Assembly (NCBI GenBank): GCA_026545225.1 | Contig: CM048848.1 | Location: 21,368,806-21,432,805 of the forward strand | DNA length: 64,000 nucleotides | Direction: 5' to 3' | DNA from: Cornus controversa | Lineage: Eukaryota > Streptophyta > Magnoliopsida > Cornales > Cornaceae | Shown: positions 1 to 64,000 of the stretch, piece by piece | Numbering within the stretch: position 1 is the stretch's first letter | Layout of the letters: the number at the start of each line of letters is the position of its first letter | Notes under the pieces: model-generated | Seen by the model: only the letters and a program-made list of their open reading frames with translations | The model's database searches: none | Told to the model about the DNA's origin: nothing | Made by a program: the position numbers and the translations under genes

Positions 1-1085
1 AACAATGGAGGCCGAGCTTCCCGATCACTTCCGAGCACCGAATCGCGCATATGAATATACCATTGAACTCGTATCGATCTAAGCTACGTATTGGTACCAA
101 AATTATCCCCTCTCGCGGACTAAATCAAAAACGCCCAATTTCAAGTTTCGAAAATCTAAAATTTTAAACTCAATTTCCCGTCAATCTACCCAACGGTTCA
201 TAACAAAACTTTCAAGGATTGTTCTAGGAAGTAAGATCTACCTTTTAATCGGAACAAAATCCCTCAAAAATGATAAACACAGTAGACCCAAATTTCATGT
301 TCGTAGATATATACACCCGCCTATACAATCATATATACATGTATATACATATGCAAAAATATTCTAAAACAGTACCAAAACTCCAAAATCCTAATGTTTA
401 ATCCACAGAATTATTCTTAGCATGCAAAATTATTAATTTCATAATTAAATGCATACAAATTTCTAGCAACATATCTATACAATTAGCATAATTAATTCTC
501 ACAAAATTTATCAACAGAAAAAAAATATAATTATATACAAATTTTCAAAATAAACACAATCCTCAAACCTAGACTATGCATACGGATTCAAAGGGGAAGA
601 GAAGAATCAAACTTGCCTTTTTCCTGACGAATCAACTTGTTAACCCGATCGTCACTCCCTTCTCTCTTTCGTTTACTCGCTCTTAGTTCTGTGCGTAAAA
701 CAACGGCAACCCTAATTTCTTCTTCTTTTCTTTTCCTTTTTGTCTTAATTATTCTTTTATTGATTTTTCTAAAACTAATTAAAATCAAATTAATAATACT
801 AATAATAGCAATAAAATATTATTTCAACCCTAGGCCCATCATTTTAAACATAACCTTAGTCCACTCATACTAGCCCAAATTCCTCCCTAACCCAACCCAA
901 AACATTTAAATAAAATAACACACAATTAATACCAATTCACATAAAATGATAAAATGCATGTATAAAAGACAAGCAACTCACCTACAATGATAATTTATAT
1001 AAAAAACATATTTCACATAAATTAATAAAATAAAGTAATAATGTAAAGAGATTAAATTGACACCTAAATTTTTCGGGGTATTACA
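1..1085 (-). repeat. Long-LTR family fragment, start end at 1085
   Basis: The right edge reads ...CGGGGTATTACA, which on the minus strand is TGTAATACCCCG, the start shared by several long LTR-like repeats in this window (4888-7619, 13151, 15589, 44302-47920). A TCAAACTTGCC block near 607-618 matches the conserved donor-like motif of the other copies. The left part runs off the window. No credible gene: the short frames at 588-873 have low-complexity composition. Family placement (Ty3/gypsy-type LTR) is an inference from the ends. Confidence 0.4.
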
Positions 1086-1087
1086 AC

Positions 1088-1172
1088 CATGTACCCTGTC
1101 AGTGTGGTAGCTCAGCCCAGTGTCTGTCTACGCACCCGCCCACTCACACCCGTCCACAAGGGTTACTATACG
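1088..1172 (-). mobile_element. TRIM LTR fragment
   Basis: About 85 bp closely matches the distal third of the TRIM LTR seen complete at 11681-12254, including the run ending ACAAGGGTTACTA. It abuts the TACA end of the preceding repeat. The rest of the TRIM is absent. Confidence 0.7.
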
Positions 1173-1189
1173 AGTCTTTAAATTGCTCA

Positions 1190-3160
1190 ACAGCCACGGC
1201 CTTAATCCCTAGCAAGTCAGCATTTGGCCTGGCCATTTCTTCCTATTCATGGTGGAGTTGGGAGTTGAGGACATCAATCTCTCTTACATAAGAAGCATGA
1301 GAGGAGCACAATGAATCCACCTCAGTGTTCGGCATTGTGCGCTCAGTGTCGAAAGAGGTCCTCTGCCTCTCAAGTTCAGCTTCCGTCCACAAGAGGCGGT
1401 TAGAGATAGATTGGACGAACGTCATGCCATGTTAACAAATTGAAGTATGCATAAGTGTATGGTATGAAATGTGGTACCAATAAAATTAAGGAAGAAAAGG
1501 AACAAACCTTGGCCAAGTTGGCCATAAGATGTCTAGTAGACACATTGGCCCCAAGCGTATCTACCCGCTCAAGGTCATTCTAAAGAACAAATTATCTGGC
1601 CCTGGCAATGGCGTACCTTGGGTCAAACAATATAAACTTTATTTTGGCGGCAAACGAGAAAGATACTTGGAAGTTGTTGCTGCTGCCAAACAGTTGGGTT
1701 GTCGGCACTATAATGCTCCTAGCGGTAAGGGTGGTGGCATAAGGGGAGTTTCCAATAGAAGGGGGAAATGGCAGAACCCTGGGTTTGAGAACTGCAGGCC
1801 TTTGTGGCCTTTTTTGAGCAGAGGGGGAAGAGTTTGACGCAACACCTTTACCCTTCGCCTAGGCAAGTACATCCCTGTCAACCCTCCTTCGAGAAGACAC
1901 AACACATTTTTACTACTCTCAAAAATGAAAGGAGGAGGTGCAGAAGGAAAAAAGATATACTCCGACTGTCTACAGCGACACAGGAAGTGTAGCCTACCGT
2001 GGCCAGTCCCACATCCGAGGTCAGCACCAGGGCGTCCCTCATAGGATGGTTATAAGCCTTCTTTAGCCTATCTTCTTCCTCCTCATCTACAGGTGGCTCA
2101 GGCCTCATAGTTGGATTTCGAAACAAATACTTATGCATGTGCAAAATAAAAGAAAAGGGAACGTAAATGTGGAAAAGGAAGACAAAGGGGTGTTTACCAG
2201 AAATGTCCCTGTCAGTCCATATACAGGGAGTGATGTAAGGAGGAAGCTCTCAATGCCCGGAGACAAAAAAAGAACCATTCTTTCCACTATTTGATTTGCG
2301 CGCCATTATCAATAAGCATCAAGCCCTTAGGAGGGTTTTTTCCACTCGCTCGGTAGTGGAGGTGGCGCCAGTCAGCATTCTTCATAATAGTGTAGTAGGA
2401 AAGAAATTCATTTATGGATAGAGATGGTCTATTGCCACAAGACTTCTAGAGGATAAGGGAAGCCATAATTATGCACCAAGAATTTTGCGTGAGCTAGGAG
2501 GAGAGAAGGTTAATGGCCTGGAGTAACTCATTTTACAAACTTCGGGATCGAAAATTGGAGGCCGCAAGTAAAAGCGTCCTCATAGAAATAGGTCTCCCCA
2601 TTAGAAATAGAGAAAGCCCTTTCTATGTTGGTGGGGGCTCTAGCGGAGATCCGGCCGGGAAATAATAACAGGGCGCCAGCTCTTCTACTTCCGAGGAAGT
2701 TATAGTAGATGCGAAGCCCTAGCACTCTGAATAATCTTCTATGAAGAAGTAAAGAAATTGGAGGGCTTCATGTTAGGGAGAGTAGGGAGCAAAGGGCTCT
2801 GGGTCTGTCATATAGAAATTGTGTAAAGGAAGTAAAGGCAGCGAAAGAGGGATGAGGTGATAGAATCTTGCATGCAAAGGCTGATAGTTAATGGTGTGCA
2901 TACAAATGAGGAAAGCTAAAGGCTTATATAGGCATAGGCTAGTAGGCAACATTTAAATTACAACATTCATTTAAGCAAATAGCTAAATGTAAACGGTTAC
3001 AACACAACTTAGGAAATACACAAGAAAGAGTAGCAGACCAGCCAAGGAGGGGAAGATTAGTCCTTAAAAAACTAGCCAAGGCCGATCCATAAAGGCTGGC
3101 CAAGGAGGCCGACCAAGGCCAGCTAGGGAGGTTGGCCAAGGCCAGTCCCCAAGGTTGCCT
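1190..3160 (-). mobile_element. Decayed gypsy-type transposon coding relic
   Basis: Minus-strand reading gives pieces resembling the plant 'putative gypsy type transposon' domain family (PF04195-like). One piece lies around 2528-2725, with a hydrophobic, proline-containing segment, and more weakly similar sequence extends toward about 2150. At the downstream end (1243-1425) there is a charged, coiled-coil-like stretch, a common C-terminal part of these proteins. It is broken, with many breaks. At 3040-3160 there is a short degenerate repeat based on GGCCAAGGCC, about 20 bp per unit and five or six units. Family assignment rests on recalled domain features only. Confidence 0.45.
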
Positions 3161-3169
3161 GTATGCAGT

Positions 3170-4337
3170 TTTTAATACTCATTTTAACTCTACACTCACC
3201 TATCTTTAAGCAAAGAGAAATTTGAAAAAGAACAAGGCAAAAAGATCAAACAAGTTTAATATATTATTGCTTCAAACAACTATAAAGGTGATCATAACCT
3301 TTAAAAGGTCTGAGGTAAAGATTCTACAAGTTCTAACAGGGTCGAGTCAAAGATCCGTTTCCACTACGGGCTAATCAAAATGTTTCTAAGGTCCGACAAG
3401 CAACCCTCATGAACAAGAGGCATCTGATGGGGTATTTGACTCCAATTATAAGACAGGTGACCTGGGTTATGGTGATTCGTATGATGTGGATGAGAGATGA
3501 ACTTTGACCAGGACTCTTCTATCTCTAGGTAAGATTGGGGAACTGAAGGGCCAGTCTTCTACTAGTATGCGTTCACATCTGACTCCTATAAAGACAAGAA
3601 TGATCCATATTTCAGGTATGAAATTAATACCCTTTGAGTACCTTTACAGCTTCAAAAGTCTTTTTGATATCTGACTTGAGCATTGATGTGTAATCAATCG
3701 GCACCACGCTAGTGTCTTTCTAGTTACCCCTTGTTCGTCTTTTTACAAGTTGGCGTTTGACCTAAATTGGAAATGCATTTGTGCTTCATCAAATTCTATT
3801 TATATTTTTCATCTTTGCAACTAAGTCTCTCACTCTCTTTAATTTGTTCTTTATTACTACTAACTCTCTACTAATCACATACTAACATTTTCGCTTACCA
3901 ACTTATCTTTTAAGTCCCTCAATTATTCACATATAAAAATTTTCAAGACTTGTGAGAGTCGTCAGGGTCATCCGACCCTTACCGGGTCCCACACCCGAAC
4001 TCAAAACTTTTGAAAATGTCTTATCACACACAAAACACATACTTAAACCAATTTCTCATGCTTTATTATAATTAAGACAATATTAATTGTAATTAAAAAA
4101 AAAAATTAAGGCTTTTCAATATATATCACTATTATGAAACATCTTCATCACTACCGGATAATGCCAAATTAACATATTTACGATGATTAATGGTAACAAT
4201 TCAACACTAGATGCTTAATATATACAAGCAATACAAAGAGTACTATGGATATATAAATACTCTAAAATTGGTTATATTGATTCAATAAACCATTAATTAA
4301 TGTACACCTTAGGATCTAAATTTGTATTTGAAGATTA
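3170..4337. other. Intergenic, no gene seen
   Basis: AT-rich sequence with no coherent coding signal. A GTCGTCAGGGTCATCCGACCC block near 3958-3980 looks like transposon-derived sequence but I cannot assign it. Confidence 0.4.
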
Positions 4338-4342
4338 ATGAG

Positions 4343-4892
4343 TGTGGTGACCTATGTGGGCAGGTGTGATGTGGGCGGGCGCGAGAGGCACTGGGTAACT
4401 ACCACACTGGCAGGCTACATAGTGCTCAAGGTGTGGAGAAGGGGATGTGTTTATATATAGTGTGTTCTCTATAAATAGTATGAGACATTTTGGGGTAAAA
4501 TCTAAGAGCAAAATCGTGCAAGTTTTGATCCAAAGCGGACAATATCATACCATGTGGTCGAGTAAGCTGTTATAAATGGTATCAGAGTCGGACACAGCCA
4601 GAAGTGTGCCGACGGGAACGTCGGGCCTCCTAGGGGGTGGATTGTGGTTACCCTTGTGGGAGGGTGTAATGTGGGCTAGTGCGAGAGACACTAGGCGAGC
4701 TACCACACTGGCAAGCTACATGGTGCTCAATCCCACATCGCCTGGGTGTGGAGAAGGAGATGTGCTTATATGTAGTGTATTCTCTCCAAATGGTATGAGG
4801 CCTTTCGGGATAAAACTCAAGAGCAAAACCGTGCGGGCTTTGACCCAAATGAATAATATCATACTCTGTGGTGGAGCGGGGAGAAACTGTCA
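4343..4892 (+). mobile_element. TRIM retrotransposon, diverged copy
   Basis: Two LTRs of about 230-250 bp (4343 to about 4574, and 4643 to about 4890) flank a short internal segment. The tRNA-Met-type primer site TGGTATCAGAG begins at 4577 and a purine-rich CTAGGGGGTGGAT tract precedes the second LTR. No coding capacity. The LTRs differ from each other and from the 11.7 and 13.5 kb copies by many substitutions, so this is the oldest of the complete copies. Confidence 0.8.
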
Positions 4893-5660
4893 CACCCTGA
4901 ATTTTTTAAGGGAAATCTGGGATGTGAAAAACAAATAAAATAAAATTAAAATAAAAATAAGAAAGCAAAAGAACTCTAAAGTTCCAAACAATCCTTTAAA
5001 TACATAGAACTCTAAAGTTTCAAACAGTCCTTTAAATACATAGAATCCTGTACAACATTCTATTATATTGGAAGGAAATATTAAATATATTTCTTCCATG
5101 CAAATCCTCAAATTAATACAATCTCTCAAATACTGGACAGTAAATAAATTCTAATGGTCCCACACTGCTACTTCTTTAACCGATACTATCAAGTCCCGTA
5201 ATTGTCTCCGTGTCAGCGTTCTAACCTGCAAAGTCTAGAAGGGGGTGAGTTCGAAACTCAACAAGGATATGCTAAACAATCTTTCATTGGTTAAGCAAAT
5301 TGACTTTTGCGTCATAGTTTCAAAATAATTTAAATAAATATATTTCAACAAATAAAACATTTAACAATTCACAATTTCATTAATATAGCATTTAACATTT
5401 TCTAAATTTAAACACACAAAGATATATCCGCAAGCATACGTAAACATCCACAGTTCATGCACATAAAATTACACAGTTTAAAGTACAGAAAAACATGAAT
5501 AATTACACATGTACACATAAAATAACACTAAAACAAATCCAAGCATCAACATAAATGTACAAATTTATCAATCAGGCCAGTTATATTCAACACCCACAAT
5601 TCAAATAAATTATAATATGACTTAAATAAAGCAATTTAACAGTCAACACATTCACATTCA

Positions 5661-5665
<5 letters not shown>

Positions 5666-5722
<57 letters not shown>
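5666..5722. repeat. (TA)n(CA)n microsatellite
   Basis: Uninterrupted TA dinucleotides for about 40 bp, followed by CA dinucleotides. Confidence 0.95.
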
Positions 5723-6060
5723 TCTATGCACATTTGTATTTTAATAAATACATACTCATCAATTCATATACTTTATACGAAAATATAACGTATAATTAAT
5801 CAAAGAAAATAGCAAGTATCAACTTGTCTCAATTTTTTATCCGAAAATCCGTACTGTCTCAATTCTAATGCTTCAGTCCACAGTTTAGGCCCAATGTCTA
5901 TTGACCAAGCCCAATTCATTTATACAAGCCCAATTATATACAATGATCCCAAATACATAAACCAAGTCCAGCTCACATAGTAAACCAAGACTAATTCATA
6001 GCTGCCAAGACTATCAACATGTTGGATCAAACAGCCCAAACTAATTAATTTCTGAAACCA

Positions 6061-6654
6061 ACCCCAATTAGGGATGGCAATTTGCCCCGCCCCGTCGGGT
6101 ACCCGCCCCGCTCCGCCCCGTTTAAAACCCGTTTACGGAACCGTTTAAGGAAACAGGGTGGGGATGGGGTTAAAGAAAATAACCCGCGTTTAAACGGGGC
6201 GGGGACGGGGGTAAGACCCTACCCCGACGGGTACCCGCCCCGTTTAAGTATATATATATTTATACTTTTATATATATAATATATAGAGAAAATATTAATA
6301 ATGTATAAAGAAAATATTAATATTATATATATCATACAACTATACAAGTTTATTATATATTACTCAATATTATCCATTGTGTTACAAGTTCTTAAATGTG
6401 TGTTTTTGGTGTATATGTATCAAAATATCATATTTATTACTATAAAAAATTTTGCATTAAAAAAAAAATGTATAAACGGGGCGGGGCGGGGTAAGTTAAA
6501 CGGTTATGGGAATAGGGAAGTCAAAACCCGCCCCGCCCCGCCCCGTTTATACACGGTTGCGGGGCGGGGACGGGGTGAGGAAAGTTAAACGGTTTTGGTT
6601 ATGGGGAAGGCAAAACCCGCCCCGCCCTGCCCCGTTGCCATCCCTAACCCCAAT
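6061..6654. mobile_element. hAT-type MITE with 8-bp TSD
   Basis: The element spans 6069-6646 (578 bp) with terminal inverted repeats TAGGGATGGCAA / TTGCCATCCCTA and a perfect 8-bp target duplication ACCCCAAT at 6061-6068 and 6647-6654. Both ends are packed with CCCCGCCCCG / CGGGGCGGGG motifs, making GC-rich shoulders around an AT-rich core. It has no transposase. Small open frames inside (for example 6301-6588) are not genes. The 8-bp duplication and TIR place it in the hAT superfamily. It is nested in the LTR at 4888-7619. Confidence 0.93.
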
Positions 6655-7624
6655 ACCCAGCACTTTCAACTTCATCATCATTCACCAAAACGTGCTCTCT
6701 AAACAATCAGCAGTAAGCTTAGGCACACTCATGCATCACACTGCCACACCTAAAATCCATTGCAACACCAAGCTCAAAGCAAACTCAACCTTCAAACCCA
6801 CAACATAGCAGCCCACGACAGCCGCAAACTCAAGCCTTGGCCATACAACAGCCAGCCCGTAACCACAACCACAGCCGCTGACCACTCTCTTCCGCACCAC
6901 CGCAGCAAGACGCAGCCATGAAACCAGACAAGCTCCACTGACGGGCACCACACGACCAGTCGTAAACCACTATGGATAGACCCATCAGCCTATCTAAACC
7001 GTCAACCTATCTTTCGAACCCATGCAAGACGTACCAATCAGACCCATTGCCGAAACCCACTTCCGGCCACCACCCGCTGCCATGGGCAGCCCACCATGGC
7101 AGCTGAACCTCCATCCTCTCTCTTCCCTCTCGGTTTCTCTCTCTAGTTCTTTCTCTCTCTAGGACTCTCTGTCTCTCTAAGACTCTCTCTCTAAAATCCT
7201 TCCGGCAAAAAATAATAATAATAAATAAAATACTATTTTGTTGCTTTCGGGATTGAAACTCAAGACCTTATTGCAGCTTATGAACACCTCCATCTATTCT
7301 CTAACTTAAGAACACCTCCATCTATATTATTACATTCCTGTGTTCATCTTTCGATCCATAATTAATAAAAATGTTATTATTATTCTCTTACCTACATACA
7401 TGTGTGACACGACAGTCTCCTCTAATTCAACTATTCCAAATTTCATATTCAAAATTTTCTTAATCTAATTATGTGAATAAAATTTCTATATCAAAAAAGA
7501 GATCACATAATTTGCACCAAAGAATAATAAAAAAAAACTTTATAATCTAATCCAAACTCAATAATTTAACTCAAACTCAAACTCAAATTTAAATAACCTT
7601 AAAATTACGAGATATTACAATGAG

Positions 7625-8176
7625 TAGATGTACAAATCTGTAAACATACAGCTACCTTTAGTTAAGGCAATGTGACATGCACCTTAATTTATCCATACCT
7701 TCTGTATCATAAGTATGTCTCTGTTTATTATATTTATTATACACATGAGAACAAGTGATTCACAAGTTCAATAATAACATTAAATAAATGGACATGAAAC
7801 ACATTGCGTAATAATTATTTGAATATAAAAGAAAATATTGAAATATACAAGTGTTAGAGGAAGTTGAATTCACTGACAAATAATTATAAAGAAAGAGAAA
7901 ATAAAAATTAAGAAAGAAATAAAGAGGGAATCATTGGTTTTCGACGGCAACCATGTTATTGGCAACAATAGATGTACTAAAACTGATTTTTTTTCTAAGT
8001 AACATCAAATTAAATAACAGATATAATCAATTTCACAAATAGTAGAGGAGAAAAAATAAATTAATTAAGACCTACAATGAGATTAATTTTCAGAACTTCT
8101 TACTATTATTAGAAGAACATTATAAAATAACTAACCTCTGTTGTATGAAGATTACATAACGATGAGGATGAAATCA
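7625..8176. other. 3' flank of the NLR gene
   Basis: AT-rich sequence downstream of the minus-strand NLR. No other gene is seen. Confidence 0.5.
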
Positions 8177-11005
8177 TTAATTAACATCATCAAGCTCAAG
8201 GATCTGATCAACATTAACATGATTAATATCTAGATCTGTTGCCTCCGGGATCAAATCAGCACGATCCAGATCTGTTGCCTCGGGGATCAAATCAGCACGA
8301 TGTATATGGATCTTAAGCCCATCATTTCCCATGATCTGTTGCCTTTCTTGAATATGCTTGACAGAGTTTTCAGCAGAGCGTCTACAGTATCGTAGCTCGA
8401 TCATCTCAAGTGTAGGTATGTCCCCTAAACCAGATGGGATCTCCTCTAGTTCTTGACAATCGTCCAATACAAAAGTCTGAAGGATGGGGAAGTGATCGCT
8501 ACAGGTATTCCACTGCTTAATATCTAGGCGTTGAAACTTCAAGAATCTAAGTTTGCGAAACTCCCCATCACATGTGTCCCACTTTCGTCCCTCGAAGGAC
8601 TTATATGATAATCTGAGAACTTCAAGGTTGGGTAACCTTCCAATGGTGGAAATATTATCCCAACGTAGATGGAAATTTGATAAAGTTAGGCTTTTGAGAT
8701 TTGAAGGAAACTCACCAAGAGGGGACAACCACATTGTGTTCTGGAAGCAATCTATATTCAATGTTTCAAGGTGAATCAGAAAGTCCAATTTTGGAAGTCT
8801 ATGACTTAAAATGAAACATTTTAGTTTTCTTAGATTGGGGAAACATTTCAATATCCCATCACTTGACCAACGTTCACCATATTGATCCTCCTTAGAAAGA
8901 CTTAATTTGCCTAATGTTTGTAAGTTTTCCAGAACGAATGGACAATCATCTAATGGAACACCGGTGATTTCAATCATCCGCTTAGTGTAAAGATGTCTTA
9001 ACTTCACCATCTTCCGGATATCATCCGAGAAAAGTAACCTACCTTTTGGTCCTTCGATAAGTAGGGTTTCTAGATTCCGAAGGTTGTAAATTGGCAGCTG
9101 GAAATCCTCATGGTGTCCGACATGAAGTGCTAAATACCTCAATAGATAAAGTTGAGTTATTGCCACAGGAAAGAAGACGATTTGGACAGATGATAAATTT
9201 AGAACCCTAAGAAGTTTGAAGGCTCGACAAATGAATGACACATCCTTCTTAGGTAGGTCATAAAAGGAATGACCAATGGACAAGAAAGAGCGTACACATA
9301 ACTTATACCGCTTTAAAGAAGTGCGATTTAGGTCAGAATGGAGGGATATGCGACGCTGTGTATATATGATATGTTTTGAAGAAAAAGAAGGAGTATGTTC
9401 ATACCCAGAAATGTGATGAAGAAAATTCTCCATATGAGCTTTTCTCAAGCATAAATCATGCAAAAGATCATGGACACGACATGCTTTGACTCCCCCATTA
9501 GACCTTCTCTTGGAAACAATTACTAGACTTCTATCGATTAAATCGATCAAGTAATCCTTAGCTGCATCCTCCAAACTATTTTGCTCATTTTTTCGTATAA
9601 AACCCTCAGCCACCCATAACCAGATCAACTTCTTCACAGGGATTTCATAGTCTTCAGGAAATACTCCGAAATAGAGAAAGCATGGTTTCAAGTGATGAGG
9701 CAAGTGGTTGTAACTCAGTGCTAGTGTTTCCATGTATTTATTTGGATCACTAGCAATGTATGAACTTACACTTTCAGCGACATGCTTCCACCAATCTTGT
9801 GTCTTCTCTTTTTTCGCAAGAAGTCCAGATACTACGACAATTGCAAGCGGTAGTCCTTGACATTTTTTGGCAATTAACTTTCCAATTTCAACCAAATCAC
9901 GAGGGCAGCTTTCTTTTCCAAAAGCCTTTCTTTGCAATAGATCCCAACTTTCATCTTCGTTTAAAAATCGCAAATGGTGAGGCTTACCATGCAAAGCCAC
10001 ATCTAAAAGTCGACTAGTGAACATGATTTTACTTCCATTGTTGTCATTTGGAAAGTATCTTTTCAATTCATCCCAGGCCTTTATATTCCATATGTCATCC
10101 ATGACAATGAGATATCGTTTTCCCTTCAAGCGTTTGTATAGCTTTTCGCCAAGCTTTTCATCTCTCATTTTACAAATTTCATCTCGATCTAACCGGAAAG
10201 CAGAAGATAAAATGTCAACCAACAAATCCCTCCTTCGGTATACTTGAGAGACATAGGTCCATCCACGAATATAGAAGTGATATTCGATGAATGGATCATT
10301 GTACACTTTCTTGGCTAAAGTTGTTTTACCTAATCCAGGCATACCGATGATCTTGATAACTTTTAGTTGCTTTTCATGTTCTTCAGTAAGCAGCTCAATT
10401 ATAGTTGTTTTCTCATCATCAAAACCCACCAAAGTTTCTTCCTCTACTACGGGGCTGGTGGCTTTTGAGGAAGCTGCATGAGAGGAGTTCCCAAACTGCA
10501 TGTCTCTGATGCCATAGAGGTCCTTTTCATGAATCTCCATCACATTTTTCTTGATAGACTTAAACTCTTCCATGATATAGGCAAAGCGACGATGAATTTT
10601 CATAGCCTCGTACTTTTCTTTGAGACAGCTAATGTCTTGAGAGAAAAATGTAATCGCTGCTTTTAAGACTTTCAGAAACCTTTTATGAACATGAGTGGGA
10701 AACATATTCAAATTTATGACTTCTTTCTGCCTGAGAGCAATGCATATGATAGGATCGATGACATCTTCCACCTTGTAGGTCGCATCTCTTATTTATGCCA
10801 CAAGAGTTTTCAGCTTCGGATGCTCATCATGTTTCTCCCTCGAGTCCTCGAGAAACATTTTCAAGAATTGCAGCTCCTCATGAAGCGCTTTGATTTGATC
10901 CTTCTCTATGAGCTTGTCCTCATATATCTTGAGAATCAATTCATTGTCGCAGTTCATTAGCTGTATCAAGTTCTCCAGGAGAAAATCGACAGCAATGTCT
11001 GTCAT
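8177..11005 (-). CDS. CC-NBS-LRR resistance protein, one in-frame stop
   Basis: Intracellular immune receptor of the RPP13/R1-like CC-NLR type. Reading starts at ATG 11003-11005 and stays in one frame to 8177, 942 codons, with a single interrupting TAA at 10793-10795 (codon 71). The remaining open frame from ATG 10771 encodes 864 residues. In that numbering: the CC-domain EDVID-like motif is at the very start (MEDVID), P-loop GMPGLGKT 143-150, RNBS-A around 165-177, kinase-2 LIVMDD 221-226, RNBS-B around 246-254, GLPL 306-309, RNBS-D around 362-372 and VHD (the MHD position) 433-435. Leucine-rich repeats run from about 460 to 800. The tail carries a 12-residue duplication, RADLIPEATDLD twice (8229-8310). 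All NB motifs are intact. Because the stop lies just before the EDVID motif, translation from Met-79 would lack most of the CC helices. It may be a recent pseudogene, a sequencing error, or a gene with an N-terminal intron hiding the stop. Confidence 0.9.
8229..8310 (-). repeat. 36-bp tandem duplication in NLR tail
   Basis: A 36-bp unit occurs twice in a row within the last codons of the NLR, keeping the frame and giving two copies of RADLIPEATDLD. Only one base or so differs between the units, so the duplication is recent. Confidence 0.9.
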
Positions 11006-11680
11006 CTTTCTCTCTCCCTTTCTAACTCCTCTTAAATTTTTAGCAAGCTGTTAATTATTAACATAGCATTTTATCAGAAGCTGGTAATCAAACTATTGAT
11101 TAATTAAACATACCATGCAACTGTAGTGAGTAGAAAAAATAATGATACTCCGGTTAATATTTCACAGCTGGCAACCATAACTTGTTGGGTATCTAATACA
11201 GATTCTTTAATGATTATTTAATATAAAATTTATGTTAATTATGATCTCGATTTGTCAACTTTGGAGGCCGGCCATGAACAATCCAGATTATAATATTATT
11301 AGATTAAAATAGCAATGCTTCAACATAAATTAAAGGTAACGTGCTTACCTACCCAAAAAAAAAAAACACACACACACTTGATTCATGATGATTAATCTGA
11401 CCATGCAACTGCATAGAGTAGAAGAAATGGTAGGTTAACACTGCACAACTGGTACCGATGACTTAGGACATAAGAATGGTGTCTCTCCACTTCAGGACGG
11501 GTAAGTCATCAAATTGTCTTGGAAACTACTGATTTTAAGACAATTTGAATTTTAAACTTGATACTTTCCAAATCACCAAACCAAATGAACTTACCACTTG
11601 AATCAACCCTTAAGGTTATTAGTGGCTCCTTTTTGGTATGACTTTTGATACTAGTTTTTCCACCAGTTTTTCATGGACTT
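11006..11680. other. NLR upstream region
   Basis: Putative promoter and 5' UTR of the minus-strand NLR. AT-rich with an A-run plus CA tract at 11357-11380. No other gene is seen. Confidence 0.4.
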
Positions 11681-12259
11681 TGTAATACCCCGCTCCAACA
11701 CATGGTATGATATTGTCCGCTTTGGGCCTGAGCCCGCACGATTTTGCTCTTGGGTTTTACCCCAAAAGACCTCATACCATTTGAAGAGAACATACTACAT
11801 ATAAGCACATCCCCTTTTCCGCACCCAGGCGATGTGGGATTGAGCACCTTGTACCCTATCAGTGTGGTAGCTCAGTCCAGTGTCTGTCTTCGCACCCGCC
11901 CACTCACACCCGTCCACAAGGGTTACTACAATCCACCCCCCTACGAGGCCCGACGTCCCAGTCGGCACACTTACTTTCGGCTGGGTTCAGGCTCTGATAC
12001 CAACTGTAATACCCCGCTCCAACACATGGTATGATATTGTCCGCTTTGGGCCTGAGCCCGCACGGTTTTGCTATTGGGTTTTACCCCAAAAGGCCTCATA
12101 CCATTTGAAGAGAACATACTACATATAAGCACATCCCCTTTTTCACACCCAGGCGATGTGGGATTGAGCACCTTGTACCCTGTCAGTGTGATAGCTCAGC
12201 CCAGTGTCTATCTTCGCACCCGCCCACTCACACCCGTCCACAAGGGTTACTACAGACTT
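11676..12259 (-). mobile_element. Intact TRIM, TSD GACTT
   Basis: The element is 11681-12254 (574 bp), flanked by the perfect 5-bp duplication GACTT (11676-11680 and 12255-12259). Two 250-bp LTRs (11681-11930 and 12005-12254, TG...CA) flank a 74-bp internal part. On the minus strand the primer site TTGGTATCAGAGCC directly follows the first LTR (plus 11990-12004) and a purine tract AGGGGGGTGGAT precedes the second (11931-11942). The LTRs differ at roughly ten positions (about 4%), suggesting an insertion on the order of two million years ago at usual plant rates. It encodes no protein. Confidence 0.95.
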
Positions 12260-13150
12260 TTTCTTTTTTCAAGTTAAATCCGAAACCCAATTTCACCATT
12301 ACTTATGTGGATGTTAAGCAAATCATGAAGCCGTAACAACAATTATAATACCAATTCACTACTTATGTGCACTAAAGATCTCATAACTTTAACAGAATTT
12401 AGCAGCTACTGATAATATTAATCCCCAACAACTGATTTCTCTTTCCCTCTTTCTGTCTCTGTAAGTTGTAATCCATAAGGTTGACTATCAATTTTCTCTC
12501 GCCAATAGGCCAATACTAATACCAAACAACTTAACTTCTACCCAGCAAAAATAAAATAAAAAATAAATAAACCTACGTAAATACATAGACACAGACGCAA
12601 AGTTATCGGAAGAAAACCCACATAAATACACTATGTTTTCATCAATTTCAGGTATTAGATAAGTTGAACATACCTGAATGCTTTTTGTTGGCAAGTGTCT
12701 ATCCTCAAACACTCTGGTTCATGACATCAAAGGGAGAATTTTGATATATTTCATAGCAAACCTTGTAGTTATTTGAGATCGTCGGGTTCAAGGCAAGCGA
12801 GCTTTGCGCATAACAAGTCGAAGTCAATGTACTCCAAAAAGTCTATATAAAAATGTGAAATTAACCTTACATTTGGATGACGATGGGGAGGTGTATGTAG
12901 ACCTGTGAATTCTAGGTAAACAAATCTAATATAGGTCGAAATCATCCTATAATAATTTGATTCAATATAATATAATATATAATTTATTATAAATATATTA
13001 TCTAATATTATAGTATAGAGGCAAAAGGATCTAAAACTCCCTTGTGATTTTAAAAATGTGCAATAAACTCGTATGCTATATTTTGGATCATATCACACAT
13101 TCTGCAAAAGTGAGCAAACTATTCCTTTACACATTCTCCTTTTCTATGAT
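12260..13150. other. Intergenic, no gene seen
   Basis: AT-rich sequence. I see nothing with coding or structural support. Confidence 0.4.
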
Positions 13151-13466
13151 TGTAATATCCCAAAATTTTAGGATATTTAATTTCGAGTTTTAATTATTTA
13201 AATTATTCATTTTGTGTTATTTTAAATGTTTTAGTTAATCTTTGTGAATGGATGTTCTTGGTTATGATTTAATATAGATGGTTGATTTCATTTTTGTAAA
13301 TGTTTGTGAAATAATTGCTTTTAATGTAAAAAAAATTTTAAATAAATATGTGGGTCTTTGAGCTACATTTTATTTTTTTTATTGTCGAGTTGGGTTAGAC
13401 TTTTAGGTTTGGGTCATACTTATATATATATTTATATATATGTGGGCTATATATATTTAGGTGTAT

Positions 13467-14046
13467 TGTATTGTAGTAACCCTTGTGCACGGGTGTGAGT
13501 GGGCGGGTGCGAAGATAGACACTGGGCTGAGCTACCACATTGACAAGGTACAGGGTGCTCAATCCCACATCGCCTGGGTGTGAAAAAGGGGATGTGCTTA
13601 TATGTGGTATGTTCTCTTCAAAAGGTATGAGGCCTTTTGAGGTAAAATTCAAGAGCAAAACCGTGCGGGTTCAGGCCCCTAGCGGATAATATCATACCAT
13701 GTGTTGGAGTGGGGTATTACAGTTGGTATCAGAGCCTGAACCTAGCCAGAAATGTGCCGACGAGGACGTCGGACCTCGTAAAAGGGTGGATTGTAGTAAC
13801 CCTTGTGGAAGGGTGTGAGTGGGCGGGTGCGAAGATAGACACTGGGCTAAGCTACCACATTGACAAGGTACAGGGTGCTCAATCCAACATCGCTTGGGTG
13901 TAAAAAAGGGGATGTGCTTATATGTGGTATGTTCTCTTCAAATGGTATGAGGCCTTTTGAGGTAAAACCCAAGAGCAAAATCGTGCTGGCTCAAGCCCAA
14001 AGCGGACAATATCATACCATGTGTTGGAGCGAGGTATTACATGTTT
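13467..14046 (+). mobile_element. Intact TRIM nested in LTR fragment
   Basis: The element is 13472-14041 (570 bp): 250-bp LTRs at 13472-13721 and 13792-14041 with a 70-bp internal part. The primer site TTGGTATCAGAGCC starts at 13723 and the purine tract AAAAGGGTGGAT lies just before 13792. Flanks TGTAT (13467-13471) and TGTTT (14042-14046) match at 4 of 5 positions. Same family as 11681-12254 but opposite orientation. Confidence 0.92.
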
Positions 14047-14420
14047 GAATTGTTTAAGAATTATTTTAATAATTTTAGAAAAGAAAATATAGATAAAAAA
14101 AGAGAATATAGGATTAGGATTTAGTCGTTCTTACGCACAAAGAGTTGCTACCCATAGACATGGAGAGAACATTGGACACTGAAAAAAGGGAGAGAATGTG
14201 GTTTTGTTCAAAATTATAAGGTAAGTTCAATCTCTTCACTTCCCCTTTGAACTTGTAAACATAGATAAATAATTGTATTGTATGATTAAATGTATATTCA
14301 TGCATATAATTATGTATTAATATAATTATTCATGTAAGGATTTTTTGTTTGATTGTATATATATAATCTGTGACTTTGGAAGTTTTATAATATTTTTCTC
14401 ATATGCATATACATGTATAT

Positions 14421-14424
14421 ATGA

Positions 14425-14456
<32 letters not shown>
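14421..14456. repeat. (GT)n(AT)n microsatellite
   Basis: GT dinucleotides followed directly by AT dinucleotides. Confidence 0.95.
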
Positions 14457-15588
14457 GGAATTCGTGTTGAATGTTAATATCGTTTTTGAAGATTTTTGTT
14501 CCATTTATCTTGCTCTCCCAAGTAGTCCTTGTGAGTTTGGTTACGAATCGTTGGGTAGTTTGACGAAAATTTGAGTTTGAAATTTAAGAACCCTAGAAAC
14601 TTGAAATGAGGCATTTTGATTTAGCCCGCGATTGGACGGGATTTTTGTACCAATGCGTAGCTTGGACCGAGGGGAGAAGTTTGGTATATTATAACATAGG
14701 TTTCGGTGGCTGGAATGGCCTCAAAGAGGCAAAACAGTGGGCTGTGCACCCAACAGTATGTTGCTGGAAAAAAAAAATTGGGGGGGGGGGGGGAGCAAAG
14801 AGGAAGAAGAAGACAAGCACGAGCCTTCCCCACACTTGTTGCCAGCGCATGCCGCAGGCTCAGGCTCCGACCGAGGCCGAGGTCGAGGAAAGTTTCGTTG
14901 GGCCCCACTCGCCGAGGCCCACCTCTAGGCCTAGTTTGGACCCAATCCGAAATATTTTAATATTATTTATTTTATTTTTTTAATTCTTTTTAAGTTGAAA
15001 AAATAGGAAAAATATTTTTTTAAATCACTTTTAAATTTCAGAAATTTTTTGAAAAAATAAAATAAGCTTGTAGGGATAGAATACACATGGGTTTTAAATT
15101 TCAAGCTGATAAGAGTTTACCTTGTTGTAAATTTGTACAAAAAGTATGTCTCAAATTTTGAATTTCATTTTCTTTTATTTTGAAAATATTTTTAAATTAC
15201 CAAAAAATTTTAAAAAATTTCAGAAAAATAAAATAGGACTTTTAAAAATAGAATATGTTCGGAAACCTAGGTTTAGAAACTTGATTTTTAAATTGAAGTG
15301 TTGGTTTTTGTAGGGTTCTCTTTTAAATTTTTTTCCTTTAATTGTTTCTTTGCTTTCATAAATGTTCTTGAGTAATTGTATAGTGTTTAAATCAGGTTTA
15401 ATTGTTTATTACTTGTTCCATAATGATTTTTTTGCTGTCATAAACATACTTGACTTATTGTTTAATGTTTGAAACAGTATATGAGAATATGTTAAACTTG
15501 TTTGCATGCAAGATCGGTCATGTACTTTATTTTGTTTAAATAATTCATGTGTCGATAAGATTGTATGATGTTAGTTAACATGCTTTTA

Positions 15589-17690
15589 TGTAATACCCCA
15601 TAATTTTCTGGTCATTAAATTTTAATCTAAATGGTTTATATTTATTTTTTTTGTTTATTTATTTTATTATTTGCTTTATTGGTTGAATTAAACTTTTGTG
15701 AGTGCTTTGAATTGCTTTATTGGTTAGATTAAATTTCTTGGAGTGCTTTAAATATTTTGGTTTAGTTTACTTTATTTTATTTTAGTTAGACTGGGTTTTT
15801 GTATTTTTTGTTCCTTTATTCAATTTTGGATTGAGCGAGAGATGAATCTGGGTTGAGTTGGGCTGGAATGGTTGGGCTAGGTGTATCTTATTTTTGATGG
15901 GCTAGGGTTCATTTTTTATTATATTTTTTTATTATTTTGGAGTTTATTTAGTTTTCTAGAAAGAAAACAAATAAAAGAAAAGAAAAGAAAAAGGAGGTTA
16001 GGGTTTCTGTCGTTCATTTTCACGCACAGAAATCGAAAGAGTGTAGATGCAAGAGAGAAGGGAGAGAATGAACGATTCATATGAACGAGTTTTGGTCGAA
16101 AAAAAGGCAAGTTCAAACTTTTCTTTTTTCCTTTGAATCTGTAGACATATATATTATTTGTATATACATGTTGTTGGATTATATATATAATTTATATAAT
16201 ATTTCTATATACATGTTGCTCGAAAAAGAACAAAAGAAAGGGAAAAAAAGAAAGAAAAAATAAGAGAAAAAGGAGGCTACGAGCCCCACCAACACAGGGG
16301 GCCCATGTGCCGCCAATCGGGGATCGAGAAAGGTCTGTTAGGTCCCACTCACTGAGCCCACTTTGGGCTCAGTCCAAAATTTTTTAATATTTTTTTATTT
16401 GTTTTTCAAATTGATTTTAATTTGAAGAAAAAAAGAAAAAAAAAAGAGAAAATGGGGGCCACGTGCCCCACCTATGCATGGGGGCTCGTGTGCCGTGGCC
16501 AAGGATCGAAAAAGGTCCATTGGGACCCACTCATAAGGCCCACCCACTAAACATAATATTTTAATATTTTTTAATTATTTTTCAAATTGATTTTAATTTA
16601 GAAAAATGCAAAAAATATATTTTTTAAAATTATTTTTAAATTTCAAAAATTTCTAAAAAATTTTGGGTAACCTTTTAGGGATAGAATACACTTGGATTTT
16701 AAATTTCAGGTGAAAATAAGCTTCCCTCATGGTTAAATTGATTTTAAAAGTATGTCATAAAATTGAGTTTTCATCTTCTTTTATTTGGAAAATATTTCTA
16801 AAATTTCAGAAAATTTTTGAAACATTTTGGTTATCTTTTGGGGATATAATGCACTTGAGTTTTAAATATCAAGTCAAAATGAGATTCCCTTGTGGTTAAA
16901 GTAGTATGGAAAGTATGCCTCAAAACTAGATTTTTCTTTTCTTTTGTTTTGGAAATATTTTAAAATTAACGAAAAATTCAAGAAAATTTTCAAACTTTTT
17001 ATCAAATCTTTTTGGGTCAGATTAGGCATAGATTTTAAATTTCATAATGAAATAATTTTTTCTTGTTATAAAACTAGTTTTGAAAAGTGTGCTTCAAAAT
17101 AAGAATTTTTTTTTAAATTCTTTCCTTTGCTTTGTATTTTTATGAATTTGCAAAAATTTTAGAAAATTCTAGAATAATTAAATAGGGTTCTTAGAAAAAA
17201 AAAAATAGGCCTGAAAAGCTAGATTAGAGTTAGGTTTAGACTCACTCGAAGATTTAAGTATATTCGAGGTTTGGTTGTGTGTTTGCTCATATAATTGGTG
17301 GTTGCATTATTTTACTCCTTAACTGTATTTGCTTTAAAATTATAACTGTCCATGCTATACTTGGTTTTAGTTTAATTGTGAATGAGTTATTTTATTCTGA
17401 TGATTGAATTTCTATTAGATCAAATTCATAGGCTTGTGTAGTTTAAATCTTTACATATATTTTTGTGTAGTAGGTTGGTTTAGCAGGAATATAAGGATTG
17501 TCAGGGGATATGTTAGGATTGCCAATACCTATTAAGGTATCTAAAGCTAAATGAGGCATGTAAGGATTGTCAGGGGGCATGTTAGGATTGCCAATAACTA
17601 TTAAGGTATCTAAAGTTAAAGGAAGCATGTAAGGATTACCGGGGGGCATGTTAGGATTGCTAATACCTACTAAGGTATCCAATGATAGTA
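15589..17690 (+). mobile_element. Long-LTR family copy 2 (fragment)
   Basis: It begins TGTAATACCCCATAATTTT and repeats the block order of the copy at 13151, including AAAGGCAAGTTCAAAC at about 16105. Blocks around GGGGATAGAATACACTTGG-type sequence recur at about 16678 and 16840, and a GGTCCCACTC...GGCCCAC block occurs twice (16340 and 16520), so this copy has internal duplications. No protein domain. The right boundary is uncertain. Confidence 0.45.
17493..17690 (-). repeat. 69-bp minisatellite, three units
   Basis: Three tandem units of 69 bp (starts near 17493, 17562 and 17631). As 69 is 23 codons, the minus strand stays open and would encode a 23-residue repeat around GNPNMPPDNPYMP. Nothing else supports a gene here. 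Confidence 0.85.
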
Positions 17691-18714
17691 ATGATGGTAT
17701 GTCAAGATTGCTTAAATTTAATAAAATACATGCTTATGTTTCTTTGCTCTGAACTTAAAGAATGTGTTCATTTTTGTATGATAAGGGTTTGTTGGAACAT
17801 TGTAAATGATGACATTTATTTTGAAAATTTGAACTGGATAAGGAATGATCTGTATGTTTACTCCTATATTTTTCTCTTGTATCATTCATACTGAGGGTAT
17901 ATATATTGGTTCTCTGATTGGGATGTAGTAGAGAACGTTTTCTCGTGGATTTAACCCAAAAACCAATTTTATTGGATAGATGATTTTGAGACACTCAGTT
18001 TAGACTCAAAGTTTGCTCAAATCAGAGTTATAACAAATGAGTTATGAAATTTCAAAATTTAGAAGAATAAAAGGGATTTTACAAAAATTATATACGGAAG
18101 ATTTTGTATGTATAAACTACATATAAGATAAACCCATTTCCCACTCTTCTTCCTAATGGATTTACATATATATATATAATTAAATGTGTATATATATATC
18201 TATATATATATACACACACACACGTATATTCCTTTTTAAAATCACTTTAAGTCCCATATTTTTTACCAAAAATAACCTCTCCTAATGAAACGAAATCCAT
18301 TAAAAAGGTAATTTCGAGAACTTTTGTTTGAGTCCAACATTTACTATGTTAGGGGTAAAAAACAAATAAGAAATGAATTTTTTTTCTTTTAAAGTTTACA
18401 AAAAGAATAATATCTGTTTGTGCATATGCATGTGTATATTACATGCCAAGAAAATCCACATGACCAGATTCACCGCCAAACCAAGAAACCCACGAAATTG
18501 CATCGACTATCATTCTAATCTTATACTTCCACTATCTTGAACCATTCAAGTACATTAGCAAAGATAGTCCTTATACATATTCAATTCTAGACCCATAAGA
18601 GTGAAAAAAATATTCAAATAAAAGCTTCCGCAAATCACATGCAAATTATCTCCAAATGAAGCTCATTACTAAATGTTGTCATCGTCCAAGAAGATGATCT
18701 CACAACCTAATCTC
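17691..18714. other. Intergenic with TA microsatellite
   Basis: AT-rich flank of the copia-type element, with a TA/CA microsatellite at about 18165-18225. No gene is seen. Confidence 0.5.
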
Positions 18715-18719
18715 ATATA

Positions 18720-19466
18720 TGTTAGAAAATTTGAATGAAAATTAAATGTGAAATAGAGCGATTCACACTGAATGGACACCAAAAGTGTCTGTTAGTATCG
18801 AATAGACACAATTAGTATTGTTTAAAGTTGAAACAGTACGAGTTGCAACCTTTTGCACCAAAGGACGTGTCCCATGCCTATTCGGGTACTTTTGAAAGGG
18901 TACTAGTATGCCTATAAATAGGTCATTTACCATTTGTAATATATGTTTTTTAAAAGACTTCTTCTCTCACGTCTCAAAACCTATATAGCCTAATCCAAGT
19001 GGCAGTAAGTCTTAGTAATTTGGTCTGAATCAACGGGTTAAGAGAGTCAAGTCCAAGAGAGTACAAACACACAGGTGGTTCGCAGAAGCTCAGTTGGTTT
19101 GTAGTGTTGCTACTGATTGAGATGAAGATCGGTGTATCCTGGGAGACAGTCGCCAAGAGTCCGTTCAACACCATTGCGGGGCGATAATTGTCTTAAGGAC
19201 ATAGAGTCTAACTCTAGCCTCGATCTACAGGTTCTTCAGTATTTATATATTTTAAGTTCGGTTATATTTCCTATGGTTTATATAACATGTGATATATGTA
19301 CTATACATGAGTTCAGTAGTCTAGATTATTACATGTTATAATCTTACTTGATATATAAACTATTGTGAAATGGTAAGAGATTTTCTAATATGTTTATGTG
19401 ATTTAACATGTTAGTATAATTGCTTTATATCTTAGATAGTAACATATACGCATATATTTTCCAACA
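18720..19466 (+). repeat. Copia-type LTR 1
   Basis: 747 bp, TG...CA. A TATAAATA box at 18913-18920 probably sets the transcription start about 30 bp downstream. It has a few more differences from LTRs 2 and 3 than those have from each other, mostly in its first 60 bp. Confidence 0.95.
19184..19197 (+). other. LTR segment complementary to primer site
   Basis: ATAATTGTCTTAAG at 19184-19197 is the exact 14-nt reverse complement of CTTAAGACAATTAT at 19469-19482, which sits 2 nt after the LTR end where a tRNA primer site is expected. The same pair is present in the second unit. Confidence 0.85.
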
Positions 19467-19468
19467 AT

Positions 19469-19482
19469 CTTAAGACAATTAT
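19469..19482 (+). promoter_or_regulatory. Primer-binding-site position, self-complementary
   Basis: It occupies the primer-binding-site position just inside LTR 1, but I do not recognise it as matching the 3' end of a plant tRNA, in contrast to the TRIM and gag elements, which use the common TGGTATCAGAG site. It is instead complementary over 14 nt to the LTR at 19184-19197. Confidence 0.6.
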
Positions 19483-22018
19483 GTGCTCTGCTATTGTATA
19501 TATGGTACTATTTAAGATACTGATTTTATATTAAGTATAAAATATTAATGAGTTCAATATTAGTTAAATCAGTACCACATAAAGTATTGTTTATTTTGTG
19601 AAATTCAATATTTGTGATATAATATTAATTGGTCAAGTTTGTGATATGTCTTAATTCAATATTGGTGTGATATTGAATATGCATTTTATTCTTTTGTAAA
19701 TTCAAATATATATAAATCATACGATTTGAGTTGAACTTGATATTACATAATTGGTATTTTTATGATGCGCATGTAATATGCTTATATCTTGGTGATAAAT
19801 TTAAGTATGATTCATGTTATTCAATTTTTATGAAATATTGATCTAGTGTTACATTTAAATTAGTGTTGTATTTACTAACATTTTTATAATGTGAAGAATG
19901 ACAAGTATAATAGAGATAATTATTCTTGTCGAGAGTAAGGAGAAATTTTGAGACATTCTCCAAGGCACATGTTGTGTTAAAGGAATAATGGGTATGAAAG
20001 AGATATACACCATATAAGACCATTGAGGGTACACATGATAAATGGTGTTTATCATGATTTCTAAAATGAATTTGGTTGTCAAATCAGAGGGTGATGAATC
20101 GATATTTCTCATCATATCTGCTCCGATAAGAGGATTGTATTATTTATCAAATATGAAGGTTAAATCTTCTTAAGAAAATCCTCTACTACCAAAATAAGGT
20201 TATATTAGAAATAACCTTAGTGAGAGAACTCATTCTTCAATGAGTTCATGTGTATTAAATCCAAGGGTGTGTAAACCTGGAATCAAGTTAATTTTCCTAC
20301 TTGTGTGAATGTCCTAACTCTAATTTGGCACATGTGAAAGGAAATTAACTAGAGTTTGTTTTCACTCATATAAAAAAAGTGTTGTACCTCTAGCGTTAAA
20401 TCACAATGATATATGTGACTTAATATCTGTGCACATGAGAGATGAAAAAAGTATTTAATATAGGAATTACACAAGATAATGTGAAGTGAATTTTTGAGAA
20501 TGAGGTTGAGAGTCAATTTAGTAATTTAATTGAAATGATGTTGCTAAAATGCAAGCACCCTAAAGTACAAATGATTTGTAGATAAATTCTGGATTATCCA
20601 GAAGTTGTGGGGGAAGCTCAACTATCCTCAAATTTAGTCTTATACCTCATTAAGAAAATTATTAAGACACCTGTTGAATGATATATAGAAAGACCTTATA
20701 TCTTCTATAAATACTTCAAAATGTGGGGGTGTTTATATAATGTGATCCTAAAATTATTAGGATATTAATGGGACATATCTTGTGTATAATTCAAGAATAT
20801 AGAGCAAGATTCTATTAACGGAAAATTGATTTGAAATAATCAATGAGGGTTCATAGTTTTAAATTATGAAAAGAGAGTGTGCAAACTTGGAAAATCTATG
20901 TGTAGATTGAAACAAATACTAAATCAATGACATAGGTTAGTTGGTTACATGTCAATGAGTATGATGCATGCTAAAGATACTTTAGATGGATATGTTTTCT
21001 AACTATGTTGTTGTGATCTAAATGACAAGTTGCACATAACTTGATATACAAGCAATCCGAGAAAATATTAACTGTATTGAGGTGGTTGAGATCCATCTTG
21101 AAATTAATGATTGTATTTATCAAGGATTGACATTGGTATTAAGGGATATAAAAGACTTTGATCCACAAATGGACATGTCTTTAATATTAAAGGTATTGTC
21201 ATGCATGGAATATAAGTTAGTTGCTTTAAATAAAGCAAGAATGATTAAGAAGTGGTAAAAATTCTTAAAGGATATTCCAAACTGGCTAACACCTATACCA
21301 CTGCTCTCAAATAAGAAAATCTCTATAGAGTGTATAGATCAAAGAACAACCTGGTGGTCACATATATGAAAGGTTGAATTAGAGAGCAAGTGATAATGTC
21401 ATTGAGGGGAATAGGCTTAAAGCCTAAAACTAACGAGTCACCCTAATGGAAACCCTATCTAGCTGACTGGAGATCCCAAGATCTAGATTCAAAGGGACAA
21501 CTGAAATTTTGAGTGACTCACCAGTAGCACTGGAAGATTTTATCTTCTACCTATTCCTATGATGACACAGTGCTGCCTGTCGTGGGTCTCAGGTTAAGTA
21601 AATGCTTTTAGTGATTCCTATATCTTGTAAATCCAAGTGGAGTATGGCAGGATACTCTTAATAGAGAATCACCTATATGAGTGTGAAGTAGGCCGTTTCT
21701 ATGAGAATGACAAGGCTAAGTTCTCTAGAGCACTCATGAATACCAGGATTTGTTCAGGGCCAAAATGAACACAACCGAAAGAACCAACTTTGTGCGGAAA
21801 GGTATTGTGTGTATACTATTGTCTGGTTTTACACAAACGGCCGAATAGTTCAAGATTTTATATCACTAGTTAGCCAAGTAAATCCGATAGTATTACACTA
21901 GGGAAGATTCAAGGCCAAAAGCTATCTATCTCGATGCAATAACTTTCCAACTGTACTCTCTTAGTAGAATTCAAAGTCCGTTTTTTAAATTATATTAATT
22001 TTCATTCATGTGGGGGAT

Positions 22019-22765
22019 TGTTAGAAAATTTGAACGAAAATTAAATGTGAAACAGTGCGATTCACACTGAATGGACATCAAAAGTGTCTGTTAGTATCGA
22101 ATAGACACAATTAGTATTGTTTAAAGTTGAAACAGTACGAGTTGCAACCTTTTGCACCAAAGGACGTGTCCCATGCCTATTCGGGTACTTTTGAAAGGGT
22201 ACTAGTATGCCTATAAATAGGTCATTTACCATTTGTAATATATGTTTTTTAAAAGACTTCTTCTCTCACGTCTCAAAACCTATATAGCCTAATCCAAGTG
22301 GCAGTAAGTCTTAGTAATTTGGTCTGAATCAACGGGTTAAGAGAGTCAAGTCCAAGAGAGTACAAACACACAGGTGGTTCGCAGAAGCTCAGTTGGTTTG
22401 TAGTGTTGCTACTGATTGAGATGAAGATCGTTGTATCCTGGGAGACAGTCGCCAAGAGTCCGTTCAACACCATTGCGGGGCGATAATTGTCTTAAGGACA
22501 TAGAGTCTAACTCTAGCCTCGATCTACAGGTTCTTCAGTATTTATATATTTTAAGTTCGGTTATATTTCCTATGGTTTATATAACATGTGATATATGTAC
22601 TATACATGAGTTCAGTAGTCTAGATTATTACATGTTATAATCTTACTTGATATATAAACTATTGTGAAATGGTAAGAGATTTTCTAATATGTTTATGTGA
22701 TTTAACATGTTAGTATAATTGCTTTATATCTTAGATAGTAACATATACGCATATATTTTCCAACA
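22019..22765 (+). repeat. Copia-type LTR 2 (central)
   Basis: 747 bp, shared between the two tandem internal regions. Confidence 0.95.
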
Positions 22766-25317
22766 ATCTTAAGACAATTATGTGCTCTGCTATTGTATAT
22801 ATGGTACTATTTAAGATACTGATTTTATATTAAGTATAAAATATTAATGAGTTCAATATTAGTTAAATCAGTACCACATAAAGTATTGTTTATTTTGTGA
22901 AATTCAATATTTGTGATATAATATTAATTGGTCAAGTTTGTGATATGTCTTAATTCAATATTGGTGTGATATTGAATATGCATTTTATTCTTTTGTAAAT
23001 TCAAATATATATAAATCATACGATTTGAGTTGAACTTGATATTACATAATTGGTATTTTTATGATGCGCATGTAATATGCTTATATCTTGGTGATAAATT
23101 TAAGTATGATTCATGTTATTCAATTTTTATGAAATATTGATCTAGTGTTACATTTAAATTAGTGTTGTATTTACTAACATTTTTATAATGTGAAGAATGA
23201 CAAGTATAATAGAGATAATTATTCTTGTCGAGAGTAAGGAGAAATTTTGAGACATTCTCCAAGGCACATGTTGTGTTAAAGGAATAATGGGTATGAAAGA
23301 GATATACACCATATAAGACCATTGAGGGTACACATGATAAATGGTGTTTATCATGATTTCTAAAATGAATTTGGTTGTCAAATCAGAGGGTGATGAATCG
23401 ATATTTCTCATCATATCTGCTCCGATAAGAGGATTGTATTATTTATCAAATATGAAGGTTAAATCTTCTTAAGAAAATCCTCTACTACCAAAATAAGGTT
23501 ATATTAGAAATAACCTTAGTGAGAGAACTCATTCTTCAATGAGTTCATGTGTATTAAATCCAAGGGTGTGTAAACCTGGAATCAAGTTAATTTTCCTACT
23601 TGTGTGAATGTCCTAACTCTAATTTGGCACATGTGAAAGGAAATTAACTAGAGTTTGTTTTCACTCATATAAAAAAAGTGTTGTACCTCTAGCGTTAAAT
23701 CACAATGATATATGTGACTTAATATCTGTGCACATGAGAGATGAAAAAAGTATTTAATATAGGAATTACACAAGATAATGTGAAGTGAATTTTTGAGAAT
23801 GAGGTTGAGAGTCAATTTAGTAATTTAATTGAAATGATGTTGCTAAAATGCAAGCACCCTAAAGTACAAATGATTTGTAGATAAATTCTGGATTATCCAG
23901 AAGTTGTGGGGGAAGCTCAACTATCCTCAAATTTAGTCTTATACCTCATTAAGAAAATTATTAAGACACCTGTTGAATGATATATAGAAAGACCTTATAT
24001 CTTCTATAAATACTTCAAAATGTGGGGGTGTTTATATAATGTGATCCTAAAATTATTAGGATATTAATGGGACATATCTTGTGTATAATTCAAGAATATA
24101 GAGCAAGATTCTATTAACGGAAAATTGATTTGAAATAATCAATGAGGGTTCATAGTTTTAAATTATGAAAAGAGAGTGTGCAAACTTGGAAAATCTATGT
24201 GTAGATTGAAACAAATACTAAATCAATGACATAGGTTAGTTGGTTACATGTCAATGAGTATGATGCATGCTAAAGATACTTTAGATGGATATGTTTTCTA
24301 ACTATGTTGTTGTGATCTAAATGACAAGTTGCACATAACTTGATATACAAGCAATCCGAGAAAATATTAACTGTATTGAGGTGGTTGAGATCCATCTTGA
24401 AATTAATGATTGTATTTATCAAGGATTGACATTGGTATTAAGGGATATAAAAGACTTTGATCCACAAATGGACATGTCTTTAATATTAAAGGTATTGTCA
24501 TGCATGGAATATAAGTTAGTTGCTTTAAATAAAGCAAGAATGATTAAGAAGTGGTAAAAATTCTTAAAGGATATTCCAAACTGGCTAACACCTATACCAC
24601 TGCTCTCAAATAAGAAAATCTCTATAGAGTGTATAGATCAAAGAACAACCTGGTGGTCACATATATGAAAGGTTGAATTAGAGAGCAAGTGATAATGTCA
24701 TTGAGGGGAATAGGCTTAAAGCCTAAAACTAACGAGTCACCCTAATGGAAACCCTATCTAGCTGACTGGAGATCCCAAGATCTAGATTCAAAGGGACAAC
24801 TGAAATTTTGAGTGACTCACCAGTAGCACTGGAAGATTTTATCTTCTACCTATTCCTATGATGACACAGTGCTGCCTGTCGTGGGTCTCAGGTTAAGTAA
24901 ATGCTTTTAGTGATTCCTATATCTTGTAAATCCAAGTGGAGTATGGCAGGATACTCTTAATAGAGAATCACCTATATGAGTGTGAAGTAGGCCGTTTCTA
25001 TGAGAATGACAAGGCTAAGTTCTCTAGAGCACTCATGAATACCAGGATTTGTTCAGGGCCAAAATGAACACAACCGAAAGAACCAACTTTGTGCGGAAAG
25101 GTATTGTGTGTATACTATTGTCTGGTTTTACACAAACGGCTGAATAGTTCAAGATTTTATATCACTAGTTAGCCAAGTAAATCCGATAGTATTACACTAG
25201 GGAAGATTCAAGGCCAAAAGCTATCTATCTCGATGCAATAACTTTCCAACTGTACTCTCTTAGTAGAATTCAAAGTCCGTTTTTTAAATTATATTAATTT
25301 TCATTCATGTGGGGGAT

Positions 25318-26064
25318 TGTTAGAAAATTTGAACGAAAATTAAATGTGAAACAGTGCGATTCACACTGAATGGACATCAAAAGTGTCTGTTAGTATCGAA
25401 TAGACACAATTAGTATTGTTTAAAGTTGAAACAGTACGAGTTGCAACCTTTTGCACCAAAGGACGTGTCCCATGCCTATTCGGGTACTTTTGAAAGGGTA
25501 CTAGTATGCCTATAAATAGGTCATTTACCATTTGTAATATATGTTTTTTAAAAGACTTCTTCTCTCATGTCTCAAAACCTATATAGCCTAATCCAAGTGG
25601 CAGTAAGTCTTAGTAATTTGGTCTGAATCAACGGGTTAAGAGAGTCAAGTCCAAGAGAGTACAAACACACAGGTGGTTCGCAGAAGCTCAGTTGGTTTGT
25701 AGTGTTGCTACTGATTGAGATGAAGATCATTGTATCCTGGGAGACAGTCGCCAAGAGTCCGTTCAACACCATTGCGGGGCGATAATTGTCTTAAGGACAT
25801 AGAGTCTAACTCTAGCCTCGATCTACAGGTTCTTCAGTATTTATATATTTTAAGTTCGGTTATATTTCCTATGGTTTATATAACATGTGATATATGTACT
25901 ATACATGAGTTCAGTAGTCTAGATTATTACATGTTATAATCTTACTTGATATATAAACTATTGTGAAATGGTAAGAGATTTTCTAATATGTTTATGTGAT
26001 TTAACATGTTAGTATAATTGCTTTATATCTTAGATAGTAACATATACGCATATATTTTCCAACA
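25318..26064 (+). repeat. Copia-type LTR 3
   Basis: 747 bp, ends ...TTTTCCAACA followed by the ATATA target duplication. Confidence 0.95.
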
Positions 26065-26084
26065 ATATATTTACAATAAAATTA

Positions 26085-26260
26085 ATTATCAATAATTCAT
26101 ATACTCAGATCCACAGATTTAAAATCATATAACATTCAAGTATCAACAATTCATATAGGCAGATTTTCAGCACATATCCACAGATTTAAAATCATATACA
26201 TTCAACTATCAACAATTCATATGGACAAATTTTCAGCTCATATATCATGATCAAATAAAT
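26085..26260. repeat. Short tandem repeat, about 66 bp, 2-3 units
   Basis: Units containing CAACAATTCATAT and CACAGATTTAAAATCATAT recur near 26090, 26145 and 26211 with variable spacing. Confidence 0.7.
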
Positions 26261-26299
26261 ATAATTTAAATATAAATCATTTCAGCAGAATCAATCAAG

Positions 26300-26530
26300 T
26301 ATTTATTTTGGAAATATATATATATATGAAGCCGGAATCAACTTGCCTTAAATTTGGAGTTTCCATTTTCGTCTCCTCCTTCTGTCCAAGCCGAGAACCC
26401 GGCCAAGTTATCTCTCTCTATCTCTGATTTCCTACTTCTCTCTCTCTTCTCTTATTCTTTCTTTTCGTCTTTGATATCACACTACCCATGTACGTATATA
26501 AATCTAACTAATGTATACGAAGTACTACCA
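26300..26530 (-). repeat. Possible long-LTR family relic
   Basis: ATCAACTTGCCTTAAATTTGG at about 26337 matches the conserved AAGGCAAGTTGAT donor-like block of the long-LTR family on the minus strand, followed by a CT-rich leader. The boundaries are not visible. Confidence 0.35.
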
Positions 26531-26631
26531 GTGTTTGTACCCACACTGGGTACACTACACCAATACTGTAAGGATGAATCTTTTAAAAACTATTTGGACT
26601 GATCACTCTCTATTCATACGATATAAAACTA

Positions 26632-26690
26632 TTTGGGTTGTGCACAAAACCCAAAGTTAAATCTCATCCTATGATATAAAACGAGGAAGA
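26632..26690 (+). repeat. Single diverged unit of the 105-bp repeat
   Basis: GTGCACAAAACCCAAAGTTAAATCTCATCC followed by TATGATATAAAA matches the core of the units arrayed at 32930-33720. It lies on the opposite side of the foldback structure, in the same orientation. Confidence 0.7.
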
Positions 26691-27959
26691 GGATCCTCTG
26701 CTATAACCAGCTATTGCGGAAGCATGCAGTACCCGAAAACGGTGCGTTTATTTTAGTGAGTTGCTATCTTCCTCTCTTTCTTTCTTTCTTTCTTTATTTA
26801 TTTATTTTTTTTTGGCTCCGTTTTCCTGCCCTTATACATGCAACTTTGCATCTTTTATCTTCCCTTCTGCTCTCCCGCCCACGACTAATATAATTAATAT
26901 TTTATTATAACAATACATATGCTTCGTACCTTATATATGTATGGTTTACATTTTTTTTTATTTAAAAGTTTATAATTTTTATTACAAATAATATTTTTTG
27001 ATGAAACTAATTTTGTTAAATAAAATATTCCGATAACTTTAATTTAAATATAACTTAGGTTATGTTTTAAGTACTTAAGACATATAAGTTATGGTTATTT
27101 CAACTCACACTTAAAGAAAATTTTCACAACTTTGAAATCATTTTACATACCGTTAAAATGTTTCTTCACACACTTAAAACATATAAATTTTAATGTTTTT
27201 TAAAAATATTTATAAAAAAAATTTGTGCTTAAATGTTTCTAAAAGAATGAAAAGAAAAAAAACACAGAAAATTATTTATTTTTCATGTGTGAAAATTATT
27301 GCAGGTGTGTGGAAAAGTAATTTAAATATGTAAAAGTGTACTTTAAGTGTGTGAAAAAAGATTTTAAGTGTGTGTAACTGAGGCTTAAAAATGTGAATAT
27401 CAATTGTAATGATTTATTTGTGTGAATAAGTACAATCGAAAAAACATATTAATCTCAAATCGATTTGGCTTTCACACCACACTTAAAGTATATTTTCACA
27501 CCAGTAAAGTCAGTTTTCATAAGTTTACGGTTATTTTTCATACTCAAAACCAATATTTAAATTTTATGTTTTTTCTTTTAAAATTTTTTAGAAACATTTA
27601 GACACATCCCAAAAGTGTTTCCACACAAATAAAACATAACATTTGATTTTCAGATTTTTTAAGACTCATGTCCATGAACCTAAAGTCCATTTTCACATAT
27701 TTAAAGTCCTTTTCACACACTTAAAGTATTATTCCACACATTGAAAATATATAATTTTTAATGTATTTTTCTTTTCAAAAAATTTCAGAAAAATTTAGAC
27801 ACATCCAATAAGTGTTTTCACACAAATAAAACATAACATTTGATTTTCACATTAATTAAGACTCATATTCACGAACTTAAAGTCCATTTTACACATTTAA
27901 AGTACTTTTCGACACATTTAAAGCACTTTTCCACATAATTAAAACAAATATTTTTTATG

Positions 27960-30250
27960 TTTTTTATTTCCAATTTTTTTAGTAATTTTTAGCCATATTT
28001 GAAGGATGTTTTTGCACAAATAAATAATCAAAATTTACATTCACATTTTTTAGTCTCATTTTTACTCATTTTCCATACATTTAAAACAAATATTTTTTAT
28101 GTTTTTTTTTCTCTAATTTTTTTAGGAACTTTTAGGGATCTTTGAAGGATTTTTTTGAACAAAAGAAATCATAAAAAATTATATTCTCATTTTTATTCAC
28201 TTTCACACATTTAAAGTACTTTTCACACATTTAAAAAACATTTCCACACACTTAAAACAAATAATTTTTTCATGTTTTTTCTTTCCAAATTTTTTAAGAA
28301 CTTTTAGGCATATTTGAAGAATGTTTTTGCACAAAAAAAATCATAAAAAATTATATTCAAATTTTTTAGTCTCACATCTATTCACATTTCACACATTTAA
28401 AGTACTTTTCCACACACTTAAAACAATATTTTTTTATATTTTTTCTTTCCAATTCTTTTAGGAACTTTTAGGCATACTTGACGAATGTTTTTGCACAAGA
28501 AAATCATAAAAATTTATATTCAAATTTTTTAATCTCAGTTCTATTTACATTTCACATAGTTAAAGTACTTTTTCACACACTTAAAACAAATATTTTTTTA
28601 TGTTTTTTCTTTCAAATTTTTTTAGGAACTTTTAAAGATATTTAAAGGATGTTGTTGCACAAAAAAATCATAAAAATTTATATTCACATTTTTTAATATC
28701 ATTTTTATTCACTTTCTACACATTTAAAGTAATTTTCACACATTTAAAGTATTTTTTCACACACTTAAAATAAATATTATTTTATGTTTTTTTTTCAAAG
28801 TTTTTAATAAAATTTAGGCATATTTAAAGGATGTTTTTGCACAAAAAAATTATAAAAAATTATATTCACATTTTTTAGTCTTATTTCTTTCCACACATTT
28901 AAAGTACTTTCCACAGATTTAAAGAACTTTTCCACATTTAAAACAAATATTTTTTTTATGTTTTTTCTTTCCAATTTTTTTAGAACTTTTAGGTATATTT
29001 TAAGAATGTTTTTGCACAAAAAAAAATCATAAAAATTTGTATTAACATTTTTAGTCTCATTTTTATTCATTATCCACACATTTGAAGTACTTTTCCACAC
29101 ACTTAAAACAAATATTTTTGATGCTTATTCTTTTCAAAAAATTTTAGGAAATTTTTTTCCAATTTCTTTAGTAACTTTTAGCCATATTTGAAGGGTGTTT
29201 TTGCACAAAAAAATCATAAAAACTTATATTCACATTGTTTAGTCTAATTTTTATTCACTTTCCACACATTTAAAGTATTTTTTCACACTTAAAACAAATA
29301 TTTTTTTCCAATTTTTTTAAGACCTTTTAGGCATATTTGAAGGATATTTTTACACAAAAGAATCATAAAAATTTATATTCACATTTTTTAGTCTCATTTT
29401 TATTCAATTTTCACTCATTTAAAGTACTTTTCCACACACTTAAAACAAATATTTTTTTATGTTCTTTATTTCTAATTTTTTTGGAACTTTTAGGGATATT
29501 TGAAATATGTTGTTGCACAAAAAAATCATAAAAATTTATATTCATATTTTTTAGTCTCATTTTTATTCACTTTCCACACATTTAAAGTACTTTTCCACAC
29601 ACTTAAAACCAATATTTTTTTATATTTTTTTCCAATATTTTTAGGAACTTTTAGGCATATTGGAAGGATTTTTTTTCACAAAATAATCATAAAAATTTAT
29701 ATTCACATTTTATAGTCTTATTTTTATTCACTTTTCACATATTTAAAGTATTTTCTCATACATTTAAAGTACTTTCCACACAATTAAAACAAATATTTTT
29801 TTATGTTTTTTTTGTCAATATATATATATTTTTTTGTAACTTTTAGCCATATGTGAGGTTGTTTTTGCACAAAAAAATCATAAAAATTTATATTCACATT
29901 TCTTAGTCTTATTTTTATTTACTTTCCACACATTTAAATTATTTTTTCACACATTTAGAGGACTTTTTCACACTTAAAACAAATATTTTTTTATGTTATT
30001 TTTTAAATTTTTTTAACAACTTTTAGGCATATTTGAAAGATGTTTTTGCACCAAAAAAAAAATCATAAAAGTTTATATTCACATTTTTTAGTCTCATTTT
30101 TATTCACTTTTCACACATTTAAAGTACTTTTCACCCATTTAGAGTACTTTTGCACACACTGAAAACAAATATTTTTTATGTTTTTTTCTTTCCAATTTTT
30201 TTAGGAACTTTTAGGCATATTTGAATGATGTTTTTGCACAAAAAAATCAT
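27960..30250 (+). repeat. About 170-bp degenerate tandem repeat, left arm
   Basis: Unit landmarks are CACACATTTAAAGTACTTTT, AACTTTTAGGCATATTTGAA and GTTTTTGCACAAAAAAATCA. The last recurs near 28015, 28158, 28329, 28493, 28658, 28839, 29014, 29202, 29352, 29513, 29677, 29867, 30048 and 30236, with spacing 143-190 bp. Small open frames here are by-products of the repeat. Confidence 0.92.
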
Positions 30251-30255
30251 AAAGA

Positions 30256-30900
30256 TTTATAAATGGGTACTACTGATCTGGAATCTTGGAAGAGGTCTAA
30301 AGGTGCTCATAGAGCAACTGGCTATGACATGGATCTTGGTTATAAATTGCCAACACCAACACGTAAACATGAACCTTCTTCACCATTGCCTGATGGTGAT
30401 AAAAGGCAATAATGCACCGGTTACGAAGCATGAATTTTACAGGGATATGAGACGAATGAGACTTCTAATAGAGAAACACCATAAAGATTATGACAATTCA
30501 ATTGACGTTCTTAGGACGAAAGTTCATCAAAAGTTTCGTAATTATGCCAATTCACCTGCATTTTATCAAGATGGAAATTGGGAAGGAGATGTCGGTGGGA
30601 GTCATGGTTGAGTGGAAGGCAGGATGATATCTAATGTTAACTTTTGTCTAAATGTCTAATGTTAAGATGATGTTTAATATATTAGACATTATTGCTTTTG
30701 AAATATGATGTCTTTTGAGCTTATCTTTTTGTTAATCAATGAATGAAAATGTTAAATGTTTTGATTTACATATACTTTGTTATGTTATAAAAGATTACTT
30801 TTAATATTGCATCTAATTTTCAAGTGTAATTAGATTTGACTGGAATATTCATACATGAAAAATTACCAAATCTGAATATGTGACTAATTCAGATATTTTG
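30256..30900 (+). other. Unique core of foldback, unknown coding-like segment
   Basis: Base composition changes to more balanced, codon-like sequence. One frame from ATG 30263 reads MGTTDLESWKRSKGAHRATG and stays open for 49 codons to about 30410. An overlapping frame to 30611 reads a charged helix-like segment (KHEFYRDMRRMRLLIEKHHK) and ends near DGNWEGDVGGSHG. I recognise no family. It may be a captured host exon pair or the eroded remnant of the element's own gene. The change of frame at about 30400 could be an intron boundary or a frameshift. Confidence 0.4.
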
Positions 30901-30904
30901 CATT

Positions 30905-31910
30905 CATTTGTGACAAACACATCCTTCAAATATGGCTAAAAGTTGCTAAAAAAGAATTAGAAACAAAACATATAAAAAAATATTTGTTTTAAGTGTGTGA
31001 AAAATTACTTTAAATGTGTGGAAAGTTAATAAAAATGAGTCTAAAAAATGTGAATATAAATTTTTATCATTATTTGTGCAAAAATATCCTTCAAATATCT
31101 CTAAAAGTTCCTAAAAAAATTGAAAAGAAAAATATAAAAAAATATTTGTTCCAAGTGTGTGAAAAAGTACTTTAAATGTATGGAAAGTGAATAAAAATGA
31201 GACTAAAAAATGTGAATGTAAATTTTTATGACTTATTTGTACAAAAACATCCTTCAAATATGCCTAAAAGTTGCAAAAAATTTTGGAAAGAAACAATATA
31301 AAAAATTATTTATTTTAAGTGCGTGGTAAATTACTTTAAGTGTGTGAAAAAGTACTTTAAATGTGTGAAAATGGCCTTAAGGTATGTGGAAAGTAAATGA
31401 AAATGAGACTAGAAAATGTGAATATAAATTTTTATGATTTATTTGTGAGAAAACATCATTCAAATGTGCCTAAAAGTTGCTAAAAAAATTGGAAAGAAAA
31501 ACATAAAAACTATTTGTTTTAAGTGTGTGGAAAGTTACTTTAAGTATGTGAAAAAATACTTTAAATGTGTGAAATTGATCTTTAAGTATGTGGAACGTGG
31601 GTAGAAATGAGACTAAAAAATGAAATATAAATTTTTATAATTTATTTGTGCAAAAACATCTGTCAAATATACCTAAAAGTAGCTAAAAAAATTATTTATT
31701 TTTAGTGCATTGAAAATTACTTTAGGTGTGTGAAAAAATACTTTAAATGTGTGAAAATGTACTTTAAGTTTGTGAAAAGTGAGTAGAAATGAAACTTAAA
31801 AATGTGAATAGAAATTTTTATGAGTTATTTGTGTGAAAACATCCTTCAAATATACCTAAAAGTTGCTAAAAAAATTAGAAAGAAAAAACATAAAAAATTA
31901 TTTGTTTTCA
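30905..31910 (-). repeat. About 170-bp repeat, right (inverted) arm
   Basis: Inverse complements of the left-arm unit. The landmark CATCCTTCAAATAT (or close variants) recurs near 30918, 31085, 31250, 31450, 31655 and 31845. Confidence 0.9.
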
Positions 31911-31944
31911 GTAAGTGGATAATTACTTTTAGTGCGTGAAAAAT

Positions 31945-32990
31945 TATTTTAAATGTGTGAAAATGGTCTTTAAGTTCATGAACACGAGTCTCAATAAGTG
32001 TGAAAATTAAATGTTATGTTTTATTTGTGTGGAAACACTTATTGGATGTGTTTAAGTGTTTCTAAAAATTTTGTAAAGAAAAAAATAAAAAATTAAATAT
32101 TAGTTTTGAGTGTGTGAAAAATAACCATAAACTTGTGAAAATAGAATTTACTGGTGTGAAAATATACTTCAAGTGTGTGGACATTCATGCTATCAATGTA
32201 AAAATTAAATCAATTTAAGATTAAAATACTTTTTCGATTGTATTCATTCACACAAATAAATTATAACAATTGATGTTCACATTTTTAAGCCGCACTTACA
32301 CATACTTAAAATCATTTTTCACATATTTAAAAATACATTTCTACATATTTAAAGCACTTTTATATACACTGAAAATAAATAAGTTTTTATATTTTTTTCT
32401 TTTTATTTTTTATATAAATATTTTTTAAAAATATTAAAATGTATATGTTTTAAGTGTTTGAAGAAATATTTTAAGGTGTAAAATGACTTTAAAGTTGTAA
32501 AAAATTACTTTAACTATGTAGTCATGAATAGAAAAAATTATAATTTTTTTTGTGTTAAATTAAAACATAATCTAAATTATACTCAAATTAAAGCTTTCAG
32601 AATATTCTATTTAACAAAATTAGTTTCTTCAAAAAATATTATTTGTAGTAAAAGTTATTAACTGTTAAGTCAAAAAGAAGAAAAATGAAAAACATATATA
32701 TATATATATATATAAAAGGAATGGACATATAACTTATGCGGGTAGCAAATTGACGACATAAATATTATATATTAAGGTAGCAAACAGAATATTATATTAA
32801 TATAATATAAAAGAAAGATAACAGAAGGAAACAATGCTATCTGTTTTTTTTTATTTTTTTAAACTACTCTAAACAACTTCGTTTTCCTCTACCGCACGTT
32901 ACACCAATAAAACAAAGTTTAGGCCAGCTGTCCTTGGGCGTAAGCATAATTAACAAGACAAAATTATAAATTTTATGTTATGACACATTA
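31945..32990. repeat. 1-kb segment duplicated at 34305-35345
   Basis: The outer part of the right foldback arm and its flank is repeated in direct orientation about 2360 bp further on, from TTTTAAATGTGTGAAAATGG through the CCTCTACCGCACGTTAC block (32888 / 35250) to the start of the 105-bp repeat. Identity is high, roughly 90% by eye. Confidence 0.9.
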
Positions 32991-33720
32991 TAATAGTGCC
33001 ACTACCGACAATTAAAAAAAAAATATATATATATATATATAGTTCACATGTGCACAAAATTCAAAGGCCAAATCTCATCCCACGTTATAAATTTTCTGTT
33101 ATGACACACTATAATAATAATAAAATATATATGATTCACATGTGAACGAAGCCCAAAGGTCAAATTTCATCCTAGTAAATTTTATGTTATAACACACTAT
33201 AATAGTGCCGGTATTACAATTAAAATATACATAGTTCACATGTGCACGAAACCCAAAGGTAAAAATTTATCCTACATTATATATTTTATGTTATGAGACA
33301 CTGTATTAGTGCCAATATCGACAATTAAAATATATATGCTTCACATGTGCACGAAACCCAAAGGTCAAATCTCATCCTAAATTGTAAATTTTATGTTATG
33401 ACACACTATAATAGTGCCAGTATCGATAATTAAAATGTATATGGGTCACATGTGCATGAAATTCAAAGGTCGAATCTCATCCTACATTGTAAATTTTATG
33501 TTATCACACACTATGATATTGCAGTACCAACAATTAAAATATATATGGTTCACATGTGCATGAAACCCAAAGGTCAAATCTCATCCTACATTATAAATTT
33601 TATGTTATGACACACTCTAATAGTGCCAGTATCGACAATTAAAATATATATGGTTCACATGCGCACGAAATCAAAGGTGAAATCTCATCCTACGATATAA
33701 AATGCATATATATATGCATC
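32930..33720 (+). repeat. 105-bp tandem repeat, array A
   Basis: Seven units marked by TTTTATGTTATGACACACTA (near 32971, 33091, 33180, 33284, 33389, 33494 and 33598) and GTGCACGAAACCCAAAGGTC. Spacing settles at 104-105 bp in the later units. No coding capacity. Confidence 0.95.
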
Positions 33721-33744
33721 ATTACCGACACCCACTTTTTCCTC

Positions 33745-34205
33745 TTTATTTGTAGGGGTGATTTTCTCTGCCAAGCGAGTTTTTGTCATGTTCCGTCTTT
33801 AATGGAAGAAATTTGGTATCTCTTTAATAGGAATAGGAACGAATATAATTTTTTTAACAAAATCTATCTAGTACCGGTCTTACCCCGATTATATATATAT
33901 ATATTGAAATAATTATATGGAGTGTATCATTTCTTTTATTATTATATTACTTATATAAATATAGTATAGTAGATATATGGCAGCCACTAGGATTTATTTT
34001 TTTGGGTACATTTAGTTCAAATATAGAATTCAAAACAAACAAAACAAATGATTTTACTATTTCTCTCTCTCTAAACAGGATGGTAGTTGTATACTTACCA
34101 CAAATTCGCTAGAATTTTTAATAGGAGATGGATTGAGTATTTTCTTGACCAGACTTAGTAGAATTTTGACATATTCATCCCATACCCATCTGGTTGCCAT
34201 CCCAA
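33745..34205. mobile_element. Degenerate relative of the hAT MITE
   Basis: The right end TTGCCATCCC at about 34194-34203 matches the TIR of the MITEs at 6069 and 35345, preceded by a CCCATACCCATCTGG segment. The left end, TAGGGGTG near 33754, is poor. No clear target duplication. Confidence 0.4.
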
Positions 34206-34304
34206 TTTATTTCTTTCTAATAAAATAAAGTTTAGGCCAGTTGTCCTGGGGCCTAATCATAATTAGCAAGACAAAATTGTAAAATAGTTATGTTATAACA
34301 CAGT

Positions 34305-35336
34305 AAAATATTTTAAATGTGTGAAAATGGTCTTTAAGTTCATGAACATGAATCTTAATAAATGTGAAAATTAAATGTTATGTTTTATTTGTGTGGAAAC
34401 ACTTATTGGATGTATCTAAATATTTCTGAAAAATTTGGAAAGAAAAAAAATAAAAAATAAAAAATTAGTTTAGAGTGTGTGAAAAATAACCGTAAACTTG
34501 TGAAAATAGACTTTATTGGTGTGAAAATATACTTCAAGTGTGTGGACATTCATGCTATCAATGTAAAAGTCAAATCAATTTAAGATTAAAATGTTTTTTC
34601 AATTGTTCTCATTCACACAAATAAATTATAACAATTGATGTTTACATTTTTAAGCCTCACTTACACATACTTAAAATTATTTTTCACATACTTAAAAATA
34701 AATTTCTACATATTTAAAGCACTTTTCTACACACTGAAAATAAATAAATTTTTTATATTTTTTTGTTTTATTTTTTATATATATATCTAAAAAAAATATT
34801 AAAATGTATATGTTTTAATTGTTTGAAGAAACATTTTAACGGTGTAAAATGACTTTAAAGTTGTAAAAAATTACTTTAACTGTGAAGTCATGAATCGAAA
34901 AAATTATAACTTTTCTGTGTTAAGTTAAAACAAAGTATAAGTTATACTCAAATTGAAGCTTTCAGAATATTCTATTTAACAAAATTAGTTTCATCAAAAA
35001 ATATTATTTGTAATAAACGTTATGGCCTGTTAAGTGAAAAAGAAAAATGAAAAGCATATATATACATATATAAAAGGTATGAACAAAGAACTTATGCCGG
35101 TAGCAAATTGACGACATAAATATTATATATTAAGGTAGCAAACAGAATATTATATTAATATAATATAAAAGAAAGATAACAGAAGAAGGAAACAATGTTA
35201 TATCTTTTTTTTTTTTTTTTTAAAACTACTCTGAATCACTTCGTTTTCCTCTACCGCACGTTACAGCAACAAAACAAAGTTTAGGCCAGCTGTGCTGGGG
35301 CGTAAGTATAATTAACAAGGCAATTATAAATTTTAT
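34305..35336. repeat. Second copy of foldback right end
   Basis: Direct duplicate of 31945-32990. It carries only the outer arm, none of the unique core, and leads into a 105-bp repeat unit that was later split by a MITE. Confidence 0.9.
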
Positions 35337-36020
35337 GTTATGACTAGGGATGACAACGGGGCGGGTATGCCAAAACTCTACCCCACTCCATCAAAGAAAT
35401 ACAAAATCCATCTCCCGTTAAGAACTCTAATGGGTTGGTGGTAAGCATACCACTACCGCCCCATTTAGAGAAAGAGAGAAATAACAAAATCCTTAAAATC
35501 CTTTACTTTATTTGCTTTAAATTCGATGTTTGGGCTAAATGTACCCAAACGATGATACAACACTCCTACAGTCAAAACCCCAATATATAAGACCAAAGAA
35601 AATGACATAAACATACATACATATGTAGATGAAGATAGAAACGGTTTTGGCCTTCAAGAATTTTTTTTATTATAGATCTATTATATACAGAAGATAGAGT
35701 TCTCTTTTAGCCATAAGATAAAGAGAGGAATAGAGCAGAACAAGGTAACCTAGTGGTTGCCGTATATCTAGTATACTATATTTATATAAGTAATATAATA
35801 ATAAAAAAATGGCACATTTCATACAATTATGTCACTATATATATATGTATGTATGTATGTAGGTATATAATCGGGGCGGGGCGGGGCGGGTAGGCGGGTT
35901 TTTTTAAAAAAATCATACCGGCCCCTACTCCTATTAGGGGCGGACCAAATCACCTCCATTAGGGACAGAGCGGGACAGAAATCCGTCGGGGCGGAAGAAA
36001 TTGCCATCCCTAGTTATGAC
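35337..36020. mobile_element. hAT-type MITE, TSD GTTATGAC
   Basis: The element is 35345-36012 (668 bp) with ends TAGGGATGACAACGGGGCGG and TTGCCATCCCTA, and a perfect 8-bp duplication GTTATGAC at 35337-35344 and 36013-36020. It belongs to the same family as 6069-6646, with GC-rich shoulders and an AT-rich core. It interrupts one unit of the 105-bp repeat. Confidence 0.95.
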
Positions 36021-36480
36021 ACACTATAATAGTGCCAGTATAACAATTAAAATATATATCGTTCACATGTGCACGAAACCCAAAGGTTAAATTTGATCCT
36101 ACATCGTAAATTTTATGTTACGAGACACTGTATTAATGCCAATATGGACAATTAAAATATATATGATTCATATGTACACAAAAACCAAAGCTCGAATTCC
36201 ATCCTACGTAAATTTTATGTTATGACACACTGTAATAATGCCAGTATCAATAATTAAAATATATATGGTTCACATGTGCACGAAACTCAAAGATCAAATC
36301 TCATCTTATTGTAAATTTTATGTGCACGAAACTCAAAGATTAAATCTCTATCTTATTGTAAATTTTATGTTATGACACACTGTGATATTGTCAGTACCGA
36401 CAATTAAAATATATATGCTTCACATGTGCTAAAAACCAAAGGTGCACGAAATCTCATCCTACCATATAAAATGTATATAT
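36013..36480 (+). repeat. 105-bp tandem repeat, array B
   Basis: Four to five units of the same repeat as 32930-33720, resuming after the MITE (landmarks near 36111, 36212, 36316 and 36362). The third unit is shortened by an internal deletion. Confidence 0.9.
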
Positions 36481-36730
36481 ACATATACATCATTACCAAT
36501 ACAAAATTGGTAAAATAGTTATCTTATGACACACTAAAATATATACGGATAAAAATATGGATCGTATTCTACCATATGGTGGGTCAAAAGTGACTTTTGA
36601 AACTTAGTGGAGTCATCTTCTCTTTAAACTTCGAGAACGTATAGTTGAGTCTTCCACATTGCTACAACCTCATACCATTCAAATACTGGTATTGCTTTTG
36701 AACCAAACCATTCCAGTAATCGCACCCAAA

Positions 36731-39475
36731 ATGGAAAGAGAAGCTGCACTTCTTTCTAACATTGTGACGGAAATTGTGAAGAAGTTGGGGTCTGTTGCTT
36801 CCGAAGAGATCCAATCGGTGTGTGGTCTCAAAACAGATTCTCACAAAATAGAGGACACCATTTCTACTGTCAAAGCCGTACTTTTCGATGCGCAGCAGCA
36901 ACATGCCACAAACCATGAGGCTAGTGATTGGCTTGAAAAGCTCAAAGACGTGGTTGATGATGTTGATGACTTGCTCGATGACTTTTCAACACAAGATTTG
37001 TGGAGGAAGGAGATAATGACTTCCAACAAAAAGCCCAAGAAGGTACGCATTTTCTTTTCAAGCTCAAACCAGCTGTTTTTTCGTGTCAAGACGAGTCTCA
37101 AAGTTGAAGCTTTTCGCGTTAAGATGATTCGCAAAATTAAAGCTTTTCGTGTTGAGACAAGTCGCAAAGTTAAAGACGTTCGAGAGAGACTAGATGCCAT
37201 TGCTGAAACTAACATCAAATTTCACTTTAGTCTTCAATGGCCTATGGATATGCAAATTGAGAATATTTTGAGCTATGATCACCTCCCCTCGCATCTAAAA
37301 CAATGCTTTGCAATTTGTTGCTTATATCCTAAAGATTGTGAAATTGATAAGCAACAACTGATCCAATTGTGGAGTGCACATAGATTTATCCCATCGTTGT
37401 CATCTTCATCAGATGAAAATGAAAATCAAGATACGGACGATGTTGGAGATTTGTATTTTATGACTTTATTAAGGAGCTCTTTTTTTCAAGATGATACAAT
37501 ATTAGATGAATTTGGTAATATAATAAGTTGTAAAATGCATCATTGTATGCATGACCTTGCAGTTTCAGTTGCGGGAAGTGAGAGTTCCATGGTAGATTTG
37601 GGCGCAGAAGATGTTTCTTCAAAAATTTGTCACATGTCATTTGGTTGGTGTCTATCTATAGGTAGATCATGTAAAATTCCAGCCACGTTGCTTGGAGCTA
37701 TCAAGACAAGAACATTTTTTTTGCCAGCTCAAGGATACGATTCAATTTGCTTTTCTTGTGAACCGGAGAATCCACTTTATGCAACAATTCTTTCTAACTT
37801 TAAAAGGTTACGCGTGTTGGATCTGCATAGCTTGGGGATGAACATGGTGCCGAGTTGCATAAGTAAGTTAAGGCATTTAAGGTATCTTGACCTCTCTTGT
37901 AATGGTGGCATTCAGATTCTACCAAATTCTATTACTAAGTTGCGAAATTTGCAGACTCTAAAACTTTTTGGTTGTTCTCTTAAAGAATTGCCGAGAGATA
38001 TTAGAAAATTGGTGAGCCTTAGGCATCTAGAGCTTAGTTTTCATAGTCATTTGACTGACATGCCACATGAATTGGGACAGCTGACTTCTCTTAGAACGTT
38101 AAACCGGTTCATCGTGGGTCGATGCAACAGGTTAAGGGAATTGAAAGATTTAAACAATCTAAGGGGAGAGCTATCAATTGAACTACCAATTAGGCTACCA
38201 TTTTCTCAAAGGCCAAGATTAAAAGAAGCAGAGGAAGCGAACTTGGAGGGAAAAGAATTCCTTCAGTCTTTGAAATTAAATTTTGGCAACAACTCCTATG
38301 ATGATGATGATGATGATGGTGAGTTAGGGCTAGTGTTGGAAGCTCTCCAGCCACATGCAAATATGAAAAAGCTAAAAATAGAAGATTATAAGGCTGTGAG
38401 ATTACCAACATGGATGTCGTCCCTCTCATATCTTGTTGAAATTTCTTTATCACAGTGTATGGGATGCAAATATCTTCCAAAAATTGAGCATCTTTCTTGT
38501 CTCAAAAGTCTTCATCTTCATGACTTATTTTCGCTGGAGTACATAGATGATGACAACAATTGTGGTGTTAATAATGACTTGCTCTCTTCTTCTCCATCTT
38601 CTTCAAGGGAGCCAACAACAACCACATTCTTTCCATCACTGAAACATATCAATTTCTCGAATTTGCCTAATTTGAAGGGATGGTCAAGGAATAAAGAAGC
38701 ACTTCTATCATCATTTCCTTGTCTTCTTGAATCAGTAATCTGGTTCTGCCCCAGGTTAACATCAATGCCTCTGCAACCAACTGTTGTAAAACTAGAATTT
38801 GGGCGTGTCAGCGAGAAGGTAGTACAACAGCAGTTACTGACAACATTTGTTGCAACGACATCTTCTTCTTCATTGGTTCCTCTTTCCAACTTAAAGGAAC
38901 TGGTAATATGTGGCATCGATGGCCTAGTTACTCTGCCGGAGGGACTTCTCACTTCTCTACAGAAACTAAAGATTGTATTATGTGAAAGACTAACCTCTCT
39001 GTCTAGAGGGATGCGACATCTCACCACCCTCATGTCCTTGGAGATCCACCACTGCAAAGAGATTGATTTGTCAGATGGTGATGTTGATGATGATGGCATG
39101 CATTTTCAAGGCCTTAGGAACCTAACTTCTCTGTTTATCTTTGAAAATCCCAAGTTGGAGTCTCTTCCTGCGGGGCTTCAACACGTTACCACTCTGCAAC
39201 ATCTATCTATTCTGGATTGTGAAAATTGGAAAGGTTTACCGGAGTGGATAGGCAACCTCACATCACTTCAACATCTTTGGATTCGTCCATACCGCAAATC
39301 AACATCACTGCCCGAAGGGATGCGTCGGCTCACTGCATTACAAAAACTGGAAATTGAAGATTGTTCACAGGAGCTGAAGGATAGATGCCAAAAGGAAACG
39401 GGGGAAGATTGGCCTAAGATTGCTCACATCCCAGAGGTTATAATAGAAGGTATCCTTCTTAATTTGAACCCTTGA
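36731..39475 (+). CDS. NLR-derived CC-WHD-LRR protein lacking NB core
   Basis: RGA-type resistance-protein relative. The frame is open from 36659, but ATG 36731 (MEREAALLSNIV...) matches the usual start of this family and gives 914 residues. Numbered from 36659: coiled-coil Rx-type domain about 25-185 with DDVDDLLDDF at 100-109; a short threefold AFRVK-type repeat at about 141-174; then a jump straight into LSYDHLPSHLKQCFAIC (204-220, RNBS-D) and the winged-helix region with CMHDLA at 296-301; leucine-rich repeats from about 385 to the end. P-loop, kinase-2, RNBS-B and GLPL are all missing, a gap of roughly 200 residues in family terms, yet the frame is uninterrupted. Such a protein could not bind ATP in the usual way. 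It may be a pseudogene kept open by chance or youth, or a CC-LRR regulator or decoy. The paralogue at 48208 is truncated. Confidence 0.88.
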   Translation: MEREAALLSNIVTEIVKKLGSVASEEIQSVCGLKTDSHKIEDTISTVKAVLFDAQQQHATNHEASDWLEKLKDVVDDVDDLLDDFSTQDLWRKEIMTSNKKPKKVRIFFSSSNQLFFRVKTSLKVEAFRVKMIRKIKAFRVETSRKVKDVRERLDAIAETNIKFHFSLQWPMDMQIENILSYDHLPSHLKQCFAICCLYPKDCEIDKQQLIQLWSAHRFIPSLSSSSDENENQDTDDVGDLYFMTLLRSSFFQDDTILDEFGNIISCKMHHCMHDLAVSVAGSESSMVDLGAEDVSSKICHMSFGWCLSIGRSCKIPATLLGAIKTRTFFLPAQGYDSICFSCEPENPLYATILSNFKRLRVLDLHSLGMNMVPSCISKLRHLRYLDLSCNGGIQILPNSITKLRNLQTLKLFGCSLKELPRDIRKLVSLRHLELSFHSHLTDMPHELGQLTSLRTLNRFIVGRCNRLRELKDLNNLRGELSIELPIRLPFSQRPRLKEAEEANLEGKEFLQSLKLNFGNNSYDDDDDDGELGLVLEALQPHANMKKLKIEDYKAVRLPTWMSSLSYLVEISLSQCMGCKYLPKIEHLSCLKSLHLHDLFSLEYIDDDNNCGVNNDLLSSSPSSSREPTTTTFFPSLKHINFSNLPNLKGWSRNKEALLSSFPCLLESVIWFCPRLTSMPLQPTVVKLEFGRVSEKVVQQQLLTTFVATTSSSSLVPLSNLKELVICGIDGLVTLPEGLLTSLQKLKIVLCERLTSLSRGMRHLTTLMSLEIHHCKEIDLSDGDVDDDGMHFQGLRNLTSLFIFENPKLESLPAGLQHVTTLQHLSILDCENWKGLPEWIGNLTSLQHLWIRPYRKSTSLPEGMRRLTALQKLEIEDCSQELKDRCQKETGEDWPKIAHIPEVIIEGILLNLNP
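37072..37182 (+). repeat. In-frame repeat in CC-to-WHD linker
   Basis: Three imperfect units of about 36-45 bp encode variants of FRVKTSLKVEA / FRVKMIRKIKA / FRVETSRKVKD, immediately before the NB-ARC deletion point. Confidence 0.8.
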
Positions 39476-39600
39476 TATATCCACCATAAAAATCTTCATA
39501 TTGTTTTTTTCATAACCAACTATTCATCTTGTTCATTCTTCCTCTCTTAATCTGTTCAAATTTCAGCTGAATATTTGATGTGGACATTGACATTGAAACA

Positions 39601-39649
<49 letters not shown>

Positions 39650-40365
39650 TTCCAATAATACTGACATTGACATTCTTCCTCTCTTTTTCTATAAGGGCTT
39701 GACGAGATAGATAGCTGGGCAGGGAGTTCTGACACTTCCACCTAATAGCAGCGGGCTGGCCGTGAATCAAATCAATCTTTCTCATACCGTTCTTTCAAGT
39801 GAGCCCCTCTGTCTCTTGTTGTTCCAGTTCTTCTTCTTCTTCATTATTTTTTCCCTCCATTTCGAGCTTCATAACTCATGGAATTTCATTCTCAAATAAC
39901 TCATTCCAATAATACTTGTCATCAATTTTTTGAGAAGTAAAATTACTTGCATCACTTATAATAATGGTAAGGAGTAATATCCATCTTTTTCCCAAATAGA
40001 GTGAACAATTTTGTTTTGATGTCTCTAAAGGAAAATATAGAATCCAAAGCTTGTTTTTATTTTCTTTTTTCGAAGACCCTTTTATCAGAGCTAAAGAATG
40101 TTTGGCATTAGAGATTCACATAAATTCATTTTCTTGCATTCTTTTTCCAACCCTATGATAAAGCATCATGTCTACGAATCTTGTGAAAATATCATTGTTG
40201 ACATCCACATGAATTGTTAAAATAACCTTCAGTGGTAGCTTCCTAGTTATTTTCTCCCCTGCCAAATTACACAAAATTAAAAAGAAATTTCAACAGGTTT
40301 TAATGTTTTATATATATATCACATGCATCTCACTAGTTTTTGACTTTTATATACTTAAATAAAAC
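39476..40365. other. 3' flank of NLR-derived gene
   Basis: The first about 105 bp are shared with the 3' flank of the truncated paralogue (54604-54715), so the segmental duplication runs past the stop codon. An (AT)n microsatellite lies at 39603-39648. No further gene is seen. Confidence 0.6.
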
Positions 40366-40369
40366 AAGA

Positions 40370-41165
40370 GTCACCGCAAGAAAAATGATTATTAACAACA
40401 TAATATTTACAAGGTACATAATTATATGTTGTTAATTATATTAGTCTATCTTTGGTAAAATAAATGATGGACATTAAACAATGGTTAAAAACTAATTATT
40501 TTTTAAAGATGGACATTACCCATCTTCTCACGGGTTAAACCCGTTTTTATTCCTCAGTGATTGTGACTTTGTTCTCCCTCTCTTCCTCTCTCTCTCAACA
40601 AGTCATTGTCTTCCTCCACAGCAAAGCTCGCAGACAGCCTACCCATCTTCTCACGGGTTAAACCCGTTTTTATTCCTCAGTGATTGTGACTTTCTTCTAC
40701 CTCTCTTCCTCTCAACAAGTCATTGTCTTCCTCCACAGCAAAGCTCGCAGACAGCATTCCTCCCCTGCTCACCTCTGCTTCCATTCCCAAGCCCCAACTT
40801 CAATCACGAAATTAAAAAATAAAAATAAATAAATAAATAATAAAAAGTTCCAAACGCTTGACATTGCTAAATGCATTTGGAATTCTAGGTATATATTTTC
40901 ATAAAAAGGATGCAATCAACTGTTAAAATGATTTTCATAAACACACGGGAATATTGAAAGAGTTTTGAGCTGAGGAAGAACTTTAGCAACTTTACTGAAT
41001 ATGTAAGGCATAGAATTGTGGGAAGCTAGACAGAAAAACAAATTTTCTAGCTTGGCTACAATCACTGGGAATAAAAACGGGCTTAACCACTGAAAAGATG
41101 GTTAGTGTCTATCTTTAAAAAATAATTAATTTTTAACTGTTGTTTAACTTCTATTGAGTCACGTA
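40370..41165. mobile_element. Inverted-repeat element with internal duplication
   Basis: The segment 40460-40560 (TTTTTTAAAGATGGACATTA ... GGGTTAAACCCGTTTTTATT) is mirrored at 41065-41160 (GGAATAAAAACGGGCTTAAC ... TTTAAAAAATAATTAATTTT). Between them a block of about 120 bp is duplicated in tandem (40514-40638 and 40641-40757). CACCGCAAGAAAAATG at 40372 resembles a CACTA-type terminus, and is followed by a palindromic AACAACATAAT/ATATGTTGTT block. The superfamily is uncertain; no transposase. Confidence 0.6.
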
Positions 41166-41244
41166 AACAGAGAGGATGAAATTAATTCTGCAAAGACAGG
41201 ACAGAAGCATTGTCCTTATTTTGGTGAGTTATACCAAAGCTCTA

Positions 41245-41445
41245 GGATATCATTGATTGTTTGATGTATGTTCCTGGATTTGCTTTTGTTCTTGTGTCAA
41301 TTTGCACTGTTTGATGGTACCCTCAGATGTTTTAATGTCTATTCCCAGAAATTTGACATTTAATATGTTTTCCAGGTGCCAAAGACACGGAAAGCCAAGA
41401 AGAAAGCTCTATCTGATTAATAAAGACAGCTTTATTAGCCTAAGT
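41245..41445 (+). other. Possible terminal exon of an unidentified gene
   Basis: A TTTTCCAG acceptor-like site is followed by a short open stretch encoding VPKTRKAKKKALSD and a stop (about 41375-41419), then an AATAAA signal. I cannot identify it. Weak evidence. Confidence 0.2.
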
Positions 41446-42750
41446 GAGAGGTGTTTGGTTTTTTTTTTTATTGATTAAATATTTGAGAATTCAAACGGGG
41501 TTGCGTTTTTTGTGTCATAACCTTCTTTAATTTTGTGACTCGTGCACTTGTACTTCTGTAACCAATATTTGTTCTCTATAGATTGATTTTTAGTTTATTA
41601 TATAGTACATTTTTTAGTAATTGGTCTAAATAAGTACTTATTTTGATGGATTGTTTGCAAGTAGCCTCCTATTTCTGAAGGCTATTTAATTTGTCGCATT
41701 AGCCACTAAACGTAGGAGGAATCTTTTGTAGTTTTGATTAGCAATTGTTTTCTTTCTTTTACAATCAAACAACCCTTCTCTGATGAGCCATTGGGAAGTT
41801 AGGTACATTTTTTTTACTTGATTTATTCTGGAGGTGGAAAATTCTCACCAATAATAAGGGAACACTCGTATCGGAGAAAAGTCAAATATAATATATGATA
41901 GGGTCCAAGTCAACAAAAAGAAAGCATACGTGACAACATACATGGCAAAGACTCAGCAACTTGTCTCCCAAGTTAGTTAGAGTCCTATGGAAATAGAATT
42001 GGGAAAGGAAAGATAGAATCCTACACAGAAAAGGAAGATAGAGACGAGAAATTAGGGTTGAATCCAATTACAATTAGGATTTTATCTTATAATCCATGGA
42101 TGTAGGCCGAATTGGGTTGAACTATGTAAATCTTGTGTGTATATTATTCTCGCATTTATTTTCTGGAGTGTTCTTAGTGCATCAATCGTTTGATTTTTTA
42201 TGGAGCGATTTTTTTCACCTATAGCTGTCTGTGGGAAACAACTATTTTCCTGAATATATTATAGTTCGGCAATCCGATTCGACGCCACAGAAAATAGATC
42301 GGTACAAGTTTTCGGTTAGAACATCTATGCAGATTCTCCACCACCATGGAATCTCCAAGGTAGGCCTCAACAATAACTCTCAGAAAGGAGAAAGAACACT
42401 CTAAGAATTTCTTGCCAAAAAATTTCTCAAAGGTGTTCTAACAGTTAGTCTCCAATCAGGTAGATGCAAAAAATTGTTCAACATAAAATCAAGTAATTAA
42501 TAAGCAAATAACACTAAATAATTATAGATATTGAAGTAAACACACATGATTTATATGGTTCGACACAATTCAGATTACGTCCATGAATGAGAGAAGACTT
42601 TCTTTTATATTTCATGAGATATTACAAGTACTGAGCTCATAATCTCACTAGCCTAACCGGCCAAATACAAGAATTTCTCTTTCTCTATATTCCTCATGAC
42701 CTTTTCACGGGAACATGACCAATTTTCTCTTTCAAGCTTCTCTTCTTCTG
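41446..42750. other. Intergenic, no gene seen
   Basis: Mixed AT-rich sequence. The stretch 42060-42440 has a look of retroelement flank but I found no paired repeat in the window. Confidence 0.35.
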
Positions 42751-42754
42751 AGAA

Positions 42755-43010
42755 ATATGGTTGACTGAGGACAAGTCAGTGATGTCTGCTGCCTCATAAA
42801 CTAGATCTCGGATTTGTGTCACCAAGACCCTGACTTCCTCATGCTGATTTTGATTCTTCTCGGAGTTTTTGACAAAAGTTTTGAGAGATTCTAGCTCTCA
42901 TGAAGATAGCCCATCTGATTCATCTCAACAACAGAAAAGGGACAATCTATCTCACCCTTCGGTAGCTGATTCAAACTCTCCAAGAGAGAATCAACAGCAG
43001 TCTTAGCCAT
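42755..43010 (-). pseudogene. CC-NLR N-terminal fragment
   Basis: From ATG 43008-43010 the minus strand reads MAKTAVDSLLESLNQL, closely resembling the start of the NLR at 11005 (MTDIAVDFLLENLIQL). After a frame change the homology continues (ESLKTFVKNSEKNQNQHEEV, then LVTQIRDLVYEAADI) to about 42760, covering roughly the first 80 residues of the coiled-coil domain. The NB and LRR regions are absent. It is a disabled relic of an RPP13-like gene, with at least one frameshift or small indel. Confidence 0.8.
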
Positions 43011-43674
43011 CTCTCTTTCTTTTTTTTTCTTCTTTTTTTTAGCAATATTTTTAGCTGCGAAACTTTTTTTCAGCTAGCTATGATGATAAAACTGAGCCCA
43101 AACTATACCATCTCCACCACAGTTGCCATTGACTTAATTAATTAAATTATTAGGATTGACCGACTAAGGGTCCATGATCTGTCTCTCAATTACTCTTTAA
43201 ATTATTAGGATTAGGCCAACACAAGAATGATATTCAAAGAAAAATATTTAAACGTATTGAATATAAACAATAAATAAACAAAAAAATGCATAATAAGTTA
43301 TCAAAAATAGAAGAATAATTAATAAGCCCAGATGATATTTTCGTTCATAACAAACACTAAGGCACAGTTTGGTTAGCTCGAATCAGATAGAATAGAAAAG
43401 AAAATAACAGAAAATTTTAAATTTTTTTTGAGAGTTTGGATAGAGCGAAACTAAAACGTTGCAACATTATGAACTGTGGTACTTAATTATGAGTGAAAAC
43501 TTGAACATTAATACTTCATAACTTTATTTACAAATTTGTCAATTTGAACATAGATATACCAGTGCACAATTTTATATCCAAATCGATGTGTATTTGGCAA
43601 ATGGGTTTGTTTTTTTTATAGTTCAGTAAATATGTGGGTCCTGAACTACATAATTTGGGAGCTATCTTGAAAAT

Positions 43675-44125
43675 ATAGCACTTTACCTTATAGACAGCCC
43701 CAAATCCACCACCAATTTTTTTTGTCTTGAGAGAAGTTATTTGTGGCTGCTTCAATTCTTCCAAAATCATATTCCAAGGACTGTACTTACTGTTGTGATA
43801 TCATCCCCAACTAAACACAATCAAACACCAAATGCATTGACGATCTTCTTTTTTATTTGTGATATATTCTTTTTTCTTTTTGTATTACGATCTTCTTTAA
43901 CAGCATTGTATTTTTTCCTTGCTTTCGTCACTATGCACCATAAGCCAATGTAAAAGAGCAACACTGCCACAACTACTTGGACAACAATGGCAATAAACAT
44001 TTTATTTTTTCCTTGCTTTCGTCACTATGCACCATAAGCCAATGGAAAAGAGCAGCACTGCCACAACTACTTGGACAACAATGGCAATAATTACTTCCTT
44101 TGAGATTCCCCTTTTCCTGCATCAA
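43675..44125 (-). pseudogene. Cysteine-rich receptor-like kinase fragment
   Basis: The upstream part (about 44010-44120, minus strand) encodes RKRGISKEVIIAIVVQVVVA and a cytosolic basic stop-transfer, i.e. the single transmembrane helix of a CRK (DUF26) kinase. Further on (43680-43770) the sequence encodes FGRIEAATNNFSQ followed by a glycine-rich GGGFGAVYK loop, the start of the kinase domain. The transmembrane block is duplicated in tandem (43910-43985 and 44010-44085). The extracellular and most of the kinase domain are missing and frames shift between blocks. It is a pseudogene fragment; a gypsy LTR lies directly beside it at 44195. Confidence 0.75.
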
Positions 44126-44189
44126 AGAAAACTACTTCGTTGAAAATTCTCTATGAACAAAAAATATTTACATTAATGAAATTGATTGC

Positions 44190-47100
44190 GTCACTGTAAC
44201 GCCCCGATCCCCCGACTCCCGGGGAATCGGAGGTTAACCCGTCCATTAGTCCCAATGGACCATTTTTACCCTCTATAAAGTACCATGATCTGATACCATT
44301 CTGTCACACCCCGACTCCCAACTCCCGAGAACCGGTGAGTGAGCTCCGTGAGGTCACCCTCACGCTATAACCACCACCTGATCATACAATCTCAATTTCC
44401 TATTATTTTTACGAAAATTTGGCATGACTCATTCTAATAAATCAGATCCTGATATGTCATTCCTGCTTTAAATTCAAATGGACACTTATAGGCACGTGTC
44501 CCCCAGCATTAACATCTAAAAATCAAAATGGACACTTCTGGGCACGTGTCCCCCAAGCATATTCCTACAACATGCATATTGCAAATGAAATAATAACTCA
44601 GTCCCTGAATGTCTGTCTCATATACATATATCAAATGAATAAAATACAACTGGAATAAAATACCCAACATAAATATCTAATACATTTAATCTCAATGTAA
44701 AGAAAATCTATCCAACATCTTGGACATACATCAGATTCTAAGGAATCTAGACACTACCTCTGTAACCGGTACTATTAGTCCCCTAACTAACTCCACAATC
44801 AGCAATACCTGCAAAACCTAGGAGGGGGTGAGGTCAAAGGCCCAACAAGGTATGTCAAACCATACTATCACCGCTGTAGAAGGTCGATCCTCACATATTC
44901 TCAAAAATATACATGCACTTAAATATATTACAATATTTAAGACCGTGCTCCTCCTAGCATGCGTGAACCAACAATGTAAACGGCTACTCTAGCACATATG
45001 AACATACAATATCTACTACACATGATTTTTGAAATCATTTTCAACATGCTCATAGGCGATAAACATCCAACATCAATATGTACAGAAAACATATATGGAT
45101 TAAAGCTTTTACATAGACCATGTAAATCAAATACCACATCACCTACTCAACAAGTAGCAATTCTCAAATGCACTGTGGATGCATTTGAACAGTATAACAT
45201 GCTTAACAGATAAACACATAAGCATAAGATGCAACTCTTCATCTCTCAATTTTCACCCGATGCCCCACATGATTGGTCCGCTCCGAAGATCATGTGACGT
45301 AGGACAACTCCGATAACTATTCTATGACCTGGACCAATCTGAAAGGTCATATTGCCATGGCAATGTATAGGATTTCCATGATGTGAGGGGACAACTCCGA
45401 CGCTCACATTTGTTGGACATACTCCAATTCCAGGCATTAAGGCTGAGCATAGCGGGTCCACTCCGAGGGCCATACTTATTGGACATACTCCGATTCCAGG
45501 CATTAAGCATGAGCATGGCAGGTCCACTCCGAGGGCCATACTTCTTTTGCGTCATTTTCCTACAACCTTCCACACATGCATTATGGATGCATAAACACAT
45601 GGCATAATATTTTCATGCATTAATCCATGCTTATTAATACTAAAAAGAAGTATCTAGTATGCTTCTCCTCACATTCTGACACATATAGCACATACATGTT
45701 CAAAACTCGCATAATATCTCGTATATACCAACAATCCCAATTTAGCACATTATTATCATGGTATAACCAATGCATACATTCGATATACATAAAGCTAGCA
45801 TGCATCTCATATTCACATTTCCACATATAAACACATATATGTCACATCCTGCATATAATCACATATACATGTATATTAGTATATAGATAGGATCATGCTA
45901 CCACTGTATCAATATATAATCACATATATATTTAATCCATGCATAAAAGTCACATATGCATACAAGACAACATTTAGCTAAGTATATATAGTTTAGCATA
46001 CTTTTCATGCATATCACAATGCAAACAAACATTTAAATTCATGCTTTCATCTCCATATATATATATATATATACATATCTTCACATCCCACGTATATTCA
46101 ACAATCACCTTTATATATATATGCACTTATATATATAAACATCACATATGATTAAATTAAGAACATATGTAAATTAATTAATATAATTAAAATATATACG
46201 TAGGAGATAGAGGCAAGAATCAACTTACCTTAGATCCGCTTTCACTAAGCCTGCGCCTGCAAAGTAGCCTATTTCCATGTCCGGTCCAGTCCTATGTCCA
46301 AGTCCACACAAACAATCCAATGAACCACTTCATCTCCTTTTTAGTTTCCATGCTTGACCGAATTTAATTAGGCAAGCCCAAATACACTCCTTCGTAGCCC
46401 ACACCGCAAGGCCTACTTTCCAAGGCCCAATCTAATCAAATTGAGCCCGATTCACATCAACCAAACTCAATATAGTAGCCAATGCAATCCATCCCAATTA
46501 TAGTTTAGTGGCAGCCCATTTCAAGCCCACTCTCATGTGAATCCACAAGCAAACAACCAACAAGAACCCACTCACCATGGCAGCCACTATGTAAACATAA
46601 ACCAACCTCCAATGGCCACCAAGCCAAACCAGCCGAATCATGCAACACTCACCATGGACCTCAATCAACCAAGCTCAACCAACCAACATTGAACCCGAGC
46701 AGTCCACGCCACATGAACCACTATGTTACACCACCTCGTTACAGCCACAGGTTACCATAGACCCGCTATAACCAAACCCACAGTAAGCACCCACAAACCA
46801 GCTACCACGGCTGTCCAAGCGAAGCAAGCTATCAAGAAAAAATACTGTTAAAGCATAACTCGGCACCGTCGGTTGGCTGAAGAATTGCTTCGGTCGACCG
46901 AAATGGTAGTTTCGACCAACTGGAGCAATCTGTCGGTCGTCCGAAACCTACGACACCCACCGGCCACCCAAAACCACCAGTAGTCAAGCCAAACGAATTC
47001 CACAACCACGGCTGTCACCACGTTCGACCATACCATGATTAACGGTGAACCAAACAGCCCATAACCGAGCCCATGGAAGACCCACCTTCGGTTGCACCTT

Positions 47101-47925
47101 CACCAAGCTCAACCATGGCAGCCATGGCTGCCCACCGTTCAACCACCATTGAACCCATCGCCCCTTTTTCAGAGCACCACCTCAGGCCGCCGAAATCACC
47201 TGCCACCATCGTAGAACCCACCTGCTGAAACCTCTACCTGTCGCGTCACCCACACGACCACTCAACCGAGTCTCCACCTTTCTCTCTCTCAGTCCCTTCT
47301 TTCTCTCTCTATCAGTTTATCTCTCTCCATTCTCTCGACTGAACTTTCTCTCTCTCTAGCCATCTCGGCTCTCTCTCTCTCTCCCGATTTCTCTTTCTCT
47401 CTCTATCTTTCCCTTTCTTCCCTCCTCTTTTCCACTTTTCTTTTTCTCCTCAGCCGATTTCCTCTTTGGTCTTCTCTTTTCTTTTCTTTTTTGAATTTCT
47501 TTTCCTCACTTTAATATACACCACACATTACACTACACATCCTCCACCACATATTATTTACATATATAAAATATGTATATACTACCATACATGCATATAT
47601 ACATACTTATTTACATGACAACCACATTATTATACATGTGCACCACCATTCCCTTATAATTGCATATAAGCTCACATAAAAGCATACACTTATATAAATG
47701 TGTATGACACCATATGTATTTCATCTCTTGATAATTTCACCTCTATGTATTTATATTTTTCTCCATCCACATATATATATATATATATAATTCCATTTAT
47801 ATATATATTCTCACATTCTTCTGGAATTAATTAATTCAAAAAAAATGAATCCGTTCAAAAAAATAATCTGGACCGGTCAAAATTCATCCTGACCCGGTCA
47901 AAATAATTTGGGTCGTTACAGTCAG
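44190..47925 (-). mobile_element. Ty3/gypsy-type remnant: long LTR plus primer site
   Basis: On the minus strand the LTR runs from 47920 (TGTAACGACCC) to 44302 (...GGGGTGTGACA), about 3.6 kb, followed by a tRNA-Met-type primer site AATGGTATCAGA (plus 44289-44300). Only about 100 bp follow, ending in ...CGGGGCGTTACA at 44195, which resembles the LTR's own terminus. Flanks GTCAC (44190-44194) and GTCAG (47921-47925) match at 4 of 5 bases. The element has therefore lost its coding region and nearly all of the second LTR, probably by recombination. Broken; no protein domains remain. Confidence 0.7.
45385..45545. repeat. 66-bp minisatellite inside the long LTR
   Basis: Units carrying TTGGACATACTCCRATTCCA and GGTCCACTCCGAGGGCCATA recur with 66-bp spacing (45413, 45479), with diverged partial units on both sides. 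As 66 is 22 codons, open frames appear on both strands by chance. Confidence 0.8.
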
Positions 47926-48205
47926 TATGAACAAAAAATTCTCTAACGATTTTTGATGATTTTATTAATTTACCCCTGATTAAAATATTTAATTTTATTA
48001 ATAAAAATTGGTGATGTTAAAAAAACTGAATTGCCCCTCTCTCTCTATTTCTTTTCTCTCCATTTCTCTTCTTTTCTCTCTCTCCATTGCCAAAGCACAC
48101 CACCAAGCTCAACTGGCCACCTCACATGTCGGAGCACCATCGCCAGAAAATTAAAATCAAAATTAAGTTATTTAAGATATCCGTATAATCCCAAGACTAC
48201 AAATC
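47926..48205. other. Spacer before truncated NLR
   Basis: AT-rich then CT-rich sequence. The junction with NLR homology lies at about 48205, in the middle of the gene, so the promoter and CC region were not included in the duplication. Confidence 0.5.
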
Positions 48206-49907
48206 AACATTGGAGAATTGTATTTTATGACTTTATTAAGGGGCTCCTTTTTTCAAGATGATACAATATTAGACGAATTTGGTAATATAATAAGTTGTAA
48301 AATGCATCATTGTATGCATGACCTTGCAGTTTCAGTTGGGGGAAGTGAGAGTTCCATGGTAAATTTGGGCGCAGAAGATGTTTCTTCAAAAATTCGTCAC
48401 ATGTCATTTGGTTGGTGTTTATCTATAGGTAGATCATGTAAAATTCCAGCCACGTTGCTTGGAGCTATCAAGACAAGAACATTTTTTTTGGCAGCTCAAG
48501 GATACGATTCAATTTGCTTTTCTTGTGAACCGGAGAATCCACTTTATGCAACAATTCTTTCTAACTTTAAAAGGTTACGCGTGTTGGATTTGCATAGCTT
48601 GGGGATGAACATGGTGCCAAGTTGCATAAGTAAGTTAAGGCATTTAAGGTATCTTGACCTCTCTTGTAATGGTGGCATTCAGATTCTACCAAATTCTATT
48701 ACTAAGTTGCAAAATTTGCAAACTCTAAAACTTTTTGGTTGTTCTCTCAAAGAATTGTCGAGAAATATTAGAAAATTGGTGAGCCTTAGGCATCTGGAGC
48801 TTAGTTTTCACAGTCGTTTGATTGACATGCCGTGTAGATTGGGACAGCTGACTTCTCTTAGAACGTTAAACCAGTTCATTATGGGTCGATGCAACAGGTT
48901 AAGGGAATTGAAAGATTTAAATAATCTAAGGGGAGAGCTATCAATTAAACTACCAGAGAGGCTACCATTTTCTGAAAGGCCAACATTAAAAAAAGTTGAG
49001 GAAGCGAACTTGGAGGGAAAAGAATTCCTTCAGTATTTGAAATTAAATTTTGGTAACAACTCCTATGATGATGATGATGGTGAGTTAGGGCTAGTGTTGG
49101 AAGCTCTCCAGCCACATGCAAATATGAAAAAGCTCAAAATAGAAGATTATAAGGTTGTGAGATTACCAACATGGATTTTGTCCCTCTCAAATCTTGTTGA
49201 GATTTCTTTATCACAGTGTATCGGATGCAAATATCTTCCAAAAATTGAGCATCTTTCTTGTCTCAAAAGTCTTCATCTTCATGACTTATTTTCGCTGGAG
49301 TACATAGATGATGACAACAGTTGTGGTGTTAATAATGAATTACTCTCTTCTTCAAGGGAGCCAACAACAACCACATTCTTTCCAGCACTGAAACATATCA
49401 ATTTCTGAAAATTGCCTAATTTGAAGAGATGGTCGAGGAATAAAGAAGCACTTCTACCAAAATTTCCTTGTCTTCTTGAATCAATAATCTGGTTCTGCCC
49501 CAGGTTAACATCAATGCCTCTACAACCAACTGTTGTAAAACTAAAATTTGGGTGTGTCAGTGAGAAGGTAGTACAACAGCAGTTACTGACCACATTTGTT
49601 GCAAGGACATCTTCTTCACTGGTTCCTCTTTCCAACTTAAAGGAACTGGTAATATGTGGCATCTATTGCCTAGTTACTCTACTGGAGGGACTTCTCACTT
49701 CTCTACAGAAACTAGAGATTGTATCATGTGAAAGACTAACCTCTTTGTGTAGAGGGATGCGACATCTCACCGCCCTCATGTCCCTGGAGATCCACCACTG
49801 CAAAGAGATTGATTTGTCAGATGGTGATGATGATGGCATGCATTTTCAAGGCCTTAGGAACCTAACTTCTCTGTTTATCTTCAAAAATCCCAAGTTGGAG
49901 TCTCTTC
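48206..49907 (+). pseudogene. Truncated NLR paralogue, 5' segment
   Basis: Near-identical to 37446-39168 of the NLR-derived gene (about 95% by eye). It begins within the winged-helix region (YFMTLLRGSFFQDD), keeps the CMHDLA motif and most leucine-rich repeats, and lacks the CC domain, start and promoter. A stop at 49406-49408 arises from a small change relative to the paralogue, after which the frame continues to 49907. The GAT-repeat acidic stretch is shorter here (four rather than six aspartates before GELG). Homology is cut at 49907 by a retroelement and resumes at 54290. Confidence 0.92.
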
Positions 49908-50355
49908 TGATGTAGGACAGTTTTAGTAGGTTTCATATTATATATATCTATATATATTTTTAATATTTTTTTAGAGAAAGTTTAATTTTGGGTATTAATT
50001 TTCTTTTATTTTTTGTTTCCTTTGGAAATAGATTTTCTTTTCCTGTTAGGATAAGAATTTCTACAAGTTTCCTTTATTGTTTTAGTGTTTTCTTTCTTTT
50101 TTCATTTCCTTTGGAAATAGATTTTCTTTTCCTGTTAGGATTAGAATTTCTACAAGTTTCCTTTATTTTTAGGTTTCCTAGTATTGTTAGGATTATGATT
50201 TCTCTATTATAAATATATGTACTGTCATAGGGTAGAGATGAATCAATTTATCAATAAAGTTTTACTTTGGTTTACAATTAATTATGCTGGTGGATTCTAG
50301 TTTCTGTGTTCTTAGGGTTTACGCTAGTAACCCCTTATACTTCCGTTCTGCGTCA
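49908..50355 (+). repeat. Gag-element LTR 1
   Basis: 448 bp. It contains a TATAAAT box near 50208, an AATAAA signal near 50253 and an internal direct duplication of about 60 bp (50017-50080 and 50102-50166, GTTTCCTTTGGAAATAGATT...). Confidence 0.92.
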
Positions 50356-51873
50356 AGTGGTATCAGAGCTTAAGGATTTGCCTTGTACGATGGTCAACAA
50401 CGAAGACAGAGGAGTTAACCCTGGTGACGCTGGTCGTAGGGATGTAGATATATGGGCAGCAATTAATGAGCAGCGATAGGTGATGGAGAGGTTGACGACC
50501 ACATTACAGCAACTGATGGAGCGGCAGCCTAATCCTGACATCCCTATTTGTAACGCTCAAGCCCCTGCCAATAGAGTTAGAGTCAAGGGAGTTGCCCTTG
50601 GCCGCCCTGGAGGTGGACATCCGCCTAGAGCGGCGAGACACGAGTAGTTTGAAGATTTGAGTGATGAAGACTCTAATGAGGATGTTGTGGGTCACCAAGG
50701 AATATGACAACAAAATCGAAACCAAAATCAACCTGACTATAGAATACACGCAGACATACCGCTGTTCTATGGTAAATTGCAGATTGAAGAATTCTTGGAC
50801 TGGATTTCTGAGGTTGAGAGGTTTTTCGAGATGCCTGAAGTTACGGAGGATCGACAAGTCAAGATCGTGGCATATAAGTTGAGAAGCGGGGCTACTGTTT
50901 GGTGGGAGAAGTTGCAAAATGATAGGCGACGACAAGGCAAGGCTCCTATACGAACCTGGAGGAGAATGAGACAACTTCTGATGAGCAAGTTTTTACCACC
51001 AGATTATGAGCTGATGATGTATAACAAATATCATAATTACAGGAAAGAGGATGTGTCTATCAACGATTGGACGAAGGAGTTTGAAGTTAATTTTATTGGA
51101 GTCACTACTTATTTTAAGGAGATTGATTGTGAGAAAAATTTTATTGTTTCACCTCTCGTAACGAAAGATTACAAAGAAAATGATTTCGATGCCAAATTAG
51201 GTGATGATCAAAATGATGAAAATCTCAATTTGCATGTCCAAAAGGAGGTAGAAGAATATATTGATATCAATGATAACTTGGAAGAACAATCAGTCGCAAA
51301 AGTTTCATGTGATTCCTTGTTGTTCAACAAAGTCGAAGAGGATAAAGGCATGGAGCATGGGAACACTTACGACATGGACCCATATTCAAGGAGTCAAGGT
51401 AATGACGTGACACAAGAGTTTGAGCACACGATCAAATATGTTGAGGATGCTTCCATGGTTTGCACCAAGAATGAGGATGATGATGTTATCCATGAGACCC
51501 TAGCTGATGGTTATTCCAACATGGATGTTCACTAGAAAATTATTCCAGAATGTTCCTTATTCACCAAAAGACTTGAATGGCCACTTAAAGGTGGAGAAAA
51601 GGTAAATTTTATAGTTACCAGAATAATACAATCAAGCATTAAAATTTGGGATCTTGGCATTAAAAGTGAAGTTCAGCTATATGGAGTATCAAGTGGTATT
51701 ATTGAGAAGTTGAAAAAAAGGAAAGAAAAATGGCAGAAAATATTGAGGCAAGTTTATGAAGCTTTGAGATTAGGTCTTGGGTGGTATAAAATTCTGTTCA
51801 TACTCATATATGATGAGTCGCTTTATTTGTAATAAAACTCGAGGGCGAGTTTTTTTTTTGAAGTGGGAGAGAC

Positions 51874-52324
51874 TGATGTAGGACACTTTTAGTAGGTTTC
51901 ATATTATATATATCTATATATATATTTAATATTTTTTTACAGAAAGTTTAATTTTGGGTATTAATTTTCTTTTATTTTTCGTTTCCTTTGTAAATAGATT
52001 TTCTTTTCCTGTTAGGATTAGAATTTCTACAAGTTTTCTTTATTGTTTTAGTGTTTTCTTTCTTGTTTTCGTTTCCTTTGAAAATATATTTTTTCTTTTC
52101 CAGTTAGGATTAGAATTTCTACAAGTTTCCTTTATTTTTAGGTTTCCTAGTATTGTTAGGATTATGATTTCTCTATTATAAATATATGCACTGCCATAGG
52201 GCAGAGATGAATCAATTTATCAATAAAGTTTTACTTTGGTTTACAAATAATTGTGCTGGTGGATTCCAGTTTCTGTGTTCTTAGGGTTTACGCCGGTAAC
52301 CCCTTATACTTCCGTTCTGCATCA
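51874..52324 (+). repeat. Gag-element LTR 2 (central)
   Basis: 451 bp, shared by the two tandem units. Confidence 0.92.
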
Positions 52325-53842
52325 AGTGGTATCAGAGCCTAAGGATTTGCCTTGTATGATGGTCAACAACGAAGACGGAGGAGTTAACCCTGGTGACGCT
52401 GGTCGTAGGGATGCAGATATATGGGCAACAATTAATGAGCAGCGACAGGCGATGGAGAGGTTGACAGCCACGTTACAGCAATTGGTGGAGTGGCAGCCTA
52501 ATCTTGACATCCCTATTTGTAACGCTCAAGCCCCTGCCAATAGAGTTAGAGTCGAGGGAGTTGCCCTTGGCCGCCCTGGAGGTGGACATCCGCCTAGAGC
52601 GACGAGACACGAGCAGTTTGAAGATTTGAGTGATGAAGACTTTGATGAGGACATTGCGGGTCACTAAGGGATTCATCAACAAAATCAAAACCAAAATCAA
52701 CCTGACTATAGAATACGTGCAGACATACCGCTGTTCTATGGTAAATTGCAGATTGAAGAATTTTTGAACTGGATTTCTGAGGTTGAGAGGTTTTTTGAGA
52801 TGCCTGAAGTTACGGAGGATCGACAAGTTAAGATGGTGGCATATAAGTTGAGAAGTGGGGCTACTGTTTGGTGGGAGAAGTTGCAAAACGATAGGCGACG
52901 ACAAAGCAAGGCTCCTATACGAACCTAGAGGAGAATGACACAAATTCTGATAAGCAGGTTTTTACCACCAGATTATGAGCAGATGATGTATAACAAATAT
53001 CATAATTACAGGAAAGAGGATATGTTTATCAACGGTTGGACGAAGGAGTTTGAAGGTAATTTTATTGGAGTCACTACTTATTTTAAGGAGATTGATTGTG
53101 AGAAAATTTTTATTGTTTCACCTCTTGTAACGAAAGATTACAAAGAAAATGATTTCGACACCAAATTAGGTGATGATCGAAATGATGAAAATCTCAAATT
53201 GCATGTCCAAAAGGAGGTGGAAGAATATGTTGATATCAATGATAACTTGGAAGAACAACCAGTCGCAAAATTTTCCTATGATTCCTTGTTGTTCAACAAA
53301 GTCGAAGAGGATGAAGGCATGGACCATGGGAACACTTACGATATGGACCCATATTCAAGGAGTCAAGGTAATGACGTGACACAAGAGTTTGAGCACACGA
53401 TCAAATATGTTGAGGATGCTTCCATGGTTTGCACCAAGAATGAGGATGCTGATGTTATCCATGAGACCCTAGCTGATGGTTATTCCAACATGGATGTTCA
53501 CTGGAAAATTATTCCAAAATGTTCCTTATTCACCAAAAGACTTGAATGGCCACTTAAAGGTGGAGAAAAGGTAAATTTTATAGTTACCAAAATGATACAA
53601 TCAAGCATTAAAATTTGGGATCTTGGCATTAAAAGTGAAGTTCAGCTATATGGAGTATCAAGTGGTGTTATTGAGAAGTTGAAAAAAAGGAAAGAAAAAT
53701 TGTAGAAAATATTGAGGCAAGTTTATGAAGCTTTGAGATTAGGTCTTGGGTGGTATAAAATTCTGTTCATACTCATATATGATGAGTCACTTTATTTGTA
53801 ATAAAACTCAAGGACGAGTTTTTTTTTTGAAGTGGGAGAGAC

Positions 53843-54289
53843 TGATGTAGGACACTTTTAGTAGGTTTCATATTATATATATCTATATATATATTTAATA
53901 TTTTTTTAGAGAAAGTTTAATTTTGGGTATTAATTTTCTTTTATTTTCGTTTCCTTTGAAAATAGATTTTCTTTTTCTATTAGGATTAGAATTTCTACAA
54001 GTTTTCTTTATTGTTTTAGTGTTTTCTTTCTTTTTTCGTTTCCTTTGGAAATAGATTTTCTTTTTCTGTTAGGATTAAAAATTCTACAAGTTTCCTTTAT
54101 ATTTAGGTTTCCTAGTATTGTTAGGATTATGATTTCTCTATTATAAATATATGTACTGCCATAGGGCAGAGATGAGTCAATTTATCAATAAAGTTTTACT
54201 TTGGTTTATAATTAATTATGCTGGTGGATTCCAGTTTCTGTGTTCTTAGGGTTTGCGCTGGTAACCCCTTATACTTCCGTTCTGCGTTA
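53843..54289 (+). repeat. Gag-element LTR 3
   Basis: 447 bp, followed directly by the TCTTC target duplication. Confidence 0.92.
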
Positions 54290-54720
54290 TCTTCCCACGG
54301 GGCTTCAACACGTTACCACTCTGCAAGATCTATCTATTCTAGATTGTGAAAGTTGGAAAGGTTTACTGGAGTAGATAGGCAACCTCACATCACTTTAACA
54401 TCTTTGGATTCGTCTATACTGCAAATCTACATCATTGCCCGAAGGGATGCGTTTGCTCACTGCATTACAAAAACTGGAAATTGAAGATTGTTCATAGGAG
54501 CTGAAGGATAGATGCCAAAAGGAAACGGGGGAAGATTGGCCTAAAATTGCTCACATCCCATAGGTTATAATAAAAGGTATCCTTCTTAATTTGAACCCTT
54601 TATATATCCACCATAAAAAATTTCATCTTGTTTTTTTCACAAGCAACTATTCATCTTATTCATTCTTCCTCTCTTAATCTGTTCAAATTTCAGCTGAATA
54701 TTTGATGTTGACATTGATAT
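54290..54720 (+). pseudogene. Truncated NLR paralogue, 3' segment
   Basis: It continues the homology to the gene at 36731-39475 from its position 39164 (GGGGCTTCAACACGTTACC) through the last leucine-rich repeats to the 3' flank. Several in-frame stops are present (for example TAG where the paralogue has TGG at ...PEWIGN) and the original stop codon is changed. The homology ends at about 54720, next to the CACTA terminus at 54724. Confidence 0.9.
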
Positions 54721-54723
54721 ATA

Positions 54724-54965
54724 CACTACAAGAAATTAGGATTTTAACGACAGACTTTTTACGATGGGCCCGCATGGCCCCTTGTGAAAAACAATTTTCT
54801 ACGACGGGCCCGCATAGCCCCTTGTAGAAAATCACTTTCTACGACGAGCTCGCATGAGCCGTTGTAGAAATTAGTTTTCCACGATGGGCCATGTAGGCCC
54901 GTTGTAGAAAGTTGGTTTTCACGACGGGCTAATGGCCCGTCGTAGAAAGCTTTATTCTTATTACG
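54724..54965 (+). mobile_element. CACTA transposon left terminus and subterminal repeats
   Basis: CACTACAAGAAATTAGG at 54724-54740 is a canonical CACTA terminal inverted repeat, preceded by ATA as the possible 3-bp target duplication. Subterminal units of about 45-50 bp follow to 54950, each an imperfect palindrome of the form CTACGACGGGC...GCCCGTTGTAGAAA, five copies, as expected for transposase-binding regions. The matching right terminus is not found before 64000. Confidence 0.9.
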
Positions 54966-55159
54966 GGCTTTGCCCGTAATTGAAATGTTTTTTAAAAATA
55001 ATTTCATGTTATTATTTTGGTTTCGCGCGATACACTCTTCCTCTCTCTCATGGGCGCGTTCAATTTTCTCTCTCACTTCAGACCTTCTCTCTCATTCCAT
55101 CTCTACTCAAAATCTCAACCTATAATCTCTGTTCCTCAACCAAATTTAAACTCAATCTC

Positions 55160-55295
55160 ACCAGACAATTGAAGCCCTAACCCAATCTCACTCACCGATC
55201 GAAACCCTAACCCAATCCCACTCACCAATCGAAGCCCTAACCCAATCTCTTTCCCTTCGGTGAAAGCCCTAACCTAATCTCACTCCTTGATTGAT
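55160..55295 (+). repeat. About 30-bp repeat in leader-like sequence
   Basis: GAAGCCCTAACCCAATCTCACTC-type units occur four times (near 55168, 55199, 55231, 55265), degenerate, in CT-rich 5'-UTR-like sequence between the CACTA terminus and the first captured exons. Confidence 0.75.
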
Positions 55296-55465
55296 TAAGT
55301 CAGCCCACAACTCCATGAGTTCATCATGTTCTCCAGCACCGGCAAACTCCATGAGTTCATCAGTCCTTCCATCTCGTATATATTCCTTTCTCTCTCTCTC
55401 TCTATACTCTCTTTCTCTCACTATAATATTAGCTTATTTTATTTTATTTTTATGTATATTTTGAG

Positions 55466-55556
55466 AATGAAGACAATGTTTGATCAGTACCAGAAGACTT
55501 TGGGGATCGATCTGCGGAACTCACACTATGAGGTCTCTCTCTGTTTCTAATACGTA

Positions 55557-55593
<37 letters not shown>

Positions 55594-55960
55594 CGTTGTG
55601 TTATACTTATATATGTTGATTGATGCTTTGCAGAGAATGAAAGAAAATTTGAAGAAACTCAAAGACATTAATAGGAAATTTCTGAGGGAAATTAGGTGAT
55701 ATTTAGGAGAAGTTTTTACTTACTTAATTTGTTCTGTTACGTTGTTGAAATTTTTTGAAAATTTAAATTGTGTTTTGCGTGTGTTGATATTTTTGATGAA
55801 TTTTCTTAATTCGGTAGGCAAAAGATAGGTGAGAGTTTGAACGATCTGAGTTATGAGGATCTTCTTCGTCTTCATGAAGATGGCCTCTCTCGACGACTCT
55901 GCCTTGGTTGGGCTCCCCATGTCTATCTTCAAGAAGCTATCAATAACTTCAGGATCACTG
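55466..55960 (+). pseudogene. AP3-like: APETALA3/DEFICIENS-type MADS-box fragment (K-box)
   Basis: Three exons. 55466-55532 (67 bp) encodes MKTMFDQYQKTLGIDLRNSH then YE with a GT donor. 55634-55695 (62 bp) encodes RMKENLKKLKDINRKFLREI. 55818 onward encodes QKIGESLNDLSYEDL and continues to a donor near 55961. The 67- and 62-bp exon sizes equal those of exons 2 and 3 of MIKC-type floral homeotic genes, and the YQKTLGIDL...HYE and NLKKLK motifs are those of B-class AP3/DEF proteins. Beyond SYEDL the sequence departs from AP3 and encodes LGWAPHVYLQEAINNF, which I cannot identify and which may be a fusion to another captured exon. The MADS DNA-binding domain and C-terminus are absent. Confidence 0.85.
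55556..55592. repeat. (TG)n(TA)n microsatellite
   Basis: It lies in the intron between the two K-box exons of the MADS fragment. Confidence 0.95.
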
Positions 55961-57134
55961 GTACGTTTTCTTTATTTCTTTTTATGATTGTTTTGAATTT
56001 TGTTATAATTAGTTATTTTATGACCTTGTTTGGTTGCCAGAAAATATAAGAGAAGAAAAGAAAATAGAACTGGATAATATTTTATGTAATCTTGGTTTCC
56101 CAAATGTGAAAGATTTGTTACTTTCCCCAACAAAAAAAAAATTGAAAGATTTGTTCACGACTCAATTGATCAAAGTAGTTGTATCATGCTTAGATAACTG
56201 GAGAATTTTGTTTTCTTAAGTTCAAGATAATTAAAAGATTCAGATAACTTTTAAAATAAGATTCAATAACCGAACCTCTTTACTTTTTTACAGTTTATCT
56301 GAAAACCAAACAGAGGATATAAAATTTTTCTAAGAGTCTTAGTTCATGCTTTACATGTGATGATTTATCGATGTATATCCAGACAACTTATATTTGTTGA
56401 CAGATTGATATTTTGTGTTAGTTTATTCATGCACAAAAGAAAAATGAAAAATCCACTACTTTTCATTTCATTGCAGAGAAATATAGAATTAGAAAAAAGA
56501 GCACTTGGACCTTGCAATAGTCTGGGTTGAAGTGGCTATTGCATTGTTCTTACTTTTCTTATCTTTTCATTATAACTTCTTGATACATCACTAAAATAAA
56601 GTATGGAAATTCTAAAAATGTATTGGTGGTGGGGGTGGATAACGTAAGAGTCACATGTTTTCTTTTCTTTTTTATTTTCAGTTTCCTTTTTTATATATCA
56701 GCATTAGTGATGACTGGTGCTGTAACTCAACTGCTCTTTTCTTAATAGGTTTGACAAGAAATAAAATATATATCCGACAAGCATATATGCCCCATCGAAA
56801 ATGTGCACATTCTGCAACAAATATGCATACATATGTATAAGCTGAAAAAGTGTGGATTTACATGTACAGTATGCTCATAGAACTGCAAGAAAAGTAAATT
56901 GAATAGTGGCTTTAATATACTTGTATGTCATTTATGCATGCAATAGCTTGGATGTAATTATGCATATTTGGCAAAATCCTTTCTTCGTAATTACTTAATT
57001 ATTCAATTGTAACCTAATTCTTTATCTACATTATCATTTACACAAGTTTTTTTTTATTTGGTGTCCTAGATTGATGAAACAATTGATTTTTTCCTTTTTC
57101 CTTTTTCTTCTTTTAAATATGTATTAGATACTTG

Positions 57135-58541
57135 TCAAGAATGTTGAGATAAACATTTAGAGAATTGGCTAAGCTATCGTTCTTGATCCTCCCAAGACCC
57201 ATGAACACTCATTGGATAGTAGATTACCCATTTCCCAGTCTTCTCGAGTAATGCTAGTTTTTCCTTCATATAGTCTCCCTCAAATTCATAGTGTGTTGTT
57301 GGATTAAGAAGTTGCCTATCTATTCCTCCTGGCATTTAACCTTAGTTTGCATGTATCATGCTTGAAATTGCTTGTTCATCAAGGGAAAGAGGCTTTGGCA
57401 TCTTTATTTGAAGTTAACGTGGATGATGAAACAAATGCAAAAGGGGATGAGGCCTCTATCATCAGTGTAGGACTTGAACCTTTGGCTCCATTACCAAGAT
57501 ATGCCTCACACTTGAGGGTTTCTTGTGTGAAAATACCAGAATGTGGTACCTTTGAATCTCTTAAACAAAGTTCGTCTATTGAAGCTGAAGATCGTCAAGA
57601 AATGATTGATCTGGCACTACATAATTACTTTGAAATAGATAGATATCTTGCCAAAGATGATCTTTTCAGTATTTGCATCAATTGGAATTGTAGTTCAGCT
57701 TTATGCATTCCTTGCAGCCAAAAGATGCAAAATACCAATGGCACCATCATCTAGACTCTTATTTCTAAGTAGTTTCTTGGCCTCAGGTTGTGGCTATGGA
57801 ACCCTCAGATGAACCAGTTCTCAGAGTCAATCGTACTCAAACTACCCTCGTGCTTGGAGGGAATGTTCCTTCTACTATTCCTCCAGATGTGTTGATTGCT
57901 GGAACTAAAATTTTTGTGCCTGTACAAGGAGATACAGTAAAGACTTTGGCCTCTATACTGACACCACCTCTGTGTCCATTAGCACTTTCGTCAAAACTCA
58001 GGTTTGCTATTCTATTATATGGTTTGCCTGGTGAGTTTTGTGGTTTACAATTTTTTGTTCATATTTAATGAGATTTTATTAAAATAAATAAATTAAAAGC
58101 TTCCTGATGTTGTTGATTAGGGAGTCAACGCTATAGCCTTAGGGACTCTTGTTAGTCATAATTTGCAACACAGAATCGAAGGATTTGATAAAAAAATGAA
58201 GGGACTGTTATGTGCAGTGACTTGATATCCTAAAAACTGGATTCATAGACAAGGTTTTTGAATGATTATGGTGAGTTGAATAACCTCTAAGTGAAACAGT
58301 AAAATGTCTTATTTTTCTATTCTGCTATTACACACATATTTATATGCATTCATGTGACTATGTAATTGTTGCTATATACTGATTCAGTACTTTTTGCAGG
58401 GTGTGGGAAGAGGACTGTGGTTAAATATGTTGCTCACCATTTGGGCCTGCATGTAGTGGAATATAGTTGTCATAATCTAATGGCATCCTCTGAAAAAAAT
58501 ATGTCTATTATGCTATCTCAAGCTTTCAGTGCGGCTCGCAG
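57135..58541 (+). pseudogene. PEX6: PEX6 (peroxisomal AAA-ATPase) fragment
   Basis: PEX6 is the AAA-ATPase that, with PEX1, extracts the PEX5 receptor from the peroxisomal membrane. Exon A, about 57135-57750, matches the N-terminal half (AIVLDPPKT early, VKIPECGTFESLK in the middle, ICINWNCSSALCIPCSQ late), with stops near its start. Exon B, 57788-58030, encodes VVAMEPSDEPVLRVNRTQTT to ILLYGLPG with a GT donor. Exon C, 58400-58541, encodes CGKRTVVKYVAHHLGLHVVE to SAARR with a donor. Together they reach the first AAA module, including the GLPGCGKRT nucleotide-binding loop across the intron. The rest of the D1 and all of the D2 ATPase domain are missing. Introns are retained, so the capture was from DNA and not from a processed transcript. 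Confidence 0.93.
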
Positions 58542-58561
58542 GTACTATGGCAGATTTTAGT

Positions 58562-59255
58562 TGCTCTTTAGTATGATCCATGCATGTTGTTGTTGCATAA
58601 CCTAAGACTGTAGTGTTAAACAAAACCACAAAAAAAAAGGAATATTGAAGAAGAATATAGGATCTTTCTACCCTTCTTTTTCTTGTTTAATTGATTTTTT
58701 TCTTCTAAACAACATAGGCAAAGTCGAGATTATTATTTCTTCAAAAAATTATTTTTAAAGATTTTTTTTTCATTTGGCTTCTTTATTATCCTGATATGTT
58801 GGCAATCGATAGGTAGTTAACCCATCTTGCATCTCATCCTCTCACTTCATCCATTTTTTAATTATAAAATGATTCAACTTCATCTTGGTTCTATACTTCT
58901 ATTTTGGCGATCATTTTTCACTTTCTATGAAAACCTATCTACTGTTGAACATGAAAACTAGGCTTCAAGTAATTGTCACTGATTACTATTGTCTGTAGAT
59001 AATGGAAGGGGTAGTGAAATATGTACAGGACATCAATTAGAAATTAGTGGCATGGGCATTGAATATAATGGTAACACCATGAAAAGGATTATCTCAAGAA
59101 TAGTTTGGATATGGATATGTGCTTGTTGAAGACTAAGTTTTGCTTTTAGTACTTTTCTTTTTCATTATTTCAGTTTGATCTTTTTTTTATAGAAATGCTT
59201 TCTATATGATTTGGGTTTACTTTTTTTTAACTTGATTTGAGGTCTCTTATTTTTT
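58562..59255. other. Spacer between captured fragments
   Basis: AT-rich, intron-like sequence. No coding signal is seen. Confidence 0.4.
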
Positions 59256-59267
59256 TTGGTAGGTGTA

Positions 59268-59942
59268 TAGAAAAGGATGGCAGAAGACGCATAAGAGGTC
59301 AAGTCATTTAAAGACCTGGGAGTATGTGAGCAATTAGTGGAAGATTGTGATAATTTGGGCTGGAAAGACCCGTCCAGGATATGGGCTGAAGCTATTCCTC
59401 ATGCATTGGAAGGTCCGTTCTCTTTATTTCTTCATCTTATATACTGATATTTGTTATTTATATTTAGTTTTTTACAGGAAGTCTCTTTTTAAGTATATTT
59501 CTAGTATCTAAATGATAACTATTTTCTTTTTTAAGTCATCCATTTATATTTGTTGGAGTCATCCATACTTTATGGGACATCATGCTGGTTCTACTCTATG
59601 GGTTTTGTGATTTAGGAAAGGACCTGATAGGACTTGCATAGACGGGTTCTGGTAAAATTACATCTTTTGCACTCCCTATCCTAGCCTCCAAGCCCTTTTA
59701 GGAACTCCACAGGCGTTCTTTGCATGTGTGCTCTCTCCAACATGGTTTGTCATCTGATTTGTTGGTTTAAGTTTGTGAAAGAAATTAATATTTGTACATC
59801 TTGTGTTATAATTGGATTCTATTTAGAATTTGATGTGCTTTATATCACTCATTGTATTTTCCCTTATTCTAGAGAGCTTGCTATTCAGATCACTGAGCAA
59901 TTTGAAGGTTTAGGATCTGGCATTGGTGTAAAGTGTGCAGTG
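59268..59942 (+). pseudogene. RH10-like: DEAD-box RNA helicase 10 (DDX47/Rrp3-type) fragment
   Basis: Exon 1, 59296-59411, encodes [20 protein letters not shown] then [19 protein letters not shown] (the Q-motif region, with W in place of the usual conserved Gln of PSKIQAEA). Exon 2, 59618-59740, encodes KDLIGLA, a TAG stop where Gln is expected, then TGSGK (Walker A); after a frame change it reads PQAFFACVLSP. Exon 3, 59873-59942, encodes RELAIQITEQFEGLGSGIGV, the PTREL (Ia) region. The DEAD box and C-terminal helicase half are missing. Family function: pre-rRNA processing in the nucleolus. The stop, frame change and lost Q-motif Gln make this a disabled copy. Confidence 0.9.
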
Positions 59943-60164
59943 GTGAGCTTTCTATAAATGTATTAGATGATATATAAATATATGTGTGAATATATATTCA
60001 AAGTCCAAGGTTCACAGTCTTCCTTGTGTCAGATTTCACTTATTCTTCCGATGCAAATGCTGGTATTTGTTGTATGTTATGTTAATTAGGTTGTAGCCTT
60101 ATGTTGAAAAGTCAATTTGATTGCTTGTTTTGATGAAGGTAGTTAAACTTTTTTCATATTTTTA

Positions 60165-60235
60165 CAAGGGAAATCCTGGAGTTCTCTTGTTAAAATTTTT
60201 TCATATTTTTACAAGGGAAATCCTGGAGTTCTCCT
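60165..60235. repeat. Short tandem duplication
   Basis: TTTTTCATATTTTTACAAGG followed by GAAATCCTGGAGTTCT occurs twice in succession (about 60149-60187 and 60197-60233). Confidence 0.85.
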
Positions 60236-60399
60236 TGACTATCACTTTTGATCTTCACCTACTCAAACTGCTATAAGGGAAGACTTGAATTTGACACTAG
60301 TTGAGGTTTGTCTGATTTTCATTTCCTTCTCCCTCGTTAGAAGCAGTACCATATATCATATGAATTGGAACTAATTTTCTATCACCTTGTAGTACTCCA

Positions 60400-61330
60400 C
60401 ATTTGGTTCCATACTAAGTTACTAACAATTGGAGCGATGATTGGTGCTATAACAAGTGGGAAAATAGCAGACTTCCTAGGTCGAAAAGGGGTGTGTAATG
60501 CTTAAAATTCTTCTAGATTCATATCTAAGCTCAATTGTTTTCTAATAATTGTATTTTCTTTGGTGTGTTGATGGAAGCAGGCAATGAGAATGTCAACTGG
60601 TTTTTGCATTACCGGTGGCTTGCAATCTACTTCTCCAAGGTATATACTATTTGCACATTTTTTATTCTTTAGAACTTGGTCAAAATATAAAAATTAAATC
60701 ACTCGGTGTTATTTTTCTTTGTATCATGATTCTTGTATAGGGAACATTGTCACTTGACATGGGAAGGATTTTCACAAGATATGGCATTGTCATCTTCTCT
60801 TATTTGGTAAATACTTAACAACTGAATAATTTACAAATAACTTAACAAGGTTATTTACTTGGTTTGAATTTATGTTTTCTTACACTGTCCCATGATCTAA
60901 CAAACTATTTATTTAATTGAATAAATAGATCACAATATTTATAGCTGAAATAGCATCAAAGAATCTCCGGGGAGGACTCAACCATTAAATCTGGTAGGAG
61001 AGTCATAATGCTAGATTTTTATGTAATTCAGATTCAAAGGATTTGATCATTGACATCTCTTTTCTCTTCTGTAGCTCATGATAGTGGCTCATTGGTTGCA
61101 TTCTTGATTGGAACAATGATAACATGGCAAACACTAGCTCTGTTAAATTATAATTTTGCATAGTTTATAATTCTATGATGACATATGGTATAAGTTTAAA
61201 AAATTTGTAAAATTTAATACCCAAAAAAGGACATGTAGAAACTGATTAATTGATTTGAATTGAAGGACCTGCTCCATGCATTGTCTTGCTTGTGGGGTTG
61301 TTCTTTATTCCAGAGTCTCCTAGATGGCTA
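60400..61330 (+). pseudogene. ESL-like: ERD6-like sugar transporter fragment
   Basis: Six small exons of a major-facilitator monosaccharide transporter. 60400-60490 encodes TIGAMIGAITSGKIADFLGR then KG (the loop 2-3 GR[K/R] signature). 60581-60639 encodes AMRMSTGFCITG, then shifts frame by one base relative to the expected WLAIYFSK. 60741-60806 encodes GTLSLDMGRIFTRYGIVIFS. 60929 to about 60992 encodes IFIAEIASKNLRGGL. 61076 to about 61143 resembles LMIV..SLVAFLIGTMITWQ. 61264-61330 encodes GPAPCIVLLVGLFFIPESPR then WL (the PESPRWL signature). These cover about transmembrane helices 2-6. Both halves outside are absent and there are frameshifts, so it is a fragment. Introns are preserved. Confidence 0.9.
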
Positions 61331-62390
61331 GTGAGTGAAGAAAAAATTACGCTTTTACAAATATGGTTTTAATGAGAAAATTGGTGTTAAATGAAACTAA
61401 AAATTGAAAATTGCAGGTGTTTTGCACTCTATGCTGTCTTTCCATGTCTGCGAAGTTTGATGCTGTCTTTGGACCACTAGTACTCTTTCATATTTTTTAA
61501 CAACTTCTGTAGAATTGGGTGACAAAGGGTAGGTGCATAACTGCTGTTCCAATGGAGTCTTTTTTGCAGTTCTATTAATTTTTGGTAGCTTTTGATTTAA
61601 TAAAACTCAATTAATTTATCCAAAAAAAAAAGATTGCAATATTGTGAGTTTGGTCCACATTATCGGGATATGCTGAGGCCCCCATCTTGAGCCAGTCCCT
61701 CACATATTGACACTTAGAGTTTTAGACAAAGCATGGATAATGCAAATTTGTCTCATTTATTGGCATGTCACCATTTTTTTTGATCTTCAGCAAGATGTTT
61801 CTATTCAACCAAATCTTAAATGGGTCACTCAGGTCATTAGTGTATGATTATAAATTGAACTTGGTGTATCCTGGTCATGGCCTTGTTAATATTGCTTTAT
61901 TATTTTTTGGTGAAGATTACTTATGTTATAATTATACATTCTTCATGTTTAAAAGTTAAATAAGCATACCATTCTAGCTACACAAGTTTGGTACATGTCA
62001 TTTATAATCTGCCTATTGATAAAGCTGACTTACAAACTCAACTTATACTGAATAAGGAATGGCCAGAGGATTACATAATTAATTCTTAGATAAAAATAAT
62101 GTGATTGAAAATTTTATGAACTGTGTTATTTTGATGTTTGCTTCTAGTTGAAATACAGTTCGAAATACGGAAAGCTATCCCATTTTACTATGAACTGAAT
62201 ATTTGAAATGTCACTAAGATAATTTATGTTATGTTTCTTTTGGTTGTTGGTCTATAAGGTTGAAGTTGGACTCTTTTCTTATTGGTTTCTTGTGGAAAGA
62301 GACAACTTTGCAATTATTTTTGCTTACTTTTCTTGGCTTAACTATTGAAATTATTTTCAAATTGGAGTATTTTAGAAATTATTGTGGTGT
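61331..62390. other. Spacer, no gene seen
   Basis: AT-rich. No recognisable exon. It probably contains intron-derived sequence from the flanking fragments. Confidence 0.4.
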
Positions 62391-62394
62391 ATTT

Positions 62395-62545
62395 TTGTAA
62401 TTTGTCACGAGATTTATTTGTGGCGATCAATTATTTATTAATATTAGTAATAGAATAGCCACGAATTAATTTCGTGGTAGAAAACAAACTTTTTGCCACG
62501 ACAAATACTTCTGTGGCAAAGAGTTGAATTAGCAACGACTAGTTC
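62395..62545. repeat. Palindromic subterminal-like repeats
   Basis: Units of the form GCCACGAATTAATTTCGTGG and TTGCCACGACAAATACTTCT, then GTGGCAAAG, resemble CACTA subterminal repeats of a different sequence class from those at 54754-54950. No terminal CACTA/TAGTG sequence is found beside them. Confidence 0.5.
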
Positions 62546-63560
62546 CTGTATTGAGATTGCTAATGGTTGGTCTTCTGTGAAGGATGATACAAATAGTTCA
62601 AGTCAAGATAAAACCTTGAATGATACATCGAAGGTATACCTTGTTTACTTACTCTGACTATGAGCAGAAAGTCCTGAGTACTGTTTTGTCGTTGCTAAGA
62701 ATTTATTGCAACTAAAGATCACTTTCAGATTTATATTTTTTTGGTCAATTACTGTATAATTTTCAATATTACCAGTGGAGCAACAATTATTATTGTAAAT
62801 TTCAATTTCTTTTCATGTCTGATGTGCAAGATTTTTTCTTTCAGATTTTTGTGTCATGTTGAATTTCTAGCCAAGCCTTTAGAACTCAGTAATCTCGATA
62901 CTGGAGTGAGAAATCTAGGTTCAATTCAATGATCTGGATGTTGCTCTTGTCAAAAGGAGAGACCCTCATTGTAAATTTTTCCTACAATAGATATACATGT
63001 ATAAATAGTCATGCTCTACCATTACAGTATTATTGTAATTAAGTTAGTATTGGTACTCGAATTAAGGTGCTGTTTGTGTGTTTGATAATGCAATTTTTTT
63101 TGTCCTTGCAATATAAAAATTTATTTAATCAGAAGCACCATTACATTCATCATTAGGCACATTTAAAAAACAAATAGGAAACACATGCCTGTTACAGACT
63201 CTAGACACCCATTGCAGCACTGCCCCCAAAACGCTGCAAGAGTTGTAACTAGAGCAACCTTTGAAATAGACATTTTCATTGCAGTTTAGAACTTACAATG
63301 AAGTTAAATTTTAAGCGAGAACATTTCATTTAGCATTGAACACTAAGCACTTAAGTGGGTCCTCACTTGTGCAACACACTCTTGATGTTCTAAAAAAACT
63401 ATTTTAATATTTAGAAAAGTCCTTTAGTGCTTAGAAAAGGAAAAAAATCAACATTATTTTATGCACACATTCAAATCTAAATAGAACAAGACATTAAATG
63501 ATACAATTCAAATCAAACTGAAAGCTTGCATGCTAGAAAATTGCAATTAAATTTCATTAT
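62546..63560. other. Unassigned region
   Basis: A short open stretch at 62562-62636 (ANGWSSVKDDTNSSSQDKTL) could be an exon, and 62871-62931 another, but neither is recognisable. Confidence 0.25.
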
Positions 63561-63574
63561 ATATTGATCTTTCT

Positions 63575-63725
63575 TTGCCTTCTCTCCTGTTGTACTTGCT
63601 CCATTGATCCTCTCTCCTTAACTCTCAGGATAATGAACCAGCGCAGCAGTAGCAGCAACAGCAGCAGTACCAGTAGCAGTAGTCTTCTCTCCTGTTGCAC
63701 TTGCTCCATTGCACCATTTTGTTTC
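63575..63725. repeat. Trinucleotide repeat within a 27-bp direct repeat
   Basis: A degenerate (CAG/TAG)n tract at 63640-63685 is flanked by two copies of CTTCTCTCCTGTTGYACTTG, then CTCCATTG (63578 and 63683). Confidence 0.8.
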
Positions 63726-64000
63726 GATTGCCTCTAAACTACGTCTTCAAGTTCAGTGTTTTGCTTAAGTTCATTTATAGCTAGAATGTCTTTTAAATGT
63801 TCACTGTATCTAGAAATATTTGTTAATGGTTGTAATTTTTAAGCATGCTAAATCATTTGAATGTATTAGCTTTGAAGGGATGCAAATTAGATATTGATAT
63901 TGTATGGAAGCACATACTTTTGGGTTGGAATGAAAGTTATTCATACTGTGTTTTTGGGTTGACTTTCATTTAAATATGTTAGCTTCGAATGCAAATTGGA

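Follow-up and report, generated by a model that had tools for sequence, protein, structure and literature searches.

The window, a 64,000-nucleotide stretch of the Cornus controversa genome (contig CM048848.1), carries towards its right edge, and continuing just past it, a complete CACTA transposon with both ends, whose features are collected in Table 1. The element is 9,884 bp long, from 54724 to 64607, where positions past 64000 are counted on from the window into the sequence L009. We refer to the window copy as W and to eight further copies elsewhere in the same genome as A to H.

Table 1. Features of the element and its flank in the window
Feature	Position	Strand	Remarks
Duplicate of left flank, without element	39163..39590	+	equals 54290-54717, 93.9%
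Left target-site duplication ATA	54721..54723	.	right copy at L009:608-610
Pack-CACTA element W	54724..64000, onward to L009:607 (64607 counted on)	+	ends, target-site duplications, 8 other copies
Left terminal inverted repeat CACTACAAGAAA	54724..54735	+	12 bp, perfect
Transposon's own 5' end and leader	54724..55320	+	common to other places
Left subterminal palindromic repeats, TACGACGGGCCCGCAT.. type	54754..54958	+	40-bp period
Capture scar, AACTCCATGAGTTCATCA twice 36 bp apart	55309..55362	+	slip-back, leader/AP3 junction
AP3-type MADS fragment	55321..55881	+	end of exon 1 to part of exon 4
PEX6 fragment	55877..58928	+	part of exon 1 to exon 4
DDX47/RH10-type DEAD-box helicase fragment	58929..60258	+	best source C8:4968513-4969761 plus adjacent bases, 94%
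ERD6-like sugar transporter fragment	60256..61417	+	best long match C7:15998949-16000071
Captured segment, not recognised as host gene	61418..62562	+	partial genome matches
Captured repeat segment	62563..63354	+	also at C2:72.707 Mb and C6:7.630 Mb, 90-92%
Transposon's own 3' end, type 2	63351..64000, on to L009:607	+	shared 3' end

The CACTA terminus with subterminal palindromes that the initial annotation had described at 54724 was recovered as the exact 12-mer CACTACAAGAAA, found once in the window with both strands searched (54724, +), and as four subterminal repeat copies spaced in 40-bp steps (54779-54929). With two mismatches allowed, the 12-mer has 13 matches in the window against a chance mean of 10.25, which is no more than chance, so that by itself it is weak evidence. 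The right terminus, which the annotation had expected past 64000 with an ATA duplication and whose absence it had named as an objection, lies just past the window, where TTTCTTGTAGTG at 64596-64607 (L009:596-607) is followed by ATA. The proposed limit at 61330 was thus too short, more captured segments lying between it and the real end. Eleven GGCGG/CCGCC motifs occur in 700 bp at the right end and none in the middle of the element. The terminal inverted repeats, which begin with CACTA, are perfect over 12 bp in W and in A to H, and matching 3-bp duplications flank the ends CACTACAAGAAATT...ATTTTCTTGTAGTG in all nine assembled copies (ATA, GTT, GCA, CAT, ATT, ATA, TGT, AAT, and CAT). Duplications of 3 bp, a trait of the CACTA superfamily, also flank the relatives O and P described below. 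The ATA duplication of W sits in an AT-rich repeat and is, for W alone, weak evidence. The right flank resumes in the element-free duplicate of the left flank (39829-39957 matches 65348-65476 at 92%). Helitrons are rolling-circle elements without terminal inverted repeats or target-site duplications; the element has both and does not belong to them.

The copies form a small family, with at least nine members having both ends in this genome and a maximum distance of 2.28% within the family. All four gene fragments are kept at least in part in every one of the nine, and the whole block is kept only in W, A, and B; internal stretches are missing in C, D/E, and F/G/H, so that deletion derivatives exist.

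The cargo consists of fragments of four host genes, all sense to the plus strand and with introns retained. Pfam searches with exon-joined translations, the peptides of which were joined by hand, returned the K-box (5e-7; 30.2 bits at a cut-off of 30), AAA (7e-8), DEAD (1.8e-11), and Sugar_tr (3e-18) domains. The first fragment, which we take to be AP3-type within the MADS genes in general, has its best source at C7:35687529-35688076 (89%). The PEX6 fragment has its best full-length source at C6:64945335-64948569 (90-92% BLAST identity), and a truncated PEX6 copy (C2:46.27 Mb) equals or exceeds the C6 locus in closeness to the fragment. We presume the name PEX6 because the parent frame, which starts with MVERRKPLVLSSTK, was recognised as plant PEX6; the PDB search placed AFG2B (3.9e-6) ahead of PEX6 (1.2e-4), and the name is not settled by the search alone. 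For the DEAD-box parent peptide, DDX47 is the nearest PDB match (4.5e-26), followed by a match at 4.4e-13. The DEAD-box fragment lacks 30 bp of its source at 58954/58955 and contains a 45-bp direct repeat (60142-60233). An apparent 26-bp filler between the PEX6 and DEAD-box pieces proved to be DEAD-box source sequence, with the 30 bp lost behind it. The fourth fragment encodes part of a sugar transporter, presumably ERD6-like; its C7 match reaches 61380 (90%), the C10 and C6 loci extend to 61417, and whether the true source is C7:16.00 Mb or one of the ERD6-like loci on C6/C10 is uncertain.

The identities and introns given in the initial annotation therefore hold, on Pfam domains and parent matches, and aligning each fragment to its parent locus, as it had suggested, places the best sources at four separate positions (C7:35.69, C6:64.95, C8:4.97, and C7:16.00 Mb, or C6/C10). 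An ordinary collinear gene block is ruled out by this scatter. Four insertions made independently, each with its own transposon ends, are likewise at odds with the nine copies, in all of which the same block moves as a unit between one pair of ends; we regard both this reading and that of a normal gene cluster as next to impossible. The shared orientation, which the annotation had singled out, is real and needs no explanation, since four of four fragments agree with a chance of 1 in 8 under random orientation.

Behind the gene fragments, part of the segment that we could not recognise as a host gene (62171-62380) matches C1:53248054 (87%), and 62382-62566 is a dispersed repeat of palindromic look. 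The 62563-63354 segment was considered as a fifth host gene and dropped because its copy at C2:72.707 Mb interrupts a copia-like coding sequence. The idea that D/E and F/G/H had gained fresh captures immediately before 63351 was rejected on translation matching. In F/G/H the extra sequence first carries the 62563 repeat onward, and O shares the final 472 bp of it, so that W/A/B/C and D/E have more probably lost sequence there.

We found no transposase frame inside the element and no stop-to-stop frame of at least 80 amino acids outside the leader and the gene fragments. The element is thus non-autonomous. Its leader (55000-55310) is 81-91% identical to 23 places listed outside the AP3-bearing relatives, and it was most likely mobilised by the transposase of CACTA elements with the same 5' leader. 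At 6 of the 23 listed leader places a Transposase_21 domain follows downstream in the same orientation, at a distance of 9.8-17.2 kb, which is circumstantial for TNP2-like mobilisation. At one leader-bearing place with a CACTACAAG end (L061), a transposase frame is absent in the 9.9 kb inspected, and the frames found there are, as we take them, LINE-like. Transposon ends that enclose host coding DNA, the lack of a transposase, and multiple copies holding the same capture are the features by which Pack-TYPE transposons are defined, and the element has them all.

The assembly of the cargo is documented by relatives that carry less of it. One relative, about 24.4 kb long (C5:17496709-17521074), occurs at C5:17.50 and C5:13.20 Mb and shares the leader/AP3 scar with point changes, the first part of the scar being present also in P and R. 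The AP3 piece of the C5 relative continues beyond 55881. Neither PEX6 nor DEAD-box sequence was matched in the initial 2.7 kb at the 17.50 Mb place or the initial 4.35 kb at the 13.20 Mb place, and the 3' end is presumed from the matches C5:17519921-17521074 and C5:13172470-13173623. A second relative, P (C4:24.00 Mb; 10,700 bp; duplication ATG/ATG), has an AP3|PEX6 junction identical letter for letter to that of W; its PEX6 continues for about 556 bp past 58928 and is followed by a 3' end of another type, with no DEAD-box piece. The 40 bp to the left of P recur beside a twin at C4:20.36 Mb, and the two C5 places likewise have this length of left flank in common; each intermediate stage is thus represented by a single insertion. 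Leader plus AP3 occur together at one more place, C10:24502622 (83%). A leader match near copy H was considered as a tandem precursor and dropped, there being no CACTA end in the 1.3 kb inspected.

The AP3 piece of the C5 relative and the PEX6 piece of P are longer than in W and contiguous with the source genes; because they hold more of these genes than W, the two relatives are not deletion products of W. By their shared junctions, AP3, then PEX6, then the DEAD-box piece are shown to be successive captures. If all fragments had instead been patched in during one break repair, the shorter relatives would have to be later deletions; the deletion derivatives C, D/E, and F/G/H show that such losses occur, but for AP3, PEX6, and the DEAD-box piece the C5 relative and P contradict this one-step origin, which we consider very improbable. 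Divergence alone shows no nesting, since W is about equally far from sources and intermediates (AP3, 0.083 to C5 and 0.085 to the source; PEX6, 0.041-0.047 to P and 0.036-0.038 to C6); the junctions do. Exon/intron K2P values with corrected exons are 0.060/0.115 for AP3, 0.044/0.053 for PEX6, 0.051/0.053 for DEAD, and 0.124/0.071 for ERD6, and the intron values fit AP3 as the first capture. Dating the captures by divergence was rejected because the sources are uncertain (for PEX6, C2:46.27 Mb competes with C6).

We favour a stepwise origin, in which an AP3-type piece was first copied in behind the leader, a PEX6 piece was then joined on with loss of the AP3 3' part, and a DEAD-box piece was joined on in turn with loss of the PEX6 3' part. 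The look of the junctions, one of which bears a slip-back scar, suggests copying in which the template was switched where short matches allowed it. The sequence is compatible both with template switching and with fusion of neighbours.

The ERD6-like half and the 3' end of W are common to a second CACTA lineage, O (C1:15115175-15124623; duplication TTT/TTT), of which further elements lie at C7:22.88, C9:30.19, and C2:7.56 Mb. O and W share 60669-62114 at 96.6%, unbroken across the ERD6|61418 junction, as well as the 3' end, and the 5' half of O differs from that of W. Among the matches listed, the type 2 3' end is common to six O-lineage places and 20 others, and no pair of the 23 leader and 26 3' type 2 matches lies within 100 kb. 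Because the 3' half is common to a CACTA lineage with a different 5' end, the last step probably joined portions of two transposons through the DEAD-box piece. The opposite direction of transfer is a possibility to which we give some, though lesser, credence: an internal template switch would have kept the family's own 3' end, and the O lineage would later have copied the block and 3' end from the family. The block of O (60669 to 62114, or to 62650 in O relatives) is a subset of that of W on both sides, which fits copying from W to O as well as the reverse, and the O-W distance (3.4%) is little above the family maximum. Against it, the 3' end type of W differs from that of P and, by matches, from that of the C5 relative, and at the 20 other listed places with W's 3' type no listed leader match lies within 100 kb.

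Taken with both ends, the duplications, the eight further copies, and the separate sources, this makes W very probably a non-autonomous Pack-CACTA element built by successive captures, with a last step that probably fused two transposons, and the initial proposal of several captures in one Pack-CACTA copy is upheld.

The coding state of the fragments varies among the copies. All seven copies that retain PEX6 exon 2 show three in-frame stops there. The splice donor of this exon is gone from nine of nine copies, in W through a deletion of some 64 bp at 57753, and PEX6 exon 3 has an open frame wherever it is kept complete. DEAD-box exon 1 has a stop in all eight copies that keep it; exon 2 has a 5-bp insertion only in W, A, and B (3/8), with an additional stop in W and A, and exons 2 and 3 are open in D to H. 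Since the stops occur in 7/7 and 8/8 copies, the PEX6 and DEAD-box pieces were already dead as protein when the family spread. AP3 exons 1 to 4 are open in W, A, and C and altered in six of nine copies, by a stop in B, a 5-bp insertion in exon 1 in D to H, and additionally a stop in E, a frameshift in F, and a 24-bp in-frame deletion in G. A 232-amino-acid AP3-PEX6 chimeric frame obtained by in silico splicing was an artefact of a wrong PEX6 exon 2 start; with the parent-based start, the AP3 frame stops after 109 amino acids and PEX6 exon 2 has its three stops. The gene pieces of W encode no working protein. The functional half of the initial proposal is thereby weakened at the protein level, although the open DEAD-box and PEX6 exons argue against dismissing it outright.

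Any effect on the host would run through transcripts, small RNAs, or methylation, and the sequence leaves room for chimeric or small-RNA transcripts. A function in which the pieces act on their parents (floral MADS, peroxisome, and rRNA helicase genes) through small RNAs or read-through transcripts is suggested by the sense order of the pieces after a leader that is also found at places with a transposase downstream, by the splice sites (12 of 13 donors GT and 11 of 11 acceptors AG, at places chosen by eye, with one counted acceptor, that of PEX6 exon 2, misplaced), and by the many 21-mers that match the source exactly (AP3, 82/541; PEX6, 999/3032; DEAD, 440/1284; ERD6, 184/1142). We nevertheless think it unlikely, because exons diverge among the copies no more slowly than introns (variable columns, 102/1989 exonic, somewhat more than 132/3709 intronic) and because of the early loss of the PEX6 and DEAD-box frames and of the PEX6 exon 2 donor. 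The copy that follows an NLR-like gene remnant might supply the host with chimeric or small RNAs.

Multi-gene CACTA elements are already known; the one described here has an unusually readable capture history. The soybean CACTA element Tgm-Express1 is described with intron-bearing fragments of five unrelated host genes, compared with four here, so that several captures in one copy are not unusual; it is shorter (5.7 kb, compared with 9.9 kb), sits within an F3H intron, and has chimeric transcripts proven by RT-PCR (PMC1947982), whereas the Cornus element is known from sequence and, going by that description, differs in having older relatives that display the capture order. Pack-CACTA and other Pack-TYPE elements of Arabidopsis, rice, and maize are likewise non-autonomous, with compatible ends and captured coding DNA, and maize captures are reported to come often from more than one locus, with growth by fusion of neighbouring copies proposed (PMC8903248). 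Compared with that account, each piece added to the Cornus element trimmed its predecessor on the 3' side, and the 5' and 3' halves are common to two different lineages. Maize Helitrons are described as gathering gene fragments stepwise over successive rounds, as evidenced by related elements (PMC3288121), a likeness that stops at the terminal inverted repeats and target-site duplications of the Cornus element. CACTA elements of Chenopodium and grapevine have captured host gene fragments, including flower-development genes (AP2) in Chenopodium, in both cases as single captures beside transposase coding sequence, by the accounts used here (PMC8978399, PMC2528002).

How transposons gather several gene pieces, whether at once, by fusion of neighbours, or by stepwise copying errors, is an open question. 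The present family keeps relatives at two earlier stages with older junctions, so that the order of three captures is readable and the models can be compared. We tentatively put forward, as a conjecture that may well fail, that cargo grows one way: each round would retain the 5' end and the older pieces, trim the last piece at its 3' side, add a new gene piece, and take a 3' end possibly from another transposon, so that the 5'-to-3' order would be a record of time and CACTA lineages would trade halves. If such one-way growth and end exchange hold in other families, fragment order could date captures.

The transposon starts with an exact CACTACAAGAAA at position 54724 of the window, directly after ATA, on contig C4 of a genome totalling 771.7 Mb, whose genes mark it as that of a flowering plant. 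Reading beyond the window located the right end, TTTCTTGTAGTG followed by ATA (L009:596-607), and the terminus and matching ATA target duplication that the initial annotation had proposed to look for are therefore both present. The element is 9,884 bp long, with perfect 12-bp terminal inverted repeats and subterminal repeats formed by 40-bp units at the left and GGCGG-rich sequence at the right. Judging from the recurrence of stretches of both at many other places, 54724-55320 (the leader) and 63351-64607 are the transposon's own ends. The left flank has a duplicate without the element at 39163-39590 (93.9% alike), which is only a partial empty site, since the right flank is picked up there only about 740 bp behind the right end.

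What we take to be a remnant of an NLR-like gene precedes the element, its stop codon lying about 160 bp in front of the left end. At 49907-54287, an LRR-coding remnant paralogous to 37443-39590 is broken by a repeat-bounded insertion with terminal stretches 95.3% alike (49907-50353 and 53842-54287); in this region, 49907-52320 recurs as 51873-54285 (95.1%). Elsewhere in the window, a 3.3-kb unit is repeated in tandem at 18720-26066 (18720-22767 versus 22019-26066, 99.8%; 18720-19468 versus 25318-26066, 99.1%), which reflects either duplication in the very recent past or the assembly. The stretch 26932-36497 is a dense, satellite-like complex of degenerate repeats in direct and inverted orientation, most of them 73-91% alike, and a 250-bp repeat occurs four times at 11681-14045, twice per orientation (91-96% alike).

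The host-gene fragments recognized in the initial annotation could each be aligned to loci on contigs C6, C7, C8, and C10, as listed in the table. Alternative loci for the DEAD fragment (C2:63.41 and C8:44.31 Mb) give a smaller or less close match. For the ERD6-like fragment, the C7 locus may not be the parent, because the exons diverge more than the introns (0.124 versus 0.071). A truncated PEX6 copy (L034, C2:46266113-46271024), whose match starts at 57016, resembles the element at least as closely as the C6 gene does; it may be an additional source or a further old fragment.

Segments between the transposon's own ends and their matches in the genome
Segment	Window position	Source or match
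AP3-type fragment	55321-55881	C7:35687529-35688076
PEX6 fragment	55877-58928	C6:64945335-64948569
DEAD fragment	58929-60258	C8:4968513-4969761 and bases beside it
ERD6-like fragment	60256-61380; to 61417	C7:15.999 Mb; C6 and C10 loci (to 61417)
Segment without source over most of its length (genome search)	61418-62562	
Repeat	62563-63354	C2:72.7 Mb, interrupting copia-like coding sequence

Older relatives of the element retain earlier states. The relative on C5 carries the leader plus an AP3 piece continuing beyond 55881 into the next AP3 intron, with no PEX6 or DEAD match within the 2.7 kb (17.50 Mb) and 4.35 kb (13.20 Mb) read; its two places have the same flank, indicating one insertion that was duplicated. 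The relative P (C4:24004756-24015455) contains the leader, AP3 with a deletion, a PEX6 piece extending about 556 bp beyond 58928, and a 3' end of a different type; a gypsy-like insertion is also present in P. At the leader/AP3 boundary, an 18-bp AP3 piece occurs twice, 36 bp apart, in the window copy (W). The C5 relative has this scar too, with point changes, and P and a further relative, R, have its first part followed by a deletion. P, R, and W have exactly the same AP3/PEX6 junction, CTTCATGAAGATGGCCTC, and AP3 continues there in the C5 relative. The longer pieces of the relatives and the common scar and junction place the captures in the order AP3, PEX6, and DEAD, each newcomer truncating the 3' side of its predecessor. 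Distances among W, the relatives, and the sources are star-like and add little to this order.

The C4 segment carrying P (24.00 Mb) has a second copy, flank included, at 20.36 Mb, and another P-like copy is found at 18.99 Mb. Only some 5 kb separates the full-length copy A from the 20.36-Mb copy, which is on the same strand. There may be a third old relative at C10:24502622-24503182, which matches window 55000-55613, the leader and part of the AP3 piece, at 83%. About 180 bp in an intron of the AP3 source locus (L044:1730-1909, C7:35.688 Mb) have no counterpart in the C5 relative's AP3 piece, perhaps because a small transposon inserted into the source gene after capture.

The captures may have proceeded by copying with template switches, a process described for animal Pack-TIRs (PMC8277862). 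Three features fit this: the slip-back scar, the overlaps of about 5 bp at the AP3/PEX6 junction and about 3 bp at the DEAD/ERD6 junction, and a 45-bp direct repeat at 60142-60233. Overlaps of such short length also arise by end joining.

The 3' half can be compared with that of other elements. A CACTA element of a different lineage, O (C1:15115175-15124623, target duplication TTT/TTT), was read whole and has 60669-62114 and the 3' end (type 2) in common with W, the 5' half being different. In five O-like places the common block likewise begins at 60669 and extends to 62650, and the 3' end is present from 63382. Among the matches listed (23 leader by 26 type 2, each list drawn from the best 40 candidates scored), no leader lies within 100 kb of a type 2 end. 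The 3' type of P is also found at the expected ends of the C5 element (C5:17519921-17521074 and C5:13172470-13173623). We interpret the element as the probable product of a fusion between two CACTA lineages, the DEAD piece forming the bridge, an outcome expected under the neighbour-fusion model of element growth (PMC8903248, section 9, with fusion-type CACTA examples reported in a supplement). The main rival explanation is that a block was copied from the line of W into that of O.

The element is of an already known kind, with an unusually complete capture record. Soybean Tgm-Express1 (PMC1947982) is a CACTA with five gene fragments, compared with four here, and its exons are spliced into transcripts; stepwise capture is described for maize Helitrons (PMC3288121). 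No intermediates for a multi-gene CACTA were found in the titles, abstract beginnings, and passages searched, a literature including few subscription papers.

A whole-genome search with 55400-64000 (best 40 of 380 candidates scored, making all counts lower bounds) and assembly of overlapping loci plus flanks yielded W and eight further copies, A to H. All nine share their termini, and each is flanked by a matching pair of 3-bp duplications, giving a family of at least nine; a tenth copy (C1:51.32 Mb) shows the left end only within the stretch covered. Whether other copies carry the same fragments had been asked in the initial annotation, and A and B, full length like W, hold the whole set. The remaining copies are incomplete: 59103-60999 is missing from C, 57985-58651 and 62553-63350 from D and E, 56733-57694 from F and G, and 58152-58447 together with about 61794-62402 from F, G, and H. 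Computed without 62545-63360 and deletion edges, distances are 0.80-1.36% within W/A/B/C, 0.74-1.11% within F/G/H, 0.77% between D and E, and 1.69-2.28% between groups; these low values (0.74-2.28%) point to a recent spread.

No transposase frame was found in the element. Transposase_21 lies 9.8-17.2 kb behind 6 of the 23 leader matches listed, on the same strand, so a transposase source with the same 5' end probably exists; another leader-bearing place showed no transposase in 9.9 kb. Genome-wide, Transposase_21 occurs at at least 150 places (best 150 of 492), many with stop-free frames of 500-800 amino acids, so CACTA activity may be continuing here.

All seven copies that retain PEX6 exon 2 have three stops in it, at positions where the parent has glutamine codons, and the splice donor of this exon is gone in 9/9; DEAD exon 1 has a stop in 8/8. 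These common lesions place the breaking of both frames before the family spread. DEAD exon 2 has a 5-bp insertion in three of eight copies (W, A, and B) and a stop in two (W and A), and exons 2 and 3 are open in D to H. Three copies (W, A, and C) keep an open AP3 piece, and the other six of the nine carry alterations in it. Variable columns among the family copies (exons, 102/1989; introns, 132/3709; leader, 56/597; 3' end, 101/1247) give no sign of exon constraint. Exact 21-mers common to the element and its sources persist, so that small-RNA effects would be possible.
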